NCBI GenBank assembly: GCA_016841605.1
Contig: JAENYV010000004.1
Coordinates: 186,001 to 250,000, forward strand
Direction of reading: 5' to 3'
DNA: 64,000 nt
Source of the DNA: Dethiobacter alkaliphilus
GTDB taxonomy: Bacteria; Bacillota; Dethiobacteria; DTU022; UBA8154
Shown here: positions 1-64,000 of the stretch, in pieces
How the letters are laid out: every line of letters starts with the position of its first letter
How positions within the stretch are numbered: the first letter of the stretch is position 1
Position numbers and translations under genes: made by a program
The notes under the pieces: model-generated
Database searches by the model: none
Told to the model about the DNA's origin: nothing
Seen by the model: the letters and a program-made list of their open reading frames with translations, nothing else

Positions 1-668
1 TTATACCCCAGTTGGACTCCGACCCCGAAGTAAAAGCAGTAATAGTAACCGGGTCCGGGGATAAAGCCTTTGCTGCGGGTGTCGATATTACTGAGATCAC
101 AAACCTGTCAACTGTAGAAATGTATGAATTTAACGTTTTGGCCCTATCGGCTTTCAGCAAATTAGAGAATTTAAGCAAACCAACCATTGCAGCGATAAAA
201 GGTCTTACCCTTGGTGGAGGCTATGAGCTTACCCTTACCTGTGACTTTCGTATTGCCGCTGAAAGTGCCAAATTCGGGCAGCCGGAGATCAACCTGGGCA
301 TCATCCCCGGGGGGGGTGCTACGCAGCGTCTCTCTCGGCTGATCGGAGTTGCCCGCGCCAAGGAGCTGCTCTACCTGGGAGAAATGATCGATGCAGTTAC
401 TGCGGAGAGATACGGTATGGTCAACAAAGTCGTCCCCGATGGGGAACTGCTGGAATATGTAGAGAAAATGGCCGAAAAACTGGCGGCAAAACCCGTCGTG
501 GCCATGAAAATGATGAAAAAAACCATCGGTATAGGTATGCAGTTGGATTTAGCTTCTGCTACCAACCTGGAGATACAAAGCAATATTATAACCTTTGCCA
601 CCGAGGATCGCGTCGAAGGAATTAAGGCTTTACTGGAAAAGCGCAAGCCCAATTTTGTCGGTAAATAA
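1..668 (+). CDS. Enoyl-CoA hydratase/isomerase (crotonase family), 5' end cut by window
   Basis: Crotonase-fold enzyme that would hydrate a 2-enoyl-CoA in beta-oxidation. The frame is open from base 3, so the gene starts outside the window; about 220 C-terminal residues of a usual 260 are visible, and the TTG at 12 is not a credible start. Both catalytic glutamates of the family are present 20 residues apart, in GGGYEL and in QPEINLG, and the oxyanion-hole glycine block and the IIPGGG..QRL motif are intact. It lies 133 bases before a molybdenum hydroxylase trio in the same direction, so it probably belongs to a catabolic cluster extending to the left. It is related to, but clearly different from, the two other hydratases in the window (5070 and 36174). 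Substrate unknown. Confidence 0.9.
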   Translation, partial: IPQLDSDPEVKAVIVTGSGDKAFAAGVDITEITNLSTVEMYEFNVLALSAFSKLENLSKPTIAAIKGLTLGGGYELTLTCDFRIAAESAKFGQPEINLGIIPGGGATQRLSRLIGVARAKELLYLGEMIDAVTAERYGMVNKVVPDGELLEYVEKMAEKLAAKPVVAMKMMKKTIGIGMQLDLASATNLEIQSNIITFATEDRVEGIKALLEKRKPNFVGK

Positions 669-801
669 GAAAATGAATAACCTGTGCCGGGTGCCGGTGC
701 AAACCGGTGCCCGGGAAATTCTTTGAACTTTACCCCACTCTAATAAGACTTTGAGAAGATCAAAAGTGCCGGCAAGAGCCGGCGAAAGAGAGGAGAAAAA
801 G

Positions 802-1338
802 ATGACCCGGCAAGAAAAGAAATTTTCCGGTTCTGCGCTTGAAGGTAAGCACCATATCAACCTTACGGTAAACGGACAGCTCTACGAATTGGCAATAGGA
901 ACAGGGGCAGGTAAGGTTAATCCAAGCGATACCCTTTCCTTTACACTTAGGGAGACTCTTGGGCTTACAGGGACAAAAGTATCCTGCGACAGTGGTGCCT
1001 GCGGGGGATGTACCGTGATCATGGACGGAAGAGCGGTTCTGTCATGCATGCTGTTAAGTATTGAATGCGATGAAAAAGAGATTACTACAATTGAAGGACT
1101 GAAAAATCCAAAAACAGGAGAACTTGATCCCCTTCAGCAGTCATTTATCGATCATACGGCCTTTCAGTGCGGATTCTGCACCCCCGGAATGATCATGAGT
1201 TCCAAGGCTTTACTGAATGATAATCCTTCTCCAACAGAAGAAGAGGTAAAAGAGGCTCTTTCGGGTAATTTTTGTCGGTGTATCAGTCACTATCAAATTG
1301 TAAGAGCTGTTATGGCCGTTTCAGGAAAGGGGAAGTGA
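802..1338 (+). CDS. Molybdenum hydroxylase, small [2Fe-2S] subunit (copy 1)
   Basis: Electron-transfer subunit of a xanthine dehydrogenase/4-hydroxybenzoyl-CoA reductase-family enzyme, 178 residues. The N-terminal plant-type ferredoxin domain has Cys62, Cys67, Cys70 and Cys82 (CDSGACGGC block). The C-terminal helical domain has Cys123, Cys126, Cys158 and Cys160 (CGFC ... CRC), so both [2Fe-2S] clusters are complete. The ATG at 802 is preferred over an in-frame start at 751 because it follows a GAGAGGAGA ribosome site and because the second copy (25405) begins with the same residues. Large and FAD subunits follow directly. DNA of this gene and its leader is about nine-tenths identical by eye to the 25405 copy, far more than the neighbouring subunits, which suggests gene conversion. 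Confidence 0.93.
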   Translation: MTRQEKKFSGSALEGKHHINLTVNGQLYELAIGTGAGKVNPSDTLSFTLRETLGLTGTKVSCDSGACGGCTVIMDGRAVLSCMLLSIECDEKEITTIEGLKNPKTGELDPLQQSFIDHTAFQCGFCTPGMIMSSKALLNDNPSPTEEEVKEALSGNFCRCISHYQIVRAVMAVSGKGK

Positions 1339-1343
1339 AATCG

Positions 1344-3635
1344 GTGGCCGAAAATTACAGATATATCGGCAAAGCGATGCCTAGAATGGATGGACAGGAG
1401 ATCGTAACCGGAAAAACAGCCTTCCTTGATGACCTTAAATTCCACAATCTTTTGATCGGGAAGGTCCTGAGAAGCCCTCATCCCCATGCCATGATCAAAA
1501 GAATTGATACAAGCAAGGCAGAGCAGCTCAAGGGAGTTAAAGCGATTATCACGCACGAGACGGCTCCTGATTGGAAAGGCGGCCTCCCGCCCATCCGTCT
1601 TCTTGATCGAAAGGTACGCTACGTGGGAGATGTTGTGGCTCTCATTGCGGCAGAAACCGAACGGATTGCCGATCAAGCGAAGAGGCTTATTAATGTGGAG
1701 TATGAAATACTTCCAGCTGTCTTCGATGACTATGAGGCGATGAAACCCGGAGCCATTCAGCTTTATGACGATCTGCCGGGCAACATACTGCCGCTCGGAT
1801 CAGACGAGATTAGCGGCGCTACATGGGCAACTGAAATTGTAACGGGAGATGTGGAAAAGGGATTTGCAGAGGCCGATGCCATTATAGAAGGAGGCTTCGC
1901 ATACGACAATATACCGAATCCAATTTCCATAGAGTCGCCCGCGGCAGTAGCACTTTGGGAGGAGCCTGACAAAGTGACGCTATGGGTTTCCAATCATAAG
2001 GTATGGAATAACAAGCGTCTGCTCTCACCAATTTTCGGTGATAAGGTTCAGATAAGGATCATTGGAGGAGCCTGCGGGGGAAGCTATGGGGCAAAGGCCA
2101 TGTCCTGGCAGGTACAATGCTATGCTGCGGCTCTGAGCAAAGCAACGGGTCAGCCGGTGAAAGTAATTTTTTCAAAGGAAGAACAACTTGGTTGCTTTAT
2201 TTTGCGCCCGGCAACACGGCTTAATGCGAAGGTCGGTATGCAAAAGGACGGCACAGTGACCGCGGTAGCAGGTTCGTGGCTTGTCGGCACAGGCTACTAT
2301 TCCCGAACTACACAGATTCAGATTGCCGTAGGTTGTGGCGAGGCTATGATCGCCGTGCGGTGCAATAACTGGAACGTAAAACCGTCGATCGTGTGTACAA
2401 ACAGAAATGCATCCGGTATTGTCAGAGGTTTTGGCGGTCAGGAACTAAAATGCGCCCTGATTCCCCTTTTAAGTCTTGCCATGGAGAAGCTTTCCCTTGA
2501 CCCCTTTGAAGTTCTAAAAAAGAACTTTGTGAAACCGGGTGACGGTTATTTCTGGCGGAATGCCGCCTGGTATAACTATCGTGGTATCGATTACTCCCGG
2601 GCCATGGACGAAGGTGCTAAAACTTTCGGATGGAAAGAAAAATGGAAGGGATGGCTCAAGCCAACAGCAGTGGAAGGGACCAAGCATATCGGAGTAGGTG
2701 TCGGTGTGCACGGTAATGCGGATGTTGGGGAAGACATGTCCGAAGCATATGTTCGCATTGACAATGATGGAAGAGTAGTGGTTATTTCCGGTCTTACCGA
2801 GCACGGAACGGGGCAGAGAAGTAATGTAGTGAAAGCGGTTGCTGAAGTCCTGCAGTTACCCCTTGAATTTATCTCCATTACGCCCGGCGACACTTTGGTG
2901 ACACCTGTTGAATGGGGCCCGGCCGGATCAAGAGGGACCTATGCAATTTTAGGTGCCGCAATCTCAGCGGCTGATGATGCCAAGAAAAAACTTTTCCAGC
3001 TTGCTGCTCCAATGCTGGGTACAGACAACTTCGAAGACCTCGAAACCGCAGATGGTATCATCTGGCTGAAAAGCGACCCGGAAAAACGTATCGATTGGAA
3101 AAAAGTCTTAAAATTCCGAACAGTCATCGGTCATGGCCGTTTTGATGAAGACTTCTCATTATCCAACTGCATGATGAGCTTCGTAGAATTGCAAGTTGAC
3201 ACAGAAACAGGCAAGATCGATCTTCTCCGGGTAGTCAACGCCACCGACGTAGGCAAGGTGATAGATCCTCACGGCCTTGAAGGGCAGCTTAACGGCTGCT
3301 TGGGGTCTGCAGGCATTGACAGCGCCATCTTTGAAGAGACGATCCTGGATCCTACGACCGGTTGTATCCTCAACACAAACTTGATTGACTACAAATGGCG
3401 GACCTCAGCTGAACTGCCGGTGATTGAGAATGTTGTTCTGGAGACTCCCATCGACAGCCACCGCTTTCATGCACTTGGGATCGGTGAGATTAGTACCTCT
3501 CCCGGACCTTCGGCCGTGCTTATGGCTGCCTCGAATGCCATCGGCCAATGGCTCCATGAGTATCCGGTTACCCCTGAACGGGTCCTAAAGACCCTCGGTA
3601 AAAGTATGGAGAAGAAACAAGGAGGCAGTTTATGA
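1344..3635 (+). CDS. Molybdenum hydroxylase, large molybdopterin subunit (copy 1)
   Basis: Catalytic Moco subunit of the xanthine dehydrogenase family, 763 residues, which would hydroxylate or reductively dehydroxylate an aromatic or heterocyclic ring or aldehyde. Seen are the N-terminal a/b hammerhead domain, the glycine-rich GGACGGSYGAK cofactor loop, VRGFGGQE, and the active-site glutamate in GIGEIS near the C terminus (about residue 715). I chose GTG at 1344, six bases after the small-subunit stop and about 11 bases from a GGGG Shine-Dalgarno; its first residues (AENYRYIGK) match the start of the paralogue (TNYRFIGK). GTG at 1335, overlapping the previous stop, is an alternative. The gene overlaps the next one by four bases (ATGA). 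Subunit order is small-large-medium. Substrate cannot be assigned from sequence alone. Confidence 0.92.
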   Translation: MAENYRYIGKAMPRMDGQEIVTGKTAFLDDLKFHNLLIGKVLRSPHPHAMIKRIDTSKAEQLKGVKAIITHETAPDWKGGLPPIRLLDRKVRYVGDVVALIAAETERIADQAKRLINVEYEILPAVFDDYEAMKPGAIQLYDDLPGNILPLGSDEISGATWATEIVTGDVEKGFAEADAIIEGGFAYDNIPNPISIESPAAVALWEEPDKVTLWVSNHKVWNNKRLLSPIFGDKVQIRIIGGACGGSYGAKAMSWQVQCYAAALSKATGQPVKVIFSKEEQLGCFILRPATRLNAKVGMQKDGTVTAVAGSWLVGTGYYSRTTQIQIAVGCGEAMIAVRCNNWNVKPSIVCTNRNASGIVRGFGGQELKCALIPLLSLAMEKLSLDPFEVLKKNFVKPGDGYFWRNAAWYNYRGIDYSRAMDEGAKTFGWKEKWKGWLKPTAVEGTKHIGVGVGVHGNADVGEDMSEAYVRIDNDGRVVVISGLTEHGTGQRSNVVKAVAEVLQLPLEFISITPGDTLVTPVEWGPAGSRGTYAILGAAISAADDAKKKLFQLAAPMLGTDNFEDLETADGIIWLKSDPEKRIDWKKVLKFRTVIGHGRFDEDFSLSNCMMSFVELQVDTETGKIDLLRVVNATDVGKVIDPHGLEGQLNGCLGSAGIDSAIFEETILDPTTGCILNTNLIDYKWRTSAELPVIENVVLETPIDSHRFHALGIGEISTSPGPSAVLMAASNAIGQWLHEYPVTPERVLKTLGKSMEKKQGGSL

Positions 3636-4612
3636 GATCCTTTACTCATTTTGACGCTTATAGTATAGAAGATACCTGCACGGCCCTTGGACAGTACAAA
3701 GGCCGGGCGCAGCTTAAGGCGGGCGGCAGTGATCTCCTTTCCATCCTCAAGGGCGATTTTTTGCCTGATTATCCTGAAGTAATTATTAATATTAAGACCA
3801 TACCAGGCCTTGATTATATTAAGGAAGACGGAGATTTTCTCAGGATAGGTGCCCTTGTTCGTCTTATTGAGATGGTCCGCTCCCCTCTTCTTAGTCATAA
3901 ATACAGCGTTCTTGTTAAAGCAGCCCATACTGTGGCAAGTCCCCAGATCAGAAACGTGGCCACACTTGGTGGAAACCTTTGTCAGGATACCCGCTGTTGG
4001 TACTATAGATACCCCAGGAGTATGGGCGGTCCCCTGCAATGTCTGCGCAAGGGGAGCGGCTCTTGCCTCGCTGTTAAGGGGGATAACCGTTACCATGCTA
4101 TCATGGGCGGGAAAAAGTGTTTTGCTGTTTGTCCCTCTGACATGGCTGTTGCACTGGCCTGCCTTGACGGAAGGCTCATTATTGCCGGTCCCAGGGGAGA
4201 ACGAAACGTGGCAGTGGCCGACTTTTTTTACCCCCTTGGAAATGATCTGGCTGAGGACGAGATGATCACAGAGATCGAAATACCGGCCCGCAGGAATCCT
4301 GCGCAGCAGAACTTCCTTAAGTTCACCCTCCGTAAACCCATCGATTTTGCCATTGTGAGCGTAGCCTCTGTTATTAGCATTGAAAAAGGGGTCTGCACAG
4401 ATGCCCGTATAGTTCTCGGTGCCGTAGCTCCTTTTCCTGTCAGGGTGAGAGCAGCCGAAGAGCTTTTGATCGGCAAGCCCGTCAGTGAGGAGATTGTTAT
4501 GTCGGCAGCAGACGAGGCACTGGCTGGTTCTAAGCCGCTCAGCAAGAATGCCTATAAAGTTCAGATAGCAAAAACACTGGTAAAACGGGCGGTTATGGGC
4601 TCAACGGATTAG
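3632..4612 (+). CDS. Molybdenum hydroxylase, FAD subunit with extra Cys-rich insertion (copy 1)
   Basis: Medium FAD-binding subunit, 326 residues, passing electrons between the [2Fe-2S] clusters and an external carrier. FAD motifs AGGSDLL (residues 30-36) and ATLGGNL (110-116) are present. After the second motif there is a cysteine-rich insertion: Cys117, Cys122, Cys137, Cys145, Cys163 and Cys167. A similar insertion in 4-hydroxybenzoyl-CoA reductase (HcrB) binds an additional [4Fe-4S] cluster used for low-potential reduction, and ordinary xanthine dehydrogenases lack it. This makes a reductase of the 4-hydroxybenzoyl-CoA type a reasonable inference, not a proof. The start overlaps the upstream stop (ATGA), so translation is probably coupled. 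Confidence 0.9.
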   Translation: MRSFTHFDAYSIEDTCTALGQYKGRAQLKAGGSDLLSILKGDFLPDYPEVIINIKTIPGLDYIKEDGDFLRIGALVRLIEMVRSPLLSHKYSVLVKAAHTVASPQIRNVATLGGNLCQDTRCWYYRYPRSMGGPLQCLRKGSGSCLAVKGDNRYHAIMGGKKCFAVCPSDMAVALACLDGRLIIAGPRGERNVAVADFFYPLGNDLAEDEMITEIEIPARRNPAQQNFLKFTLRKPIDFAIVSVASVISIEKGVCTDARIVLGAVAPFPVRVRAAEELLIGKPVSEEIVMSAADEALAGSKPLSKNAYKVQIAKTLVKRAVMGSTD

Positions 4613-4885
4613 AAGGTGAAGTACGGAACGAAAGCTTACCCTGCAGATAGGACGTCTGCGGCCGGCTCGCTGCCATGGAGGGCAGCTGCCGGAAGGGAAG
4701 TGAGGCATAGGACTTGCAGGCAGGAACCCCCAAAGCAGCGGTCCGGCGCTTTGCCCGAGCGACCGCCAACCTCCCCCAATTCAGAGTTTTTCCAATTCAG
4801 CCACGGTATCTATGAACACTTCCAATATTCCCTTCTTGAACATTAATTTCCTTTCATTTAAAAAAATATTTTAAGATATTTAAAA
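4613..4885. other. Gap with GC-rich remnant-like sequence
   Basis: The first 180 bases after the hydroxylase trio are GC-rich with several short inverted repeats (for example GGCAGC near 4680), then the sequence turns AT-rich. An open frame at 4616-4846 has no ribosome site and a low-complexity translation, so I do not call a gene. I see no clear U-tract terminator. Confidence 0.4.
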
Positions 4886-4891
4886 ATTGTC

Positions 4892-4943
4892 TTGACAATA
4901 GCTGGAGAGGCGTTTATAATTTAATAGACCGAATGGTCGATAG
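4892..4943 (+). promoter_or_regulatory. Promoter with TetR-type operator, site A
   Basis: TTGACA (4892-4897), 17-base spacer, TATAAT (4915-4920), followed at once by CCGAATGGTCGAT (4929-4941). The same palindromic element lies at three other promoters of module 1 (10381, 17746, 21486). Position over the transcription start fits repression, most simply by the TetR protein at 6040. The leader to the hydratase gene at 5070 is about 140 bases. Confidence 0.82.
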
Positions 4944-5069
4944 AAAATAGAAACCACGATAAAAGGAGATGATCGCACTTTAAAGACATAAAAAATTATG
5001 TAAATATAAATGAACTGCTTTAGACAAATTTTGAAAAAATACGTTAGATGAATAAGGGAGGTAAAGCAA

Positions 5070-5852
5070 ATGGATTTTGAAACTGTATTATTTGAAAAGA
5101 AAGATGGGGTAGGAATCATTACTTTAAATCGTTCACAATACATGAATACACTAAACGGAAAGTTATTGGAAGAGCTTAACGAAGTTTTATCCCTGTGTGA
5201 AAATGATGCCGATGTTGGAGCGTTGGTATTGACAGGAGGAGCGAAGTGTTTCTGTGCGGGTGCCGATGTAAAGTATGTAACTTCTTTTAAATCACCTGGT
5301 GAGTTTACTGCTTTTTCTCGCTTAACACGTCAAACGTTTCATAATATCGAGATTTTCAGTAAGCCGGTTATTGCCGCAATTAGCGGAGTTGCTTTAGGTG
5401 GAGGCCTTGAATTGGCTCTCTGTTGCGATTTGCGAGTAGTTTCAGAAAATACCAAATTAGGTCTGCCGGAAGCTAAATTAGGAGCCATCCCCGGAGCCGG
5501 CGGTACACAGCGTTTACCCCGACTTATTGGACCCACATTAGCCAAACAGATTATTTTTACCGGAATGCACATAACCGGAACTGAGGCTTATAAAATGGGC
5601 TTAGTAAATTTAGTAACTTCAACAGAGGATTTTCTGGATGAGGCTGTAAAGTTGGCTGCCGATATCGCTGAGAAAGCGCCGCTGGCTTTGCGGGCTGCCA
5701 AGAGCTGTATCAATACAGGGCTGCAAATTGATCTGGAATCCGGATTGAACTATGAAACTCAGTGGTCTGTGTTTGTAGTCGGCAGCGAAGATCATGTTGA
5801 AGGTTTTCGTTCTTTTATAGAGAAGCGCAAGCCGGTATGGAAAGGGAAATAA
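5070..5852 (+). CDS. Enoyl-CoA hydratase (crotonase family), module 1
   Basis: Complete 260-residue crotonase that should add water to an alpha,beta-unsaturated acyl-CoA. Catalytic Glu114 (GGGLEL) and Glu134 (LPEAKLG) are both present, with the CAGADV oxyanion-hole segment near residue 62 and the GAIPGAGGTQRL motif. ATG at 5070 follows GGGAGG with good spacing. It is transcribed from promoter A, which carries the module 1 operator, and the TetR gene lies directly downstream. The closest relative in the window is the module 2 hydratase at 36174. In a bbs-like scheme it would be the BbsH-type hydratase; that role is inferred from context only. Confidence 0.93.
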   Translation: MDFETVLFEKKDGVGIITLNRSQYMNTLNGKLLEELNEVLSLCENDADVGALVLTGGAKCFCAGADVKYVTSFKSPGEFTAFSRLTRQTFHNIEIFSKPVIAAISGVALGGGLELALCCDLRVVSENTKLGLPEAKLGAIPGAGGTQRLPRLIGPTLAKQIIFTGMHITGTEAYKMGLVNLVTSTEDFLDEAVKLAADIAEKAPLALRAAKSCINTGLQIDLESGLNYETQWSVFVVGSEDHVEGFRSFIEKRKPVWKGK

Positions 5853-6039
5853 TAGGGGAAAATGTTATCCGGGTTAATATATGCTAATGTATATATATAT
5901 AGTAATAAAAAAGCTTTTAAAATTTTTTGTATAAATGATGCATTATATGCTATTATAAGAACATATTAACACTTTAAAGCTTAAAAAATTTCGGTGGAGC
6001 TCAACCCGGAAAATATTTCCACCTTTGAGGAGAGATATG

Positions 6040-6669
6040 ATGGATATTCATAACCGCAAACAATCAACCAACGATAAGGCTGCCGAGGACGTCTCGAAAA
6101 AAGGATCTTTGACCCGCAAGGATGTCCTGAAAGTTGCGGCCAGGCTAATCCGGGCACACGGCTACCACGGAACATCGACACAAATGATTGCTGACGAACT
6201 CGGTATCAGCAAATCAACTTTTTTCCACCATGCAAAGAGTAAACAGGATATGCTTTTTGAAATTCTAAATGAGCCATTACAGAAGGTTTACCCTAACTTG
6301 CAAAAAATATATGCGCAGCAGTTGTCTCCGAAAAATAAGCTGGAACTTGCAGTGAGTAACCATATATTGAACTTTGTTGAAAGTCTTGAGGTAGTAGCTG
6401 TCTTGTTACAAGAGCGCGATTGTCTTAAACCGCCCTATAGTGAGATTCTTTCTCCTGTACGCGAAGGTTATGTGAAGATTTTCCGACGTATTATTGAGGA
6501 TGGTGTGCAAAGCGGTGATTTTCGGCCTATCGAGCCTAAAATGGCCGCTTATGCCATTCTCGGAATGTGTAACTGGCTTGTGCAATGGTATAACCCGGAA
6601 GGCGAAATTTCTCCTCAGATGTTAACCGAAATGTATACGGACTTCGCTCTGAAAATACTTCTACCATAA
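6040..6669 (+). CDS. TetR/AcrR-family transcriptional regulator 1
   Basis: DNA-binding repressor of about 209 residues. The N-terminal helix-turn-helix is recognisable (GTSTQMIADELGISKSTFFHH), with a divergent helical ligand-binding C-terminal domain as in FadR/PaaR-like regulators that sense acyl-CoAs. The apparent TTG at 6025 sits inside the GAGGAGA ribosome site; ATG at 6040 (or 6037) is the real start. It is embedded in module 1, between the hydratase and the Mo/W enzyme. The four YCGANYGGTCGAT palindromes at module 1 promoters are its most likely targets. No copy of that motif is visible in its own upstream region. The inducer is probably a pathway CoA thioester, by family analogy. Confidence 0.9.
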   Translation: MDIHNRKQSTNDKAAEDVSKKGSLTRKDVLKVAARLIRAHGYHGTSTQMIADELGISKSTFFHHAKSKQDMLFEILNEPLQKVYPNLQKIYAQQLSPKNKLELAVSNHILNFVESLEVVAVLLQERDCLKPPYSEILSPVREGYVKIFRRIIEDGVQSGDFRPIEPKMAAYAILGMCNWLVQWYNPEGEISPQMLTEMYTDFALKILLP

Positions 6670-6895
6670 TTTAACATTTACTTTACATGGCTGACGAAGG
6701 GATCTCAAAGTTTTTTATAAGGTTGCAGTCTGCTCTAAAAAGTCGCAAAAGTGAAAAAAGTATAATTAATTGTTTATTTTCATTCAAAGGTAAGATTAAC
6801 CTGCGTTTGAGTCTGATTTTTCAAAGCCTAACTGTATGATGATTTTGAAAGGATGTTTGCATTGGCAACAGAAAATGCCGGAGAGGATGGTAAAA

Positions 6896-9124
6896 ATGGA
6901 CTTACGTGTAGTAATTAAAAAGTCGATTTGTGCCATGTGTGCAAATAACTGTGGCATTCTGGTATATGTTAAGGACGGTAAGGTTTTAAAGATATGCGGA
7001 AATCCGGATAACCCTTTATCCCGCGGTTTCACCTGTAAAAGACTTGCCAGTGCTGTTCAATGGCTAAATCATCCGGACCAGCTCATGTACCCGCTAAAAA
7101 GGGTCGGTCAAAGAGGAGAGGGTAAATGGAAGAGGATAACATATGAAGAGGCTATGGATGAAATAGCGGAGAAGTTGAAGGATTTAAAAGAAAAGTATGG
7201 ACCCCAAATCCTCGCTGTTTCCGAAGGAACCCTTAGATACGCTGAGTTTTGGATGCGAGCCAGGTTTATGAATTTATTTGGGAGCCCCAATATGTTTCAA
7301 CCGGGAGTTATTTGCGGATTAAATCGCGAAACAATAGGTGCTGCCATCGCTGGGTTTCGTGTCAATAGTAAGAATGGTAATCTGCAAAACACAAGGTGTG
7401 TAGTTGTACAGGGATTTAATCCTAAAGGGTCTTCTCCGATGTTGGCACAACAGATGAGGGAGATCAAAGCTCTCGCGCCCGGAAGGTTGCGTGTCATAGC
7501 AATAGATCCCAGGGATACTGGAATTGCCTCTGAAGAAACAGATATACAATTAAAGTTAAGGCCCGGTACCGATGCGGCCTTAATGCTTTCCTGGTTGAAT
7601 ATTATTATAAACGAGGAGCTTTATGACCAGGATTTTGTTAGGGAGTATACCTTTGGTTTTGATAAATTAGCTGAACGTGTGCAAGATTATCCGCCGAAAA
7701 GAGTGGCTGATATTACCGGGATAACCGTTGATAAGATAATAGAATCAGCCAGAATCTTCGCGACAACCAAGCCGGCTTTAATTTTCGGCGGTGTAGGCTC
7801 AGATCAGATTGGATTTAATTCCACAAGGGTTGAACAGGCTGCGGCCTGTTTAATGGCCATAACGGGAAACATTGATATTCCCGGCGGGAAAGCGGTACCC
7901 AATTATCCAGGTATTGAAATAGATGGAAATAGACCCCTGCGAGATTCCGACATGGAGCTTACCGACAAGCTTACTAAGAAGCAAAAAGCAAAACATATCG
8001 GTGGTGACAGATTTAGGCTAATGGGTTACCCCGGATATGAAGCGTGGGCTCCTGCCTATAAAAAAACTTATGGTGTACCAGCCCCGACAATGCATACTGT
8101 CTCGGCCAATGAGCCAATGATTTATCGCGGCATAATTAACGGCGACCAGAATCGTATCAGAGCCCTCATAATCTGGGCAAGCAACCCTCTTAACAGGACT
8201 GCTAACACAAAGCTGGTTTATAGGGCATTAAAGAGTACTAATCTAGAACTTTCCATAGTCCTTGATTTTTTCATGACTCCTAGCGCTGAGATAGCTGACT
8301 ATGTCATGCCCAGTGCGAGCTTTTTAGAAATGCCGTATTGGACTACTTGGGAAGATTTTGCGGATGTCTGTTGCTTTGGTGAGGCGGCAGTTGAGCCGTT
8401 GGGGGAAAGGAAAGATGCCTTCTATTTTTGGCGCGATTTAGGAGTAAGGCTTGGTCAAGAACAATATTGGCCGTGGAAGACACATGAAGAGGTTATGGAA
8501 TACCGGGCGGAGCCGATAGGTTATTCTTTTGAAAAACTTGTGCAGATTGCCGGCCTGGTTCCCCCTGTGCAATTTAAAAAGCATGAAAAACGGGGTTTTG
8601 CGACCAGTACCGGTAAGTTTGAGTTGTATTCGACGGTATTGGAGAAACTCGGCTATGATCCTCTTCCATATTATAAGGAGCCGCCGGAAAGCCCTACAAG
8701 TACACCAGAGACAGCCAAAAGCTATCCCTTAATATTGACTACCGGAGGAAGAAGTGTTCCCCAGTATCACTCAGAACATCACCAAATAGGCATGGGGATG
8801 CGTGAAAGACATCCCAACCCGATTGTAGATATTCATACCGAAACGGCGCGTCAACTGGATATAAATGATGGCGATTGGGTGTACATTGAAACGAAGAGGG
8901 GCCGCATAAAACAGAAGGCCCGCGTGACAGACGGGATCCGACCTGATGTTGTAAATTGTGAAGCGAGCTGGTGGTATCCTGAAATGCCGGGCGAAGAACC
9001 TTCTTTACATGGTTTTTTAGAATCGAATGCCAATGTCCTTACAGTTGACGATCTTGATGCTTGTGATGAGTTAGTGGGTGGTGGGTCTCTTAGAGCATTA
9101 TTATGTAAGGTTTATAAGGCTTGA
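6896..9124 (+). CDS. Mo/W bis-pterin oxidoreductase, acetylene-hydratase-like branch
   Basis: DMSO-reductase superfamily enzyme, 742 residues. A [4Fe-4S] site CxxCxxxC...C lies at the N terminus (CAMCANNC, then Cys in GFTCKR). A cysteine in GVICGLNR (about residue 140) sits where acetylene hydratase has its metal-ligating Cys141, and the C-terminal pterin-binding domain also resembles that protein. The aspartate that acetylene hydratase needs directly after its second cluster cysteine is replaced by Asn here (C-A-N-N-C), so acetylene hydration is unlikely. ATG at 6896 follows GAGAGG at 9 bases. The enzyme lacks an obvious Tat signal and is probably cytoplasmic. The gene after it encodes a ferredoxin-containing protein, a likely electron partner. 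No equivalent exists in module 2. Confidence 0.85.
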   Translation: MDLRVVIKKSICAMCANNCGILVYVKDGKVLKICGNPDNPLSRGFTCKRLASAVQWLNHPDQLMYPLKRVGQRGEGKWKRITYEEAMDEIAEKLKDLKEKYGPQILAVSEGTLRYAEFWMRARFMNLFGSPNMFQPGVICGLNRETIGAAIAGFRVNSKNGNLQNTRCVVVQGFNPKGSSPMLAQQMREIKALAPGRLRVIAIDPRDTGIASEETDIQLKLRPGTDAALMLSWLNIIINEELYDQDFVREYTFGFDKLAERVQDYPPKRVADITGITVDKIIESARIFATTKPALIFGGVGSDQIGFNSTRVEQAAACLMAITGNIDIPGGKAVPNYPGIEIDGNRPLRDSDMELTDKLTKKQKAKHIGGDRFRLMGYPGYEAWAPAYKKTYGVPAPTMHTVSANEPMIYRGIINGDQNRIRALIIWASNPLNRTANTKLVYRALKSTNLELSIVLDFFMTPSAEIADYVMPSASFLEMPYWTTWEDFADVCCFGEAAVEPLGERKDAFYFWRDLGVRLGQEQYWPWKTHEEVMEYRAEPIGYSFEKLVQIAGLVPPVQFKKHEKRGFATSTGKFELYSTVLEKLGYDPLPYYKEPPESPTSTPETAKSYPLILTTGGRSVPQYHSEHHQIGMGMRERHPNPIVDIHTETARQLDINDGDWVYIETKRGRIKQKARVTDGIRPDVVNCEASWWYPEMPGEEPSLHGFLESNANVLTVDDLDACDELVGGGSLRALLCKVYKA

Positions 9125-9195
9125 TAATATCTCACACATAACCAGCATTTCCGCATGGGAAAATGTCGGCTGAATATTTATGAGGAGGATAGTTA

Positions 9196-10197
9196 ATGGC
9201 TGGCGAAGTAATTATTGATGAACAGCGCTGTTTTGGGTGCGGTTATTGTGTATACTTCTGTCCTCAGGGATGCCTGGAAAGAAAAATAGATAAAATAAGT
9301 AGTTTAGGATATGCGCTGCCTGAGCTGACCAAGCCTGAGCAATGTAACGGGTGTGGTGCGTGTGTCCGTATGTGTCCAAGGTGGGCTATTAAAGTCAATT
9401 TATTATCTGAAGAGCAGGATAAAACGGGGATAATTAAAAAGGAAGTTGCCGGACCACCAGAAATAGTGAGCGAAGCCCCTCTAGCGGGATGTCCCGGTTG
9501 TCAGCACCCAACCGTCGGGCGTATTATTCTTGAAGTGATCGATGAAATGGGGATCAATGAGGAAACTATCGTTCTTGATGGTATTCCTTGCTCCATCTCT
9601 TCGGCTTTAAGTATGGATTTTGGTCAAAAGCTTGCATACGATGAGAATGCTTCTGATTTAGCTACTACTATTAAGCATGACTCCCCAGATACTAATGTAA
9701 TTGCCGTGCAAGGTTACTGGGGTTTATCTGATTTTAGCTTCAATATTAACTCGCTAATCGGTACCTTGATTCGCGGTGAGAAGTTTACAATTATTTTATG
9801 TAACACGCCTTTTTATGGCCCTAAAGAGGGACGGCCGGCAGCTGTTAATGAACCTGCCGAAGAAATGCTTGAATCTAAAACCATGATCAGTACTCCTGAT
9901 GGGCAAAAACTGATCACAGGAGGATACTATTTGCACATCGCTGAACTTGTCTCCACATTTAAAGGTGTTGCCTATAGCGCCCGCTGTGCTCTTACTTCTT
10001 TAAAGGACTATCAGTTGACCAAAAAATATATTCGAGCTGCGATTCGTAAACAGACGGACAATGTAGGTTTAAGCTTTGTTGAGGTCCTTTGTCCTTGCTG
10101 CGACCCATCGTTTTCAGCGCCTGTAGATAGTTTGAAATGGATCGAGGAGAAGATGATCAAGGAGTTTCCTTTAGGTGAATTTAAGAGCTTAGGGTAA
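9196..10197 (+). CDS. Ferredoxin-2-oxoacid oxidoreductase beta-like protein, orphan
   Basis: 333 residues. The N-terminal 75 residues hold two ferredoxin motifs (CFGCGYCVYFC and CNGCGACVRMC), enough for two [4Fe-4S] clusters. The remainder resembles the thiamine-diphosphate beta subunit of 2-oxoacid:ferredoxin oxidoreductases, starting with GCPGCQH. Where those enzymes have the GDGD...GGNH metal/thiamine motif this protein has QGYWGLSDFSFN, so cofactor binding is doubtful. No alpha or gamma subunit is nearby. ATG follows GAGGAGG. It lies 71 bases after the Mo/W enzyme and may act as its electron carrier; that is inference. It could also be a pathway-specific lyase or reductase derived from the oxidoreductase fold. 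Confidence 0.72.
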   Translation: MAGEVIIDEQRCFGCGYCVYFCPQGCLERKIDKISSLGYALPELTKPEQCNGCGACVRMCPRWAIKVNLLSEEQDKTGIIKKEVAGPPEIVSEAPLAGCPGCQHPTVGRIILEVIDEMGINEETIVLDGIPCSISSALSMDFGQKLAYDENASDLATTIKHDSPDTNVIAVQGYWGLSDFSFNINSLIGTLIRGEKFTIILCNTPFYGPKEGRPAAVNEPAEEMLESKTMISTPDGQKLITGGYYLHIAELVSTFKGVAYSARCALTSLKDYQLTKKYIRAAIRKQTDNVGLSFVEVLCPCCDPSFSAPVDSLKWIEEKMIKEFPLGEFKSLG

Positions 10198-10208
10198 TCG
10201 AATCCTGC

Positions 10209-10233
10209 TACCGCGGCGGGTTATACCGCGGTA
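10209..10233 (+). terminator. Hairpin after the ferredoxin/OFOR-like gene
   Basis: Eight-base stem TACCGCGG/CCGCGGTA around a short loop, 12 bases after the stop codon. There is no U-tract, so it may be a weak terminator or an mRNA 3'-end stabiliser. Confidence 0.4.
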
Positions 10234-10333
10234 AATATCCTCAAGAAGTGGAAATTCGGGGGGTATTATGGTAGATTGTGAAATTGCACCCAAACATTTT
10301 TCTGATAAAATATTAAATTCACTCTTAAACATA

Positions 10334-10394
10334 TTGACAATAACCAAGATATTGGTTATATTAAAAAAGCAACAAGTCTATCGAACGGTCGATT
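10334..10394 (+). promoter_or_regulatory. Promoter with TetR-type operator, site B
   Basis: TTGACA (10334-10339), 17-base spacer, TATATT (10357-10362). The palindrome TCGAACGGTCGAT starts at 10381. It is the second of four matching operators in module 1 and drives the DUF35-thiolase-SDR operon. The untranslated leader is about 240 bases and contains an orphan Shine-Dalgarno plus mini-ORF (near 10480). Confidence 0.8.
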
Positions 10395-10606
10395 CAAGTA
10401 AGTATCAGAAATTTTATTTCGGGTAATTCTTCAAAGATTTTAAAAGTAGGAGCAATCTACAAAGTTAGATTACAAAAGAGAGGATGAACGTGCCATGAAA
10501 TAAGAATATTTGTAGTGAATTGGTCAAGAAATAGCAACCGCAAAACGTTTGAGAAAAATGGAGGTTTAGGTTAAATATGAAGTAAAAAAAGTAAGGAGGG
10601 TTATTA

Positions 10607-11020
10607 ATGAATAATGATTTAAAACCGGTAATGGAGGGAATATTCGAGGCCGGTCCTTCTCCGCAGTTAATTGGAGCGATTTGTCCGGAGTGTCAGCAAA
10701 AATTTTTCCCTAAACCGATGGTTTGTCCCCAATGCCTGGGGGAAGTACAGGATATTAAACTTTCCCCGGTAGGAAAACTATATACTTACGCGATATTGCG
10801 GACAAAAGCAATGTATAAACTGCCCCAACCATATGCAGTAGGATGGGTCGATCTTGAAGCTGATGGTTTAAGGATATTTACCCTGCTCGATCCGGAAAAG
10901 ATAGAAGATTTAGATTTTGGTAAGAAGGTTTTCCTGCGGGTCGGACCAATAGGTGTTGATAATAACGGTGAGGCCTGCTTACGCTATTATTTCACAACTC
11001 AAGATGGAGGTGACAAATAA
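10607..11020 (+). CDS. DUF35 zinc-ribbon/OB-fold protein, thiolase partner (module 1)
   Basis: 137-residue protein with a rubredoxin-like zinc ribbon (Cys26, Cys29, Cys40, Cys43) followed by an OB-fold. Proteins of this family sit beside SCP-x-type thiolases and form a complex with them; BbsA of the benzylsuccinate pathway is one example. ATG follows AAGGAGGG. Its stop codon overlaps the thiolase start (TAATG), which fits stoichiometric, coupled synthesis. A close homologue with the same four cysteines is at 36992 in module 2. Confidence 0.88.
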   Translation: MNNDLKPVMEGIFEAGPSPQLIGAICPECQQKFFPKPMVCPQCLGEVQDIKLSPVGKLYTYAILRTKAMYKLPQPYAVGWVDLEADGLRIFTLLDPEKIEDLDFGKKVFLRVGPIGVDNNGEACLRYYFTTQDGGDK

Positions 11021-12168
11021 TGCGGCCGGTAGATATCATTGGCGTTGGAATTACAAACTTTGGAAAGCACATTGAGAAATCACTGGTGGAACTGGGTGGT
11101 AAGGTTGCCGTTGAAGCGCTTAAGGATGCCGGGGTCAAGCCATCCCAGATTAATGCAGGTTTTTTTGCCAATATGCAGGCAGGCAGTCTTTTCTCAGATT
11201 TTACTATAGGCCAAAATGTGTTTTATCAGGCTGGAATCAATAGTGTTCCTGTATTTAATGTGGAAAATGCCTGTACATCCGGTTCGTCTGCCTTTAATTT
11301 GGCCTGGATGGGTGTTGCGTCAGGAGCTTATGATATGGCCATGGTTCTTGGAGCTGAGAAACTGATTATACCAAATCTTGGCTTGATGCAAGCCGGGACC
11401 TCGGAGCTTGACACTTTGGAAGGCATGGTAGTGCCGAATGCCTTTGCCATGCGCGCTAACTTGCATATGGCAACTTACGGTACGACAAAAGAGCAGCTGG
11501 CTATGGTCTCTGTAAAAAACAGGCGCCATGCGAGTATGAATCCTTTAGCCCAGTTCAGAAACCCAATTACTGTGGAAGAGGTCCTTAATGCTCCAATGAT
11601 AGCAGACCCTTTGACACGTTTGAGTTGTTGCCCAAACGCTGATGGAGCAGCGGCCTTGGTATTATGCGCCTCTGAACTGTCCGGACGCTATACGTCCAAA
11701 CCTATTCGTGTCGCGGGTTCGGTACTGGTGTCAGGGAGCTATAAAAATCCCTGTAATTTGGCCCAATGGGAGGCAGATAAACGTGCCAGCAGCATTGCTT
11801 ATGAGATGGCAGGCCTGGGACCGGAAGACCTGGATGCTGTTGAATGTCATGATGCTTTTACAATTTCTGAGATATTACACTACGAGGGGCTTGGTTTGTG
11901 CCCTGAGGGCGAGGGTGGCAGGTTTATAGAATCAGGGGCAACAACCCTTGGTGGGAAAATACCTGTAAATCTCTCCGGAGGATTGCTTTCGAAAGGACAT
12001 CCTCTCGGTGCTACAGCTGTGGCGCAGATCATAGAAGGTGTCCGCCAGCTTCGCGGAGAGGCCGGCAGTTTACAAGTCGATGGTGCTAAAGTATTTATGG
12101 CTGAATGCATGGGAGCCGACAAGGCCGGCGATGTTAAGACTTGTAGCGTAAATATTATCACTAAATAA
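11020..12168 (+). CDS. SCP-x-like thiolase (module 1)
   Basis: 382-residue thiolase that would cleave a 3-oxoacyl-CoA with free CoA. The nucleophile Cys85 lies in NACTSGSSA, the histidine motif in ECHDAF, and the C-terminal GGLLSKGHPLGAT motif carries the second catalytic histidine region. This is the lipid-transfer/SCP-x branch, which needs a DUF35 partner, encoded immediately upstream with a one-base overlap. In the bbs operon the matching pair BbsA/BbsB cleaves benzoylsuccinyl-CoA. The paralogue at 37408 is close throughout. Exact substrate not determined. Confidence 0.9.
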   Translation: MRPVDIIGVGITNFGKHIEKSLVELGGKVAVEALKDAGVKPSQINAGFFANMQAGSLFSDFTIGQNVFYQAGINSVPVFNVENACTSGSSAFNLAWMGVASGAYDMAMVLGAEKLIIPNLGLMQAGTSELDTLEGMVVPNAFAMRANLHMATYGTTKEQLAMVSVKNRRHASMNPLAQFRNPITVEEVLNAPMIADPLTRLSCCPNADGAAALVLCASELSGRYTSKPIRVAGSVLVSGSYKNPCNLAQWEADKRASSIAYEMAGLGPEDLDAVECHDAFTISEILHYEGLGLCPEGEGGRFIESGATTLGGKIPVNLSGGLLSKGHPLGATAVAQIIEGVRQLRGEAGSLQVDGAKVFMAECMGADKAGDVKTCSVNIITK

Positions 12169-12220
12169 TAAGTTTTAAAGGAAGAAATTATTATTATAAT
12201 TTATCAAGGGAGGTTTTTAT

Positions 12221-12979
12221 ATGGACTTAGGATTAACCGGCAAAAATGCGGTGGTAAGTGGAGGGGCTAGAGGTATCGGCCAAGCTATTTGTTTAGGCTT
12301 AGCAGATGAAGGAGCCAATGTCGGTATTCTTGATCTGAACATCGAGGGGGCAGAGGAAACTGCCCAGATGGTTCGGGCAAAATCCCGTAAATCCACAGCT
12401 GTGAAAGTGGACCTGGCCGATTACAATAGTGTAAGCCAGGCTTTTGAGAAGGTAGCTGCAGATCTGGGCGAAGTTGATGTGCTGGTATACTGTGCTGCTA
12501 TTACGGACAACATGGCGACTATTGACAAGATGAGCTCGGAGGCCTGGAGTAAAGAGATAGCCGTAAATCTTTACGGTGCGTTCTACTGTATCAAACAGGT
12601 GGGAGCAGCGATGGCCAAGCGAAAGTGGGGACGGATTATACTTGTTTCGTCAAGGGCAGGTTTGGACGGCGGCTTTGGACAGTGTTCCTATTCTTCAAGC
12701 AAGGCGGGCCTTTGCGGTTTGGCAAAAACTACGGCATTGGAATATGCGAGGTTTGGCGTTACCAGTAATGTTATTTTCCCGAGTCTGGCCAATACACCGG
12801 CAACGCAGGGCATCCCTGAAGAAATGAGGAATCGGATTATTCGCAGGATTCCAACCCGGCGTTTGCAAGAGCCTGAAGAATTGGCTTCTGTTGTATCTTT
12901 CCTCGCCGGTGAACAGGCTCGCAGTATTAATGGAGCAGAGATAATGGTAACCGGAGGCATTGAGCTGTTTACATTCTAG
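12221..12979 (+). CDS. Short-chain dehydrogenase/reductase, 3-hydroxyacyl-CoA type (module 1)
   Basis: 252-residue SDR that would oxidise a 3-hydroxyacyl-CoA to the 3-oxoacyl-CoA used by the thiolase upstream. The nucleotide-binding motif is SGGARGIG (residues 13-20). The catalytic tetrad is complete: Asn116, Ser144, Tyr157 and Lys161. Asp38, after the second beta strand, suggests NAD preference. ATG follows GGGAGG. Module 1 has only this single SDR, whereas module 2 has two, one of them inactive; here the enzyme is presumably a homo-oligomer. Confidence 0.9.
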   Translation: MDLGLTGKNAVVSGGARGIGQAICLGLADEGANVGILDLNIEGAEETAQMVRAKSRKSTAVKVDLADYNSVSQAFEKVAADLGEVDVLVYCAAITDNMATIDKMSSEAWSKEIAVNLYGAFYCIKQVGAAMAKRKWGRIILVSSRAGLDGGFGQCSYSSSKAGLCGLAKTTALEYARFGVTSNVIFPSLANTPATQGIPEEMRNRIIRRIPTRRLQEPEELASVVSFLAGEQARSINGAEIMVTGGIELFTF

Positions 12980-13192
12980 TAAGTTTTTAAAATAGAGAAT
13001 TTTCTAGTAAATATTATCAAATTGCAGGATCTGGCGCCTGGAAAAATAATTAAACTAGTAATGTCATAATTATTTCTAGAAAGTTTGAAAGGTTTACTAT
13101 TGAATTTTACTTAATTTTTCGGGCGCCGATTTTTCCCTATGTCAACGAGATTAATATCCAATATATCTAATATTTAGAGGTGAAAAAATATT

Positions 13193-14371
13193 ATGGATTT
13201 TAAATTAACTGAAGAGCAGCAATTATTAAAAAAAAATATCGGAGACTTCGCCAGGGAAGAGTTGGCCCCAATGGTACGTGAAATTGATGAAAAAGGAGGA
13301 TTCTCCTGGGAAGTATGGCGCAAGCTGGCTTCATTGGGTATTCCAGGTTTAGCCGCGCCCGAAGAATACGGGGGAGAGGGTGTGGAAAGTCTGCTTACAC
13401 AAACCATGGTTGTTGAGGAATTGGCCAGGCATGATTTTTCATCTGCAGCAAATGTTGTCTCTAATTGGTCGATTATGCATGTTCTTACCGTCGGTAACGA
13501 AGAACAGAAAGAGCGCTATCTAAAGCCTCTTTCTACCGGTGAATCGGTAGGTGCTTTTGCACAAACCGAGCCCGATGCCGGCTCGGATGTTGTAGCGCTG
13601 AGGACCTCTGCTCGTCTGGAAGACGGCTACTATATTATTAATGGCGATAAATGCTTCGTAACGCAAGCAGGAGAGGCGGATTTTACAATAGTTATGGCCA
13701 GGACGAGTAATGAAAAAGGAGCCAACGGTATAAGTGCGCTGTTAGTTGACAAAGACGCCCCCGGTTTAATTCTTGGACAAAAAGAAGATAAAATGGGCTA
13801 CCGTGGTTCGACTACCAGACAGGTATCCTTTAGTGATTGTCGAGTTCCGGCTTCAAACCTGCTGGGAGAAGAAGGAAAGGGTCTCAAGACGGCAATGAAG
13901 ATGCTGACGGGAGGGCGGGTACTAACAGCGGCCCAAGCGCTGGGTCAGGCACAGGCTGCCTTAGACGCTTCGGTGAAACATGCTAAGGAGCGAGTTCAGT
14001 TCGGCAAACCCATCGGGAGTTTCCAACTTATTCAGGGTATGATAGCCGACATGGCAATACAGATCGAATCGGCCCGACTCCTGACCTACTATGCTGCTTG
14101 GCTGAAAGATAATGATCAACCATTTATTTCATACGCGTCAATGGCGAAAACTCTTGCAACAGATACAGCGATGAAGGTTGCCGTGGATGCCGTGCAAATT
14201 TACGGGGGCTATGGCTTTATGCGTGACTATCCTGTTGAGAGTATTATGCGCAATGTTAAGATTACGCAAATTTACGAAGGAACTAATCAGATCCAGAGGC
14301 TCATAATTGCCCGCGATTTGCTGGACGAAAGGGCATCATTCAGGGATATGTACGGTCAAAGCAAAGCCTAA
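13193..14371 (+). CDS. Acyl-CoA dehydrogenase (module 1)
   Basis: 392-residue FAD acyl-CoA dehydrogenase introducing the 2,3-double bond in a CoA thioester. The FAD/substrate segment FAQTEPDAGSD is near residue 122 and the C-terminal IYEGTNQIQ motif contains the catalytic base Glu362 in the position of medium-chain dehydrogenase Glu376. ATG follows AGAGGTG. There is a 213-base gap upstream in which I find no module operator, so it may share the operon promoter B. No electron-transfer flavoprotein genes are in the window. A close paralogue is at 40267. Confidence 0.92.
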   Translation: MDFKLTEEQQLLKKNIGDFAREELAPMVREIDEKGGFSWEVWRKLASLGIPGLAAPEEYGGEGVESLLTQTMVVEELARHDFSSAANVVSNWSIMHVLTVGNEEQKERYLKPLSTGESVGAFAQTEPDAGSDVVALRTSARLEDGYYIINGDKCFVTQAGEADFTIVMARTSNEKGANGISALLVDKDAPGLILGQKEDKMGYRGSTTRQVSFSDCRVPASNLLGEEGKGLKTAMKMLTGGRVLTAAQALGQAQAALDASVKHAKERVQFGKPIGSFQLIQGMIADMAIQIESARLLTYYAAWLKDNDQPFISYASMAKTLATDTAMKVAVDAVQIYGGYGFMRDYPVESIMRNVKITQIYEGTNQIQRLIIARDLLDERASFRDMYGQSKA

Positions 14372-14425
14372 ACATTTAAGTTTATGTATTCCATATTTTC
14401 CACAAAAGGAAAGGAGGAGTATTTT

Positions 14426-16072
14426 GTGATTCAGGATTTGGCCCACGAGCGGGTGATGCATACGCTTCTTGAGAGGCAAGCGGTAAAATATGGTGAGCGT
14501 ACCTACCTGTGTTACAAAGATGAAGAGTTTAGCTTTGAAGGAGTAAATGATTTGGCTAACCGGGTTGCCGGCGGCCTGCAGAAATTGGGGATAGTCAAAG
14601 GGGATAAAGTAGCTGTTATTATGGACAATTGTCCGGAAGTAATTTTTCTAGTCTTCGGGTTGTCCAAGCTGGGAGCTGTTGAGGTGCCGATCAATACCGC
14701 CCACAAAGGTGAAGTGCTGAATTATATGCTTAGTCATTCCGATTCAAATTTATTATTCATGCACAGCCACTATATTAATCAGCTGGAACCGGTGTTGGAA
14801 AAAATACCAAATATACGTAATATTGTAATTTTGGATGATGATAGCTCTGAGCAGATATCGGAGCAAAAATATGCAAGTTTAAACATTTTAAAAGAGAAAG
14901 TAGGAGCATTTGGCAAACAGGTGCTGGAATGGAACAAATTAATCGATAATGATGGTATATATCAGCCGGTAGATGTGACATGGGCCGACCCTATTATGAT
15001 TTTATACACATCCGGAACAACCGGACTTTCAAAAGGTGTTTTACTTCCACATAATCTAATGTTCAGCGCGGCAGAACGTATCAAAGACTGGATGCTTAAT
15101 GTAAATGAGGAGGACCGCTGCTTTAATTACCAACCATTATTTCACATCGCCGGGTGGCACGGCTGCATTAATCTTGCCTTAATGAGCGGTGCGCGGGCAG
15201 TATTGGCTAAAACTTTTTCAGCAAGCAGGTTCTGGGATGAAATAAGACGCTATGGATGTACCTGTTCAGTTTACATAGGAGCTGTCAGTTCGATCTTATT
15301 TAAAGCAGCCCCCCGGTCTGATGACGCTGACAATCCTTTACGGATGATGGTGGGTGCACCGACCCCGAAGGATATATTTGAGGAGTTTCAGCAGCGGTTT
15401 GGAGTAAGGCTCGTGGAGTTCTACGGATCAACGGAAATTGCCGCTCCTACCATGAATGAACTGGGCCAATACAAGATTGGTTCTTGCGGTAAAGTACATC
15501 CGGATTTTGAAGTCAAGCTCGTTGACGACTCCGGTGCTGAGGTGGGAGTAAACACTGTTGGGGAGATTCTCGTTCGTACCCATAAACCGAACTCAATGAT
15601 GCTTGGATATTATAAAATGCCGGAACAGACGGTCGAAGCCTGGAAAGATTTATGGTTCCACACCGGTGATTACGCTTTTTATGATGAAGACGGCTACTTT
15701 TTCTTTGCTGATCGAAAAAAAGACGCCCTAAGGCGTCGCGGCGAGAACATCTCCTCTTTTGAATTGGAGAAAACTATCAGCTCGCATCCGGCTGTCCAAG
15801 AATCAGCTGTAATCGGAGTTAAATCTGATTTGGGAGAGGATGATGTCATGGTCTGCCTGACGCTCGCGTCGGAACAAAGCCTCAAATATGAGGAACTTTT
15901 GACCTTTTGCGAAGAACGGATGGCCTATTTCATGGTCCCGCGATACGTGCGCTTCATGGATGCACTTCCTAAAACGCCGACTCTTCGCGTGGAAAAGTAC
16001 AAATTGCGCGCTGAAGGTATCACAGCTGACACCTGGGACAGGGAAAAGGCCGGTTATAAGGTTAAGCGTTAG
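14426..16072 (+). CDS. Acyl-CoA ligase, AMP-forming (CaiC-like), module 1
   Basis: 548-residue acid-CoA ligase that activates the substrate carboxylate with ATP. Motifs in order: YTSGTTGLSKG phosphate-binding loop, EFYGSTE, WFHTGD, the hinge FADRKKDALRRRGENIS, and the catalytic lysine segment RVEKYK near the C terminus. GTG at 14426 is chosen because it follows AAGGAGGAG at 8 bases; an in-frame ATG at 14384 has no ribosome site. The sequence is closest in feel to carnitine/crotonobetaine-CoA ligases. It presumably starts the pathway by charging the acid imported by the nearby TRAP systems. The paralogue is at 41489. Confidence 0.9.
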   Translation: MIQDLAHERVMHTLLERQAVKYGERTYLCYKDEEFSFEGVNDLANRVAGGLQKLGIVKGDKVAVIMDNCPEVIFLVFGLSKLGAVEVPINTAHKGEVLNYMLSHSDSNLLFMHSHYINQLEPVLEKIPNIRNIVILDDDSSEQISEQKYASLNILKEKVGAFGKQVLEWNKLIDNDGIYQPVDVTWADPIMILYTSGTTGLSKGVLLPHNLMFSAAERIKDWMLNVNEEDRCFNYQPLFHIAGWHGCINLALMSGARAVLAKTFSASRFWDEIRRYGCTCSVYIGAVSSILFKAAPRSDDADNPLRMMVGAPTPKDIFEEFQQRFGVRLVEFYGSTEIAAPTMNELGQYKIGSCGKVHPDFEVKLVDDSGAEVGVNTVGEILVRTHKPNSMMLGYYKMPEQTVEAWKDLWFHTGDYAFYDEDGYFFFADRKKDALRRRGENISSFELEKTISSHPAVQESAVIGVKSDLGEDDVMVCLTLASEQSLKYEELLTFCEERMAYFMVPRYVRFMDALPKTPTLRVEKYKLRAEGITADTWDREKAGYKVKR

Positions 16073-16100
16073 ATAGTTCCAATTGGGAGGGAAATAAAGA

Positions 16101-17492
16101 ATGATTAAAACCCCCATTGATTATATTGTCAGAATTTCAGAAAATATATTAACTTCAAGTTATGAAAATTTTGATCAAGAGACATTGGAAAATGCAAAAA
16201 AAAGGATTATTGATGTATTAGGGTGTTTAATAAGTGGTGCCGGGGCTGCGGGAAATTCAGGTTTAATTGACCTAGTTAAGGATTGGGGAGGAAGGGAAGA
16301 AGCTACTATTTTAGTTTATGGTGGAAAGGCACCGGTTCACAACGTAGTCTTGGCAAATAGTATGATGGCTAGGTCTTACGATTTTGAAACAGTGGGTGCA
16401 TTGGTGGAGGGGGTTGATTACGCATCTCATATTAGTGGGACTACAGTAACAACTGCATTAAGTTTAGGCGAATTTAAAGATATAAGCGGTAAAGAATTGA
16501 TTACTGCATTATTGGTAGGCGATGATATTGCATGTAGGCTTGTAGCCGCGTCAATATCCGAATTTGCGATGGGATGGGACTGGGTTGGAATAATTAATGC
16601 GTTTGGAGCTACAGCTATTGCAGCCCGTTTATTAGGGTTAACAATAAAGCAAATACAAAATGCATTTGGTATTGTCCTAAGTCAATTGTCCGGTAGTTTC
16701 CAAAATATTTGGGATGGAGCTGCTACTTTTAAACTTCTACAAGGATTATCAGCTAAAAACGGTATTCTTTCAGCAGAGTTATCTAAGGCCGGCTTAACTG
16801 GGCCGGAAGATGCTTTGTTCAGTAAGTTCGGTTATTTCCATCTTTATACGAAAGGTTGTCGAGATCCGGAAATATTAATAAAGGATTTGGGTAAAAAATA
16901 CTATGCTGAGGCAACTTTTAAAGTATATCCTTGTTGTCGTGCAAATCATGCTGCTATTGATTGTGCTCTAAACATTGTTAATACATATGCAGTAGAAAAC
17001 GATCGGATTGATGAAATAATAATTTATGTAAGCCCAATGGTTCGTAATATGTTTGTTGGGCAGCCTTTTAAAATTAGAGAAATCCCCCAGATAGATGCGG
17101 CTTTCAATATTCGGTATTGTGTAGCAAGTGTATTGCTGAGAAAAACTATTAGTTTAGAACACTTCCAGGAAAATATGGTAAGGGATCCTGAGATTAGAAA
17201 CATTGTTAATAAGATTAAAATTGAAGAACAAGAGAGATTAGAGCAAAAATTGGGAGCAAGCGTAAAAGTAAAGATGAAAGATGGTAAAGAATTATTTTCT
17301 AATGTAGATTATGCAAAAAGCGATCCCTTACAGAGTCCTCTTTCTATAGAAGAAATTAAAAAGAAATTTATGAATAATGTAACCTTTGCGCAAAATATAT
17401 CAGAAGAAAATGCAGAAAAGATACTAACTTTAATAGATAATCTGGAAAAAATGGATAGTATACACGAGTTAATTAAACTACTATCAACTTAA
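16101..17492 (+). CDS. MmgE/PrpD-family protein (module 1)
   Basis: 463-residue member of the family containing 2-methylcitrate dehydratase, cis-aconitate decarboxylase and iminodisuccinate epimerase. The conserved region MARSYDFE...HISGTTVTTA corresponds to the substrate-binding segment of the all-helical first domain, and KVYPCCRANHAAIDCAL to the second domain. ATG follows GGGAGG, 28 bases after the ligase stop. Base composition is lower in GC than the preceding genes. Its homologue occupies the equivalent place in module 2, so it is part of the pathway rather than a passenger. A dehydration, isomerisation or decarboxylation of a di- or tricarboxylate is likely, but the substrate is unknown. 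Confidence 0.85.
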   Translation: MIKTPIDYIVRISENILTSSYENFDQETLENAKKRIIDVLGCLISGAGAAGNSGLIDLVKDWGGREEATILVYGGKAPVHNVVLANSMMARSYDFETVGALVEGVDYASHISGTTVTTALSLGEFKDISGKELITALLVGDDIACRLVAASISEFAMGWDWVGIINAFGATAIAARLLGLTIKQIQNAFGIVLSQLSGSFQNIWDGAATFKLLQGLSAKNGILSAELSKAGLTGPEDALFSKFGYFHLYTKGCRDPEILIKDLGKKYYAEATFKVYPCCRANHAAIDCALNIVNTYAVENDRIDEIIIYVSPMVRNMFVGQPFKIREIPQIDAAFNIRYCVASVLLRKTISLEHFQENMVRDPEIRNIVNKIKIEEQERLEQKLGASVKVKMKDGKELFSNVDYAKSDPLQSPLSIEEIKKKFMNNVTFAQNISEENAEKILTLIDNLEKMDSIHELIKLLST

Positions 17493-17712
17493 TTTTACTT
17501 GTTGAATTACCGCAGTTTTTATCTCTTATTATAAGAACTACAAAGCGTGCCGGTATTGGCGGTAACCTCCCTGTATGGTTTTGGTATTTTTTCATAACAC
17601 TGTGCCATATCTGGGCTGGTATTCCGCCATTTTAATTTTCACGGCTGGAAAGTTAAAATAAAAAAATTAAAATTATATTTAAATAAAGTTAGTAAAATAT
17701 TTTAAAAATATA
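17493..17712. other. Gap upstream of promoter C
   Basis: No gene called. A stretch at about 17500-17630 reads through without stops as a hydrophobic peptide ending in WAGIPPF, which could be the tail of a lost transporter gene, but it has no start codon or ribosome site. The rest is AT-rich. Confidence 0.3.
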
Positions 17713-17760
17713 TTGACAACTTTTGCTTCTTTGTTTAAAATTAAATCGACTGGTCGATAG
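17713..17760 (+). promoter_or_regulatory. Promoter with TetR-type operator, site C
   Basis: TTGACA (17713-17718), 17-base spacer, TAAAAT (17736-17741), and palindrome TCGACTGGTCGAT at 17746-17758. It drives the DctP-type TRAP operon. An orphan AAAGGAGG lies in the leader near 17806 with no start codon at a usual distance; the gene's own GGGAGGG is at about 17868. Confidence 0.82.
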
Positions 17761-17879
17761 GACAGTGTGCAGAATTTTCTCCGTTTTCGAAAAACTTATC
17801 ATTGAAAGGAGGTATACTTCCTAAAGTAAAGACTGTAATCAAAAGTTAAGTTTTAATCTTTTTATTGGGAGGGAAACTG

Positions 17880-18923
17880 ATGTTTATTAAACACATAAGA
17901 TGGGGATGTATTATCTTTATTACTATTTTGCTGTTTCTTGTGGGAGCTTCTTTTGGATGTCAGCCTGCTCAAGAAGAAAAGTCATCGAATCTAAATACAG
18001 CGGTTGAGGATGAAAAATGGAATCTTGATTTTGCTACTGGATTTGAATTTTCAATGTTTGTGCACAAAGATATATTTCCACCTTTTTTTGATGAGATAAA
18101 TGAAAAAACAAACGGTAGGGTTGTTATAAACGATTATTTTGATGGTGAACTTTTTGGTCACGTTGAAGCAATTCAAGCTATAAATCAGGGCACATGTGAT
18201 ATAGCCTATGGTTCCATTGCTTACTATGCAGGTTTTAACCCAGTGTTTAATTATGGCAGTTATTGGTTTTTAGATGATTTTGTTGATTCTTATAATGAAC
18301 TCTTTGAACTTACAGATCAATTACTCCAAAAATCTAATATGAAATTACTTGCTTTTATACCAATGAGCTGGAATGCAATTGGAAGTGTTTACCCAATCAC
18401 TATGCCTGAGGATATAAAAGGGAAAAGAATAAGAGGTGCTTCAGGGGGCGAAATCGCTGTTATTGAATCATATGGCGGAATCCCGGCGTCCTTATCTCCC
18501 GGGGAAATGCATGATGCTCTACATAAGGGTGCGATTGACGGTGTCCTATCGGTTTTGGCAGGCCTTGAAACAATGCATTTACAAGAAGTTATAACTGATG
18601 TCACATACCCAACCGGAATTCCAGTCTATGCTGTTGCTATGAATTTAAACCTCTGGGAAAGCCTACCTAATGATATTCAGCAGGTTTTCAAGCAGGCTAG
18701 CGAAAATCTTTTTAATTCATCGGTAGAGCTAGGCCGTGAATGGGACGAAAAGACTCTGAAGTTCTTTGAAGACGAGGGTATGAAAATCCATAAATTAACG
18801 GAAGAAGAATATGACATATGGAGAGAAGCAACCGAGCCGGCTTATAACAGTTTTATTAGTCTTTGCGAAGAGGCTGGGGAGGGAGATACGGCAAAAAGGT
18901 TAATAGAGTTGTTAAAAAAATAA
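17880..18923 (+). CDS. TRAP transporter substrate-binding protein, DctP family
   Basis: 347-residue lipoprotein that captures an organic acid outside the membrane for a TRAP permease. The N-terminal hydrophobic segment ends in a lipobox with Cys27 (SFGCQ). The body shows the DctP pattern, including the GKRIRGASGGE segment around the domain hinge and a helical C terminus. ATG at 17880 follows GGGAGGG; the in-frame TTG at 17865 overlaps that ribosome site. It is expressed from operator-bearing promoter C. The membrane component lies 405 bases downstream, separated by a transposase relic. Confidence 0.88.
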   Translation: MFIKHIRWGCIIFITILLFLVGASFGCQPAQEEKSSNLNTAVEDEKWNLDFATGFEFSMFVHKDIFPPFFDEINEKTNGRVVINDYFDGELFGHVEAIQAINQGTCDIAYGSIAYYAGFNPVFNYGSYWFLDDFVDSYNELFELTDQLLQKSNMKLLAFIPMSWNAIGSVYPITMPEDIKGKRIRGASGGEIAVIESYGGIPASLSPGEMHDALHKGAIDGVLSVLAGLETMHLQEVITDVTYPTGIPVYAVAMNLNLWESLPNDIQQVFKQASENLFNSSVELGREWDEKTLKFFEDEGMKIHKLTEEEYDIWREATEPAYNSFISLCEEAGEGDTAKRLIELLKK

Positions 18924-18965
18924 AAAAACATAATTATAATCAAGTTTCTTCAGGAAGTTTTTGGA

Positions 18966-19011
18966 CCCTGAACCTACGTTTGGTATAATTAAGGCAAACA
19001 TAGGTTCAGGG
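18966..19011 (+). repeat. 17-bp inverted repeat
   Basis: CCCTGAACCTACGTTTG (18966-18982) pairs with 18995-19011 with one mismatch around a 12-base loop. It lies just before a transposase remnant and has no U-tract, so it may be the end of the lost insertion sequence or an mRNA stabilising hairpin between dctP and the permease gene. Confidence 0.65.
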
Positions 19012-19020
19012 AGCGGATTT

Positions 19021-19270
19021 TATTAGCGCAACAAGAACCACGACCATCTGAAATGCTTGCACATATTTATCTCCAATACAAAAGCGTTTATTACCGGAAT
19101 TTATCACGGCTTGGATTCAAGCATTTACAGTCTTTTCCGGATGAATTTTGTTACCGTTTTTAAGCGTAGAAACTTTAAGGGTCAACTGCCGACCGATTAC
19201 TCAATGCTTGCGCTTCAACAAGCACGGTTACTTATGATGAGCTTACAACCTCGGCTTTGCTGAGTTAGCT
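19021..19270 (+). pseudogene. Relic of an ISXO2/IS1595-type transposase C terminus
   Basis: Reading across three frames gives pieces typical of ISXO2-like transposase tails: YRNLSRLGFKHLQSFPDEF then CYRF, next RRNFKGQL, and last STVTYDELTTSALLS. At least two frameshifts and in-frame stops separate them, and the N-terminal two thirds are gone. This is a dead remnant and not a 68-residue gene. It sits inside what should be a continuous dctP-dctQM operon and explains the unusual gap. Confidence 0.7.
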
Positions 19271-19327
19271 TGATAATCATGAAAACAAATTGTAAACCCT
19301 TAACCGCTTGGGAGGTAAATTGCACCG

Positions 19328-21190
19328 ATGCAAATTATTAGCAGGTTCGTCAATAAGGTTAATTCCTTTACCGGAACTATTTCAGCAGTATTATTATTGG
19401 TCATAGTTTTCTTTGTGTTTGGTAACGCAGTTTCAAGGTTTGCGGGATATCCGCTTGTAGGGCTTTTTGAATTGACGATATTAGGTATGGTTATTCTTAC
19501 GTTTATCGGTAGCGGTTATGCTTTAAAGGAAAAAGCACATATAAGCGTTGATGTAATAACACCTTATCTACAAAATGAGATAAGTAAGTTATTAGAATTA
19601 ATTGCATATATAATAATACTTTTATATTCGGTTTATTTGCTTTGGTTGACATCTTCTTGGTTCTTCTATACTCTGAATGTTGGTATGACAACCGCTGCTA
19701 CTGTTATTCCAATTCCAATATGGTTTTTAGTTCTGATAATGACTGTGGGATTCTTATTGATTACTGCACAAGCGATAGTTAACTTGGTTAACAGTTCCTA
19801 TGATATATTCTCAATTGTATCAACGGGCAATTCAAAAGTTATAGTTAAATTTTTCGTCGGAATATTATTTATAATTATAGCGCTAGTCCTGTCATATTTA
19901 TATTTTAATCCTATTGCCACAATATTTATTATTTTATTTATATTAATATTAGCAAGAATCCCAATATCTTTTGCTATAGGAATAGCTGGAATTATTACTT
20001 TATATAGTATGGTAGGCGCCGAAAGAATAGTACAGGTTCCGGGGTTTATGCTTAAAGCTGTCCAATCTTGGCCACTTACTGCAGCGCCGCTTTTCATTTT
20101 TGGTGGTATCTTAATGGGCGAAGCAGGGATAGTTGAAAGTTTATTCAACTTTATTGAATCTTTTCTTAAAAGAGTACCTTCTCCTTTATTAATTGCCACC
20201 ATTATAACAGGTTTCGTTTTTTGTTCCATAACCGGCTCCTCCATTGCAGCACATGCTGTTATTGCTTCACTTTGCCTACCGGTTTTAGCTGAAAAGGGAT
20301 ATAATAGAAGCTTGTCGATTGGAGTTGTCGGCTCTTCAACAGTAGGGACATTAATACCGCCTTCTACGGCATTTATTATGTTTGCAGTTATTACCGGAGT
20401 GTCTTTAGGTAAGCTCTTCATGGCAGGGATCGGCCCTGCTGTTTTTCTTTTCGGTCTTTACGTCATATATGTTATTGCACATTCATTGATTAAAAAAGAA
20501 ACGATCAAAAAACTCGAACAAGATAACAACCGGGCAAAAGAAACTACTTACTTTTGGTCAGGGTTAGGGGCTATTTTGTCTCCTGTTATTATCTTGGGAG
20601 GTATTTACCTTGGTTTATATACTCCAACTGAAGGCGCTGGGGTATTCGCTGTCTATGCTCTAGTTTGCGGGTTTTTAACTAAAAAATTAGACTGGTCAAA
20701 AATACAAAAAGCTTTTTATGAAAGTGTTAGCTTATCTCTAATGGTTCTTTTTATAATGGCAAATGCAGATGTTTATTCAAAAGCTTTGGTTCAAAGTCGG
20801 ATAATTCACGATTTGACCATGCTTATTCAACAAACAATTTCAACAGCGCCTACTTTTTTGCTTGTTTTATTTTTTTTATTAGTTCTTGCCGGTATGTTTA
20901 TGGACGCAATGAGTTTGATGGTTATTACTCTTCCAGTGATGTACCCGGTAGCTATAGAGCTAGGTATTGAACCATTATATATGGGTGTTTTTTATATTAT
21001 TTCCGGTGAAATTGCATTGCTTACACCACCAGTCGGGATCAATATTTTTGTTCTGCAAAGTATTACCAGGGTTTCCGTTTTATACCTCTTAAAAAGTCTG
21101 GCCCCGTTTCTTATTATGATGATATTAACAATAGTTGTAACATATCTGTTTCCAACGATTGTTACCTGGTTGCCAAGTATAATGTTTTAA
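19328..21190 (+). CDS. TRAP transporter fused permease, DctQM type
   Basis: 620-residue membrane protein joining the small DctQ subunit (about residues 1-165, four membrane helices) to the large DctM subunit (about 180-620, around twelve helices). DctM hallmarks include the PLFIFGGILMGEAGI segment, GTLIPPSTAFIMF and TPPVGINIFVLQ. It uses a sodium or proton gradient to import the acid delivered by the DctP protein at 17880. ATG at 19328 lies after TTGGGAGGTAAA. It is followed by a strong terminator at 21289. Regulation is presumably shared with promoter C through read-through of the transposase relic. Confidence 0.9.
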   Translation: MQIISRFVNKVNSFTGTISAVLLLVIVFFVFGNAVSRFAGYPLVGLFELTILGMVILTFIGSGYALKEKAHISVDVITPYLQNEISKLLELIAYIIILLYSVYLLWLTSSWFFYTLNVGMTTAATVIPIPIWFLVLIMTVGFLLITAQAIVNLVNSSYDIFSIVSTGNSKVIVKFFVGILFIIIALVLSYLYFNPIATIFIILFILILARIPISFAIGIAGIITLYSMVGAERIVQVPGFMLKAVQSWPLTAAPLFIFGGILMGEAGIVESLFNFIESFLKRVPSPLLIATIITGFVFCSITGSSIAAHAVIASLCLPVLAEKGYNRSLSIGVVGSSTVGTLIPPSTAFIMFAVITGVSLGKLFMAGIGPAVFLFGLYVIYVIAHSLIKKETIKKLEQDNNRAKETTYFWSGLGAILSPVIILGGIYLGLYTPTEGAGVFAVYALVCGFLTKKLDWSKIQKAFYESVSLSLMVLFIMANADVYSKALVQSRIIHDLTMLIQQTISTAPTFLLVLFFLLVLAGMFMDAMSLMVITLPVMYPVAIELGIEPLYMGVFYIISGEIALLTPPVGINIFVLQSITRVSVLYLLKSLAPFLIMMILTIVVTYLFPTIVTWLPSIMF

Positions 21191-21288
21191 TAGCACATAG
21201 ATCTTTCGGATTCTGTGCTTAAGACCCATCTTCTAAGCTGCCATACCGCCATATATCGGGCTTATGGGGTTAACCCTACCCAAAAAAA

Positions 21289-21327
21289 ATAGCAAAAAAG
21301 CAGGCAATTGACCTGCTTTTTTGCTAT
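21289..21327 (+). terminator. Rho-independent terminator after the DctQM gene
   Basis: Stem ATAGCAAAAAAGCAGG pairs with CCTGCTTTTTTGCTAT around CAATTGA. It is A-tract/T-tract rich and so likely works in both directions. Confidence 0.85.
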
Positions 21328-21445
21328 ACATTTAGCTTATTTTCCAAATTTATTAAAATTTTAATTCAAGAGTAAATAATGATATAATTTTTGTGTTAAT
21401 ATTTATTCAAAAGGTGAAAAACATTAAAAAGTGTGTAAAATATTA

Positions 21446-21500
21446 TTGACAAAGGCCCGTGTGGTGCTTATAATTTAAATGTATACCGATTGGTCGATAG
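21446..21500 (+). promoter_or_regulatory. Promoter with TetR-type operator, site D
   Basis: TTGACA (21446-21451), 17-base spacer, TATAAT (21469-21474), then palindrome CCGATTGGTCGAT (21486-21498). It is the fourth module 1 operator and drives the TAXI-type transporter genes. The leader is about 180 bases and carries AAAAAGGATGATGTAG near 21573, a two-codon ORF after a Shine-Dalgarno-like sequence. Confidence 0.82.
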
Positions 21501-21658
21501 ACGATGTGCAGCAAAACTTTTGCTAGGGTGGTGAGGCTAAAATCTAATATTTAATAAATCAACAAAAGCAAAAAAAGGATGATGTAGGCAATAATTGGAC
21601 TGTTATGGTTGGACCTGAAGAAAAATATTTTAGTTAAAGAGATGAGGAGGGTTTAAGA

Positions 21659-22795
21659 ATGAAAATAAAATGTACTTTAAAAGAGAAGAACCTAAGAAGG
21701 CATTATTTTAAGAAAAGATATTTTGGGGTTATCTGTGTGTTGTTGATTGCTATTGGTTTGATGATTGTCGGATGCCAATCTACTCCCAAGCAGACTTCAC
21801 TTCCAACTGAGAACGAAAATACACCTTCTACTACGGAAGAAATGCCGTCAATCGTCGGGCTTGGAACGCATCCTATCGGAGGAACTTTTTATGCCGTCGG
21901 AACAGGGTTGTCAAAAGTGATTAGCGATAATTCGCCAATCAAAGTGGTAGTACAACCTGCCGGCGGGCCCAATGCCTTTATTCCTTCTATGGAAACCGGA
22001 GAGCTTGAACTGGGTTTAATAGCTAGCAATGATGCAGCTTGGGCCTATAACGGAGGAACTAGCTACGACAAAGCATGCAAGAACTTGCGGGTTTTAGTTA
22101 GTGGCCACAGAATACCTATTATTCCAGTGGCAGTACGGCTTGATTCCAATATTAAGACACTTACAGATTTAGAAGGTAAGAGGGTTGGTAACGGATACGG
22201 AGGAAATCTGGAAGCGCAGCAGAGTATAAGCGCTGCCTTAGAATCCGTTGGCCTTAGTTGGGATGATGTAGAAAAGGTACCTGTACCTGATGCTAATTCT
22301 AGTTTTCGTGCCCTGCAGGAAGGACGTCTTGATGCAACTTTCGGTGCTACACCAATAGGTGCTCAGGGCCTGGAGGTTGACTCGTTAACTCCTTTGCATT
22401 CACTGAATTATGGTGATTTATCCCCCGAGCAGGCAGCTAACCCGCCAAAGGAGAAAGTTGAAGCTCTCATTAAGTACTTACCCGGTTCAAAGATAGCAGC
22501 ATGGGAGAAGACAGGAATACTCAAATCGGATACGACCCTCATTATTTCTATTGCATGGTTGGCCGCTTCGTTAAAACTTAGTGATGATGCCGCCTATGAA
22601 ATTACCAAATGCCTTTACGAAAACGTCGAGGAACTTCAGGCTCAACATGTATTATTAGGTGATTGGAAGCATGAAACTATGTTCGATCCCAGTCCCTATG
22701 CTCCATATCATGAGGGAGCTGTGCGCTTCTGGAAAGAAAAGGGCTTGTGGACTCAAGAAGCCGAGGAGAACCAAAAGAGGCTTCTTGAACAGTAG
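21659..22795 (+). CDS. TAXI-family TRAP solute-binding lipoprotein (module 1)
   Basis: 378-residue TAXI (TRAP-associated extracytoplasmic immunogenic) receptor. The lipobox is IVGC with Cys39 after a basic 20-residue N terminus. The mature part opens with the family-type motif GTHPIGGTFYAVGTGLSKV, and two alpha/beta lobes follow. ATG follows GAGGAGGG. It belongs with the fused permease at 23114, although a structured RNA-like element lies between them. Two related receptors occur in module 2 (30052 and 33540). Ligand unknown; known TAXI systems take dicarboxylates or amino acids such as glutamate. Confidence 0.9.
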   Translation: MKIKCTLKEKNLRRHYFKKRYFGVICVLLIAIGLMIVGCQSTPKQTSLPTENENTPSTTEEMPSIVGLGTHPIGGTFYAVGTGLSKVISDNSPIKVVVQPAGGPNAFIPSMETGELELGLIASNDAAWAYNGGTSYDKACKNLRVLVSGHRIPIIPVAVRLDSNIKTLTDLEGKRVGNGYGGNLEAQQSISAALESVGLSWDDVEKVPVPDANSSFRALQEGRLDATFGATPIGAQGLEVDSLTPLHSLNYGDLSPEQAANPPKEKVEALIKYLPGSKIAAWEKTGILKSDTTLIISIAWLAASLKLSDDAAYEITKCLYENVEELQAQHVLLGDWKHETMFDPSPYAPYHEGAVRFWKEKGLWTQEAEENQKRLLEQ

Positions 22796-22837
22796 AGAAA
22801 ATATCTTATAAAAAAATTAATACTGAGTGGAGATAGA

Positions 22838-23024
22838 GTGGTAGCCCCTTGTAGGAGTGATGAAACCTTTTTGTGAAGGTAAAGCAAAGGGACGGAAATT
22901 ACTTAGACTTAGCTTGTTAACTTTAAGGGATGAACTAATTATTGGTTTAGGTGAGGAGAGCCGTATGAGTTAAAGATACGGCTCGAGGAGGGCCTTGGGG
23001 TGAAAATCCCAAGGCTGCTACCAT
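22838..23024 (+). ncRNA. Candidate structured RNA (HEARO/omega-RNA- or group II intron-like)
   Basis: A compact element closed by GGTAGC (22840-22845) pairing with GCTACC (23017-23022). Inside are a perfect 9-bp stem GAGCCGTAT/ATACGGCTC (22958-22984) and an 8-bp stem GCCTTGGG/CCCAAGGC (22992-23015). The phrase GGTGAGGAGAGCCGTATGAG resembles RNA parts of mobile elements, and I think of HEARO (IscB-associated) RNAs or group II intron fragments, but I cannot decide. No nuclease or reverse transcriptase gene is attached. It lies between the TAXI receptor and its permease, so it is also part of their mRNA. Confidence 0.55.
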
Positions 23025-23113
23025 AATATTGTAGAACATTGACTGTAGTTTGATTTTTCAAAGTACAGTTTTTCAGGAGACACTATCTATTAGAGAGGTG
23101 GACTAACAGAACA

Positions 23114-25126
23114 GTGTTAATTAAAAATCGGAAACCTAAACCGCTTGATAAAACAAAGGGCCAGGTAATAGATAATGAGAAGAAAAGTTCTATTAGCTTA
23201 TCGGGGCCGCTTGGAGTGGTGCAACGTGTGATCATGTGCTTAATCCCAATTATAGGAGTTTTTTTCATTTTAAATGTGCACATGTACCTCGGTTGGTATT
23301 TCTATACTGAACAGTACGTCGGCGTCATAATAACACTAATTTTGGCAGCAACATTCCTTTCTACCCCTGTCTCCAAACATTCTCAACGTAAACATCTGCC
23401 CTGGTACGACATGATTCTGGCACTGTTGGCACTGCCGGCAGGCCTCTACCTTACTTGGCAGTACCCGAATATTGCAGTAAAATTGGGAGAAATTACGCCT
23501 GAACGTGTTGTTATAGGAATGATTATGATACTGCTCGTTTTGGAGGCAATGCGACGTGTTGCCGGGTGGGTACTGGTAATTGTTGTAGGTGTATTTATTT
23601 TATACGGCCGTTTTGGCTATTTCTTACCTGGTGCGCTGCAAGGTCTTCCCATGTCGTGGGAGAAGCTAGTGGTTTATCTTTATGTTGATCCTAACAGTAT
23701 GCTTAATCTAATAACTTTGGCTGCCGGAATTGCCTTAGCCTTTATTTTGTTCGGCCAAGTGATGATTATGTTCGGAGGAGGCAAACATCTTAATGACGTG
23801 GCTTTACTGGCCCTTGGTCGCTTTCGTGGCGGGGCTGCCAAGTCGGCAATATTAGGTACGAGTCTCATCGGTACACTTACCGGTGGTGCTGTTCCAACCG
23901 CCTTACTTTCAGGTTCAGTAACCATTCCGATGATGCTTCGTAGTGGCTACTCACCGTCGATGGCCGGAGCAATAGTATCTGTTTCTGCTTCGGGAAGCAA
24001 CATAATGCCGCCGGTTATGGGTGTGGTCGCTTTTTTAATGGCTGAATACTTAGGTGTTAGTTACGCTGATGTGGTCATTGCAGCTATTGTTCCCGCCTTA
24101 CTCTTCTATATTGTTTGTTTTTTGCAGGTTGACCTAGAAGCTGCAAAATTGGGGATACGAGGCTTGCCCAAATCTGAACTTCCTACTAAAGAAGTCTTAC
24201 GGGAAGCATGGGTTGTTGCCCCTTGCTTGGTTATTCTTGTTTACGTTTTAATAATTTTGCGTCTCAGTGCAACTACAGCAGGTGTTATCTCAGCCATTAC
24301 GGCGCTGCCGCTACTTATGATAGTCAAGACCGGACGGGGAAACTTTAAAAAGCGTATTCTGGATTCGCTTGAAACCACCGGTGGGTTGATGGTGAATTTG
24401 GGTGCAATAATTGCCGGAGCAGGCATCATCGTTGGCATTGCTAATGTGAGTGGCTTTGGCTTCAATGTAGCTTATGCACTAGTGAGTGTGGGTCAAAATA
24501 ATTTATTACTGCTTCTTTTACTCGCAGCTATAGCCAGTATTATTCTAGGGATGGGTATGCCTTCAGTGCCTGCCTATGCATTAGTTGCTACCCTTGTCGC
24601 TCCGGCTTTGGAGCAACTCGGTGTGACTCCGATGGCAGCACATTTATTCATTTTTTACTTCTCTATGGTCTCTAACTGGACTCCACCGGTCGCTTTCGCC
24701 TGCTTTGCTGTTTCGACCATCTCGGGAGATAATCCTTTCCGTACGGGTTTTGTCTCTATGCGTCTTGGCCTACTGGCATATATATTACCTTTTTTATTTG
24801 TTTATTCGCCGGCGTTATTGTTAATTGGCGATAACTTGTCTATTATTATTCTCTCAATATCAACGGCAATTGTCGGTACTATTATCCTTGCCGTCGGGTT
24901 AATCGGTTATCTGTTCCGGAATGTTCCAATAGTTCGCCGGGTATTATTTTGCATAGCCGGTTGTTTTCTTTTATTTCCAATTGTGGAAAGTACGGCTTTG
25001 CATTGTATATTAGTAAATGTCGTTGGTTTAATATTGGCGGTGTTACTTACGCTGTGGGAGTTGCATAGTTATCGTTCCACGACAATGTCTTTTTCGAAAG
25101 AGCATATTGCAGTTGAAAAACAATAA
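23114..25126 (+). CDS. TRAP transporter fused permease, TAXI type (module 1)
   Basis: 670-residue 4TM/12TM fused permease of the kind that works with TAXI receptors. Many hydrophobic helices are visible, with conserved segments GTLTGGAVPTALLSGSVTIP, ASGSNIMPPVMGVVAFLMAE and GMGMPSVPAYALV. The likely start is GTG at 23114, with GAGAGGTG about 13 bases upstream, which is long; a later start cannot be excluded. Imports an organic acid with Na+ or H+. The counterpart in module 2 is at 31512. Confidence 0.88.
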   Translation: MLIKNRKPKPLDKTKGQVIDNEKKSSISLSGPLGVVQRVIMCLIPIIGVFFILNVHMYLGWYFYTEQYVGVIITLILAATFLSTPVSKHSQRKHLPWYDMILALLALPAGLYLTWQYPNIAVKLGEITPERVVIGMIMILLVLEAMRRVAGWVLVIVVGVFILYGRFGYFLPGALQGLPMSWEKLVVYLYVDPNSMLNLITLAAGIALAFILFGQVMIMFGGGKHLNDVALLALGRFRGGAAKSAILGTSLIGTLTGGAVPTALLSGSVTIPMMLRSGYSPSMAGAIVSVSASGSNIMPPVMGVVAFLMAEYLGVSYADVVIAAIVPALLFYIVCFLQVDLEAAKLGIRGLPKSELPTKEVLREAWVVAPCLVILVYVLIILRLSATTAGVISAITALPLLMIVKTGRGNFKKRILDSLETTGGLMVNLGAIIAGAGIIVGIANVSGFGFNVAYALVSVGQNNLLLLLLLAAIASIILGMGMPSVPAYALVATLVAPALEQLGVTPMAAHLFIFYFSMVSNWTPPVAFACFAVSTISGDNPFRTGFVSMRLGLLAYILPFLFVYSPALLLIGDNLSIIILSISTAIVGTIILAVGLIGYLFRNVPIVRRVLFCIAGCFLLFPIVESTALHCILVNVVGLILAVLLTLWELHSYRSTTMSFSKEHIAVEKQ

Positions 25127-25404
25127 TACAAATATTCAAGTTGCCTCTATTAGGTAATCTTACAAAAATTTTAAAGAAAATTAAAACATTTGTATTTAAA
25201 ATATTAGTAATTTTTGCCTTGCTCTCATCTTAGACGTGCGACAAAAGAAATAATACTTTTATGCAGTGGAATCATCCTCGTTTAACTTTGGGAAAAACCC
25301 GATTAACTTATTTATTGAGAAGCCTACTTAACTTACTCTAAGGATATCAGACTTTTGAAAAGATCAAAAGTGCCGGCGAGAGGCCGGCGAGAGAGGAGAA
25401 AAAG

Positions 25405-25950
25405 ATGACCCGGCAAGAAAAGAAATTTTCCGGTGTTGCGCTTGAAGGTAAACACCGTATCAACCTTACGGTAAACGGACAGCTCTACGAATTGGCAATA
25501 GGAAGAGGAGCAGGTAAGGTTAATCCAAGCGATACCCTTTCCTTTACACTCAGGGAGACTCTTGGGCTTACCGGGACAAAAGTATCCTGCGACAGCGGTG
25601 CCTGCGGGGCATGTACCGTGCTCATGGACGGACGAGCGGTTCTATCCTGCATGATGTTGAGCATTGAATGTGATGGAAAAGAGGTTACTACAATTGAAGG
25701 ACTGAAGGATCCCAAAACAGGAGAACTTGATCCCCTGCAGCAGTCATTTATCGATCATACGGCCTTTCAGTGCGGCTTCTGCACTCCTGGAATGATCATG
25801 AGTTCCAAGGCCTTACTGAATGATAATCCTTCTCCAACGGAAGAAGAGGTAAAAGAGGCTCTTTCGGGTAATTTTTGCCGGTGTATTACTCATTACCATG
25901 TTGTGGATGCTGTAATGGATGCAGCCAAAAAGGGAGTGGAGAGTAAATGA
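25405..25950 (+). CDS. Molybdenum hydroxylase, small [2Fe-2S] subunit (copy 2)
   Basis: 181-residue [2Fe-2S] subunit with CDSGACGAC plus a fourth cysteine in the ferredoxin domain, and CGFC...CRC in the helical domain. It differs from the 802 copy by few residues, and the 50-base leader (GATCAAAAGTGCCGGC, then a purine-rich ribosome site) is also shared. The start of the large-subunit gene overlaps its stop (ATGA). No module 1 operator precedes it, so the trio may be constitutive, separately controlled, or reached by read-through from promoter D. Confidence 0.93.
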   Translation: MTRQEKKFSGVALEGKHRINLTVNGQLYELAIGRGAGKVNPSDTLSFTLRETLGLTGTKVSCDSGACGACTVLMDGRAVLSCMMLSIECDGKEVTTIEGLKDPKTGELDPLQQSFIDHTAFQCGFCTPGMIMSSKALLNDNPSPTEEEVKEALSGNFCRCITHYHVVDAVMDAAKKGVESK

Positions 25951-28235
25951 CAAATTACCGTTTTATAGGCAAATCTACTCAACGCAAAGATGCTCTTGAT
26001 ATCGTGACGGGTAAAGCGAAATTTATCAATGACTTTACCTTACCTGATATGCTCTATGGTAAAGTACTAAGGAGCCCTCTTCCCCATGCGAACATTAAAA
26101 GTATTGATGTTACGGAAGCAAAATCTTTCCCCGGGGTAAAGGCTGTTCTTACGTATAAGGATGTTCCGGACTGGATGGCGGGCTCAGCCCCCCAACACGT
26201 CCGAATTCTTGACAGTAAAGTCCGCTATGTTGGAGAGGCAGTTGCTCTTGTAGCTGCTGAGACGGAGGACATAGGAGCAGAAGCTCTCCGACTTATTAAA
26301 GTAGAGTATGAATCCTTGCCTGCAGTCTATGATGTGGAGGAAGCTACCCAACCTGATGCTCCCCAGTTATATGAAAAGTTTCCGAGAAACATTTTACCCC
26401 AAGGAATCCGGGTGTTCGGGCTGCATCCGCTTCAGGAAGTTGTTATTGGGGATATTGAAAAAGGACTTGAAGATGCTGATTTTGTAATTGAGGGTACCTG
26501 TTCCTATGAAAATATTCCTAATCCCATGCCCCCGGAATCTCCCGCAGTAATCGCTGCATGGGAAGGGCCTGATACTCTCAACGTTTGGTTGGGGTCACAG
26601 GGTCCCCATATTGTTAAAGTTGCTCTTGAGAAGTGGATGGGATCCATAAATATACGTTCCGTCGGGTATTCCGTTGGGGCAAGCTACGGGTCAAAATATA
26701 TGTCCTGGCAATATACTATGCCTGCTGCTGCGCTGGCGCAAGCAACAGGCCGCCCTGTAAAGCTTAGCTACGGGAAGGCGGAACATTTGGCTGCCTTCAC
26801 AGTACGACTGGGTTCCCGTATTCATGGCAAGGTAGGCATAAAGAAAGATGGTACCGTAACCTTTCTTTCCGGTGATTGGCTGGTTAATACCGGTGCTTTT
26901 TCTGAAGCATCACAGGCCATGGTTGCTGTAGGTTGTGGTGAGGCACAACTTATTCTCAGGTGCCCTAATTGGAGTTTTAAACCCAAAGTAGTATGTACCA
27001 ATCGCACGGCTTCCGGACAGGTGCGAGGTTTCGGAGGTCAGGAATTAAAATGCGCGTTGCTACCCATCCTTGCTTTGGGTATGGAGAAGGCCGGTATTGA
27101 TCCGGTTGACTTTTTTAAACGAAATTATGTAAAACCGGGAGAGGGCTATTACTGGCGTGATGGGGAATGGTGGGTATGTGAAGGTATTGATTATACCAAA
27201 GCAATAGAAAAAGGAGCCGAGACCTTTGGTTGGAAAGAGAAATGGAAGGGGTGGCTAAAACCCACCTCAGTCAAGGGTGCAAAGCGGCGGGGCGTTGGTG
27301 TTGGCATTCATGGAAATGCCGATGCCGGTGAGGATGTGTCTGAGGCATTTGTTCGCCTTGAAACCAATGGTACAGCGATAATTTATTGCGGCTTACCTGA
27401 ACACGGTACCGGTCAACGTACAAATATTTGTAAAATGGTGGCTGAAATTTTGCAGATTCCTCTTGATAGGGTTTCAGTTACACCGGCGGATTCACTCGTT
27501 AATCCCGTTGAGATCGGACCTGTCGGTTCAAGGGGAACTTACGCTATCGGAAGTGCAGTTATAGCTGCTGCCGAAGATGCTAAAGAACAACTTTTTGAAA
27601 AAGTAGCCCGGAATTTAAAAGTAAAACCGGAAGACTTGGAGACGTTAGACGGAATGGTTTACGTGAAAGGAAAACCAGAGGCAAGGATCTCCTGGGGAAA
27701 AGGAATGAACTATTCCGGTACCTGTCTGGGACGCGGCCGTTTTGAGTCTGATTTCTCAAAGCCTAATTTTATGATGATTTTCACTGAAGTAGAGGTTGAT
27801 ACTACTACAGGGAAGATAGACCTCATCAGGGTAGTAGGTGCAACTGATGTCGGGCAAATTATCGATCCCCTTTGCCTTACCAATCAGCTTGACGGGTGCC
27901 TGGGCTCCGCCGGTATCGACAGCGCTCTCTTCGAAGAGGCGGTGCTCGATACACGCCTCGGACGTATAATGAATCTCAACATGATCGACTATAAATGGCG
28001 TACTTTTGCGGAACTTCCCGAAATGGAACATGTTATTCTTGAAACACCGTTCTCCACCCATCGCTTTCACGCTATTGGTGTAGGTGAGATTACCCCGTCT
28101 CCCGGCCCCCCTGCTGTCCTTATGGCCGTATCCAACGCGATAGGTGTATGGATGCATGATTATCCGCTTACACCCGATAAGGTTTTGAGCTCCTTAGGAA
28201 AGATAGCTGCTACAAAGAGAGGAGAAAGAGCATGA
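25947..28235 (+). CDS. Molybdenum hydroxylase, large molybdopterin subunit (copy 2)
   Basis: 762-residue Moco-binding catalytic subunit, xanthine dehydrogenase/hydroxybenzoyl-CoA reductase family. Motifs: VGASYGSK near the cofactor, VRGFGGQE, and the active-site Glu714 in GVGEITPSPGP. It aligns end to end with the 1344 protein but with clear divergence, for example around HVRILDSKVRY versus PIRLLDRKVRY. The two enzymes may therefore act on related but different substrates. Overlaps the genes on both sides by four bases, so all three subunits are coupled. Confidence 0.92.
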   Translation: MTNYRFIGKSTQRKDALDIVTGKAKFINDFTLPDMLYGKVLRSPLPHANIKSIDVTEAKSFPGVKAVLTYKDVPDWMAGSAPQHVRILDSKVRYVGEAVALVAAETEDIGAEALRLIKVEYESLPAVYDVEEATQPDAPQLYEKFPRNILPQGIRVFGLHPLQEVVIGDIEKGLEDADFVIEGTCSYENIPNPMPPESPAVIAAWEGPDTLNVWLGSQGPHIVKVALEKWMGSINIRSVGYSVGASYGSKYMSWQYTMPAAALAQATGRPVKLSYGKAEHLAAFTVRLGSRIHGKVGIKKDGTVTFLSGDWLVNTGAFSEASQAMVAVGCGEAQLILRCPNWSFKPKVVCTNRTASGQVRGFGGQELKCALLPILALGMEKAGIDPVDFFKRNYVKPGEGYYWRDGEWWVCEGIDYTKAIEKGAETFGWKEKWKGWLKPTSVKGAKRRGVGVGIHGNADAGEDVSEAFVRLETNGTAIIYCGLPEHGTGQRTNICKMVAEILQIPLDRVSVTPADSLVNPVEIGPVGSRGTYAIGSAVIAAAEDAKEQLFEKVARNLKVKPEDLETLDGMVYVKGKPEARISWGKGMNYSGTCLGRGRFESDFSKPNFMMIFTEVEVDTTTGKIDLIRVVGATDVGQIIDPLCLTNQLDGCLGSAGIDSALFEEAVLDTRLGRIMNLNMIDYKWRTFAELPEMEHVILETPFSTHRFHAIGVGEITPSPGPPAVLMAVSNAIGVWMHDYPLTPDKVLSSLGKIAATKRGERA

Positions 28236-29212
28236 AATCTTTTGCCCATGTTAATGCCCGCTCAGTGGATGAAGCTATTCAACTGCTTACAAAATACAAT
28301 GGAAGAGCGAAGCTTAATGCCGGTGGAACGGATCTTATTGGGGTCTTAAAGGACCGTATTCTCCCCGGCTATCCTGAAGCGATCATCAACATCAAAACAA
28401 TTCCTGGTCTTGGTACCTTGGAAAAAGGCGAGGATAGTGTAAGTATCGGTGCGTTAACTCCTCTTGTTAATTTAATCGAATCTCCTTTTATTGAAAAGAA
28501 CTATCCTCTTCTTCAAGAGGCCGCCAAAACTGTCGCCTCTCCACAGGTTAGGAATATGGCGACGGTCGGCGGCAACATCTGTCAGGATACACGTTGCTGG
28601 TACTACCGCTACCCTGATCAGATCGGAGGCATAATCGAATGCTTTCGGAAAGGTAAGAAGGGCTGTCCTGCCGTTGCCGGTGACAATCGTTACCATGCTA
28701 TTATGGGAGCTGCAAAGTGTTATGCGGTTTGTCCTTCCGACATTGCTGTGGCCTTAATTGCTCTTGGGGCAACCCTTACCATTGCCGGCGCGGAGGGAAG
28801 TCGCACTATCCCTCTGGAAGATTTCTATACCCCCTTAGGGAACGTTCTTGCCCCGGAGGAGATGATTAAGGCGATCAGAATTCGAAAACCTTTCCCCTCT
28901 ACCAAACAAACCTTTCTTAAATTTACAATCAGGAAGCCGATTGATTTTGCCGTGGTCAGCGTGGCATCAAATATTACTATTGAGCAAAGGATCTGTACTA
29001 GAGCCCGGATTGTTTTGGGGGCGGTAGCACCCACCCCTGTCCGTGCCTTTGCGGCAGAGGATTTTTTAAAAGGAAAAGAATTGTGCGAGGAAATTGCTGT
29101 TGAAGCAGCGGCGCTTGCTTTGGCAGGGGCTAAGCCCCTTTCTAAAAATGCTTATAAAATAGAGATCGCAAAAACTTTAGTGAAGGAGGCAATATTATCG
29201 AAGATAAAATGA
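28232..29212 (+). CDS. Molybdenum hydroxylase, FAD subunit with extra Cys-rich insertion (copy 2)
   Basis: 326-residue FAD subunit. FAD motifs are AGGTDLI (30-36) and ATVGGNI (110-116). The inserted cysteine pattern Cys117, Cys122, Cys137, Cys145, Cys163, Cys167 is identical in spacing to copy 1. Such an insertion carries a [4Fe-4S] cluster in the HcrB subunit of 4-hydroxybenzoyl-CoA reductase. Last gene of the trio; a long perfect hairpin follows at 29299. Confidence 0.9.
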   Translation: MKSFAHVNARSVDEAIQLLTKYNGRAKLNAGGTDLIGVLKDRILPGYPEAIINIKTIPGLGTLEKGEDSVSIGALTPLVNLIESPFIEKNYPLLQEAAKTVASPQVRNMATVGGNICQDTRCWYYRYPDQIGGIIECFRKGKKGCPAVAGDNRYHAIMGAAKCYAVCPSDIAVALIALGATLTIAGAEGSRTIPLEDFYTPLGNVLAPEEMIKAIRIRKPFPSTKQTFLKFTIRKPIDFAVVSVASNITIEQRICTRARIVLGAVAPTPVRAFAAEDFLKGKELCEEIAVEAAALALAGAKPLSKNAYKIEIAKTLVKEAILSKIK

Positions 29213-29298
29213 ATTAAAGAATGAATATTTAATGTGGGGCCAATGGTTATTTATAAAAGGGAGCGGCATCAGTCCTTAAGCCTGTTGGATGTCGTTTA

Positions 29299-29336
29299 CC
29301 GCCCTAAGCCTGAACAAATATTCAGGCTTAGGGCGG
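29299..29336 (+). terminator. Perfect 16-bp hairpin after the hydroxylase trio
   Basis: CCGCCCTAAGCCTGAA (29299-29314) and its exact complement (29321-29336) enclose a 6-base loop. There is no U-tract, so termination is uncertain, but the place fits the end of the module 1 operon. An open frame across it (29234-29506) is not a credible gene. Confidence 0.55.
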
Positions 29337-29506
29337 CTTCACATAAAAACTCTGCCCACACTACAACCTCAAACCATTATTTAAAGTATCTTTCTAATTA
29401 TTACGCCCGACTTATTACGCTTTTCGACAAAGCTGATAGGAAGAAGTATGTCGCCTTGCTTCGGTTTATATCCCAGTGTATCTACAATAATGGCTGTATC
29501 TTTTAA

Positions 29507-29536
29507 TTGACATTTTTAATTTATGTTATATATAAT
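29507..29536 (+). promoter_or_regulatory. Putative promoter for the small gene at 29674
   Basis: TTGACA (29507-29512), 18-base spacer, TATAAT (29531-29536). No module operator is visible next to it. Confidence 0.55.
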
Positions 29537-29673
29537 AATTGAAAACAACGACCTCATAATTTGGTATGGTTGTCAACTATGAACTAACGAAAACAAGGTA
29601 AAATAAGTTGAAATGGCTTAAAAGGCGAAATATTGATAGTCCATGAAACGAACAGCGAGGGGAGGCCCCGGTA

Positions 29674-29946
29674 TTGCTATTGTTTGAGTACTTCGATGAA
29701 CTACAGGAACGCTTTTTTACCTGGTGTGATAATGTCCTGCGAGATTATCTTGACCGTGAAGGAGCTATGCTTAAAAAGTGGTGGCCGCGCAAAAATCCGG
29801 ATGGCAGTTATGAGCTGGTTTTTAAACTGATTGCTTGCGATAAAGCCTTATCCAAAATTTATGTGCCCATACCGGAGGAGTATCACGAACTTCTTGAGCG
29901 TGAGTATTTTATCAATCACCCACCGGACGAAGATGAAACAGATTGA
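29674..29946 (+). CDS. Small hypothetical protein
   Basis: 90 residues from a TTG start placed about 8 bases after a strong GGGGAGG. The protein is rich in aromatic and acidic residues, has no membrane segment, no signal peptide and no cysteine pair, and ends in PPDEDETD. I do not recognise the family. It stands alone between the two modules, with its own promoter-like sequence and a terminator, so it may be independent of both. Confidence 0.55.
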   Translation: MLLFEYFDELQERFFTWCDNVLRDYLDREGAMLKKWWPRKNPDGSYELVFKLIACDKALSKIYVPIPEEYHELLEREYFINHPPDEDETD

Positions 29947-29975
29947 TTTAAGAAAGTTGTAAATAGATGATAATA

Positions 29976-30017
29976 AGAGAGAATCCTTATTATCTTATAG
30001 ACATCAGGATTCTCTCT
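29976..30017. terminator. Bidirectional terminator between the convergent genes
   Basis: AGAGAGAATCCT (29976-29987) pairs with AGGATTCTCTCT (30006-30017) around an 18-base loop. It serves the small gene at 29674 and, on the other strand, the TAXI gene ending at 30052. Confidence 0.65.
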
Positions 30018-30051
30018 TCTCTTAAAGTTAATAATATTTTTTCGCAGTTTA

Positions 30052-31176
30052 CTACTGCTCCAGAAGCTTTCTTTGGTCTTCTTCGGCTTCCGGTGTCCAC
30101 AATCCTTTTTCCTTCCAAAAACGTACAGCTCCTTCATGGTATGGCGCATATAGATTGGAACTAAACATAGTTTCTTGCTTCCAATCTTTTAGAAGAGCGT
30201 GTTGAGGATGGAGTTCCTCATAGTTTTCGTAAAGAGTTTTAGTGATTTCATAGGCGGCATCAGCACTAAGCTTTGACGAAGCAACCAAACATGCATTAGA
30301 ATAAATTAGGGTAACATCCGATTTGAGTATCCCCACTTTCTCTTGTCGTGCGATATGAGAACCAGGCAAGTGATTTAAGAGTGCTTTTACTATTTCCTCT
30401 GGAGGATTATCTCCCTGCTCGGGGGGCAGGTCGCCAAAATTTAAGGCATGTAAGGGGGTTGACGAATCAACTTCGATGCCCTGAGCCCCTACCGGTGTAC
30501 CACCGAAAGATGCATCCAGACTTCCTTCTTGTATGGAACGTAGACTCACGATAGCATCAGGCACAGGCACCGGTAATACATCATCCCAGGTCAAGCCGAC
30601 TGATTCTAACGCAGCAGTTAGACTATTGTGCATTTCAATATTGCCTCCGAATTCGCTGCCGACCTTCTTGCCTTTTAATTCCTTGATTGACTTAATACCG
30701 GAATCAACCCGTACAGTCAGTGGAAGAATAGGTATTTTATGACCACAAACCAAAAGACGGAGGTTTTTGTATGGTTTGTCAAAGTTAATTCCCGTATAGG
30801 CCCAAATGGCATAATTACCGGATATTAAACCCAGTTCAAGCTTTCCCGTTTCCAGAAAAGGAATAAAAATATTGGGCCCGCCGATCGGTTCAACTTGCGC
30901 TTGTATAGGCGAGTAATCGCTAAGCACTTTGGCTACTCCTGTTCCAACGTCATAGAATGATCCGCCAATCTGATTTGTTCCAAGTACGACGGTTGCGGGC
31001 AGTTCTTCTTGCTTAGTAGTCTCATTTTCATTTTCCTTTGGAAGTGATGTCGGTTCAGAGCCGGATTGACATCCACTAAGTATTAGTCCCATAATAACCA
31101 GCAATATCAAGAAAAAACTAAAACACCGCAAATTAGCCTTTCTTTTCTTAACTTGTAACGCATATTTAACCTTCAT
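30052..31176 (-). CDS. TAXI-family TRAP solute-binding lipoprotein (module 2, distal)
   Basis: 374-residue receptor with lipobox LSGC (Cys36) and the TAXI opening GTNQIGGSFYDVGTGVAKVLS. It is the third gene of a minus-strand operon TAXI-permease-TAXI, separated from the permease by 336 bases. It resembles the module 1 receptor (21659) at least as much as its operon mate at 33540. It probably offers a second ligand specificity to the same permease, or replaces the other receptor under different conditions; neither is shown. Confidence 0.88.
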   Translation of the reverse strand: MKVKYALQVKKRKANLRCFSFFLILLVIMGLILSGCQSGSEPTSLPKENENETTKQEELPATVVLGTNQIGGSFYDVGTGVAKVLSDYSPIQAQVEPIGGPNIFIPFLETGKLELGLISGNYAIWAYTGINFDKPYKNLRLLVCGHKIPILPLTVRVDSGIKSIKELKGKKVGSEFGGNIEMHNSLTAALESVGLTWDDVLPVPVPDAIVSLRSIQEGSLDASFGGTPVGAQGIEVDSSTPLHALNFGDLPPEQGDNPPEEIVKALLNHLPGSHIARQEKVGILKSDVTLIYSNACLVASSKLSADAAYEITKTLYENYEELHPQHALLKDWKQETMFSSNLYAPYHEGAVRFWKEKGLWTPEAEEDQRKLLEQ

Positions 31177-31511
31177 TGTTTAAACCCCCTATTTTTTTTT
31201 GATACTTGACTGAACGCAATAGCCTTTCCGTAAAATATTGTCCTTATAAACACCCCCGTCCATCCATGCTTATTTTACTCTGGCTGATCACTGCTCCACA
31301 TAACTGTCGCCGGTATACTGGCTTCTCAGGTCACTATAGATAATCTAGGCCGGGCAATTTTAAGGGCATTGCCCGAGGCTTCAAGAACCAAAAACTACCT
31401 CAAGTTCCCATGCCAGCACGTATCTGGAGGCGGTACTGGCCGAATAATAAAAGCTTGTCCAATTAGAGACAACAGTTCGGTTTGAATTGTATGCACCTCT
31501 GCACCTCCACC
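31177..31511 (-). other. Gap inside the minus-strand TAXI operon
   Basis: No gene supported. On the minus strand it holds a hairpin CGGGCAAT/ATTGCCCG near 31350-31375 without a U-tract and a purine/T-rich approach to the TAXI start. No TetR-type operator is visible here. Confidence 0.4.
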
Positions 31512-33521
31512 TTAAAGAAGGCTGTTTTTTTGTCTGATTTTCTTTAGCCATTCGAACTTCCGGTGACGTAACTCCCACAAGAGCAGGGAGACGGCAATAA
31601 GAAACCCGGTCCCATTTACTATTGCGCCTGTTATCATGTTTTGCTTAAACGGGATAAGCAGGGTAACACCGGCCAGGCAAAACAGAACTCTGTGACCTGC
31701 CGGAAACAAATGATAAAAGTAACCGATCAATCCGACACCTAGGAGCAAAGTGCCGACAACTGCCGTTGTTACCGATAAAAGAATAACCGGCAACCCGGCA
31801 TTCGTTAGAATTAGAGACGGTGAGTATACGAATAAAAACGGGATTATATAAGCCAGTATGCCCAGGCGCATAGAGATTAAACCGATTTTGTTGGGGTTGG
31901 CGCCGACCAGGCTGGATGTAGCAAAACAGGCGAGTGCAACCGGTGGTGTCCAATTAGCTACTGTGGCAAAATAAAAAATAAATAGATGAGCAGCCAGCGG
32001 GAGAACACCCATTTCCACCAGCGCCGGCGCGATGAGAGTACCCACTAAAGCATAGGCCGGCACCGGAGGCATACCCATTCCAAGAATGACCGATGCTATA
32101 GCCGCGATAACAAGAAGCAATAACAGGTTGTTATTGCTAAAACTGGTGAGGGCATAGGCTATATTAAAACCAAACCCGCTGGCAGATGCTACCCCAATGA
32201 TTATACCGGCACCGGCGATCAGGGCGCTGATACTCATCAGCATCCGGCCGGTCCCTTCGAGAGTAGCTACGGCACGTTGTTTAAAATTGCTGCGATTGCT
32301 TTTGGTCGTTAAAAGGAACAGAACCGAGAAAAAGCTTGACACAACACCGGCAATGCTGGGATTGAGACGGATAATCATTAAGGTATAAATAAGGATACCT
32401 ATGCAAGGGATAATAACCCATCCTTCACGCAGAGCTGCTCGAGATTTTAAGATCTCGGTTTTCGGAATACCCACAAATCCTTTTTTCCCGGCTTCCAAAT
32501 CTACCTGGACAAACAATGCCACATAAAACAACAACGCCGGAATTAGGGCGGCAATGGCTACATCCGCGTAAGGTATACCCAGATTTTCGGCTATCATGAA
32601 GGCGATGATGCCCATGACCGGCGGCATGATCCCTCCCCCCGAGGAGGCGACAGACTCCACGGCTGCAGCATATACAGGGTCATACCCGGCTCTAGTCATT
32701 AGTGGAATGGTGACTGTCCCGGTGATCATGGCGTTGGTTGTGCAACCTCCGGTGACTGCACCAATGAGGCTAGACATTCCTACCGCCGCCTTAGCTGATC
32801 CGCCCCTTAAGCGTCCGAGGGTCGCGATGGCCAAATTGGCGAGATGATCAGTTCCTCCAAAAACGGTTAAAACATTGCCGAAGAAAATAAAAGCTAAAGC
32901 AATACCCGCGGCAAGAGTCATTTGACCAAGAATACTATTGGGGTCAACATAAAGAAAATCAATAAGCCTGAACCAGGGTGTGCCGATACTTTGTAACGGT
33001 CCGGGAAAAAAGTCGGCGTATCGGCCATAAAGGATAAAGGTAATAATGACAATTACAAAAACCCACCCCGCGAAGCGCCGGACCGCTTCAATGATAATAA
33101 GTATAGTCAGCATCCCCAAAACGGTTCTTTCAAAGGAAAGCACTCCCAAACTAAAAGCAATTTGGGGATAAAACCACGTAAGGTAAAGGCCTATGGGCAG
33201 TGCCAATACGGCAAGCAGACCGTCATACCAGGGCAAGCGATCACGCGAAGCATTGTTGCTTGCCGGCCTGGAAAAGAACACAGTGACGAAAACGATTGTT
33301 ATAAACAGGCCGACGTACTGCTCCGTGTATAAACCCCAACCAAAATAAGTATGTATACCTGATATGAAAAGAATCCCTAAAACAGGAACCAGGCAAAGCA
33401 GGAAGCGCTGCAGCAGGCCCAGTAGACCTGGGAGTGCCCGGAAATTTCCATTATCAGTCCAGGTGGCCTGTTTTTTTTGTTGTTCACAATTTTCCCGTAT
33501 GGTTTTTTTAATTGAGTTCAT
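31512..33521 (-). CDS. TRAP transporter fused permease, TAXI type (module 2)
   Basis: 669-residue fused 4TM/12TM permease, homologous over its length to the 23114 protein. Conserved segments include VGMSSLIGAVTGGCTTNAM, SSGGGIMPPVMGIIAFMIAE and GMGMPPVPAYALVGTLIAPA. ATG at 33521 follows AAAGAGGTTGAC on the minus strand, 18 bases after the preceding TAXI gene, so the two are translated from one mRNA. It imports an unidentified organic acid for the module 2 pathway. Confidence 0.9.
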   Translation of the reverse strand: MNSIKKTIRENCEQQKKQATWTDNGNFRALPGLLGLLQRFLLCLVPVLGILFISGIHTYFGWGLYTEQYVGLFITIVFVTVFFSRPASNNASRDRLPWYDGLLAVLALPIGLYLTWFYPQIAFSLGVLSFERTVLGMLTILIIIEAVRRFAGWVFVIVIITFILYGRYADFFPGPLQSIGTPWFRLIDFLYVDPNSILGQMTLAAGIALAFIFFGNVLTVFGGTDHLANLAIATLGRLRGGSAKAAVGMSSLIGAVTGGCTTNAMITGTVTIPLMTRAGYDPVYAAAVESVASSGGGIMPPVMGIIAFMIAENLGIPYADVAIAALIPALLFYVALFVQVDLEAGKKGFVGIPKTEILKSRAALREGWVIIPCIGILIYTLMIIRLNPSIAGVVSSFFSVLFLLTTKSNRSNFKQRAVATLEGTGRMLMSISALIAGAGIIIGVASASGFGFNIAYALTSFSNNNLLLLLVIAAIASVILGMGMPPVPAYALVGTLIAPALVEMGVLPLAAHLFIFYFATVANWTPPVALACFATSSLVGANPNKIGLISMRLGILAYIIPFLFVYSPSLILTNAGLPVILLSVTTAVVGTLLLGVGLIGYFYHLFPAGHRVLFCLAGVTLLIPFKQNMITGAIVNGTGFLIAVSLLLWELRHRKFEWLKKIRQKNSLL

Positions 33522-33539
33522 TTTAAGTCAACCTCTTTT

Positions 33540-34631
33540 TTACTGTTCCAGAAGCTTGTTTTGCGTTTCCTCTGCCTCCGGAGTCCATAATCCTTTTTCC
33601 TTCCAGAAGCGTATTGCTCCCTCATGATAAGGTGCAGGTTGATCGGAACTGAACATGGTTTCCTGCCTCCAATCTTTCAGCAAATCATGGATGGGGTGGA
33701 GTTCCTTGTTGTTTTCATAAATGGCCTTGGTAATTTCATAGGCAGCTTCCGTACTCAACTTGCTTGAAGCTGCGAACCAGGAAACAAAATTAATTGCGGT
33801 GCAATCCGATTTAAGGAAACCCTCTTTTTGTTGCCGGTATATGTTTGTACCGGGCATATATTTCTGTAACACTTTGATTAGCTCTTCAGGCTGGTTATCA
33901 CACTCCTCGGGGGGTAGATCGCCGAAATTCAGCGCTTGCAAAGGAATAGCCGCGTCGATTTCCAGGTTAAGAGCACCTGTTGGTGTGCCGCCGAATGATG
34001 CATCAACGCGTCTTTCTTGCAGGGCTCGTATGGCTGATGATGGATCTGCTACAGGTATTTCTTTAACATCACTCCATGTAAGGCCGACAGACTCCAGAGC
34101 CGCGGATATACTTAACTTACCAGTAATGAAACTTCCATACCCACCGGCTACCCTCTTCCCTTTCAAATCCTTGATTGAAGTAATACCGGAATCAATGCTT
34201 ACTACCAGGGGAATTGTAGGATTTCCGTGGCCGCGAACTAGTACCCTCATGTTTTTGTACGGCTTTTCATAGCCTGGTCCTCCGTTGTAGGACCAGGCTA
34301 AATCATTTCCGGATTCGATGCCCAACCCTAGTTCCCCGGATTCCAATAAGGGGTTAAAGGCAACCGGCCCGGCACTTGGCTTTATTACTACCTTAATCGG
34401 CAAGTGATCGCTAAGAACCTTGGCTACTCCTGCTGCGACTATATAACTGGAACCGCCGGTAGGAAAAGTGCCTAGCCCGACTGTTGCCGGCAGTTCTTCC
34501 GGTGTTGTCGGGTTTGTACCTTGATTGGACTTTTCTTGTACATTGTTTGAGAAAGATGTACAACCGCCCAGAATCAGGACAATGAATAACATCGGTACCC
34601 AGGCAGCCCAGAACCAGGAAAATCGCCGCAT
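33540..34631 (-). CDS. TAXI-family TRAP solute-binding lipoprotein (module 2, proximal)
   Basis: 363-residue receptor; lipobox LGGC (Cys24), TAXI opening GTFPTGGSSYIVAAGVAKVLS. First gene of the minus-strand transporter operon, with AGGAGG just before the ATG. Its promoter (34802-34829) carries the same operator as the catabolic promoter at 35836, so import and catabolism of module 2 are probably co-regulated by the TetR protein at 35075. Confidence 0.9.
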   Translation of the reverse strand: MRRFSWFWAAWVPMLFIVLILGGCTSFSNNVQEKSNQGTNPTTPEELPATVGLGTFPTGGSSYIVAAGVAKVLSDHLPIKVVIKPSAGPVAFNPLLESGELGLGIESGNDLAWSYNGGPGYEKPYKNMRVLVRGHGNPTIPLVVSIDSGITSIKDLKGKRVAGGYGSFITGKLSISAALESVGLTWSDVKEIPVADPSSAIRALQERRVDASFGGTPTGALNLEIDAAIPLQALNFGDLPPEECDNQPEELIKVLQKYMPGTNIYRQQKEGFLKSDCTAINFVSWFAASSKLSTEAAYEITKAIYENNKELHPIHDLLKDWRQETMFSSDQPAPYHEGAIRFWKEKGLWTPEAEETQNKLLEQ

Positions 34632-34779
34632 AACATTCGACCTCCTAAAAAATAATTTTATTCGATTAACATTGCCATGATGAAAAAATATTTAAAATTA
34701 TTCAGAAGCAACTGGACGCTCTCATTATGGAATCAAGTATATTTGTGATGAAGAGTAAAATAATGGTTGCAGCGTTTCT

Positions 34780-34829
34780 CTAGTGATCGTTCGTTAAGTA
34801 TATTGTAATAAAATTATTTGCTTTGTCAA
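34780..34829 (-). promoter_or_regulatory. Promoter with module 2 operator, transporter side
   Basis: Read on the minus strand: TTGACA (34829-34824), 16-base spacer, TACAAT (34807-34802), then operator TTAACGAACGATCACTAG (34797-34780). The arrangement, including spacer length and the bases between -10 and operator, is the same as at 35836-35885. Confidence 0.82.
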
Positions 34830-34955
34830 TAATAAAAAAATTCATTTTTTCATAATAAATTATTTAAATATATCTTAATTGTTTGGTAAAGGCTATTTTA
34901 GCTAACCAGAACAACAAAAGGGAACTATAAAGGTTAGCATTAATAATTTTTTATA

Positions 34956-34984
34956 TTGACAATATTTATTATACTATACATAAT
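34956..34984 (+). promoter_or_regulatory. Putative promoter of TetR regulator 2
   Basis: TTGACA (34956-34961), 17-base spacer, CATAAT (34979-34984). No module 2 operator is visible here, so autoregulation is not evident. Confidence 0.5.
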
Positions 34985-35074
34985 AACATTATGTTGTATT
35001 CTTCCTTACAAAATTATTACATAAGGGGTTATGGAAAAACGTAGTATAATAAGTTTAAACAGGAGGTGATTAAA

Positions 35075-35680
35075 ATCGATAAAAATGAGACAGTTATCGA
35101 CCGCAAAGAACAAATTATGGAGAAAGCTACGTTACTGTTTTATAAAAATGGCTATGATAATACGTCAATCAGAGAACTTTCTCATGCTACCGGATTGAGC
35201 GTTGCCGGAATCTATTATTTTTTTAAAGATAAAAAGGAGATTCTGTTTAGTATTCTTCATGAATCCGTCATTAATTTAAATAATTCTTTAAAAGCATCCA
35301 TTAGTGAAAAAGATGATCCGATAGTAAATTTAACAAAGATGATCGAAAATTTATTAAAGCATGTCATAGAATATAAAATGGTAATTACTATTCTTGCCCG
35401 GGAAAACGAAAGGTTAAACGATGAGCAGTTTGTAATTATTAACCGAAAAAAACGTGATGCGTATGATTTAGTAAAAAATGAATTGGCTAAACTGGAAAAA
35501 CAGGGAAAACTTAAGTCAATAAATTTAACACCTGCTATTTTTGCCGTCTTTTCTATGACAAACTGGTCCATAAGATGGTATGATCCGGATGGTCCGCTTA
35601 TGCTTGAGGAAATTGCCGCAGAAATGGCCAAGATTTTTTTTACTGGTGTTCTTAAAAATAGTAAATTCCCACCTGATTAA
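35075..35680 (+). CDS. TetR/AcrR-family transcriptional regulator 2
   Basis: About 200 residues with an N-terminal helix-turn-helix (NTSIRELSHATGLSVAGIYYF). It is distinct in sequence from regulator 1. The start is unusual: the near-perfect Shine-Dalgarno AGGAGGTGAT (35061-35070) swallows the only upstream GTG (35066), and the codon at normal distance is ATC at 35075; the first in-frame ATG (35117) would cut into the first helix. It lies between two divergent promoters that share the palindrome TTAACGARYGnTCACTAR, its likely target. Inducer unknown. Confidence 0.85.
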   Translation: MDKNETVIDRKEQIMEKATLLFYKNGYDNTSIRELSHATGLSVAGIYYFFKDKKEILFSILHESVINLNNSLKASISEKDDPIVNLTKMIENLLKHVIEYKMVITILARENERLNDEQFVIINRKKRDAYDLVKNELAKLEKQGKLKSINLTPAIFAVFSMTNWSIRWYDPDGPLMLEEIAAEMAKIFFTGVLKNSKFPPD

Positions 35681-35835
35681 AGAAGAGTTGTCAGGTGGGT
35701 AAAATCCCAGTCCCCCAATAAGACGTTACTATACGTGCTTTTTACATTATGCAAACTTCGGGGCTCCGTCTTAAACCCCAGGAGTTGTCTTTAACACCCA
35801 CCATCCAGAAATTAAAAAAATAAATATAAATACTA

Positions 35836-35885
35836 TTGACAAAGAACAAAATCTTGTTACAATATACTTAACGAGTGTTCACTAA
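35836..35885 (+). promoter_or_regulatory. Promoter with module 2 operator, catabolic side
   Basis: TTGACA (35836-35841), 16-base spacer, TACAAT (35858-35863), operator TTAACGAGTGTTCACTAA (35868-35885), an imperfect palindrome. The leader to the hydratase gene is nearly 300 bases and includes GGGAGGTGATGATGTAA near 35921, a two-codon ORF behind a strong Shine-Dalgarno. Confidence 0.83.
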
Positions 35886-36173
35886 TCAAATTAACAGAAG
35901 AGGACCTGCTTATTTCCGGAAGGGAGGTGATGATGTAATCCTATCGTTAGTTAGGAACCTGATTTGGATTTAACAAACGAGAAGGGGGTAGATAAAAAAC
36001 AAACGAAACTAAAGAACTAACCAAATAATACTTAATAAATCAGAAAAAACAAACTATTTTAAATGGCAATTGATGGTACTATTTCTGACGCTAGAGAGCA
36101 AGCGGTTATTTGTGAATAATGCCATCTTTTTTATTTACGAAAGTATCTTTATATAAATTAGGGAGGTAAGCCA

Positions 36174-36956
36174 GTGACCTTGGAAACTGTGTTGCACGAA
36201 AAGAATGATTCGGTTGCCGTCATAACATTGAACCGCCTTGAGAAAATGAATGCCTTAAACTCACAGTTGTTGGGAGAGTTGAGCGAACTTCTCGATCAGT
36301 ACGAAAGTGACGGAAGCGTAAGCGCGCTGGTGATAACAGGCAGTGGAAAAGCATTTTGCGCAGGAGGTGACGTTAGCCGTGACGATAACGGCGATCCCCT
36401 TCAAACTTTCCTCAAATTCGCCCGACTTACACGTGACACTTTCCATAAGATTGAGATATTTAAGAAGCCCGTCATTGCGGCGATGAATGGTTTTGCCTTC
36501 GGTGGCGGCCTTGAATTGGCCCTTTGCTGTGATATGCGCGTTGCGTCGGAAAAAGCAAAAATGGGATTGACGGAAACCAAATTAGGAGTTGTTCCCGGAG
36601 CCGGCGGTACACAACGCCTGCCACGGCTTATTGGAACGGCATTAGCCAAGCAGCTTATTTTTACCGCAGGGATTATCAGTGGAGCAGAGGCCTATCGGAT
36701 CGGTCTGGTTAACGCAGCTGTTCCGCCGGAAGAGTGCCTCAGCAGGGCGGTGGAGTTGGCCAAAGAAGTGTCGTTAAGGGCACCGTTGGCTGTGCAAGCT
36801 GCCAAGAAGTGCATTAACATGAGCCGGCAGGTTGACCTGGAGTCCGGGTTGGATTATGAAGCTGAATGTGTCAAGTATGTGTTTACCAGCGAAGACAAGC
36901 AAGAAGGAGGTAATGCCTTCAGGGAGAAACGCGATCCGGTTTGGAAAGGGCGGTAA
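36174..36956 (+). CDS. Enoyl-CoA hydratase (crotonase family), module 2
   Basis: 260 residues from a GTG start 7 bases after GGGAGG. Catalytic Glu114 (GGGLEL) and Glu134 (LTETKLG) are present, along with FCAGGDV and PGAGGTQRL. First gene of the module 2 catabolic operon, where the DUF35 gene follows after 35 bases. It is the counterpart of the 5070 gene. In a bbs-like pathway it is the hydratase step after the acyl-CoA dehydrogenase at 40267. Confidence 0.93.
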   Translation: MTLETVLHEKNDSVAVITLNRLEKMNALNSQLLGELSELLDQYESDGSVSALVITGSGKAFCAGGDVSRDDNGDPLQTFLKFARLTRDTFHKIEIFKKPVIAAMNGFAFGGGLELALCCDMRVASEKAKMGLTETKLGVVPGAGGTQRLPRLIGTALAKQLIFTAGIISGAEAYRIGLVNAAVPPEECLSRAVELAKEVSLRAPLAVQAAKKCINMSRQVDLESGLDYEAECVKYVFTSEDKQEGGNAFREKRDPVWKGR

Positions 36957-36991
36957 TAAAATTCACATAATAATTTGTTTAGGAGGTTGCC

Positions 36992-37408
36992 ATGAGTAGC
37001 GATTTGAAACCAATGTTGGATGGTATTTTTGAAGTAGGACCGCCCCCAAGATTACTGGGAGCCGAGTGTCCGATATGTGAGCGCAAGTTTTTTCCGAAGC
37101 CGATAGTATGTCCCCACTGCCTGGAGGACGTAAAGGAAATAAAGCTAAATACGGAAGGAACAGTTTATAGTTTTTCCATCTTGCGGATACCGAATATGTT
37201 GTACAAATATCCTCAACCCTATGCCAGCGGCTATATTGATCTTGACGGCGATAATATTCGGGTCTACGGGTTGTTTGATCCGGAAAAGACGGAAGAAATA
37301 GCGATTGGACAGCGGGTCACGTTAAAGGTCGGACAAATCGGTATCGGTCTGGACGGCGAGGAATGCTTGCGGTATTATTTTACCCCCGTCGATGGAGGTG
37401 GAAAGTGA
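36992..37408 (+). CDS. DUF35 zinc-ribbon/OB-fold protein, thiolase partner (module 2)
   Basis: 138 residues; zinc ligands Cys26, Cys29, Cys40 and Cys43, then an OB-fold. ATG follows AGGAGG. The stop overlaps the thiolase start (TGATG), the same coupling as in module 1. By family knowledge it is the small subunit of an SCP-x-type thiolase, as BbsA is for BbsB. Confidence 0.88.
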   Translation: MSSDLKPMLDGIFEVGPPPRLLGAECPICERKFFPKPIVCPHCLEDVKEIKLNTEGTVYSFSILRIPNMLYKYPQPYASGYIDLDGDNIRVYGLFDPEKTEEIAIGQRVTLKVGQIGIGLDGEECLRYYFTPVDGGGK

Positions 37409-38559
37409 TGAGAGCTGTAGATATTATTGGCGTAGGCATGTTTCCTTTTGGGGTTCATAAAACGACACCACTGGTGGAAATGGGAGTTCGTGCTGCTGTT
37501 GAGGCTATCAAAGATGCCGGTGTTAAGCCGTCTCAGATTAATATTGGCTTCTTTGCCAACATGCAGGCAGGTAACCTGACCAAGGAGTTTACGACAGGGC
37601 AGGCTGTCATGTGGGGAGCCGGGGTAAATAAAGTTCCTGTGTTCAATATTGAGAACGCCTGTACCTCAGGGGCCTCCGCGACTACTTTAGCCATGATGAG
37701 CATTGCTTCCGGACAGTATGACCTGGCTCTTGTCGTGGGTGCAGAGAAGTTGAATGTGCCTTTTGTTCCCCTGTTAAACCCCAGTATGAGGGATATTAAT
37801 GTTTTAGAGGGCAATGTTGTTATCAACGGTTTTGCCCAGCGCGCGGTCAGGCACATGTATGAATACGGCACTACGAAAGAGCAGTTAGCCATGGTTGACG
37901 TCAAAAACAGGCGCAATGCCCTCTTGAATCCAAAGGCCAAGTTTTTTAATAAGCCGGTGACCCTGGAAGAAGTGCTGGGTTCCACGATGATGTCGGATCC
38001 GCTGACAAAATTGAGTTGCTGTCCAAACTCTGACGGTGCAGCGGCCCTCGTGCTCTGTGCCGCTGAACTTTCCAGCAGATATACAACCAGGCCGATTCAT
38101 TTGAAAGCATCTGTTCTGGTGTCAGGTGTCTTTGATGAATGGCCTGATATGCAAACATTTGAAGAGGATCAGCGTGCCGGTCGTACGGCATATGAGACGG
38201 CAGGGCTTGGGCCGGAAGATGTGAGTGCGGCTGAATGTCACGATGCCTTTACCATTTGTGAGGTAATGCACACGGAGAACCTGGGGTTCTGCCCGATCGG
38301 CGAGGGTGGTCCGTTCGTGGAATCAGGGGCGACCAGTCTTGGCGGGAAGATACCTGTGAACGTCTCGGGAGGATTGCTTGGAAAGGGACATCCTCTGGGC
38401 GCTACAGCTGCCGCGCAGATCGTTGAAGGCGTAATACAGCTCCGAGGAGAGGCCGGCGACCGCCAGGTAGAGGGTGCCAAGGTGTTCCTGACGGAATGCA
38501 TGGGAGCCGAGTTGCGCGGGGATGCAAAGACCTGCACTGTAAATATCCTGACAGTTTAA
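37408..38559 (+). CDS. SCP-x-like thiolase (module 2)
   Basis: 383-residue thiolase with nucleophile Cys85 (NACTSGAS), ECHDAF and GGLLGKGHPLGAT motifs. ATG at 37408 overlaps the DUF35 stop; upstream in-frame codons lie within the DUF35 gene and are not used. It ends the beta-oxidation round by releasing acetyl-CoA or another short acyl-CoA. Very similar to the 11020 protein, including the unusual FFANMQAG segment. Confidence 0.92.
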   Translation: MRAVDIIGVGMFPFGVHKTTPLVEMGVRAAVEAIKDAGVKPSQINIGFFANMQAGNLTKEFTTGQAVMWGAGVNKVPVFNIENACTSGASATTLAMMSIASGQYDLALVVGAEKLNVPFVPLLNPSMRDINVLEGNVVINGFAQRAVRHMYEYGTTKEQLAMVDVKNRRNALLNPKAKFFNKPVTLEEVLGSTMMSDPLTKLSCCPNSDGAAALVLCAAELSSRYTTRPIHLKASVLVSGVFDEWPDMQTFEEDQRAGRTAYETAGLGPEDVSAAECHDAFTICEVMHTENLGFCPIGEGGPFVESGATSLGGKIPVNVSGGLLGKGHPLGATAAAQIVEGVIQLRGEAGDRQVEGAKVFLTECMGAELRGDAKTCTVNILTV

Positions 38560-38594
38560 TTGATTTTTTAATTGATTAGAGGAGGTTCGAAAGA

Positions 38595-39344
38595 ATGGAT
38601 TTGAATTTGGCAGGCAAGACAGCGGCAGTAGTTGGTGGAGCAATCGGTATCGGCAAAGCTGTTTGTTTGACGTTGGCAGCTGAGGGATGCAAAGTGGGTG
38701 TTATTGATAAGAACATAGAGGCAGCAGAGGCAATGGTCAAGGAGATCGAGGGTCAAGCGTCAGCCGCACAGGTGGATCTGACCGATTTTAACAGCGTCAG
38801 CGCTGCTTTTGCCAAAGTTGTCGCTGATTTGGGGCCGGTAGATATTATGGTCTTTGCCGATGGAATATATGATACTTTTGGGACCGTTAAACAGACGAGC
38901 GTGGAAACATGGGATAACGAACTGGCTTACACTCTATCCGGCGCTTTCTATTGCATCAAGGCGGTGGGTCCATCCATGAAAGAGCGCAAGTGGGGCAGGA
39001 TAATTAATATTTCGAACCGAGCGGTAACGAGCGGTGCTTACGGGCAAAGCGCCCACATTGCGTCCATGGCGGGACTTTTTGGTTTGACCAAGACAGCGGC
39101 ATTGGAGTATTCTCGTAAGAACATCACCTGCAATCTTCTTTTACCCGGTCTGGTCGACACACCTGCTTATCGGGCTCTTCCTGAAGCAATTCAGGAAAAA
39201 CTTTTCAACAAGGGTCTGACAAAACGTTTGCAGGAGCCTGAAGAAATTGCCAATGTGATCGCCTTCCTTTGCAGCGATTATGGAAAAGGGATCACCGGAG
39301 CCGAAGTTGACGTAACGATGGGCAATGAGCTGTTTGTATTTTAG
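38595..39344 (+). CDS. SDR-family protein lacking all catalytic residues (BbsC-like)
   Basis: 249-residue short-chain dehydrogenase fold in which the whole catalytic tetrad is replaced. Aligned with its neighbour at 39432, Asn becomes Thr113, Ser becomes Asn141, Tyr becomes His154 and Lys becomes Met158. The glycine-rich nucleotide loop is kept in part (VGGAIGIG). The gene is otherwise undamaged, has a good AGGAGG, and keeps normal length, so it is selected for as a protein. In the anaerobic toluene pathway the BbsCD dehydrogenase pairs a dead SDR subunit with a live one; this gene occupies the bbsC position directly before a live SDR gene. A structural role in a hetero-oligomer is therefore my best inference. 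Confidence 0.88.
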   Translation: MDLNLAGKTAAVVGGAIGIGKAVCLTLAAEGCKVGVIDKNIEAAEAMVKEIEGQASAAQVDLTDFNSVSAAFAKVVADLGPVDIMVFADGIYDTFGTVKQTSVETWDNELAYTLSGAFYCIKAVGPSMKERKWGRIINISNRAVTSGAYGQSAHIASMAGLFGLTKTAALEYSRKNITCNLLLPGLVDTPAYRALPEAIQEKLFNKGLTKRLQEPEEIANVIAFLCSDYGKGITGAEVDVTMGNELFVF

Positions 39345-39431
39345 AACAGGTTTTCTGGAATTATCATGTTTGCCTTCATGCTCAAAGGTGCAAATATTCT
39401 TTAAAATCGATTTTATCAGGAGGTTTGAAAT

Positions 39432-40250
39432 ATGGATTTAAAATTGTCCGGCAAGACCGCAGTGGTAACTGGTGGAGCAAGAGGTATCGGACGCGCTGTT
39501 TGTCAGGTTTTGGCAGCTGAAGGGGCCAGCGTTGCTGTTTTTGATATCCTTGCGGAGGCAGCGGAAGAAACCGCGCAGATGATCCGGGAGACCGGTAAAA
39601 AAGCTGTGGCGTGTTCAGTAAATTTGGCTGAATACTCCAGCGTAAAAGCGGCCATGGATAAGGTAAAAGCTGAGTTGGGGCCGATTGACATTGTGGCCTG
39701 TGTTGCCGCTATTACCGATAACATGGGGACTATCGAAAAGATGCCGGTTGAAAAATGGACCAGAGAAATAAAAGTCAATCTGTCGGGTTGTTTCTACTGT
39801 GTCAAAGAGACCATTGAGTCAATGGTTGAGCGCAAATTCGGCCGTTACATTTTTGTTTCGTCGAGGGCAGGTATGGACGGCGGCTATGGCCAGTGCTCCT
39901 ATTCATCGAGCAAGATGGGTCTCATTGGTTTTGCCCGGTCGTTATCATTGGAGTATGCCCGGATGGGGGTAACCAGCAATATTGTCTTCCCCGGCCTGGT
40001 CAATACGCCTGCTACAGCCGGACTTACCGATGAGGCCAGGGCGCGCATTATTGCCCGGGGTGTGATGGGGCGTTTGCAGGACCCTGAAGAATTGGGCAAT
40101 GCTATAGCCTTCCTGGCCAGCGAACAGGCGAAGGGCATCAATGGCGCGGAAGTTATGGTAAGCATGGGACCCGCGCCCTACTCTTTCCGCCCGATGAATC
40201 TTCCAGGCGATGAGGCTGCTTTAGAAGAAATCATTAAACTTAAACAGTAA
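39432..40250 (+). CDS. Short-chain dehydrogenase/reductase, active (BbsD-like)
   Basis: 272-residue SDR with TGGARGIG (13-20) and complete tetrad Asn116, Ser144, Tyr157, Lys161. It would oxidise the 3-hydroxyacyl-CoA produced by the hydratase. It is closer to the module 1 SDR (12221) than to the inactive neighbour at 38595, and has a 20-residue C-terminal extension. ATG follows AGGAGG. Probable partner of the 38595 protein. Confidence 0.9.
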   Translation: MDLKLSGKTAVVTGGARGIGRAVCQVLAAEGASVAVFDILAEAAEETAQMIRETGKKAVACSVNLAEYSSVKAAMDKVKAELGPIDIVACVAAITDNMGTIEKMPVEKWTREIKVNLSGCFYCVKETIESMVERKFGRYIFVSSRAGMDGGYGQCSYSSSKMGLIGFARSLSLEYARMGVTSNIVFPGLVNTPATAGLTDEARARIIARGVMGRLQDPEELGNAIAFLASEQAKGINGAEVMVSMGPAPYSFRPMNLPGDEAALEEIIKLKQ

Positions 40251-40266
40251 TACGGAGGTTTAATTT

Positions 40267-41442
40267 ATGGACTTCAAACTTACTGAAGAACAGGAGTTAT
40301 TAAAGAAAAATGTGGGAGATTTTGCCCGACAAGAGTTGGCTCCCATGGTGCAAGAGGTCGATGAAAAGGGAGGCTTCTCCTGGGATGTCTGGTGGAAGCT
40401 GGCCTCTGTGGGAATCCAAGGCTTATCCGGTCCTGAAGAATACGGAGGAGCAGGCGTCACCAGCCTGCTCACCCAGGTCATGGTTATTGAAGAGCTGGCC
40501 CGTTATGATTTTTCATCTGCCGCGAACATTGTCTCCAATTGGGCGATGATACGAAAACTCAATGATGACGGTAGTGAAGAGCATAAAAAACGCTATCTTG
40601 AGCCGCTCTGCAATGGTGAGATAGTGGGATCTTTTGCCCAGACCGAGCCCAACTCCGGTTCGGATGTTGCCTCGCTGAGCACAACTGCTCGTCTGGAAGA
40701 CGGTTACTACGTCCTGAACGGAGAGAAATGTTTTGTAACGCAAGCGGGAGAGGCGGAGTTCACTTTTGTTGTGGCCAGGACCGGCACCAAAACGGGTAGG
40801 AATGCTATCAGTACTTTCTTAGTGGAAAAAGACAGGGAGGGCTACATTCTCGGAGAAAAAGAATCCAAACTCGGTTATCGGGGTTCAACCACCCGTACGC
40901 TGGCCCTTGTGGACTGCAAAGTTCCGGCTTCCAACATGATGGGAGAAGAAGGGAAGGGCCTCAATACGGCATTAAAGGGTCTGGCGAGTGGGCGGCTGCT
41001 CACAGCGGCTCAGGCCCTGGGTCAGACACAGGCGGCCCTGGACGCTTCCATTCAGTATGCCAAGGAACGTGTCCAGTTCGGCAGGAACATCGGGAGTTTT
41101 CAGCTTATCCAGGGGATGCTGGCGGATATGGCCATAGACCTTGAGTCCGCGCGGCTTTTAACTTACTATGCTTGCTGGCTAAGGGATAACGATCGGCCGT
41201 TTGCTATTTATTCTTCTATGGCCAAGACCCTTGCTACCGATGTAGCCATGAAGGCGGGCGTGGATGCAGTGCAAATTTACGGGGGCTATGGATTCATGCG
41301 TGACTATCCGGTAGAGAGCATTATGCGTAATGTGAAGATTACCCAGATCTACGAGGGGACCAATCAGATCCAGCGGCTGATTATTGCTCGTGAATTGCTG
41401 GGGGATAAAAGGTCGTTCAGGGAATTGTACGGTCAAAAATGA
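40267..41442 (+). CDS. Acyl-CoA dehydrogenase (module 2)
   Basis: 391 residues, FAD-dependent. FAQTEPNSGSD near residue 124 and IYEGTNQIQ near the C terminus with catalytic Glu363. ATG follows TACGGAGG only 16 bases after the SDR gene, so it is in the same operon. It aligns with the 13193 protein almost gap-free. It corresponds by position to BbsG-type dehydrogenases; the electron acceptor (ETF) is not encoded here. Confidence 0.92.
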   Translation: MDFKLTEEQELLKKNVGDFARQELAPMVQEVDEKGGFSWDVWWKLASVGIQGLSGPEEYGGAGVTSLLTQVMVIEELARYDFSSAANIVSNWAMIRKLNDDGSEEHKKRYLEPLCNGEIVGSFAQTEPNSGSDVASLSTTARLEDGYYVLNGEKCFVTQAGEAEFTFVVARTGTKTGRNAISTFLVEKDREGYILGEKESKLGYRGSTTRTLALVDCKVPASNMMGEEGKGLNTALKGLASGRLLTAAQALGQTQAALDASIQYAKERVQFGRNIGSFQLIQGMLADMAIDLESARLLTYYACWLRDNDRPFAIYSSMAKTLATDVAMKAGVDAVQIYGGYGFMRDYPVESIMRNVKITQIYEGTNQIQRLIIARELLGDKRSFRELYGQK

Positions 41443-41488
41443 TCCCGGAAGATAATAATTGTTTTGATACCGATTAGGAGGGATATTA

Positions 41489-43150
41489 ATGGCTCAAGGT
41501 ATGTCGCGGGAGAGAGTAATACATGTGCTTCTTGAACAGCAGGCCGCAAAATACGGCAGGCGAACCTACATTTATTATGAAGATAAAGAGTATAGTTTTG
41601 AGGAAGTTAATAATGCTGCCAACCGGGTTGCCAGTGGTCTGCAAAAATTGGGGGTCGTCAAAGGGGATAAAGTTGCTGTTGTGATGGAAAGCTGCCTCGA
41701 AGCAATCTTACTGATGTTTGGCCTGTCGAAGTTGGGAGCTGTTGAGGTACCTCTTAATATTTTTCATAAAGGCGAACTAATGACCTACATGTTGGATCAT
41801 TCGGACGCCGCTTTACTGGTCATGCATAGCCACTACACGGATCGTTTGAAGCCGGTGTTGGAAAAAACAACGAAAATACACTCCGTTGTGGTCCTGGAAG
41901 GAGACGAAAGCGATAAGGCTTCTTCCGACAGCAAGGCCGGTGCGGCTCCGGCGGAAGAAGAGATCCGCGCACTCGGCAGGCAAACAATGCAATGGCCTGA
42001 GCTCATGGACAATGATGGCAGTTATCAGCAGCCGCCTGTTATCTGGTCCGATCCGCTCCTGCTTTTGTATACATCGGGAACCACCGGCTTGTCGAAAGGT
42101 GTTGTGCTTCCGCAGAATCTTTTCTACAGTATGGCAGAGCGTTTTTACAGCTGGGTTTTGGAAGGGAATTTGGATGAGAACGATTGTATTTATGTCCCTA
42201 CGCCCCTTTTCCATGCCCACTCCTGGCACACCGGCATTAATCTTGCCCTGTTGAGAGGAGCGCGTATGTTGCTGATCAAAAGGTTTTCTGCGAGCAAGTA
42301 CTGGGATGATATTAAACGCTATAACTGCACCATTTCCACCGGTGGCGGTGCCCGGCTGCCGATCTTGCTCCTGGCCGAGCCCACTCCTGACGATGCCGAC
42401 AATCCGCTCAAAGTTATTTTGGGGGGTCCGGCTTCAGAGAAGCTCTGCGCGGCCTTTGAGCCGCGGTTTGGAGTTAAGATTATGGAGTTTTATGGGTCGA
42501 CAGAGCTTGGTGCTCCCGCGTTTAATCAAGTTTCAGATGCAAACCGCAAACCCGGCTCCTGCGGAAGAATACATCCGGATTTTCTTATTAAGTTTGTGGA
42601 CGACGATGGCGAGGAGGTCGGAGTCAACGAGCCCGGTGAGATGCTCATTCGTCTTGTGCGGCCGTACTCCATGATGCTTGAATATTATAAAATGCCGGAA
42701 AAGACGATGGAAACCTGGAGGGATCTCTGGTTTCATACCGGCGATCGCGCTCGTCTTGATGAAGATGGCTTTATCCATTTCGCTGATCGAAAAAAAGACT
42801 CTTTGAGACGCCGCGGGGAGAATATTTCCTCCTTCGAAGTTGAAAGGATCATCAACATGCACCCGGCTGTCCATGAATCGGCCGTATTTGGGGTAACATC
42901 CGAACTGGCGGAAGATGATGAAGTCATGGTCAGTCTGGTTCTTAAACCGGGGCAAAAGCTCTCGCCGGAAGATCTTATTGCCTTTTGCGAAGATCGCATG
43001 GCCTATTTCATGGTGCCAAGGTACGTGCGTTTTATGGAGGAGCTTCCCAAGAACGTTATCTTCAAAGTGGAGAAATACAAGTTGCGTGACGAAGGGGTCA
43101 CACCGGACACCTGGGACAGGGAAAAGGCCGGTTATAAGCTTAAGCGTTAA
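41489..43150 (+). CDS. Acyl-CoA ligase, AMP-forming (CaiC-like), module 2
   Basis: 553-residue ligase with YTSGTTGLSKG, EFYGSTE, WFHTGD, FADRKKDSLRRRGENIS and a C-terminal KVEKYK lysine. ATG follows GGAGGG. It activates the imported acid to its CoA ester at the cost of two phosphate bonds. Compared with the 14426 protein it has a short alanine- and acid-rich insertion around residues 140-155. The presence of a ligase replaces the succinyl-CoA-dependent transferase (BbsEF) of the toluene pathway. Confidence 0.92.
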   Translation: MAQGMSRERVIHVLLEQQAAKYGRRTYIYYEDKEYSFEEVNNAANRVASGLQKLGVVKGDKVAVVMESCLEAILLMFGLSKLGAVEVPLNIFHKGELMTYMLDHSDAALLVMHSHYTDRLKPVLEKTTKIHSVVVLEGDESDKASSDSKAGAAPAEEEIRALGRQTMQWPELMDNDGSYQQPPVIWSDPLLLLYTSGTTGLSKGVVLPQNLFYSMAERFYSWVLEGNLDENDCIYVPTPLFHAHSWHTGINLALLRGARMLLIKRFSASKYWDDIKRYNCTISTGGGARLPILLLAEPTPDDADNPLKVILGGPASEKLCAAFEPRFGVKIMEFYGSTELGAPAFNQVSDANRKPGSCGRIHPDFLIKFVDDDGEEVGVNEPGEMLIRLVRPYSMMLEYYKMPEKTMETWRDLWFHTGDRARLDEDGFIHFADRKKDSLRRRGENISSFEVERIINMHPAVHESAVFGVTSELAEDDEVMVSLVLKPGQKLSPEDLIAFCEDRMAYFMVPRYVRFMEELPKNVIFKVEKYKLRDEGVTPDTWDREKAGYKLKR

Positions 43151-43228
43151 CACTTTAGCTTCGCTAGCCCAAAGAGACCGTCAGGATAAAAATATTCGAT
43201 ATTCATTATGGTAAAAGGAGTGTAGGAC

Positions 43229-45331
43229 GTGAAAACTGGCATAGAAAGCCTTTTAAACCCGCATTCAGTGGTAGTGTTCGGTGTTTCCGAACTAGAGGGC
43301 AAGGCCGGCAACTCGGTCGTAAAACATCTTCTGGAAGGCAGCATTCGGGTTTACGGCATTAACCCCAAAGGAGGAACATTGTTCGGATTGCCCATTTATC
43401 GCCGTATTGAGGAGTTGCCGGAGGTGCCGGATTTGGCCGTAATTGCCCTGCCCGCGGAGCTGGCGCCGGATACTGTCCGCGCTTGTGCCGGACGGGGAAT
43501 AGGCGCAGTAATTGTCATTGCCGGCGGTTTCAGTGAAATCGGTGAAGCAGGGGAAAAATTGGAACTGGAACTAAAGGAGGCAATTACCGGGACACGAACT
43601 CGTATCCTTGGTCCTAATACATTAGGCTTACTTATCCCACGGCTTAAGCTGGACACTATTTTTCTTCCCTCCAGTCACCTCAGGCGGCCTTCTCCGGGAA
43701 ATATTGCCATTATCTCTCAGAGCGGCTCGGGGGTAATGGGTGCACTGGATATTGGGGCTTTCTATGGAGTAGGACTTGGCGCTTTCGTCGGATTGGGTAA
43801 CAGGATTGACATCGACGAAAACGAGCTAATAGAGTATTTCGGAGATGATCCCCACACCTCAGCCATCGGTATGTATCTGGAGAGCTTTGTCGATGCGCAA
43901 AGATTTGTCGATGCCTGTGGTAGGGTAAGTTCTCGCAAACCGCTGGTGCTTGTCAAGGCAGGACGCTCTTCAGCCGGTGCCCGAGCCGTAGCACTGCACA
44001 CAGGGTCCCTCGCAGGATCGGATCGGGTTACCGGCGGTGTGCTCAGCCAGTTAGGCATTTTCAGGGCCTATGACGACGAGGAATTATTGGACGCGGTCCG
44101 TGTCCTCGCCCACGGAAAGCCGCTTGCCGGCCGACGGGCAGTAATTTTGACCGGGGGCGGCGGAATGGGAGTTATTACCGCGGACTATGTGGAGGCACAG
44201 GAAAAGGGCATTGCCGCCTCCCTGGCCACACTGGATCCAAACACAGAGGCCAGGCTGGCCAGGATAGCCCTTCCTTACGCTTCGGTTCGCAATCCCATTG
44301 ACCTGACCCCCGTTGCCGGCAATGATATGTATGAGGCAGCACTGGAGATTCTCCAGGACGATCCGGGGGTTGACGTTATTATCGTCTGCCTTATGTATCA
44401 CAATGCGAAGAAAGGCGACAAGTTCACAGAGAGGCTTTGTCACTGGGGTAAACAAGGGAAAAAGCCGCTTATTGCTGCGGCCATCGGTTCCGAGACTACC
44501 ATCCGGGCCATTCGGCAGATGGAAGCTGCCGGAGTGCTCGCCCTTCCGTCCTTCCGTCGAGCAGTAAAGGCCGTGGACCTCCTCGCCCAACGAGCTGAGT
44601 TTCTTCGTCGAGAAAATTCGCCCGGGCAGAGTGTTTCGATGGTTTCGGTACCGGGCAAAGTTGACACGGAGCAGGCGTTTGTGCCCAAGCCCGGTATACC
44701 ACTGGCTGAAGACGAGGTTAAGGCTGTGCTCCGCAAGCGCGGCATATGTACCCCGGATTCAATCGTGTTGCCTGGGGGAGAATTGCCCGCGGAGATACCC
44801 TTTCCGTTTCCCCATGTGATAAAGATAAGATCGAGTGACGTTCTCCACAAAACAGAACTGAAGGGGGTGGTACTTAATATTAAGAATCCGGAGACTTTAG
44901 AGAAGACCGTCAAGGAGATGCGTTCACGTTTTCCCGGCCAGGACTTGCTCATGGAACGAATGGAGCCTTCGGGAGTGGAGATTATCGTGGGACTTATTGA
45001 GGACGCCACATTCGGGTTGTCAATTATGTGCGGAATAGGGGGTATCCTGGCCGAACTATACCGGGACGTAACCTTCCGACGGGTACCCATCAATAGTCTT
45101 GATGCCGATAACATGCTGCGCGATTTAAAAGCACACGCTCTTTTTGAGGGATTCAGAGGGATAAGGGTGAGTCGCGAGGCAGTGATCGATTTACTTCTCA
45201 AAGTTTCCAGCCTAGGCCTTGACCTCCGTGGAAATATAGACCAGATGGATCTCAATCCGGTTATTGTGCGCGAGGATAAGGCCATAGTTGTTGATGCGAA
45301 GTTGATCTGGAAGGCCGAAATAACGGCGTAA
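43229..45331 (+). CDS. Acyl/acetyl-CoA synthetase, ADP-forming, fused alpha-beta
   Basis: 700-residue fusion: CoA-binding Rossmann domain (about 1-130), ligase-CoA domains with the phosphorylated His257 (ALHTGSLAG), and a C-terminal ATP-grasp domain (about 475-700, with KIRSSDVLHKTELKGV). It turns acyl-CoA + ADP + phosphate into acid + ATP, conserving the energy of the thiolase product, or works in reverse. GTG start with AAAGGAG about 9 bases upstream. Present only in module 2. GC content is higher than in its neighbours, suggesting a different origin. Confidence 0.9.
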   Translation: MKTGIESLLNPHSVVVFGVSELEGKAGNSVVKHLLEGSIRVYGINPKGGTLFGLPIYRRIEELPEVPDLAVIALPAELAPDTVRACAGRGIGAVIVIAGGFSEIGEAGEKLELELKEAITGTRTRILGPNTLGLLIPRLKLDTIFLPSSHLRRPSPGNIAIISQSGSGVMGALDIGAFYGVGLGAFVGLGNRIDIDENELIEYFGDDPHTSAIGMYLESFVDAQRFVDACGRVSSRKPLVLVKAGRSSAGARAVALHTGSLAGSDRVTGGVLSQLGIFRAYDDEELLDAVRVLAHGKPLAGRRAVILTGGGGMGVITADYVEAQEKGIAASLATLDPNTEARLARIALPYASVRNPIDLTPVAGNDMYEAALEILQDDPGVDVIIVCLMYHNAKKGDKFTERLCHWGKQGKKPLIAAAIGSETTIRAIRQMEAAGVLALPSFRRAVKAVDLLAQRAEFLRRENSPGQSVSMVSVPGKVDTEQAFVPKPGIPLAEDEVKAVLRKRGICTPDSIVLPGGELPAEIPFPFPHVIKIRSSDVLHKTELKGVVLNIKNPETLEKTVKEMRSRFPGQDLLMERMEPSGVEIIVGLIEDATFGLSIMCGIGGILAELYRDVTFRRVPINSLDADNMLRDLKAHALFEGFRGIRVSREAVIDLLLKVSSLGLDLRGNIDQMDLNPVIVREDKAIVVDAKLIWKAEITA

Positions 45332-45396
45332 GCAGTAGCGCCCCGGACAAAAAGGCAAGCTTAACTAAAATTCCGCAGGATACTGGAGGAATTAAA

Positions 45397-46782
45397 TTGA
45401 GCGCTTATCTTGAAAAAATGTCGGAGAATATTTTAAGCACTGTTTTTGAAAACTTTGATCAAGAAAAACTGGAAAATGCAAAATATCGTCTTATCGATGT
45501 TTTAGGTTGTGTGATAAGTGGTGCAAACGCTGCCGGCAATTTAGCTCTAGTTGATCTGGTTAAGGCCTGGGGAGGCCGGGAAGAAGCAACAATTTTCGTT
45601 CATGGCGGCAAAGTGCCGGCACATAATGCTGCGCTGGTAAACAGTGTTATGGCCAGATCTTACGATTTTGAAGCAACCCAGGCGCGTGTTGATGGTGTTA
45701 ATATCGCCTCCCATATTAGCGGGACAACGGTAACGACAGCTTTAACCCTGGGGGAAACTGTAGAGACAAACGGAAAAGAATTAATTACGGCTTTACTGGT
45801 CGGCGATGATATGGCCTGCAGAGTACTGGCTGCTTCCGGTTTTGGATTTACTTTGGGATGGGATAACGTGGGAACAGTAAATGCACTGGCCGCGACAGCA
45901 ATCGCGGGACGGTTGTTGGGATTGACACAAAACCAACTGCAGAATGCTTTTGGCATTGTTTTAAATCAATTAGCCGGCAGTTTTTCGACAATATGGGATG
46001 GAGCCGGCGCTTTTAAACTCGTGCAGGGTCTCTCAGCCAGAAACGGTATTTTTTCAGCGGAGTTGGCCAAAGTCGGTTGGACCGGCCCCAAAGATGCTCT
46101 GCTCGGTAAATTCGGCTATTTTAATCTTTATACTGAAGGATGCAGTAATCCTGATATTCTCATAAAGGATCTGGGTAAAAGTTATCATACGGAAGTTACT
46201 TATAAACCATATCCCGGCTGTCGTGCCAATCATACTGCTGTGGATTGTGCCCTTAATTTCGTGGCAAAATACGATTTACAAATTGATGAAATAGAGCAGA
46301 TAACACTTCAAGTCCCTGCCGCGGTCCGCGAAATGTTTGTGGGGCAACCTTTTATCATTCGTGATGTTCCCCAAATAGATGCAGGTTTTAGCCTTCGCTA
46401 TTGTGTGGCAAATATCTTATTAAGAAAAAAAATAACTTTGGAACACTTCCAAGATGCTTTAATCAGAGATCCTCACATTAAAATTATTACTGATAAAATC
46501 GCCATTGAAGAATTAGATAATTTGGAAATTCAAACAAGGAAAGCCCTTTTAAAAGTAAAGATGAAGGATGGAAAAGAGTACTATGCGGATGCAGCCTTTC
46601 CTAAAGGCGATCCGGTGTTAAATCCTCTTTCCAAAGAGGAAGTAAAAGAAAAGTTTATGAACAATATAGCTTTTTCCCGAACAATAAATAAAGGGAATGC
46701 GGAAAAGATCCTAAATATTATTGAGAACCTTGAAAAAGCTGTTAACCTGGGTGAGTTAATAGGGCTGATGAAAATATCATAA
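45397..46782 (+). CDS. MmgE/PrpD-family protein (module 2)
   Basis: 461 residues from a TTG start 6 bases after TGGAGGA. Conserved MARSYDFE, HISGTTVTTAL and YPGCRANHTAVDCAL segments match the 16101 protein along the full length. The family includes 2-methylcitrate dehydratase and cis-aconitate decarboxylase. Because both modules end their catabolic operon with this gene, it should carry out one pathway step, perhaps on a branched dicarboxylate; the reaction is not known. Confidence 0.86.
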   Translation: MSAYLEKMSENILSTVFENFDQEKLENAKYRLIDVLGCVISGANAAGNLALVDLVKAWGGREEATIFVHGGKVPAHNAALVNSVMARSYDFEATQARVDGVNIASHISGTTVTTALTLGETVETNGKELITALLVGDDMACRVLAASGFGFTLGWDNVGTVNALAATAIAGRLLGLTQNQLQNAFGIVLNQLAGSFSTIWDGAGAFKLVQGLSARNGIFSAELAKVGWTGPKDALLGKFGYFNLYTEGCSNPDILIKDLGKSYHTEVTYKPYPGCRANHTAVDCALNFVAKYDLQIDEIEQITLQVPAAVREMFVGQPFIIRDVPQIDAGFSLRYCVANILLRKKITLEHFQDALIRDPHIKIITDKIAIEELDNLEIQTRKALLKVKMKDGKEYYADAAFPKGDPVLNPLSKEEVKEKFMNNIAFSRTINKGNAEKILNIIENLEKAVNLGELIGLMKIS

Positions 46783-46950
46783 ACGACATTGATACATTTA
46801 TTCTTAGGGATTAATTATCCTTAAATGTCATAACCTTTAGAAAATAAATTCTAACAGGAAAAATTTCGTTAGTTGGTTGAGGAAATTTAGAAGATTCAAA
46901 CAAAACAAATGTGGTGTATTTCCTTTAAAAGAATAAAGGAGGTTTGAAAA

Positions 46951-48303
46951 ATGAATATTAACACCGGTACCGCCATAAATCCAAGCATATCAAGCCGATT
47001 GGAGCGCCTGCCACATAAATCATACTTGATCAATATAAATATAGTATTGTTAACATCTGTCCTTGCTGCAACCTTTATCAATAATGGATTCCAATACATT
47101 ATGCCGGGTTTGCAGGCTTATTTGGATATTCCCCCTGAAGTTTTAGGAACCCTGGCGTCACTAGCCTTTCTTGGCATGTTCTTTGGTGCCATGATAGGCG
47201 GACAATTGGCAGATAGAATTGGCAGGAAGCCGGTTATCATAGGATCTATGATTATCTGGGGAATTGCCGGTCTCATACTGCCGTATTCCAGTTCTGTATT
47301 GCAGGTTCAAGTGTGTCGTTTTTGTATTGGGTTTGGGTTAGGGGCGCATCTTCCGACGGCTGCTGTTTTGCTGAGTGAAATGGTCCCTTCGCGTTTACGC
47401 GGCAAGTACCTTGTAGGCAATATAGCAACTATGGCATTTGGAATGTCTTTGGTGGGATTTGCGACTTATTTTTTATTGCCTAAGTGGGGCTGGCAGGGTG
47501 CTGCCACATTAGATGCACTTTGTGCATTATGGGTTATTATCATCTGGAAAATATTGCCTGAATCTGCTCTCTGGTTGAATGCTGTAGGCAGGCATGCAGA
47601 AGCTGAAAAGATAATGGGAAAAATTGAGAACACCATACAAGAACGCACCGGGCAACTGTTGCCACAACCTGTAGAGGTTAATCCCGTTGGCGTTTCTGCC
47701 GAAAAGAGCGAAGAGAGCAAATCACTTTGGACTAAAGCTTACATGGGACTTGTGCTTTTGATGACAGTATACATGCTTTGCCAAATGATGGGTAATTATG
47801 GTATTAATATGTGGTTAAGTTCCATGCTAGTTGCGAAGGGCTTCGCTTTGAAAAAATCCGTACTCTATGTTGCCTTTCTTTCTCTTGGCGGTTTGCCGGC
47901 TTTATTCCTGGTGGGTTACCTGGTTGACAAGATTGGTAGGAGATTGGCTCTTGCAGTAATGGCTTTGTTGACTGCTATCTTTGCCTTTTTCTATGGCCAG
48001 GCAGCAACTTATGTCATGATTATTTTTACCGGTGCGCTTTATCAATTTATGCAGACCGGCTATAACATGTCCTCTATGGTGTTTACAACAGAAGTGTGGC
48101 CGACGAGCGTGAGGGGCATGGGTAAAGGATACGCCCAGGCGTGTGGCCGAATAGGAGCCTTTTTAGGACCTTTGGTTGCAGGATTTATCATGGCTTCCCA
48201 GTCCGGCCCTAATGGTGTAATACTCTTTGCTGTTATCGTTAATATTACTGCTGCAGTTATAGTCTATTTCTTTGCACCTGAGACAAAGGGTAAAGTATTC
48301 TAG
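46951..48303 (+). CDS. MFS transporter, organic/aromatic acid symporter type
   Basis: 450-residue major facilitator protein with twelve predicted helices. The loop 2-3 signature is GGQLADRIGRK (about 83-93), repeated in the second half as VGYLVDKIGRR. Overall pattern fits the aromatic acid:H+ symporter or related metabolite:H+ families. ATG follows AAAGGAGG; a strong terminator follows at 48361. It ends module 2 and gives a second, proton-driven uptake route next to the TRAP system, or an export route for an end product. Confidence 0.85.
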   Translation: MNINTGTAINPSISSRLERLPHKSYLININIVLLTSVLAATFINNGFQYIMPGLQAYLDIPPEVLGTLASLAFLGMFFGAMIGGQLADRIGRKPVIIGSMIIWGIAGLILPYSSSVLQVQVCRFCIGFGLGAHLPTAAVLLSEMVPSRLRGKYLVGNIATMAFGMSLVGFATYFLLPKWGWQGAATLDALCALWVIIIWKILPESALWLNAVGRHAEAEKIMGKIENTIQERTGQLLPQPVEVNPVGVSAEKSEESKSLWTKAYMGLVLLMTVYMLCQMMGNYGINMWLSSMLVAKGFALKKSVLYVAFLSLGGLPALFLVGYLVDKIGRRLALAVMALLTAIFAFFYGQAATYVMIIFTGALYQFMQTGYNMSSMVFTTEVWPTSVRGMGKGYAQACGRIGAFLGPLVAGFIMASQSGPNGVILFAVIVNITAAVIVYFFAPETKGKVF

Positions 48304-48360
48304 ATAATGTAAACTTTGCAGGGTATTTACATCAATATTTGTTCTGCGCTTAAGCTTATG

Positions 48361-48406
48361 AAAAAAGAATCCTGATGGTCTTGTATGACATCAGGATTCT
48401 TTTTTC
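48361..48406 (+). terminator. Rho-independent terminator after the MFS gene
   Basis: AAAAAAGAATCCTGATG pairs with CATCAGGATTCTTTTTT around an 11-base loop. This marks the end of module 2. Confidence 0.9.
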
Positions 48407-48515
48407 CGGATTGAAACTCTCGCTAAGAGGCCGAATAGTCTTTTTTAACCATGAAACTGATTCGACAAAACCTCGTCTTAGTATTGGAGGAAGAGAGTGG
48501 AGGGGGAGAGAGAAA

Positions 48516-49202
48516 ATGAATCAGAAGATTGCGGTATTTATTGTCGGTGCTATCGTTTTGTTGCTCGTCTTTACCGCTTTGGCGTTTCATTGCCGACAGC
48601 CAGAGAAATTTACAGATATTTATAATGTAGAGTCTTCTAAGGTAAAAACCCTCCTTATTCGTGATGGCAACACAGGAGAAGCGGCTTCCACAAGTGAGAG
48701 TGAAAAAATAACCGCTTTTTTAAAACTGATGGATAAATCATCCTTTCGCAAACAAAAAAATCCGCAAACCATGGGGTGGAGTTATTATGTGGATCTGTAT
48801 GAAAACGAAGAAAAATATGTAAGGATAACATTTGGCGAAGGGGTAAGAGTTGAGGAGATTATTACCAGTGGGGGATATTACCGCGTTAATACTACTTCTT
48901 ACTACAGTATTAGTGAAGATCTTACCGGGATGATAGAAAATTTTTACGGCTTACTGGCTGAAGAAGTGACCCGCACGGATAGTGGGAACTTCGCCGGTCA
49001 AATAGATGAGGATACAATACAGATTCGTATTAGCGGCGTACCCGATGGATACCCTCCGAGACTTTTTCAACTGTCGGAAAACTTACTGAAGAATTTTAAC
49101 GAATTTAACCTGGAACAGGAAGATGAGATACTGTTCCAATATAGAGATAATCCCGGCGAAAAACCGGTTATTATTCATATAGAAAAATTAATCAATAATT
49201 AG
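48516..49202 (+). CDS. Membrane-anchored hypothetical protein
   Basis: 228 residues starting at ATG 48516 after AGGGGGAG; longer in-frame starts upstream run through the terminator and are rejected. One N-terminal hydrophobic segment (VFIVGAIVLLLVFTALAF) is an anchor or signal peptide, and the rest is extracellular and acidic. The middle resembles small Bacillota domains with a conserved tryptophan/tyrosine core (GWSYYVDLY), but I cannot name the family with confidence. Stands alone, convergent with the TRAP operon. Confidence 0.65.
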   Translation: MNQKIAVFIVGAIVLLLVFTALAFHCRQPEKFTDIYNVESSKVKTLLIRDGNTGEAASTSESEKITAFLKLMDKSSFRKQKNPQTMGWSYYVDLYENEEKYVRITFGEGVRVEEIITSGGYYRVNTTSYYSISEDLTGMIENFYGLLAEEVTRTDSGNFAGQIDEDTIQIRISGVPDGYPPRLFQLSENLLKNFNEFNLEQEDEILFQYRDNPGEKPVIIHIEKLINN

Positions 49203-49274
49203 GTGTTCAACCCAGGATCGTACTGGAAATGGAAAAACTGTTATCTGGAGCGATCTGCAAAAAGTGCAGTTTTG

Positions 49275-50585
49275 TTAATACGATAATAAGCCGGGTAAAA
49301 AAGTGGCGAGGGGTGCAAAGACGATTAATAGGGCTATGCAGAGCACCAATGCTCCCAGAAAAGGCCAGATACCCTTAAATATTGTCTCAAGAGGTACATC
49401 CGGGACTATTCCTTTAATAATATAAACATTCATCCCCACAGGTGGTGTTATAACGCCCATGGCTACCACCATGACAATAATTACCCCGAACCAGATAGGA
49501 TCATAACCGAGGACATTTACAGCGACAGGGTAAAAAATAGGTATGGTTAAGAGGACGAGTGCCAAAGCATCGATAAAAAATCCCAGGATAAGGTAGACGG
49601 CCAAAATGATGGTCATAACGGCATAAGGAGGCAACGGCAGGTTTCCGGCCCAACTGGCCAATTCAAAAGGAATGCGGCTTACAGCCATTAATCTTCCGAA
49701 TATGACAGCCCCTGCCACAAGCAGCATAATCATTGCTGTTGTTCTTGTTGATTCCGTTAATGCTTTCTTTAATCCTTCCAGAGTTAGTTTTTTTTCGATC
49801 AACGATAGAACTAGAATGCCAAAAGCACCAACCGCCCCTGCTTCTGTCGGTGTAAACCATCCTTTAAAAAGCCCGCCCAGCGATAAGGCAAATATTAATA
49901 ATACTTCCCAGATTCCTCCATTCAGAGAACTGAACCTTTCTTGCCAGGAAAATTTCGGACCCGGGGGGGCAAGGGCGGGATTTTTCTTAGCCAGGATATA
50001 TACTGTAGCCATATATAAAAACATCAGCAGCAGCCCTGGAATAATTCCGGCCAGGAACAGGCTGCCCACAGACTGCTCTGTTGCGATGCCGTAGACAATA
50101 AAAATAACGCTTGGCGGGATGAGGACACCTAGTGCCCCCCCCGCTGCAACACTTGCAGTGGATAAGCTGTCATCGTACTGATATTTTTTCATTTCAGGCA
50201 TGGCAATAGCGCCGACAGTAGCAGCTGTTGCCGTATTGGAGCCGCATACGGCACCAAATATACCGCAAGTTACCTGAGTAGCGATGGATAGTCCGCCGGG
50301 CAAATGGCCGATTAATTTATAAGCAAAGTTGAAAAGCCGCGAACCTATGCCTGAATAATAAGCAATAAAACCCATGAAAACAAACATGGGGATCACGCTT
50401 AAAGTATACGAGGAAAAAGTGGAGTATATATCTTTCGATACAACTCGAAAAGCTGCTTCAGGTGTAACAATATAACTAAATCCCAGAAATCCCGCAACAG
50501 CCATCGCGAACGCTATCGGCATTTTAAGGCCCAGTAATATGAAAAAAAGTATAATTGCCAGTGAACCTGCAGTTATCTCATTCAT
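49275..50585 (-). CDS. dctM: TRAP transporter large permease, DctM
   Basis: 436-residue DctM with about twelve helices. Signature segments: GSNTATAATVGAIAMPEM, ALGVLIPPSVIFIVYG, TPTEAGAVGAFG and TPPVGMNVYIIKG. Separate from DctQ, unlike the fused permeases elsewhere in the window. Its start overlaps the end of the dctQ gene by 8 bases. Last gene of the T-box-controlled minus-strand operon. Substrate inferred to relate to tyrosine only from the leader. Confidence 0.93.
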   Translation of the reverse strand: MNEITAGSLAIILFFILLGLKMPIAFAMAVAGFLGFSYIVTPEAAFRVVSKDIYSTFSSYTLSVIPMFVFMGFIAYYSGIGSRLFNFAYKLIGHLPGGLSIATQVTCGIFGAVCGSNTATAATVGAIAMPEMKKYQYDDSLSTASVAAGGALGVLIPPSVIFIVYGIATEQSVGSLFLAGIIPGLLLMFLYMATVYILAKKNPALAPPGPKFSWQERFSSLNGGIWEVLLIFALSLGGLFKGWFTPTEAGAVGAFGILVLSLIEKKLTLEGLKKALTESTRTTAMIMLLVAGAVIFGRLMAVSRIPFELASWAGNLPLPPYAVMTIILAVYLILGFFIDALALVLLTIPIFYPVAVNVLGYDPIWFGVIIVMVVAMGVITPPVGMNVYIIKGIVPDVPLETIFKGIWPFLGALVLCIALLIVFAPLATFLPGLLSY

Positions 50586-51069
50586 TTGTTTTCACCTTTA
50601 GAGTTAATTTAATCATTCTGACTAATATTACCGCGCATAAGACTGCCAAACCCAAAGCTGCCACATAGATAAACGGATAAAAAGGAGTTTTGGTAGTGGG
50701 GGATACGATACCCGTCGATATCATACTCCTTGCGTAATTAGTAACGTGGAGCGAAGAAAGTGCTAAGAAAATTGCGGATAACAGATGTATAAAAAGATCT
50801 ACCGGTATTTTTACTTTTTCGGGAAATTTGTCCATAATAAAGCCTACAGCGATATGACTATTTTGGAAGGCGCAATGGGCTATGGCCAGGCCGATAATTA
50901 TTACTGTTATAAAACCCACATATTCATAGGTGCCGAGGATGGGGCTTCCCACGGTTACCCGTAGTATAATGTTAAATACGACCAAAAGCATGACAGCGAT
51001 TATCGCCAGTCCGGCTATTTGATCCAGAAATTTTGTTGCTTGACCTAACAATTTTTCACATTTATCCAT
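50578..51069 (-). CDS. dctQ: TRAP transporter small permease, DctQ
   Basis: 163-residue four-helix membrane protein. ATG at 51069 follows AGGAGAG on the minus strand; a longer open frame upstream lies in repeat DNA and is not coding. Conserved elements include EYVGFITVIIIGLAIAHCA and NSHIAVGF, typical of DctQ. Works with DctM (49275) and the DctP protein (51372). Confidence 0.9.
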   Translation of the reverse strand: MDKCEKLLGQATKFLDQIAGLAIIAVMLLVVFNIILRVTVGSPILGTYEYVGFITVIIIGLAIAHCAFQNSHIAVGFIMDKFPEKVKIPVDLFIHLLSAIFLALSSLHVTNYARSMISTGIVSPTTKTPFYPFIYVAALGLAVLCAVILVRMIKLTLKVKTNE

Positions 51070-51111
51070 AACAGACTCTCCTTTCTTGCTTGAGTCGGAA
51101 AGATGGGGACG

Positions 51112-51355
51112 AAGCAGGGGGACGGTTCCATGCGTCTTCCCGAACGGTATTTTCAGGGTAGTTTTCCGGCCCGCCGGCCTTCCTGACTTCTGACCTCTGC
51201 ATTTGAGGTAAGGGGACACACCTCATTTTCTTTGAGGTAAGGGGACACACCTCTTGCAGAGGAATGTCCCCAATGGAATGTCCACAATGAAATGATCCCA
51301 ATGGGAATGTCCTTAATATCCTTAATGGAATGTTTCCCAATGGAATTCCCCTTAA
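51112..51355 (-). repeat. Repeat-rich spacer between dctP and dctQ
   Basis: Holds two copies of GAGGTAAGGGGACACACCTC-like palindromes (near 51205-51225 and 51234-51254), a degenerate series of AATGGAATGTCC units (51265-51350), and GGGGGACGGTTC (51117-51128), which matches the REP sequences flanking the transposase at 60582. Because it lies within an operon, it may form mRNA hairpins that set the dctP to dctQM ratio. Confidence 0.7.
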
Positions 51356-51371
51356 GTATTCATTAATTGCA

Positions 51372-52457
51372 CTATTCGTAAATCTCGTTATATTTATCTG
51401 AAAGTTCTTTTACAAGTTGCAGTGCTCCTGCACCATCAAGTCCTTTTGCTTCCATGTCTTTAATAAATTCGTCCTGGATAGGCTCGACTAGCTCTATCCA
51501 CTTTGTCTTTTCTTCGTCGGAGAGTTCAATTATTTCCTGGTTGGTTTCTGTAACGGCAAATTCAATAGCAGACTCATTTTGCATATCCCAAAGTCCGATA
51601 GCAACTTCATCAAAAAAGTTTTCAGTCGCCTCCGTAATAGCTTCTTGCAGGTGCGGCGGTATGGAATTCCAGACATCCAGATTAACTGTTACAAAAAATA
51701 ATGTGTTGTAAAGGAAAGGAGTCAGCGTGACATAATCTGTAACTTCTGCATGTCTCCAGCCCTCCAGAACTTCCAGAGGTGATAAATTCCCCTGAACTAC
51801 TCCTTTGGATAATGCCTCATATGCTTCAGACTGAGGCATCGCGACAGGAGTAGCCCCGAGTGCTTCCAGAGTTTTTGCCGATAGTCCTGTTGCCCTGATT
51901 TCAAGATCTTGTATATCTTCCAGAGTCTTTACGGGAACTTTGGTAAAGAGATCCCCCGGGCCTGTGGTCAGAACCATCAATAGTTTAGTGTCTTGCACTT
52001 CAACAGGATCCAATGCTTTGATACCTTCCCAGGCCACTTTGCTTGCCGTTTTTGAATTGTTATAAACAACACCGGGAAGTTCAAAAACTTCCAGCAACGG
52101 AAAGCGTCCTCTTGTATAAGAGAAACAGGATAAACCAATATCCGCTATTCCGGTTTGAACTCCATCATAAATTTCTGCCGCGGTTAATAATGTTTCACCG
52201 GGGTAGCTAGTTATCTTAACCTGACCGTCCGTAACTTCGTCAATTAAAGCGGCCCAACCCTGAACGAGTGTTGTTTCGGCAGGATGTGTCGCCGGGAAAA
52301 AATGGGCCAGACGAAGATTTAGTGATATTCTTTCGACATTCTCCCCTGCAGGTTCTGTGTTGCCGGTAGCCTCCGGTTGAGAGCAACCTGCGAGGGTAGT
52401 GACAAGTAACATCAATAGTACAGATATAAAAACTAGAAAATTTAAATGCTTCCTCAT
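51372..52457 (-). CDS. dctP: TRAP transporter substrate-binding protein, DctP family (T-box controlled)
   Basis: 361-residue lipoprotein; lipobox LAGC with Cys25, then a typical DctP body ending in GAGALQLVKELSDKY. ATG at 52457 is chosen since AGGAGGAAG lies just upstream; the in-frame ATG at 52490 is not preceded by a ribosome site. First gene after a tyrosine-type T-box leader (52601-53037), so expression should rise when tRNA-Tyr is uncharged. A 303-base repeat-rich spacer separates it from dctQ. Confidence 0.9.
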   Translation of the reverse strand: MRKHLNFLVFISVLLMLLVTTLAGCSQPEATGNTEPAGENVERISLNLRLAHFFPATHPAETTLVQGWAALIDEVTDGQVKITSYPGETLLTAAEIYDGVQTGIADIGLSCFSYTRGRFPLLEVFELPGVVYNNSKTASKVAWEGIKALDPVEVQDTKLLMVLTTGPGDLFTKVPVKTLEDIQDLEIRATGLSAKTLEALGATPVAMPQSEAYEALSKGVVQGNLSPLEVLEGWRHAEVTDYVTLTPFLYNTLFFVTVNLDVWNSIPPHLQEAITEATENFFDEVAIGLWDMQNESAIEFAVTETNQEIIELSDEEKTKWIELVEPIQDEFIKDMEAKGLDGAGALQLVKELSDKYNEIYE

Positions 52458-52599
52458 TATTTCTCTTCCTCCTCTTACTAACTCTTTCATTCCGTCCGAA
52501 AATTAAAATGCATCTTCTTTACCTGCCGGGTTGCTTTTCACCTCCCGAAGCAATTTTTCGTTTACCCCATTTTTGTTTTCGCTGAAAACAGATTTATAT

Positions 52600-52996
52600 A
52601 TAAAAAGGCTTCCGTCCCTTAGGGACGGAAGCCTTGGCTTCACGCGGTACCACCCTGATTGAGCACATAGTGCCCCTCTCATTAAAAGGTACGGACCGGA
52701 ACTCTCCTATCCCATACCCTTAACAACAGAGCAATACTGCTTCTGTGGTGTCAGGTACGGACTGCAAATATTTCCAGCCTTATACCCCCTTCCTTGTAAC
52801 GGTGGAAGTTTCCGTCAAAGCCTACTGACCAGCCTCGAAAGCTCTGGCTTTCGGTTTGCTTTTCAAGAGTGTATTTCAGCAATTTAAGGTACCGGGTTGC
52901 ACCACCCCCCGGCTCTCTGAGAACCGTCGATTGCCTACTTCTCTCCATCATCAGATTTACATAATAGAAAGATAAATTGTTTACTAAAATAAACTA
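52600..52996 (-). ncRNA. T-box leader, specifier UAC (tyrosine)
   Basis: Complete T-box on the minus strand. Stem I has the lower helix GAGAG/CTCTT, a specifier loop with AAGTAG on the 5' side and TGAAATACA on the 3' side, and the upper helix GCAAT/ATTGC. The specifier reads UAC followed by the conserved A. The T-box sequence AGGGTGGTACCGCG is at 52656-52643; its UGGU bulge would pair with ACCA of a tRNA with discriminator A, which tRNA-Tyr has. A terminator follows. The regulated gene is the dctP of a TRAP system. Confidence 0.9.
52601..52635 (-). terminator. T-box-controlled terminator
   Basis: AAGGCTTCCGTCCCT pairs with AGGGACGGAAGCCTT and is followed by TTTTATAT on the minus strand. Its 5' arm lies just after the antiterminator, so the two structures can exclude each other as in other T-boxes. 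Confidence 0.9.
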
Positions 52997-53008
52997 AATT
53001 TGTCCTTA

Positions 53009-53037
53009 ATTTTAGCACAGGATATTAAATTCGTCAA
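53009..53037 (-). promoter_or_regulatory. Promoter of the T-box/TRAP operon
   Basis: Minus strand TTGACG (53037-53032), exactly 17 bases, TAAAAT (53014-53009), placing the transcript start about 30 bases before Stem I. Confidence 0.8.
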
Positions 53038-53053
53038 TTAAAAATTTCAGCTC

Positions 53054-53308
53054 TTATCCCCGGAGTAATAAGTAGAAAATGATGATATTGACCGCAATTA
53101 GTAAAGGGATTCCATGAGTAAAAAGATAATGCTTTGTTTTATGGTGGAATACTTTCATGCCCAGAAAAATACCTATTGCTCCTCCTGCCAGGGCTAGAAT
53201 AAAAAATTTCCTTTCAGGTACTCTCCATTGATGTTTTATCGCTTTTTTTTTGTCAAAGCGAACAATAAAAAAACTATAAATGTTTAAGGCCGGCAATAAA
53301 ATGGCCAA
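53054..53308 (-). CDS. DUF1294 small membrane protein
   Basis: 84 residues with helices at both ends and the DUF1294 core DKKKAIKHQWRVPERKF followed by GGAIGIFLGM and HHKTKH. Function of the family is unknown. The start is uncertain: TTG at 53308 has no ribosome site, while AAAGGAG lies about 45 bases upstream with an in-frame CTG (about 53341) that would add eleven residues. Located just downstream of the lipoprotein gene at 53369, probably co-transcribed. Confidence 0.75.
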   Translation of the reverse strand: MAILLPALNIYSFFIVRFDKKKAIKHQWRVPERKFFILALAGGAIGIFLGMKVFHHKTKHYLFTHGIPLLIAVNIIIFYLLLRG

Positions 53309-53368
53309 TACCGTGTTAAGTGCGTTTAGTTGAGTAAAGTGCTCCAGGACGTTGTCTCCTTTCGAGTT

Positions 53369-54031
53369 TTATGGAAATTCATGAACTACGTTTATTTCAG
53401 TTATCCGGCCGTCTGCTACGGCAAAGTCGATAAAAGTATAGGGATTATCTCCTTCATAAAATCTATAGGTGCCGTTTTGAGGGTCATCTTTTCCATCAGG
53501 TACTTGGGAGATTTCCGGATATGTTTCTTGTAAAAATTCCAGGTTGTCTCCCACTTTAATTCCCCGTTTTGTTAAGTACCGGTTTTCGGTTAGCTTCATC
53601 ATGATGATGTAAAAGTCGGTCCCATTTTCCCGGGGTGAAAAGAGCTTCAGTTCCAGCCCGTCATAAGTAAGTTCACGGATAAATGAGCCTGTAAATGTAT
53701 CGGCACCGGGACCCAGTTGCTCCGTTTTTTCTGCAAGTGGTGCGCCGAGCAGTTCCGAGAGTTCGATTTCATTATCCCAATTAAAAAGGTCTACTTCTTT
53801 TCCCTCAAAATGGATGGAAAATTCATCTGAAAATTCAGCGGGGGCCTCATTTTCTTCCAATATCACTTCCGCTTCCGAAACATTTTCTAGCGCCATATCA
53901 TCCTGTGAATTTGCTGTGGGGATTTCACAGGGTTTGTCACCGGACAACGTCTTATCCCCGGAGGGAGAACACCCTGCCGCGCATACCGCCGCAAAAAAAA
54001 CTGCAATGAACATTAATAAAAATTTTTTCAT
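53369..54031 (-). CDS. Hypothetical lipoprotein
   Basis: 220 residues. Signal peptide with lipobox AAGC (Cys21), then an acidic linker to about residue 85 and a compact C-terminal domain (FDWN-like LFNWDNEIELSELLG, then ELKLFSPREN). I do not recognise the family. It is exported and anchored at the membrane. ATG at 54031 follows GAAAAGAGGATAACTG. Confidence 0.7.
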   Translation of the reverse strand: MKKFLLMFIAVFFAAVCAAGCSPSGDKTLSGDKPCEIPTANSQDDMALENVSEAEVILEENEAPAEFSDEFSIHFEGKEVDLFNWDNEIELSELLGAPLAEKTEQLGPGADTFTGSFIRELTYDGLELKLFSPRENGTDFYIIMMKLTENRYLTKRGIKVGDNLEFLQETYPEISQVPDGKDDPQNGTYRFYEGDNPYTFIDFAVADGRITEINVVHEFP

Positions 54032-54337
54032 CAGTTATCCTCTTTTCATCAGAAAATCGAAATATATAATGTAGACTTAATTTCTAAGCCTTTAGTTCCT
54101 TCCCATGAGTTTTATTTTATACTATTTTCCTCTTTAGTATTTAGTCTGAGTAGAGAGTTGAATTAGAGGCTAAATCAAAGTCTTCGCGGTGCTTCCTGAA
54201 AAGGGGTCTTATGCCACGATTATGTAGATGCAAACTAATGCTGACAACATGCTAAATTTTGGGTATAATATTAAAAAAAAATTAATTAAGATATTTCCAG
54301 GTTACTTATGTAAAATGTTAAAAGGGAGAAAAAATTA
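54032..54337. other. Gap with no recognised feature
   Basis: AT-rich. A promoter for the hydrolase gene at 54338 is probably within it (for example TATAAT-like bases near 54268), but I see no convincing -35 or operator. Confidence 0.4.
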
Positions 54338-55075
54338 ATGAAAATTGCCAGTGGAATAGAAATGCTTGAAATATCCAGCATTGTAATGGGAAAATCGAGT
54401 ATTATTAATCCAACGTTGCTCTGTGATAACGATACAGTAATTTTGGTCGATACTGGAAACCCGGGGCAATTACCTCAAATCCGCGAGGCAATTGAGCAGA
54501 CAGGTGTGGCGTTTGATAGACTAAACATGGTGATTGTTACTCATCATGATATTGACCATATTGGATGCCTTTCGAGTATTCGAAAAGAATTACCTGATAG
54601 TATCAAAGTACTTGCCCATAAAGAAGAAAAAGCATATATTCAGGGTGAAAAAAGACCGATAAAGCTAACTCTATTCGAAAACAACCGGAACTCAATGCCG
54701 GAGGAGATGAAAGCAATATATGAAAAAGTAAAAGCCGGTTATCGGAACTGTAGATCCAATGTAGATAAAACGCTGGCTGATGGTGAGGAATTACCATACT
54801 GCGGCGGAATCAATGTCATTCATACTCCCGGTCATACTCTAGGGCACATTTGCTTATATTTGCAGAAGTTTAAAACACTCATAGCAGGGGACGCTTTGTT
54901 TGTTGAAAGCGGGATGCTTGTCAAACCTCCTTCATTCATTAATTTTGATATGGACTTATGCATAAAATCCCTAAAAAAGCTAACAGAATATAATATTGAA
55001 ACAGTCGTTTGCTATCATGGGGGTCTATATAAAAATAATTCCAACCAGCGCATTGCAGCATTGGCGAATGAATAA
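54338..55075 (+). CDS. Metallo-beta-lactamase-fold hydrolase
   Basis: 245 residues. Metal motif THHDIDHIG with His69, Asp71, Asp73 and His74 in the HxHxDH position (Asp in place of the second His, as seen in YflN-like members), then HTPGHTLGH, GDALF and a final CYHGG. Broad family of hydrolases including glyoxalase II-like and quorum-quenching enzymes; substrate unknown. ATG follows AAAAGGGAG. Single gene unit ending near a hairpin at 55180. Confidence 0.85.
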   Translation: MKIASGIEMLEISSIVMGKSSIINPTLLCDNDTVILVDTGNPGQLPQIREAIEQTGVAFDRLNMVIVTHHDIDHIGCLSSIRKELPDSIKVLAHKEEKAYIQGEKRPIKLTLFENNRNSMPEEMKAIYEKVKAGYRNCRSNVDKTLADGEELPYCGGINVIHTPGHTLGHICLYLQKFKTLIAGDALFVESGMLVKPPSFINFDMDLCIKSLKKLTEYNIETVVCYHGGLYKNNSNQRIAALANE

Positions 55076-55179
55076 TAACAACATAATATATTAAAAAGAG
55101 CCACTTCTCGAGTAGAAAATTGAATTAAATTACCGGTTGCCTGTAACATTGGCATATTGCTATTTTTCGAAAGAGGCTA

Positions 55180-55215
55180 AACCACCTGTGCAGAGGATAG
55201 GTGGTTATTTCTGTT
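55180..55215 (+). terminator. Putative terminator after the MBL-fold gene
   Basis: AACCACCT pairs with AGGTGGTT, followed by ATTTCTGTT. Stem of 8 bp, moderate U-richness. Confidence 0.55.
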
Positions 55216-55377
55216 ATATCCAACAAAAATATCTAAATATGGCAGGAAAAAAAGAAATAAACGTTGAAAAGTATAATAGAAAAAGACAATAAATGTTAAA
55301 CTCGAAAATATGGGTCTTTTTAAAAAATCTTACGATTATTTTGGTGAGCAATACAAATATTCAATACCGGAGCAAAT

Positions 55378-55599
55378 ATGATTAATTTAGAGAATTTGTC
55401 AGTATCCATTATTAAAAAAATGTTTAGAGGTCAGGACATAGAGCAAGAAAGAAAAAAAGAAATGGCCTATGGCTTAAGCGTTCTTTTAGGCCTTTTAATT
55501 GAATTCAGTGTTTGTGTAGGAATTTCTTTGTTTCTACAGACAACAAAATTTTTAATACCCATTATGCTTTCAGCTTTATTTTTAAGAATGTTTAATTGA
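55378..55599 (+). pseudogene. Truncated agrB-like gene
   Basis: 73 residues matching the N-terminal part of AgrB, the membrane protease that matures cyclic peptide autoinducers: an amphipathic start, ERKKEMAYGL, and two hydrophobic helices. The protein stops at LFLRMFN, exactly before the region that should carry the catalytic His and Cys. The next 165 bases read, in another frame, as the end of a different membrane protein. A deletion has apparently fused two genes and removed the active site. Confidence 0.7.
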
Positions 55600-55608
55600 A
55601 TTTATCAA

Positions 55609-55777
55609 TATCAGTATTTTAGTAATTTTGGGTGTTAATCCTCAAAATTTGGAAGATGATATAGCCCTACAGATTTTTGCTTTTTTACCGCAGGTATTGC
55701 TAATGCTTATCTTGTCTTGTTATATCCGGAAAAAAGAGATGACTCTTTTTGGCAACAAGAAAGGTGAAAAACTATGA
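55609..55777 (+). pseudogene. 3' fragment of a membrane sensor gene
   Basis: An open frame without a start, reading INISILVILGVNPQNLEDD and continuing through a hydrophobic helix to KKEMTLFGNKKGEKL. It ends in an ATGA overlap with the kinase gene at 55774, as a genuine upstream gene would. It looks like the remaining tail of a membrane sensory protein whose 5' part was lost with the agrB 3' part. Confidence 0.5.
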
Positions 55778-56625
55778 AGACATCCTACTATAGTGCAATA
55801 CTAATCAGTGCTCTTCAAATGGTACTGCTGGCTATATTTTTAAACCAGCAGTTAATGCAAAAATACAATTACCTACAATTTCCAAATAATGATATTGTTA
55901 ATTTAGGTATCGGCTTTTTTGTATTTGGGCTTAACATACTGGTTATCATTGTTATCCGCAATCTTAATAAGACTAATCAAGAAATGGAAAGGCTCCGGAT
56001 TAATGAATTAAAATTTCAGCATATAACTGAGCAGAATCTTATTTATCGTCAACATCATCATGACTTTAAAAAACATTTGCTTATATCGGAAACATATTTA
56101 AAAAAACACGATCTGGAAAAGTTGAAAAAATATCTTGCTACTTTTAGCGATAAACTTGATGAAGGGATATTTCACATAAATACAGGATTAGAAGAATTGG
56201 ACGCTTTATTTAATGTAAAGCTTAGTCATGCCTTAACAAAGAACATAAAAGTTAAATTCCATTGCATGGCGAAACTTGAACAGCACAAAGAGAATATTCT
56301 AGAACTGGTGATTATTTTGGGCAACCTCCTTGATAATGCCATAGAAGCTTGCGCTTCACTGGAAGAAAATATTGAGAGAAAATTGGAAGTTGAGCTTCGG
56401 GAAGACCTGTTTGGCACTGTCATTACTATGACAAATACTTATAATGGCATCATAATAGACGAAGAAAAACTGTTCACTCCAGGCTTTTCAAGCAAAAAGG
56501 GGAAGCAAGGGCAGAGGGGGCAGGGCCTTCCTATTGTCTACAAAACCATAAAAAAATTAGGTGGAAAACTTACAGTACAGCAAGATGCGGCTTGGTTTAA
56601 AGTAACTGCTGAAATAAAAAAATAA
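55774..56625 (+). CDS. GHKL sensor histidine kinase (AgrC-like)
   Basis: 283 residues: two N-terminal membrane helices (about 8-24 and 43-62), a coiled linker, a phospho-acceptor helix with His96 (HHHDFKKH), and a GHKL ATPase domain with GNLLDNAIEA and RGQGLPIV. AgrC-type kinases usually have five to seven helices, so the sensor part is short. A separate response regulator gene is not nearby. Start overlaps the stop of the upstream fragment. Confidence 0.82.
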   Translation: MKTSYYSAILISALQMVLLAIFLNQQLMQKYNYLQFPNNDIVNLGIGFFVFGLNILVIIVIRNLNKTNQEMERLRINELKFQHITEQNLIYRQHHHDFKKHLLISETYLKKHDLEKLKKYLATFSDKLDEGIFHINTGLEELDALFNVKLSHALTKNIKVKFHCMAKLEQHKENILELVIILGNLLDNAIEACASLEENIERKLEVELREDLFGTVITMTNTYNGIIIDEEKLFTPGFSSKKGKQGQRGQGLPIVYKTIKKLGGKLTVQQDAAWFKVTAEIKK

Positions 56626-56749
56626 TAGTGTAAAACATAAATGTTAATAAATGGATATATTCGTCCTTAATTTTGCTATTTTCGTCCAATATTTTCATCT
56701 CCCTTTTTTTTTTTGTTATAATCCAAAAAAAGAAAAAAAAGGAGGTGTT

Positions 56750-56872
56750 TTGAAAGTGGCAAAAAGCAAATTACTGTCAATCTTTGGTGCGTTACTGCTA
56801 TTTGTTGGTTCAGTGTCAGCTATCACACCTTGTTGCGCAGGTTGGTTTTACGAGCCGAAAAAGAGGGATTGA
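56750..56872 (+). CDS. Cyclic lactone autoinducer peptide precursor (AgrD-like)
   Basis: 40 residues from TTG at 56750, or 38 from GTG at 56756, behind AAAAAAGGAGG. An amphipathic/hydrophobic leader (SIFGALLLFVGSVSA) is followed by PCCAGWFYEPKKRD: a short core with cysteines for the thiolactone and the charged tail with the family-typical Y-x-P pattern. It follows the kinase gene, as in many clostridial agr loci. With the local agrB truncated, maturation would need another AgrB. Confidence 0.75.
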   Translation: MKVAKSKLLSIFGALLLFVGSVSAITPCCAGWFYEPKKRD

Positions 56873-57135
56873 AATTAACAAATTAGTCACACGGTGTGCA
56901 GTTAGTTTAAAGTCTTAGCAGTTGGTCGATCATTACAGAAATGCTTCAAATATCTGGTATAGGATGTCTAAAGAACGGATCTTTAATCAAGATTATATTT
57001 TGGTCGTTAACGAATTATGGTAATAACATCTTATGTAAAAATTTTTGATTATATGAAGAGCATATTGGAAGTCCGATATGTTTTCTATTGGACAGAAAGC
57101 AGGATAAATATTATTATATTTGGGAGGAATTAGTA

Positions 57136-57729
57136 ATGAAAAAGAAAAAAATATCGGCCATATTTATTGTTCCACTTTTATTATTAACCATTTTCCAAAT
57201 TACTACTTTTGCCGCAACTCTTTATGATACTTCTTCTTGTTCCTGGACTTCAGAAAATGCAAGTTATGGACCTGATGACGGTTGGTTTGCAGTATACTCG
57301 TATGATGACTCAGGTGATGATTATTGCAAATGTAAAACTCAAGTAGTATATAACTCGTCAAACGTAAGTGCGATAAGAGATTATTACGATGACGATAATG
57401 AATATCCGGGTTTGGATATAACAAATATGGACGATAATTTTGATGCCTATTCTTATACTTCAACTTTACCAGATCCGTATTTTGATGTAGATAATGACTT
57501 TCCATATAGTAATGGTAATGAAGAATCAGAAGTTACATGTGAATCACCTTATAGTATTTCTTCTGATACTGAATATAATTTTATTGTATATTTTGATGAA
57601 ATGTATCAGGAGGATACAGCTACTTTTCAGCTTAACACTTCTGAGAGTTACTGGAGTGGATTCTGGGGTGAATACCAAACAGACTGGCATAGTCAACTAG
57701 GATCTGATCGAACGGTAGATATGCCTTAA
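57136..57729 (+). CDS. Secreted acidic protein of unknown function
   Basis: 197 residues. A signal peptide (KKKKISAIFIVPLLLLTIF...TFAA) precedes a mature part very rich in Tyr, Asp, Ser and Asn with two cysteines near the start (SSCSW, YCKCK). ATG at 57136 follows GGGAGGAATTAG. Codon use is AT-rich. I do not recognise the family. It is followed 44 bases later by a membrane-anchored protein, and the pair lies beside the agr-like peptide gene. Confidence 0.65.
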   Translation: MKKKKISAIFIVPLLLLTIFQITTFAATLYDTSSCSWTSENASYGPDDGWFAVYSYDDSGDDYCKCKTQVVYNSSNVSAIRDYYDDDNEYPGLDITNMDDNFDAYSYTSTLPDPYFDVDNDFPYSNGNEESEVTCESPYSISSDTEYNFIVYFDEMYQEDTATFQLNTSESYWSGFWGEYQTDWHSQLGSDRTVDMP

Positions 57730-57773
57730 CGATTTATCTTTTTACATCATAGGAAAAAACGGAGGGAAATATA

Positions 57774-58469
57774 ATGTATAAAAAAAATTTGGTAATTCTT
57801 GGCGGGACTATTTTAGTAGGCTTGTTACTATTTATTTCCATGGTTTTAAACACTAGTGAAGCTATTGCTAGTAAAAACATAAAATTAGATGAAAAAGTAA
57901 AATATACTTTAATAAAAGAAAAGGCTGTACAAAATGGTTCCAAAATATCAATGCTGCATAAATTTGAAAATGAAGCAGAAATAAAAGATTTTGTAGCGCT
58001 AGCTAACGACAAGCTAACTGAACTGTCAGAAGAAAAGAACTTTGATAAACCTTTTATTGCTACAATAACACTTAAAAAACCCCTATCATTACAAGAGTTC
58101 GAAAATCTTGTTTTTAAATATGAAATAGATATCTGCGACTACAAAATACGAGCATTTGAAGAAGATGGAACCCGGGTAACGATTTGCTCTAAACCTAAGA
58201 ATGATTCATTGTTTAATAAGGACATAATTTTTGATGCTGACGAGCAATATACTGTGGCTGGGGTTATTGCCTTTACATGCAATGTAGATGAAAATAATTT
58301 AGATAAAATAGTAGAAATGAAAAATGATAATAATAATGTTTATATCATAGATGTTGATAGCTATTTCGTTGGGAATGATGTGAAGGAACAAACTGGGAAA
58401 AATATTGGGAAAGTAAAGGCAAATGATATCTATTGGTACTTAGAAGACTATAATTTAACCGATCAATAA
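57774..58469 (+). CDS. Membrane-anchored hypothetical protein
   Basis: 231 residues; N-terminal hydrophobic segment (LVILGGTILVGLLLFISM) and an extracytoplasmic lysine- and glutamate-rich domain with two cysteines. ATG follows GGAGGG. It likely forms a unit with the secreted protein at 57136. No known domain is evident to me. Confidence 0.65.
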   Translation: MYKKNLVILGGTILVGLLLFISMVLNTSEAIASKNIKLDEKVKYTLIKEKAVQNGSKISMLHKFENEAEIKDFVALANDKLTELSEEKNFDKPFIATITLKKPLSLQEFENLVFKYEIDICDYKIRAFEEDGTRVTICSKPKNDSLFNKDIIFDADEQYTVAGVIAFTCNVDENNLDKIVEMKNDNNNVYIIDVDSYFVGNDVKEQTGKNIGKVKANDIYWYLEDYNLTDQ

Positions 58470-58618
58470 GTTTTTAAAAAAAAGTGAATAATGAAATGCA
58501 CCCTCAGAGCCATGAGAGGATCCATAGGGACGGGAGGCCGTGGAAACATAAATTAATTATTTATCATACGAGGCTCACTCCCCTGACTTCTCTATCATTT
58601 TCAAAAAATAAAAAGCTA

Positions 58619-58655
58619 AGGGCGGTACTTTAAACCAGTACCGCTTCTCTTTATT
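58619..58655 (+). terminator. Terminator after the exported-protein pair
   Basis: GCGGTACT pairs with AGTACCGC around a 7-base loop, followed by TTCTCTTTATTTCTTT. Confidence 0.75.
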
Positions 58656-58724
58656 TCTTTAATCTCCTTCTTGGATCCATCTTACATTCAACAACCAAAA
58701 TATTTCCAAATGCAATATTTAAAA

Positions 58725-60074
58725 TAGGGCTTCCTGCACAGCCCATTTTTTTGAAAAACTAAGCTGCAACGACCAAAAAACGGCCTGCCAGCAGCAAAAA
58801 TGTTGTTCTGTAAGCTCGGAAAACGCTCTTTGAAAAGAAGACAAAAAGACCCCTGTACAGATGGGCCAGGTTCATCACTATCAGGTTCATGATGATTACC
58901 GTTTCGCTGGTCTCTTGCAGCTTTGCCTTGATCAGGTTTAGCCCGCATCTTCGTTTTCCTTCACCAAACTTTCCTTCACTGCAGTTACGGTCCAGGGCGT
59001 CCTGGTAGGCCTGTTTTTTGGCCTCCTTGTCCGGTTCTTTAGCTGGCCGGCCAAGTTTCGGGCCGCTTATGCGGATGCCTCTTTCGGTGCAATAAAGGAT
59101 GTTACCACGGGTGCGGTAAATCTTATCCACATGGACCGATTCCGGGTAGAAGCCATGACGGAGCCTGTATCTTTCAACCGCTTCAATGAGGGTCATCCCT
59201 TCGTTGAAGTTATCCCAGGAGAGTTTCTCCAGATAGGCGAAACCTTAGATGCTGACCGCCAGCTAGGCCCCGAACTCCACGTTTGCCCTGGCTTTGCCCC
59301 GTACTATTGGCCGGACGTGGGGCTGGCTGATACTAACGATACGGTCTTCGACGCTATGGGTTTTATGATCATACATGTGTTTTTGCTGACGGTAAAGTTT
59401 CTTGATGGTCATAAGCTCCAAAGTCTGACGCAGGTCAGTGGGCTTTCCATGTAGTATTCTTTCAGCTTCTCAATATTTTTAAGGTTGCGACGCACATAGC
59501 CAAGTTGTTTCCGCAGCGCCCGGCGCAGTTGTTTCTTCCGCGGTTGGCGCATTTTGGCCGTGCTCGCAGATATTTTCGTTAATTGTGTTGAGCTTCTCTG
59601 CGCTAAAGCGCTTGCGGAAGCGTACCATAAGTGACGGGTTGAAGGGCTTTTCGTTTGTGTATTCTTTGTAGCCAAGAAAGTACTGCAGATACGGATTCTC
59701 CCGGATCTATTCGACCGTTTCTTCATCGGTCAGGCCCAATGTTTCTTTGATTACCAGTGCGCCAAAGGCTACTCTTGCCGTTTAGCCACATTACTTGTGC
59801 CGCTGGGGAAAAGATCTGCGTAGCCGCCTTCAATCTCGTCCCAAGGTATCAAGCTGGATTTGATTACCCAAAGGTTATCGGCTGCCAGAGCACCACCGAA
59901 TGGTAATATGAAGTCATTTATGGTCTGCTGATTGTCTTTTTTTCGATACATTTGTACTACCTCAAGTGCAAGGGTTTTTAAGATCTGTGATAGTTTTCCT
60001 TGCACTAATTATAGCATGAAAATGGGCTTAAATCCAGTGTTTATCGGGATCCGTGGGCTGTTAAGGAAGCCCTA
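58725..60074 (-). mobile_element. Decayed IS element (IS5/IS1182-like) with inverted ends
   Basis: About 1350 bases between near-identical inverted ends: TAGGGCTTCCT..ACAGCCCA at 58725-58746 and its complement at 60053-60074, flanked by TA on both sides. On the minus strand a transposase is split over several frames: N terminus at 60005-59769 (DNQQTINDFILPFGG), middle at 59726-59409, C terminus at 59196-58759 with the DDE-family ending DRNCSEGKFGEGKRRCGL and ETVIIMNLIVMNLAHL. Frameshifts and stops make it inactive. Confidence 0.8.
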
Positions 60075-60099
60075 AATAAACTTTAATTGGAGTTTAAAA

Positions 60100-60465
60100 A
60101 TGAATCCATTACTTAAATTCTCAGTTATTACCATTTTGTTCTATGCCGGCACATATATATACCTTAAAAGAAAGTTTAATATAAAAACTTGCGGTTTTTA
60201 TACTCGCACTAATAAAATTTATAAATATGGTGAAACATTTCTCTTAATATTAATTTTGATAGTAGGGGGTATAGCTCTATTTAGATATAGTGTACCAATA
60301 GAACCGCCCTATTGGTACACTATACCATTTATGCTAATATGCATTTTTAGAGCGTTTATGGAATGGAAGTTTGATAAAGATGCAAAAAAATATATTTTAT
60401 CATTACTCGAATTTGCGTTCCTATTAATTCTTCTATTTGGGTTAATTCACCTTTATAGCCCCTGA
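60100..60465 (+). CDS. Small membrane protein, DUF4181-like
   Basis: 121 residues with four hydrophobic segments. The pattern resembles DUF4181 proteins of Bacillota; function unknown. ATG follows a weak TTGGAG. Within the coding sequence is a perfect 16-bp inverted repeat (60286-60324). Adjacent to the dead IS element. Confidence 0.6.
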   Translation: MNPLLKFSVITILFYAGTYIYLKRKFNIKTCGFYTRTNKIYKYGETFLLILILIVGGIALFRYSVPIEPPYWYTIPFMLICIFRAFMEWKFDKDAKKYILSLLEFAFLLILLFGLIHLYSP

Positions 60466-60517
60466 CCTGGGTATTGCAGGATCCGGGGCAGGATCCAAGG
60501 GGACCAGGATCCAAGGG

Positions 60518-60536
60518 GACGGTTCTTGCGGTTGCT
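60518..60536 (+). repeat. REP sequence, left of the RAYT gene
   Basis: GGGGACGGTTCTTGCGGTT, preceded by two CAGGATCC/AAGGGGAC units. Its exact complement is at 61450-61468 on the other side of the transposase gene. Confidence 0.8.
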
Positions 60537-60581
60537 CAAAATAGCAAAAAGTGTTATATTAAATAATGGGTGATCACAACA

Positions 60582-61349
60582 ATGCCAAGAGCAGCCAGGG
60601 AGAAGAGCAAGACAGGGATTTATCATATTATTTTACGAGGTATTAACAGACAAGCGATATTTGAGGATAAGGAAGACTCTGCCAAATTATTGCGTACTTT
60701 AAAAGAATATCAAAAAATAAGTGAATATAAGTTATATGCCTACTGTTTGATGGGCAATCATATCCATCTGCTGCTTAAGGAAGAAAAGGAAGAAAAGGAA
60801 GAATTAGGAGTAGCAATGAGGCGTATCGGAGCTATCTATGTATATTGGTATAACTGGAAATATGAACGCTGTAGCCATCTATTTCAGGACCGATATAAAA
60901 GTGAAACCGTTGAAGACGATAAATACTTTTTGACAGTTCTGAGGTATATTCATCAAAACCCATTAAAAGCCGGATTAGTTAAAAATATTGCGGACTATAA
61001 ATGGAGTAGTTACGGTGAGTATATTGGGGAACAAAAAATTATAGACGCTAATTTTGTCTTGGGCTTATTCAGTGATGACAGAGAAAAAGCAATTGATGGA
61101 TTTAAGAGATTTCATGATATAATTGGTTGTGATTTTTGTCTGGAAACAGATGAAAAGAAAAAGATTAGAGACGATGAAGCAAAAGAAATGATTAAAAGAA
61201 TATGTAATGTATCCAGCTGTACAAAAGTTCAATTGTTTGAACCGGATAACAGAAACCGATATTTGAAAGTGCTCAAAGAAGAAGGATTATCTACAAGGCA
61301 AATAGCGAGACTAACGGGGATTAGCAGGGGTATTATAATAAAAGCGTGA
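60582..61349 (+). CDS. REP-associated tyrosine transposase (RAYT, Y1_Tnp)
   Basis: 255 residues. Y1 single-strand transposase of the TnpA-REP family: start MPRAAREKSKTGIYHI, the HUH metal motif MGNHIHLLL near residue 55, and the catalytic tyrosine region around YIHQNPLKAG. ATG at 60582 is preferred to GTG at 60570 by family comparison. Flanked by inverted REP sequences, the presumed substrates. The reading frame is intact. Confidence 0.88.
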   Translation: MPRAAREKSKTGIYHIILRGINRQAIFEDKEDSAKLLRTLKEYQKISEYKLYAYCLMGNHIHLLLKEEKEEKEELGVAMRRIGAIYVYWYNWKYERCSHLFQDRYKSETVEDDKYFLTVLRYIHQNPLKAGLVKNIADYKWSSYGEYIGEQKIIDANFVLGLFSDDREKAIDGFKRFHDIIGCDFCLETDEKKKIRDDEAKEMIKRICNVSSCTKVQLFEPDNRNRYLKVLKEEGLSTRQIARLTGISRGIIIKA

Positions 61350-61449
61350 TACCCGTCAGGATAATTAATCTTAGTAAAGATAGATAACATATTATCCATA
61401 GGATTTCTTCTTTCTGTTTACTATTCTTAAATTTGAATACAAACATGTT

Positions 61450-61468
61450 AACCGCAAGAACCGTCCCC
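61450..61468 (-). repeat. REP sequence, right of the RAYT gene
   Basis: AACCGCAAGAACCGTCCCC, exact complement of the left REP; followed by two CCCCCTGGTCTA units that run up to the end of rlmN. Confidence 0.8.
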
Positions 61469-61487
61469 CTGGTCTAGTCCCCCTGGT

Positions 61488-62525
61488 CTACCCCAATAAA
61501 TTGTTGCGCAGTTGCCCGCAAGCGGCGTCAATATCAGCCCCAAGCCTGCGGCGTACGGTGACATTAATCATTTTTTTCTTCAGTATGCCGGCAAATTCAT
61601 TGACGACATTTCGCGGGCTTGGCTTTAAGCCCAGCTCCGGTACAGCATTGAAAGGGATTAAATTAACATGAGCAAGCCTGTTCATTAACAAGGCTGCCAG
61701 CTGCATGGCATGTTCCGCCTGGTCATTGAGATTTTGCAGGAGGATATATTCATAGGTTACCCGCCGCCCGGTCTTTTTGGCGTATTCATCACAGGCCGGT
61801 AACAGCTGCTCCAGCGGGTAAGCCCGGTTTACCGGCATTAACCGGTCACGCAAGGCATTGTTGGGCGCATTTAACGATACGGCCAGGTTCAGGGGCCGGC
61901 CAAGGCCGGCCAAACTTAAAATCTTTGGCGCCAAACCCGATGTGGATAACGTCACATGACGCAAACTCATTCCCAACCTTTCCCGGTCCTGCACCGCACC
62001 GAGAAATTCTACAATAGCCTCATAGTTGTCCAGCGGTTCACCGGAACCCATGAGCACAAAACTTTTTAGCTCCCGGCCGCACTGTAGCAACCGGTTTTTA
62101 ACCAGTAGAACCTGGGCCATAATTTCCGCTGCCGACAGGTTGCGGATAAAGCCCGGCATCCCCGAAGCGCAAAATACGCAACCCATCTTGCAGCCAACCT
62201 GCGTAGAGATACAGGCGCTGGTGCCGATATCGTAAGGCAGAATCACCGTCTCTACTGCCTGCCCGTCTGCAAGAGCGACCAAATATTTTTCAGTCTTATC
62301 TGTAGAGGTCTGTTTCCTAGATGGATGCAGTAAACCGGTATCTGCCGATTCACTTAATATTTTGCGCAAAGCTTTGGGTAGATCGGTCATCTCTTCCCAC
62401 GATTGCGCTCCCTTGTGATAAAGCCAGGCCAGAATTTGCTCGGCCCGGTACGGCTTTTCACCCATTTGTTCCAGAAACGAACGTAAACCCTCCGTTGACA
62501 GCGCGAGAATATTTATTTTACTCAT
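61488..62525 (-). CDS. rlmN: 23S rRNA (adenine-2503-C2)-methyltransferase / tRNA methyltransferase
   Basis: 345-residue radical SAM enzyme methylating A2503 of 23S rRNA. The cluster motif is Cys112, Cys116, Cys119 (CKMGCVFC), and the C-terminal catalytic cysteine is Cys336 (DAACGQL); the other is Cys105. SAM-binding GSGEPLDNY is present. Length is normal. Stop codon abuts the right REP units. ATG at 62525 lies after AAAAGGGCG. Confidence 0.95.
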   Translation of the reverse strand: MSKINILALSTEGLRSFLEQMGEKPYRAEQILAWLYHKGAQSWEEMTDLPKALRKILSESADTGLLHPSRKQTSTDKTEKYLVALADGQAVETVILPYDIGTSACISTQVGCKMGCVFCASGMPGFIRNLSAAEIMAQVLLVKNRLLQCGRELKSFVLMGSGEPLDNYEAIVEFLGAVQDRERLGMSLRHVTLSTSGLAPKILSLAGLGRPLNLAVSLNAPNNALRDRLMPVNRAYPLEQLLPACDEYAKKTGRRVTYEYILLQNLNDQAEHAMQLAALLMNRLAHVNLIPFNAVPELGLKPSPRNVVNEFAGILKKKMINVTVRRRLGADIDAACGQLRNNLLG

Positions 62526-62624
62526 TGAAACACGCCCTTTTATCTCATATCTACTTTACTTTAACCATAAACCGGATTATTTAAAACAGAAGGGTAAAAC
62601 ACAAATCCCGACCACGAGTCAAAA

Positions 62625-63272
62625 TCATAGTAATAATGTACTAGCCTCTAAAAGAGAGTTTACCAGTGCGGCTTTTAACGGCTTTAGCCTGGTGTAGCTC
62701 TGGTGCCCATTTGCAATTAGTAAACAATCACATCCTAATGCCGCTGCCGCCTCAAAATCATGAGCCGTATCCCCGATGAAGATCACTTCATCTACTTTTA
62801 TTTCCAGGATTGACAGGCATTGTTTTCCAGCTTCGATCTTACTATGGGCATAATGATTACTTAAACCGTTTACAGCCTTAAAATACCTGCCGATTCCAAA
62901 GGTATCAATCATTTCGGTCAACTTATCTTGTGCAGAGGCCGATAAAATAGATTGGGTTATGCCCAGACAATTAACTTTTTCCAGGATTCCCTCAACCTCC
63001 GGGAATAGTTTATAACAATACTTATTGGAGTAAATTTCGGCGGTAAATTCGTCCGCAAGTTTCTCAAAAGGTTCGACCAGAAAATCAAAACCGAGCCGGG
63101 CGTAGTAATCTTTAACAGGAAATGTAAAGATATGTTTGTATAATTCCCTGTTAATAAGGGGAAGCCCCCGCCTTCTTAATAGGTTATTCATGGCATCAAT
63201 TACTATATCCACATCGTCCAGTAAAGTGCCGTTCCAATCCCAGATTATATGTTTATATTTCTTTCTGCTCAT
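62625..63272 (-). CDS. HAD-family hydrolase (phosphoglycolate phosphatase-like)
   Basis: 215 residues. Motif I WDWNGTLLDD has nucleophile Asp12 with Asn14 in place of the usual second Asp; motif II is the serine in LSASAQ; motif III/IV is FIGDTAHDFEAA. A helical cap lies between. ATG at 63272 follows GGAAAGG; an upstream in-frame ATG at 63299 lacks a ribosome site. Substrate unknown. Confidence 0.85.
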   Translation of the reverse strand: MSRKKYKHIIWDWNGTLLDDVDIVIDAMNNLLRRRGLPLINRELYKHIFTFPVKDYYARLGFDFLVEPFEKLADEFTAEIYSNKYCYKLFPEVEGILEKVNCLGITQSILSASAQDKLTEMIDTFGIGRYFKAVNGLSNHYAHSKIEAGKQCLSILEIKVDEVIFIGDTAHDFEAAAALGCDCLLIANGHQSYTRLKPLKAALVNSLLEASTLLL

Positions 63273-63710
63273 TGTCTTTACCTTTCCAATGTTAATCATT
63301 AAATTCTAGTATTTGCATAAGAACTGCTCCAGTTAAGGCTGTTTTCGTAATCAGGATTTCCCCGTAAAGGTTGTGCGGTATTAAGCATGCTGACTTCTGA
63401 ATGCCTGAGCAGTAACATTTTGTTATATTTCAACACAGGCAATTACCGATCCTGTTAAGATAAGATAGGAATTTGCTTTTCTGATGGTTAAACACTATCA
63501 GGAATTTTAAGTAGATTATATATATTTAGATGACTAATACTACGGTGAAAAATAATTAGCCATGTCTATTTTAAAGGATGGAGAACCGTGAAGCGGTGCT
63601 GTGGTTTTTTCCCCCGGGGTATTCCCCGGGCATTATTTTTTGGGGTATGCTAAACTTGCGCATGTCGTTGACACAAAAAGCGCTTATGTGGTACATTCAG
63701 TGCAGGAAAT
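63273..63710 (+). other. Gap upstream of the aconitase gene
   Basis: Contains a GC-rich hairpin CCCGGGG/CCCCGGG at about 63612-63630 followed by CATTATTTTTT, which looks like a terminator or attenuator in the leader of the aconitase gene. A shorter hairpin ACCG/CGGT with a T-run lies just before it. No gene is visible. Confidence 0.45.
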
Positions 63711-63725
63711 AGGAGGTTGGGATAA

Positions 63726-64000
63726 ATGGGAGATAATTTAACGAGAAAAATACTGGCTGCGCACCTCGTTGCCGGTGAGATGGTTGCCGGAAGCGAGATC
63801 GCCGTCAGGATTGACCAAACGCTGACGCAGGATGCTACCGGAACGATGGCATACCTGCAATTTGAAGCAATGGGTGTTCCCCGTGTTAAAACGGAGCTTT
63901 CCGTTTCGTACATTGACCACAACACATTGCAGACAGGCTTTGAAAACGCCGATGATCATCGCTTTTTGCAGACTGTTGCGGCCAAACATGGTATTTATTT
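63726..64000 (+). CDS. Aconitate hydratase, 5' part
   Basis: The first 91 residues of an aconitase/IPM-isomerase-family protein; the gene continues past the window. RIDQTLTQDATGTMAYLQFE and YIDHN are diagnostic for the monomeric bacterial aconitases of Bacillota and Deltaproteobacteria. ATG follows AGGAGG. It would interconvert citrate and isocitrate in the TCA cycle. Confidence 0.9.
   Translation, partial: MGDNLTRKILAAHLVAGEMVAGSEIAVRIDQTLTQDATGTMAYLQFEAMGVPRVKTELSVSYIDHNTLQTGFENADDHRFLQTVAAKHGIY

Follow-up and report, generated by a model that had tools for sequence, protein, structure and literature searches.

The AH-like gene of the analyzed window (the whole stretch of 64,000 nucleotides) encodes a Mo/W enzyme from an uncharacterized clade that is the sister of acetylene hydratase (AH), and the enzyme is not an acetylene hydratase. 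It probably serves electron transfer in the anaerobic breakdown of ring compounds, rather than hydration of acetylene. The genes and sites discussed below are listed in Table 1.

Table 1. Positions in the window of the AH-like gene, its predicted active-site motifs, and the neighboring genes
Feature	Position	Strand	Remarks
XO (xanthine-oxidase-family) three-subunit enzyme	751..4612	+	Module 1
Enoyl-CoA hydratase family	5070..5852	+	Module 1
TetR-family regulator	6025..6669	+	Directly upstream of the AH-like gene
AH-like bis-pterin Mo/W enzyme	6896..9124	+	742 aa; reading frame open from ATG 6836
Cluster motif C12-x2-C15-A16-x2-C19	6929..6952	+	Ala at the position of AH Asp13
C47-K48-R49 (TCKR)	7034..7042	+	Fourth cluster cysteine C47; Arg where AH has Lys48
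Cys140 (VICGLN)	7313..7315	+	Predicted Mo/W ligand; aligns with AH Cys141
P0002	9196..10197	+	Ferredoxin domain (2[4Fe-4S]) at the N-terminus, joined to a KorB/PorB-like beta subunit
Zinc-ribbon/OB protein, thiolase, SDR, acyl-CoA dehydrogenase, CoA ligase, MmgE/PrpD	10607..17492	+	Rest of module 1
Paralogous module 2	25405..46782	+	Other genes inside the span, some on the minus strand

Similarity to acetylene hydratase and phylogenetic placement

The start at 6896 is preceded, at a distance of about 10 nt, by the ribosome site GGAGAGG, which is better than that of the upstream ATG, and it gives a protein in line with the length of the relatives. Promoter and terminator patterns were close to the shuffled expectation. 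Three Pfam domains above their cut-offs, Molybdopterin (123 bits, cut-off 24), Molydop_binding (77.5 bits, cut-off 26.8), and Molybdop_Fe4S4 (49.7 bits, cut-off 22.7), together with the matching fold, identify the protein as a member of the DMSO reductase (bis-PGD) superfamily. Its top solved match in a phmmer search against the PDB is AH (2e7z; E 1.9e-125, 252 of 715 aligned residues identical), followed by the Thermus polysulfide reductase (E 5.3e-74). For the AlphaFold2 model (built on 14 sequences; pTM 0.85, mean pLDDT 78.5), 2e7z also ranks first in the PDB according to Foldseek (TM 0.86), and VIA-align superposes the two with Z 41.8 and rmsd 2.7 over 702 residues, the next entry having a Z of 35.5. 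Judging by both the sequence and the predicted fold, the likeness to AH is real and far above chance, and the AH-like build proposed in the initial annotation is borne out.

The query shares with AH of Pelobacter (Syntrophotalea) acetylenicus the fold, the four cluster cysteines, and the cysteine ligand: the AH cluster motif C9-x2-C12-x3-C16 ... C46 and the ligand Cys141 are all matched, and the C-x2-C-x3-C site and metal-ligand Cys140 named in the initial annotation are indeed present (C12, C15, C19, and C140). Both 2e7z and its closest relative in our set, L096, are, like the query, cytoplasmic proteins of about 740 aa. In contrast, AH residues Asp13, Lys48, Ile142, Trp179, Trp293, and Trp472 correspond in the query to Ala, Arg, Gly, a gap, Gly, and Glu, respectively. 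Lys48, Ile/Leu142, and the three tryptophans have roles in AH. Trp179 and Trp472 are among the residues named in a 2025 review on AH (PMC12096430).

The main tree was built on 38 of 93 rows and a quicker one on 65 of them, after thinning for near-duplicates and long branches; the earliest tree omitted three candidate rows, L073_2828, L101, and L027. In the 38-row tree, AH pairs with a single row, L096, a plasmid protein of Rhodococcus opacus DSM 44186 (support 100/99), and this pair is the sister of a 22-row clade that contains the query (98/98). Within the latter, the query groups at 100/99 with L084, L069, and the Coriobacteriia proteins L158, L142, and L164, six rows in all; two quicker trees give the same placement. 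A topology with the query forced together with AH and L096 was rejected (AU p 0.0005), and one with the whole six-row clade moved there had AU p 0.019. The clade (with the former p-value) and the missing AH residues rule out the query as an AH orthologue.

We take DSM 44186 to be one of the acetylene-using isolates of R. opacus. L096 is a fair positive control, because R. opacus is reported to use acetylene aerobically and to have an AH that depends on Mo (PMC7858054). L096 keeps Asp13, Lys48, Cys141, Trp179, Trp293, and Trp472, with Leu for Ile142. As a side observation, its gene (5992-8352, “molybdopterin-dependent oxidoreductase”), which thus carries the AH signature residues tested, lies near a ferredoxin and transposases, and its product very likely is an aerobic acetylene hydratase. 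No true AH was found in 345 genomes of one phylum, the best match having 40% identity. In the literature, PMC13101534 mentions AH in no more than a reference, and PMC10100899 gives it as a MopB family; our search found no published description of a protein such as the query, which does not prove that none exists.

The best NCBIfam matches of the query by score are Fdh-alpha and PhsA, as would be expected for a formate dehydrogenase or a polysulfide/thiosulfate reductase, but the scores of 291 and 274 bits fall short of the cut-offs of 666 and 694, respectively, and the query reaches no cut-off among 25 of the 26 NCBIfam models listed. Moreover, the trees group it with AH kin, outside of which falls the one PsrA row (two joined fragments) of the 38-row tree; it has Cys-Gly where the formate dehydrogenase rows have Cys(Sec)-His; and its N-terminus, as read from the translation, carries no TAT signal. 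We consider this assignment highly improbable, with identity as a formate dehydrogenase or PhsA/PsrA ruled out by the cut-offs and the clade. Membership in a known formate dehydrogenase or thiosulfate reductase clade, which the initial annotation had named as contrary to its proposal, was found neither by the cut-offs nor in any of three trees. The host also has a formate-dehydrogenase-like paralogue (G000:C11:192336-194258, L009) with one in-frame TGA, possibly encoding selenocysteine.

AH-like proteins with 38-54% identity to the query are found in Desulfobacterota, Chloroflexota, Coriobacteriia, and the host’s order; they include L084, L069, L158, L142, L164, and the CKPRC group. These uncharacterized proteins of anaerobes have the same cofactor motifs as the query and differ from it in gene neighbors. 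Some AH-like proteins deviate at the cofactor sites themselves: L094 (G099:C1:2860838-2863051) has CFGCWLQAG, with Ala for the third cluster cysteine and Trp at the Asp13 position; L076 (G028:C157, 8207-10300) has Ser at the expected metal-ligand cysteine (NMSGGP); and in the Coriobacteriia proteins L152 and L155 (G903, G919) the second cluster cysteine is replaced by Ser (CFASHANC).

Outside the AH kin, the next clade of the 38-row tree comprises six rows (97/95) and holds Coriobacteriia proteins that lack the first cluster cysteine (L026, L143, and L159). According to an eLife 2020 study, AH is the closest relation of the catechol dehydroxylases, and similar proteins are present in aromatic-degrading anaerobes (PMC7028382). 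The soluble dehydroxylases of the Gordonibacter type are described in the same study as lacking TAT and encoded beside a gene for a small 4Fe-4S protein (PMC7028382), and their catalytic subunits, in a review, as having no Fe-S motif (PMC11574389). L026, L143, and L159, identified by motif and not by comparison with named dehydroxylase sequences, fit this description. The query resembles the Gordonibacter type in the absence of TAT, in the adjacent 4Fe-4S protein gene, and, by the motif criterion, in belonging to a neighboring clade. It differs in that its catalytic subunit keeps the Fe-S motif (C12, C15, C19, C47), in having Ala instead of His, and in the larger partner gene, a ferredoxin and KorB-like fusion without thiamine motifs; in the 38-row tree, which has no named dehydroxylase sequence, it lies outside the clade of the cysteine-lacking Coriobacteriia rows.

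The residue at the position of AH Asp13

In the N-terminal stretch SICAMCANNCG of the query, the second cluster cysteine, C15, is directly followed by Ala16 (codon GCA). Asp occupies this position in three of 109 aligned rows, namely, AH, L096, and the remote row L042; according to the 2025 review, Asp13 is specific to the AH subfamily (PMC12096430). An identity to the query of 38% or more is reached by 57 rows. His stands at this position in 42 of them and Lys in 12, Trp and Ser occur once each, and the remaining row (L016, without the N-terminus) is cut short, so that His or Lys is found in 54 of 56 readable rows, Asp in none of the 57, and the Ala of the query is unique. All five mates of the query in the six-row clade have His, and elsewhere in the aligned rows Ala is seen at this position in two formate dehydrogenases only. 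By parsimony, the node shared by the dehydroxylase-like clade and the AH kin has His, as does the six-row clade of the query; at the node of AH and its sister clade, His, Gly, and Asp are equally possible. On this reconstruction, Asp is best seen as AH’s own state, and the change in the query as one from His to Ala. The initial annotation was right that the residue is not Asp, but its description of an enzyme without the catalytic aspartate suggests a loss, and this is the wrong frame, as Asp is absent from all 57 close rows and its absence is normal outside AH. The real oddity of the query is that Ala replaces the His or Lys of its close relatives. GCA is three base changes away from either His codon, hence an isolated sequencing error is no explanation for Ala16.

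The query has drifted in other respects as well. Its end branch in the 38-row tree is about three times longer than those of the two nearest rows (0.52 vs 0.16 and 0.19), and at 13 positions, with a PYP motif among them, it differs from the residue that 85% or more of 34 clade-mates share; the P and Y of this motif are invariant in these 34 proteins. Such drift could reflect a new substrate or decay of the copy; the cofactor ligands have all been retained. A duplicate that keeps its fold and is losing its catalytic site would account for the long branch, the 13 departures, and the Ala16 unique among close rows, and yet the reading frame is intact with a good ribosome site, and the four cluster cysteines, Cys140, and the cofactor domains have all been kept, which makes decay quite doubtful.

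Gene neighborhood and the adjoining P0002 gene

As stated in the initial annotation, the gene lies in a CoA-ester module (module 1), and all genes of this module are on the same strand. The XO large subunit of module 1 has the alpha subunit of 4-hydroxybenzoyl-CoA reductase as its nearest PDB entry (E 3.5e-74), and for the FAD subunit the nearest entry is aldehyde oxidase 5y6q, with 4-hydroxybenzoyl-CoA reductase fourth. The Fe-S insert of this subunit was rejected as proof of a 4-hydroxybenzoyl-CoA reductase, because with aldehyde oxidase as the best PDB match of the subunit the insert does not settle the matter. None of the module 1 proteins scanned reached the cut-off of an aromatic-pathway NCBIfam equivalog, and so the ring-substrate reading is made at the family level. 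The region upstream of the window encodes the alpha subunit of an indolepyruvate:ferredoxin oxidoreductase, which passes its cut-off, and a pair of the 2-hydroxyacyl-CoA dehydratase/benzoyl-CoA reductase type, which passes none.

Modules 1 and 2 share ten gene pairs, with identities of 90, 57, and 59% for the XO subunits, 59% for the hydratase, 66% for the thiolase, 58% for the SDR, 75% for the acyl-CoA dehydrogenase, 60% for the ligase, 64% for PrpD, and 23% for TetR. The AH-like gene and P0002 are absent from module 2, and thus look like a two-gene insert providing an extra step of module 1. Both CoA-ester modules (751-17492 and 25405-46782), each with an XO-family enzyme and MmgE/PrpD and with transporters nearby, occur in this one 64-kb window, and their small XO subunits (751-1335, 25405-25950) are 90% identical, compared to 57% for the large subunits; gene conversion between the former is possible.

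P0002 starts 72 nt past the stop of the AH-like gene, behind a strong GAGGAGG site. We take HG-, GDGD, and TGGQ to be the thiamine-site motifs of 2-oxoacid oxidoreductase beta subunits. P0002 lacks all three, alone in this respect when compared with 11 and then 14 more relatives; the thiamine-diphosphate/Mg motif GDG...N is not found, QGYWG standing in place of QGDGD, and CPGC and two other conserved cysteines are retained. Identity to the beta subunits of 2-oxoacid:ferredoxin oxidoreductases is about 30-45%, with common cluster cysteines, and the ferredoxin fusion also occurs on the beta subunit in L123; unlike these enzymes, P0002 has neither the thiamine motifs nor an alpha subunit next to it. 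No P0002 orthologue was found, at the limits set, in 60, 398, or 297 genomes, the best other match in the 398 genomes having 36% identity over residues 5-330 and the best match of the beta domain in the 297 genomes 44%. The adjacency and the motifs suggest that P0002 may be an electron carrier that has left thiamine chemistry behind; because no orthologue was found, its pairing with the AH-like enzyme rests on adjacency in one genome.

At the relatives’ loci the context is different. We searched 26 loci of the query clade, 25 of them distinct (L019 and L108 represent a single genomic site). Genes similar to XO or 4-hydroxybenzoyl-CoA reductase are found beside none of the 25, hence the module of the window is not a conserved context. 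The neighbors of the two nearest intact relatives, L069 and L103, are uninformative, and among 37 sequences searched only L070 and L072 have old-yellow-enzyme neighbors. Genes for a PEP-synthase-like pair (PpsA/PpsB), or for its first member alone, are present at five of the 25 loci, all five in the nine-row CKPRC subclade (5/9), and we read them as phenylphosphate-synthase-like; the 11 other AH-like loci do not have them. Within the CKPRC subclade, contig ends truncate three of the nine loci, and L021 clearly lacks the genes over its 18 kb. One of the five loci also encodes a UbiD protein close to the phenylphosphate carboxylase beta subunit (429 bits, cut-off 469). The aromatic linkage is thus seen in a cousin group and not in the nearest kin of the query. 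With the PpsA/PpsB-like genes at L014, L019/L108, L020, L022, and L114, in some cases with UbiD or UbiX, the CKPRC AH-like protein is a candidate for a role in the anaerobic catabolism of phenol or catechol.

Possible chemistry and its significance

The initial annotation left the choice between a hydratase and a redox enzyme with new chemistry. A non-redox hydratase that uses another acid/base residue and another substrate (e.g., an alkyne, an alkene, or a CoA ester of the enoyl type) would agree with AH being the nearest characterized enzyme in sequence and fold and with the beta-oxidation-like composition of module 1. However, the AH pocket residues (Trp/Ile) are missing, the module already has an enoyl-CoA hydratase, the cluster-rich P0002 gene is directly downstream, and the exchange of AH Asp13 to Ala, the residue of the query, is reported in the 2025 review to abolish activity (PMC12096430). 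We consider hydration unlikely, and the redox alternative is favored; the chemistry may be new.

For the redox alternative, redox C-O chemistry, foremost reductive dehydroxylation, with an acid or CoA ester of aromatic or alicyclic type handled by module 1 as the substrate, has, in our estimate, an even chance of being correct. In its favor are the fold and cofactor sites, the clade separate from AH and the missing AH residues, the neighboring clade with cysteine-lacking proteins, the traits in common with the Gordonibacter type (no TAT, adjacent 4Fe-4S protein gene), the PpsA/PpsB-like genes of the CKPRC subclade, and the restriction of the AH-like gene and P0002 to module 1. Mo enzymes of both the DMSO-reductase and the XO type were shown in a PNAS 2025 study to dehydroxylate phenols (PMC12771579). 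The query would work in the cytoplasm as a soluble protein of the AH/catechol-dehydroxylase group, with Mo or W bound by bis(pyranopterin guanine dinucleotide) and by a cysteine, and with a single [4Fe-4S] cluster. Electrons would pass between this cluster and those of P0002, and protons would come from water, the substrate, or another residue, such a source being needed because the His or Lys of the relatives is Ala16 here. That the sister enzyme, AH, is non-redox counts against the redox reading, as do the module context not shared by the other loci, the uninformative neighbors of L069 and L103, the failure to find P0002 orthologues in the genomes searched, and the identification of the dehydroxylase clade by motif.

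The reaction might also run in the oxidative direction, so that a ring or a side chain is hydroxylated independently of O2 and the electrons are released via P0002. Ethylbenzene dehydrogenase and pyrogallol transhydroxylase are hydroxylases of the same superfamily and distant fold matches of the query, and the gene position permits such a role; nevertheless, both enzymes rank far below 2e7z, and direction-specific evidence points neither way, so that we regard hydroxylation as improbable.

A more far-reaching form of the dehydroxylation proposal is a new anaerobic two-component C-O enzyme system, in which a dehydroxylase-type enzyme without an ionizable residue above the metal is combined with P0002 acting only as a relay. 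We deem it possible, though rather unlikely. If true, P0002 would derive from a 2-oxoacid oxidoreductase beta subunit that, no longer capable of thiamine catalysis, was turned to a new use as a multi-cluster electron relay for ring catabolism.

The AH sister clade is large in anaerobes, e.g., one 2.2-Mb Dehalococcoidia genome (G103, L013) has 13 matches to the AH-like protein, and AH-similar proteins are, according to the 2025 review, still without biochemical characterization (PMC12096430). A single position over the metal is occupied by a basic residue in this clade, by Asp in AH, and by Ala in the query, and this pattern makes the puzzle of AH’s lone non-redox chemistry testable, namely, whether this position decides between hydration and redox catalysis.

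Follow-up and report, generated by a model that had tools for sequence, protein, structure and literature searches.

A putative pseudoenzyme SDR paired with a live paralogue in a beta-oxidation operon of Dethiobacter alkaliphilus, apparently convergent with BbsC/BbsD

The window, a stretch of 64,000 nucleotides on contig C13 of the 4.07 Mb Dethiobacter alkaliphilus genome, contains a beta-oxidation operon at positions 36174-41442, designated here module C. Its families were assigned with Pfam and NCBIfam. The order of the genes, all on the plus strand, is hydratase, DUF35/zinc protein, SCP2-type thiolase, SDR1, SDR2 and acyl-CoA dehydrogenase; a preliminary description of this DNA had given the same order, and both the open reading frames and the profiles agreed with it. 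The enoyl-CoA hydratase (ECH; 36174-36956; Pfam ECH_1, crotonase families) has a BbsH-like position and role. It is followed by a DUF35 / ChsH2-type Zn-ribbon and OB-fold protein (36992-37408; Pfam zf-ChsH2 and OB_ChsH2_C), in which all four zinc-ribbon Cys are present (sequence CPICERKFFPKPIVCPHC). The SCP2-type thiolase (37408-38559) has intact ENACTSG, ECHDAF and GHPLGA motifs, and its start is most likely 37408 (MRAVDIIG) rather than 37363. SDR1 (38595-39344) and SDR2 (39432-40250) come next, and the acyl-CoA dehydrogenase (ACAD; 40267-41442), assigned from family profiles, follows them.

A TetR-type regulator (35066-35680, plus strand; Pfam TetR_N and TetR_C_24) lies immediately 5' of the operon, as one also does in front of the related operon of BL5_bin.2 (L009 1307-1879; translation read by eye), a MAG labelled Desulfotomaculum sp. 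Further along the same strand the operon continues with an AMP-forming acyl-CoA ligase (41489-43150; family profiles), a single-chain NDP-forming acyl-CoA synthetase (43229-45331), an MmgE/PrpD family protein (45397-46782) and an MFS transporter (46951-48303) whose nearest family is aromatic acid/H+ symport. The synthetase is also found in the copies of BL5_bin.2 and of G002, a genome of the same genus. The MmgE/PrpD gene is shared with G002 and missing from the BL5_bin.2 and Cu122 copies, and the MFS transporter lies 3' of the module in four of four genomes. By reading, a TAXI-type TRAP transporter set with two binding proteins and one fused permease is divergent from the operon (30052-34631, minus strand), and a protein like REP-associated (Y1-type) transposases is encoded at 60570-61349.

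SDR1 belongs to the classical SDR (adh_short) superfamily by Pfam, by its Rossmann SDR fold and by its glycine-rich loop GGAIGIG. As described previously, its Asn-Ser-Tyr-Lys tetrad is wholly gone, with Thr113, Asn141, His154 and Met158 in the four positions, and the neighbouring SDR2 keeps it complete (N116, S144, Y157 and K161). The same T/N/H/M was read in three further loci, one in G002 and two in BL5_bin.2, so the loss is not due to chance or to a sequencing error. In Cu122P5bin5, where a contig end cuts the gene and only 126 residues were used, SDR1 reads ?/D/Y/M. The single-chain AlphaFold2 model of SDR1 is a complete SDR (pLDDT 90.9), and the best Z score among the best 50 structural matches, obtained with VIA-align, was 37.9 to FabG-type SDRs. 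SDR1 ends in a short ELFVF, as single SDRs do. SDR2 has gained about 20 residues at its C terminus; SDR1 lacks them, and they were predicted with low confidence in the single-chain model.

Since its catalytic residues are lost, SDR1 might be taken for a decaying, functionless pseudogene. This is extremely improbable. The frame is open in all copies and intact in the related loci except Cu122, which ends with the contig, and the same residues are fixed across genomes. The dN/dS between genomes was 0.07-0.09 for SDR1 and 0.08-0.09 for SDR2; the values are equal, so selection constrains SDR1 as strongly as it does the live enzyme. Pseudogene decay was rejected on this selection pattern, which indicates that SDR1 is under purifying selection.

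Contig C13 carries three related modules, A, B and C. Module A (C13:160308-167432) consists of ECH, DUF35, thiolase, SDR1, SDR2, ACAD and ligase, and its SDR1 is half-dead (T/S/Y/M), with Asn and Lys lost and Ser and Tyr kept. Module B lies within the window (10607-17492, plus strand) and comprises DUF35 (10607-11020), thiolase (11020-12168), a single live SDR (12221-12979), ACAD (13193-14371), ligase (14384-16072) and a PrpD-like gene (16101-17492), with a likely ECH at 5070-5852. The same single-SDR type was found in G415 (L052) and in BL5_bin.2 (L044). These modules share the ECH, DUF35, thiolase and SDR families with module C, as well as the ACAD and ligase where the contig allows, and are the nearest relatives of all its parts, but differ from it in having only one SDR, which is live. 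C-type modules were present in G002, twice in BL5_bin.2 (L009 and L011) and in Cu122P5bin5 (L010/L045). The SDR1-SDR2 pair is adjacent in six loci from four genomes; a tetrad-less SDR adjoins a live paralogue and is kept with it as a pair. On plasmids, the thiolase and SDR relatives were all below 60%.

Nine differences were fixed in all SDR1 compared with all SDR2 and single SDRs: A89D, N113T, G144V, D146S, G148A, K158M, T192Y, I203L and N234T. Mapped onto the standard SDR motifs, most of these lie in the NNAG region, on the catalytic Asn and Lys, within the active-site loop or at the nicotinamide-contacting Thr of PGxxxT. The glycine-rich loop was kept throughout. Since SDR1 of module A lacks Asn and Lys and keeps Ser and Tyr, the tetrad was lost stepwise, Asn and Lys going first and Ser and Tyr later. 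The module A protein may have residual activity, because Ser and Tyr are kept.

The preliminary description had placed this operon in a bbs-type pathway. The likeness is real: a Zn-finger/DUF35 protein with an SCP2-thiolase, a dead and a live SDR in BbsC-BbsD order, an ACAD and a hydratase are all there, and the closest solved thiolase is BbsB. Membership of the bbs family was contradicted by scores and trees. The thiolase scored 259 bits against the BbsB model NF053628 (cut-off 750) and the DUF35 protein 55.5 bits against the BbsA model NF053627 (cut-off 250). The ACAD shares 27-31% identity with the proteins in the BbsG position of bbs-ordered operons. The class III CoA-transferase pair BbsE/BbsF is missing from the operon and the AMP-forming ligase stands in its place, as the preliminary description had said. 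No match to a PFL-like glycyl-radical enzyme (PF02901) was found in the 98%-complete genome in a search that detected the controls. Module C showed none of the five bbs features tested and is not a bbs operon.

The trees agreed with the scores. BbsC, BbsD and the SDRs of bbs-ordered operons formed one group, and the window family formed another (100/99), nearest to 7x5j. Within the window family, the single SDRs of G415 and module B fell outside, and SDR1 and SDR2 were sisters (98/98). Forcing SDR1 together with BbsC was rejected (86.6 log units worse, p-AU 1.2e-8), as were SDR2 with BbsD (p-AU 3e-38) and SDR1 with the bbsC-position SDRs. In this tree the BbsC of T. aromatica sits on a long branch, and two shorter BbsC sequences cluster with it. 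The thiolase tree was congruent: the G415/B type diverges first, followed by A and finally C, and BbsB lies in another clade (100/99). These results indicate that SDR1 and SDR2 derive from a tandem duplication within a family of modules with a single live SDR. Since both trees separate the window family from bbs, the dead/live SDR pair arose twice, and the SDR1/SDR2 pair is therefore convergent with BbsC/BbsD.

For reference, bbs loci were collected from other genomes, and T. aromatica BbsC and BbsD were obtained as well. BbsB above its cut-off was absent from the window's class, from the phylum sample and from the gammaproteobacterial sample. The phylum of G963 gave one, in G1258 (768 bits, cut-off 750), and G968 gave a truncated match with 714 bits. 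Both loci (L075 and L076) hold BbsB, BbsC, BbsD, two CoA-transferase-like genes, ACAD and ECH; the genes downstream of the SDRs were assigned by reading. The BbsC of G968, used as query, retrieved T. aromatica BbsC (7pcs_A) from the PDB. The latter was absent from the best 60 phmmer matches of SDR1 or of a bbsC-position SDR, and its absence from the best 50 structural matches of SDR1 excludes nothing. Three operons in bbsABCDEFGH order (L049-L051) came from the phylum sample and BL5_bin.2. They resemble module C in the order DUF35, thiolase, SDR, SDR, but both of their SDRs keep the full tetrad, their SDRs and thiolase fall in the BbsD/BbsB clades, and, like L075-L076, they carry two CoA-transferase III genes (by reading). 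One of them (L050:2070-16423), from a relative in the window's phylum, has a PFL2-type glycyl-radical enzyme upstream; its live SDRs at both the bbsC and bbsD positions suggest that some bbs operons do without a dead BbsC.

Module C could still be read as a true bbs-type operon, orthologous to bbsABCD-GH, with aryl- or alkyl-succinates as its substrates and a ligase in place of BbsEF. In its favour are the shared order of zinc protein, thiolase, dead SDR and live SDR and the solved BbsB structure named above. The separate trees, the BbsA and BbsB scores far under their cut-offs and the divergent ACAD speak against it. The glycyl-radical enzyme missing from this genome adjoins the bbs loci L050 and L075, in both as the PFL2 type, and BL5_bin.2 holds a bbs-ordered operon (L051) and a C-type module (L009) as distinct things. 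This reading is very unlikely, and for ancestry it is largely refuted. The SDRs group with reductases other than BbsC and BbsD, which removes the common origin and leaves the analogy in working intact; it is plausible that module C is bbs-like in how it operates.

SDR1/SDR2 and BbsC/BbsD are alike in that a dead SDR and then a live SDR come straight after a Zn-finger/SCP2-thiolase pair, and the reaction type, 3-hydroxyacyl-CoA oxidation, is the same. In T. aromatica BbsC, which reportedly serves as a scaffold, both the tetrad (G/D/V/R) and the glycine loop are lost. Two BbsC copies, likely from Desulfobacterota (L075:8630-9379 and L076:1090-1890), keep N/S/Y/K and have altered glycine-rich loops, GACDDIG and GACDEVG. 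SDR1 is the opposite of these two copies, with the tetrad lost and the loop kept. Human KAR1 (HSD17B8/CBR4; PDB 4cql/4cqm), a heterotetrameric ketoacyl reductase, is also a heteromeric SDR, and its fold is one of those nearest to SDR1 (Z about 37), although it is eukaryotic and not close in sequence. To our knowledge, KAR1 has no tetrad-less subunit of the SDR1 sort. Our literature search returned nothing relevant on other bacterial pseudo-SDR heteromers.

Because the glycine-rich loop is kept, SDR1 may retain NAD(H) binding or serve some other purpose. SDR1 might be a separate protein with a new function, for instance a regulator that binds NAD(H) or an enzyme that uses His154, and not a subunit of SDR2. 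The loop and the strong purifying selection fit this proposal, as does His154, which four of the five C-type copies have in common. However, SDR1 always directly adjoins SDR2, and the Tyr of T192Y would leave little room for the nicotinamide. Cu122 has Tyr in place of His154, which is thus not a conserved new catalyst. The BbsCD precedent, taken from the title of von Horsten et al. as given in ref. 26 of PMC10818641, also argues for a subunit, and a separate function seems unlikely. Another reading is that SDR1 is an NAD(H)-sensing, non-catalytic subunit that regulates SDR2, having kept the adenine-side nucleotide loop for this purpose and evolved separately from BbsC, in a fermenting aromatic-acid degrader in which the NADH/NAD+ ratio limits 3-hydroxyacyl-CoA oxidation; we regard this as quite unlikely.

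The co-conservation of SDR1 with SDR2 and the BbsCD precedent point to a hetero-oligomer. We infer that the dehydrogenase is probably a heteromer, with SDR2 as its catalytic subunit and SDR1 as a convergent pseudoenzyme subunit. The two proteins would form one enzyme, SDR2 carrying out the chemistry and SDR1 serving only as a structural scaffold. SDR1 would have come from a tandem duplication of the one SDR that the module originally had, keeping its fold and glycine-rich loop. In the pathway, activation by the ligase would most likely be followed by the ACAD, the ECH, the SDR1/SDR2 dehydrogenase and finally the thiolase/DUF35 pair.

An aryl- or alkyl-substituted succinate had been suggested as the substrate. 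Nothing points to one. As no PFL-like enzyme was found in the genome, benzylsuccinate-type adducts are not made here, though import is possible; a substituted succinate is a very improbable substrate. The MFS transporter type is conserved behind the module in the four genomes. The surrounding island encodes HBCR/XDH-like molybdenum hydroxylases, HadBC-like dehydratases and an indolepyruvate:ferredoxin oxidoreductase (IOR) alpha subunit that scores over its cut-off. On this circumstantial evidence, we tentatively suggest an aryl-alkanoic (aromatic side-chain) acid such as phenylpropanoate; a branched or alicyclic acid is also possible. A BamA-like hydrolase on contig C8, isolated from the island (364 bits, cut-off 464), weakly supports a benzoyl-CoA route. 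The scores do not establish a bzd/bcr reading of the HgdAB-like pairs in the island, which match 2-hydroxyisocaproyl-CoA dehydratase best, far under the cut-offs.

Two full molybdenum hydroxylase sets with HBCR/XDH-like large subunits lie in the window at 1272-4612 and 25405-29212, and another small-subunit gene lies upstream of it (C13:132201). By reading, the 326-aa FAD subunits have a Cys-rich insert resembling the 4Fe-4S loop of 4-hydroxybenzoyl-CoA reductase. A second catabolic block is duplicated outside the window (C13:133766-144827 and C13:175690-183270), with 2-hydroxyacid dehydrogenase, CoA ligase, IOR alpha/beta and HadBC-like dehydratase subunits each present twice.

Should the complex be confirmed, dead SDR subunits would have evolved at least two times at one and the same step of beta-oxidation operons of the thiolase/Zn-finger kind. 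The routes would differ, the tetrad being lost first here and the glycine loop having changed in those BbsC copies where the tetrad is kept. Two origins would suggest that selection has a real reason to break the symmetry of the homotetramer at the 3-hydroxyacyl-CoA step. One genome holds the whole series, from a single live SDR through a pair with a half-dead SDR1 to a pair with a fully dead SDR1, and the birth of a pseudoenzyme subunit is therefore experimentally tractable.

What the first reader, a model, noticed from the sequence alone, without database searches (positions are those of the whole stretch)
51372..53037. A tyrosine T-box controls a TRAP transporter
Seen: promoter, Stem I with specifier UAC, T-box sequence, terminator, then dctP-dctQ-dctM. 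Known: T-boxes usually control aminoacyl-tRNA synthetases, biosynthesis genes or amino-acid permeases. TRAP systems usually carry organic acids. Inference: this TRAP imports tyrosine or an acid precursor such as 4-hydroxyphenylpyruvate, prephenate or shikimate-type acids, which would give a substrate clue for a poorly characterised TRAP group.
Basis: partly seen in the sequence, partly recalled or inferred. Interest (0 to 1): 0.8.

Follow-up and report, generated by a model that had tools for sequence, protein, structure and literature searches.

The report
Tyrosine T-box controls aromatic-acid importer
An RNA switch that senses shortage of charged tyrosine tRNA sits in front of a three-gene uptake system whose nearest solved relatives bind aromatic acids, so this bacterium probably imports tyrosine or, more likely, an aromatic acid it can turn into tyrosine when tyrosine runs short.

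Summary
On the minus strand there is a promoter-like site, a full T-box leader (RF00230, 113 bits, E 3e-24, window 52960-52618) with specifier UAC (Tyr), an antiterminator whose UGGU matches the discriminator A of the genome's tRNA-Tyr(GUA), a strong terminator, then dctP, dctQ, dctM. It is not a one-off: seven of 61 genomes (own plus 60 relatives, four genera) carry the same UAC T-box before orthologous dctPQM. The same Tyr T-box type otherwise precedes DAHP synthase, prephenate dehydrogenase and EPSP synthase, which supports the specifier. The best sequence and fold matches of DctP are mostly TRAP binding proteins solved with aromatic acids (TarP with coumarate, cinnamate, 4-hydroxyphenylacetate). 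An 84% identical paralog without a T-box sits with indolepyruvate oxidoreductase, CoA-ligase and PaaK genes, and a Phe T-box precedes iorAB-CoA ligase-paaK elsewhere. Best reading: tRNA-Tyr starvation switches on import of an aromatic carboxylate (4-hydroxyphenylacetate or 4-hydroxyphenylpyruvate, less likely tyrosine itself) for tyrosine supply. The regulation is well supported by sequence; the exact substrate is not shown. No paper joining T-boxes and TRAP transporters was found in the held library.

The parts
53009..53037 (-). Promoter-like site TTGACG-17-TAAAAT, extended -10 (TG)
   Evidence: similar TTGAC..TATAAT boxes upstream of relatives' T-boxes
52618..52960 (-). T-box leader RNA (RF00230), Stem I to antiterminator
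   Evidence: 113.1 bits, E 3.1e-24
52871..52873 (-). Specifier triplet UAC (Tyr)
   Evidence: alignment; rule in PMC7778990; identical in six relatives and in the own DAHP synthase/tyrA leader
52643..52656 (-). T-box sequence AGGGUGGUACCGCG; its UGGU can pair with the ACCA end of tRNA-Tyr(GUA)
   Evidence: sequence; tRNA-Tyr in L213 ends CTCTCC-A-CCA
52605..52635 (-). Intrinsic terminator, 14 pairs followed by a U run; overlaps the 3' side of the antiterminator
51372..52457 (-). dctP: lipoprotein-type solute-binding protein, TarP-like (aromatic acids)
   Evidence: PF03480 E 2.7e-48; PDB matches
50578..51069 (-). dctQ: small TRAP permease
   Evidence: PF04290 E 3.8e-21
49275..50585 (-). dctM: large TRAP permease
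   Evidence: PF06808 E 1.7e-102; TIGR00786 358 bits over cut-off 268

Best explanation
This is a transcriptional T-box riboswitch that reads tRNA-Tyr and governs a TarPQM-like TRAP importer. With tyrosine plentiful, charged tRNA-Tyr leaves the terminator at 52635-52605 formed and transcription stops before dctP. When uncharged tRNA-Tyr builds up, its anticodon GUA pairs with UAC and its free ACCA end with UGGU, the antiterminator forms and dctPQM is made. The importer then takes up an aromatic carboxylate, most likely 4-hydroxyphenylacetate (HPA) or 4-hydroxyphenylpyruvate (HPP) and less likely tyrosine itself. That acid is turned into tyrosine: HPP by transamination; HPA by CoA activation (PaaK type) and reductive carboxylation by an indolepyruvate-type oxidoreductase (IorAB). 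Shown here by sequence: leader anatomy, specifier, matching tRNA, TRAP genes, conservation, kinship of DctP to aromatic-acid binders. Inferred: tRNA-dependent switching, substrate, direction of transport and metabolic fate. The confidence is for 'Tyr T-box controlling import of an aromatic acid for tyrosine supply'; for HPA/HPP in particular it is about 0.45.
For: T-box and UAC specifier. UAC leaders before orthologous dctPQM in G001, G002, G015, G017, G018, G022, each 106-119 bits. The same Tyr leader class precedes DAHP synthase/tyrA/aroA in own and related genomes; the own TRAP and own DAHP synthase/tyrA leaders are 77% identical. tRNA-Tyr(GUA) with discriminator A. DctP profile and fold: the top solved matches are TarP with coumarate/ferulate/caffeate/cinnamate/4-hydroxyphenylacetate, metagenome TRAP proteins 'specific for aromatic acid ligands', Dde_0634 and Desal_3247. 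The carboxylate-binding Arg is conserved (R188). R. palustris TarP has nM Kd for cinnamic acids (PMC3610893). Paralog cluster: CoA ligase-iorAB-two 2-hydroxyacyl-CoA dehydratase/benzoyl-CoA reductase-like subunits-dctPQM-paaK. Desulfonatronum-type loci carry paaK near dctPQM, with an ACT-domain-like ORF between in two of three. A Phe (UUC) T-box precedes iorAB-CoA ligase-paaK in G000, and Phe T-box-iorA recurs in G002. An aryl-acid route to aromatic amino acids via indolepyruvate oxidoreductase is reported for M. maripaludis (PMC4162585, PMC3462420).
Against: No binding, transport or read-through data. The dctP-dctQ gap here is about 300 bp with inverted repeats, so co-transcription of dctQM is likely but not shown. 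The genome has a T-box-controlled tyrosine biosynthesis operon, so import is not obligatory. Close DctP homologs in the same clade lack a T-box (L065, L074, L077, L117), so the link is lineage-specific. Benzoyl-CoA-reductase-like genes near two of the iorA copies point to aromatic catabolism as well as, or instead of, synthesis.
Confidence: 0.7

Rival explanations
1. The TRAP system imports L-tyrosine itself and is a plain amino-acid permease in an unusual transporter class.
For: T-box-controlled tyrosine permeases (NhaC, NSS families) are the known pattern (PMC2494555). Dde_0634, a close solved relative, was crystallised with D-tryptophan according to my memory of 4NAP; the title shown was cut off before the ligand.
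Against: The TarP complexes whose titles name the ligand have acids without an amino group. The paralog lies with aryl-CoA and aryl-oxoacid enzymes rather than amino-acid genes.
Confidence: 0.25
2. The importer serves mainly catabolism of aromatic acids (phenylpropanoids, arylacetates) and the tyrosine T-box was captured with little physiological meaning.
For: The paralog and one other iorA copy lie with benzoyl-CoA-reductase-like and CoA-ligase genes; TarP of R. palustris is catabolic.
Against: The T-box is kept, with invariant specifier and compensatory changes, in seven genomes of four genera, and the T-box-linked operons hold only dctPQM with no catabolic genes directly attached.
Confidence: 0.12
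3. The leader is a relic that no longer controls dctP.
For: About 150 nt lie between terminator and dctP start in the window, and dctP starts about 400 nt after the T-box motif in G015.
Against: No other sizeable ORF on that strand lies between; terminator, antiterminator, specifier and promoter-like site are intact and conserved.
Confidence: 0.04

Closest known systems
Tyrosine T-box riboswitches (B. subtilis tyrS type; T-box leaders of NhaC/NSS tyrosine permeases, PMC2494555)
   Same: Full architecture from Stem I to antiterminator, UAC specifier, UGGU, terminator.
   Different: The controlled unit is a TRAP operon. TRAP is not among the T-box-controlled transporter families tabulated in that paper (ABC, LIVCS, APC, NSS, MFS, NHAC, DAACS). 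The linker before the antiterminator holds one or two extra hairpin-like units.
TarPQM (R. palustris RPA1782-1784; TarP_Csal, TarP_Sse, TarP_Rhp structures)
   Same: DctP/Q/M composition; DctP is closest in fold and profile to the TarP/aromatic-acid group; conserved ligand-carboxylate Arg.
   Different: About 24-34% identical; lipoprotein of a Bacillota; control by a tRNA-sensing riboswitch instead of the CouR regulon; ligand unknown.
Dde_0634 / Desal_3247 TRAP binding proteins (PDB 4nap, 4pgn, 4pgp, 4n6d)
   Same: Best sequence matches in PDB (E down to 1e-50); a TRAP review lists indole acids among new TRAP ligands (PMC5812351).
   Different: 31-35% identical; the indole ligands of these particular entries are from memory.
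Methanococcus aryl-acid pathway (indolepyruvate oxidoreductase used for biosynthesis)
   Same: iorAB homologs with PaaK-type CoA ligases; here one iorAB operon is under a Phe T-box.
   Different: Bacterial, T-box controlled, with a related TRAP importer; the biosynthetic direction was not tested.

Membership tests
T-box riboswitch (RF00230) | Scores above the curated threshold over the whole model | tested here: met
   113.1 bits against 93, model positions 1-219
T-box riboswitch (RF00230) | Specifier loop triplet matching a tRNA of the host | tested here: met
   UAC; tRNA-Tyr(GUA) found in own genome
T-box riboswitch (RF00230) | UGGN complementary to discriminator and CCA end | tested here: met
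   UGGU against ACCA
T-box riboswitch (RF00230) | Mutually exclusive antiterminator and intrinsic terminator | tested here: met
   Both present and sharing GGCUUCCGUCCCU
T-box riboswitch (RF00230) | Uncharged-tRNA-dependent antitermination | not testable with these tools
   Needs in vitro transcription
TRAP transporter (TRAP-T, DctPQM) | DctP, DctQ and DctM subunits encoded together | tested here: met
   Pfam above cut-off for all three
TRAP transporter (TRAP-T, DctPQM) | Conserved Arg that binds the ligand carboxylate | tested here: met
   R188 invariant in 11 homologs, aligned with the Arg of EIRG/VRAS in solved proteins
TarP-type aromatic-acid TRAP group | Closest kinship to TarP and other aromatic-acid binders among solved TRAP binding proteins | tested here: met
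   The best-ranked entries by VIA-align, Foldseek and profile search are mostly this group; isethionate, ectoine and sialate binders score lower
TarP-type aromatic-acid TRAP group | High-affinity binding of an aromatic carboxylate | not testable with these tools
   Needs purified protein

The most novel reading that the evidence does not exclude
In this Bacillota lineage aromatic-amino-acid T-boxes control a salvage route that builds tyrosine and phenylalanine from environmental aromatic compounds: Tyr T-box to a TarP-like importer, Phe T-box to iorAB plus aryl-CoA ligases for reductive carboxylation of arylacetates, and in two relatives Tyr T-box to a tyrosine-phenol-lyase-like enzyme that could make tyrosine from phenol.
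Probability: 0.35. Interest if true: 0.7.

Novelty: new variant of a known kind. Interest (0 to 1): 0.52.

Why it matters
T-boxes are known to control synthetases, biosynthesis genes and amino-acid permeases. A T-box on a TRAP importer extends this to a transporter class that carries organic acids, and ties a physiological need (tyrosine) to a TRAP clade whose ligand can now be guessed and tested. If the substrate is an aryl acid, it shows a tRNA-sensing switch controlling salvage of aromatic acids for amino-acid synthesis.

Tried and rejected
Alternative specifier frames (AUA, ACA, AAU) were rejected: the bulge rule, invariance in seven TRAP leaders, and sharing with DAHP synthase/tyrA leaders all give UAC. 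Spread beyond the lineage: of 80 loci from a collection of 84,980 species only the same taxa had a T-box motif within 1 kb upstream of dctP; this used the motif with up to two mismatches, so a degenerate T-box could be missed, and only the best 80 of 161 relatives were returned. A plasmid search with the leader found nothing. The two comparative T-box papers and the TRAP ligand-screening paper that I know of are not held, so prior mention of a TRAP operon under a T-box cannot be excluded; searches for the terms together found none. Tree: all T-box-linked dctP fall in one 18-row clade, but the T-box label needs at least four gains or losses on it, so single origin with losses and repeated capture were not told apart.

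Full report
Observation. The whole window holds one Rfam match above threshold, a T-box at 52960-52618 on the minus strand. Stem I with AG bulge and distal loop, specifier bulge GAAAUACA, Stem II region, IIA/B region, antiterminator and terminator are all there. The specifier by the published positional rule (PMC7778990) is UAC; the same paper lists UAC for 99% of Tyr T-boxes. A promoter-like site lies just upstream, and the terminator is the strongest in the scanned region. dctP, dctQ and dctM follow on the same strand. The real dctP start is probably the ATG at 52457, behind a GGAGG, and dctQ probably starts at 51069.

Cognate tRNA. The genome (G000, 4.07 Mb, 36 contigs) encodes tRNA-Tyr(GUA) with discriminator A, which complements UGGU.

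T-boxes in the same genome. There are 16 hits; specifiers and downstream genes were read. Tyr UAC: DAHP synthase-tyrA-aroA-aroC-aroB, and this TRAP operon. Phe UUC: pheS, a second DAHP synthase followed by a prephenate-dehydratase-like gene, an SSS-family symporter, and iorA-iorB-CoA ligase-paaK. Trp UGG: trp genes. A TrpX-family ABC binding protein has a probable UUC (less certain). The rest fit Ile, Leu, Arg, Ala and Val. So transporters of different families are under aromatic-amino-acid T-boxes, and the tyrosine one is a TRAP.

Conservation. Among 60 relatives the DctP orthologs of G001, G002, G015, G017, G018 and G022 have the same leader with the same specifier. A consensus structure over eight leaders has 72 pairs, 16 with at least one compensatory change. 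A pattern search for this Tyr Stem I found it in 25 of 60 genomes with no hit of the reversed control; downstream genes were DAHP synthase, prephenate dehydrogenase, EPSP synthase, dctPQM, and in G009 and G019 an enzyme of the tyrosine phenol-lyase/tryptophanase family. In 80 loci from named genomes the T-box is present only in the same taxa. Homologs in Desulfotomaculum-type bacteria, Syntrophomonas, Desulfosporosinus and Desulfonatronum lack it. In a tree all T-box-linked proteins fall in one well supported group of 18 rows that also holds T-box-free members.

Substrate. Sequence profile, Foldseek and VIA-align agree that the nearest solved proteins are aromatic-acid binders or their close kin: Desal_3247, Dde_0634, TarP of three proteobacteria with coumarate, ferulate, caffeate, cinnamate or 4-hydroxyphenylacetate, and metagenomic proteins titled as specific for aromatic acid ligands. 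The model used has mean pLDDT 78. TarP binds cinnamic acids with nanomolar affinity, and the co-located ABC binding protein CouP was crystallised with 4-hydroxyphenylpyruvate (PMC3610893). An 84% identical paralog in the same contig, without a T-box, stands in a cluster with an acyl-CoA ligase, iorAB, two dehydratase/benzoyl-CoA-reductase-like subunits and paaK. In three Desulfonatronum-type loci a PaaK gene lies just before dctPQM, in two of them with an ACT-domain-like ORF between, named here by eye. These contexts point to arylacetates and aryl-2-oxoacids.

Mechanism. A shortage of tyrosine raises uncharged tRNA-Tyr, the leader antiterminates, and an importer for a tyrosine-related aromatic acid is made. 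Conversion to tyrosine by transamination (from HPP), or by CoA activation and reductive carboxylation (from HPA), is inferred. Enzymes for the second route are encoded, one set is under a Phe T-box, and aryl-acid-based synthesis through indolepyruvate oxidoreductase is reported for M. maripaludis (PMC4162585, PMC3462420). Direct import of tyrosine is the main rival; a mainly catabolic importer is the second.

Novelty. This is a known riboswitch class and a known transporter class in a combination not found in the held literature; key subscription papers could not be read. I file it as a new variant of a known kind.

Noticed in passing
G000:C8:127583-127864 (-), loci L010/L053/L181; also G002 locus L183: A Phe (UUC) T-box directly precedes iorA-iorB, followed in G000 by an acyl-CoA ligase and a PaaK-type ligase, which suggests that indolepyruvate-type oxidoreductase is used for phenylalanine synthesis from arylacetates.
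   Followed up: partly
L161 (G009), L172 (G019): A Tyr (UAC) T-box precedes an enzyme of the tyrosine phenol-lyase/tryptophanase family (scores higher with the tyrosine phenol-lyase model, below its cut-off), normally catabolic; it may run in reverse to make tyrosine.
   Followed up: partly
L016:1501-1619 (-) (G000:C18:28880-28998): A partial Phe-type (UUC) Stem I behind its own promoter-like site lies about 65 nt upstream of the complete Tyr T-box of the DAHP synthase/tyrA operon, without an antiterminator: a relic or a two-tRNA leader.
   Followed up: partly
alignment A2 columns 226-333 (window about 52660-52790, -): Between Stem IIA/B and the antiterminator the leader holds an extra hairpin region; window, G001, G002, G017 and the own DAHP synthase leader carry two similar GGGUAU..GUCCGUACC units, G015, G018 and G022 only one.
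   Followed up: no
window 51200-51340: The dctP-dctQ gap holds two copies of GAGGTAAGGGGACACACCTC, found nowhere else in the genome, and a series of AATGGAATGTCC-like repeats; the paralog L047 has an 83 bp gap without them.
   Followed up: partly
window 60570-61349 (+): A REP-associated (IS200-like) transposase ORF, named by eye; a near-identical piece is at L057:1662-2015.
   Followed up: no
L092 10880-10989 (-) and L112 6313-6417 (+): Pairs of T-box motifs only about 105-110 nt apart, which suggests duplicated antiterminator units of tandem T-boxes.
   Followed up: no
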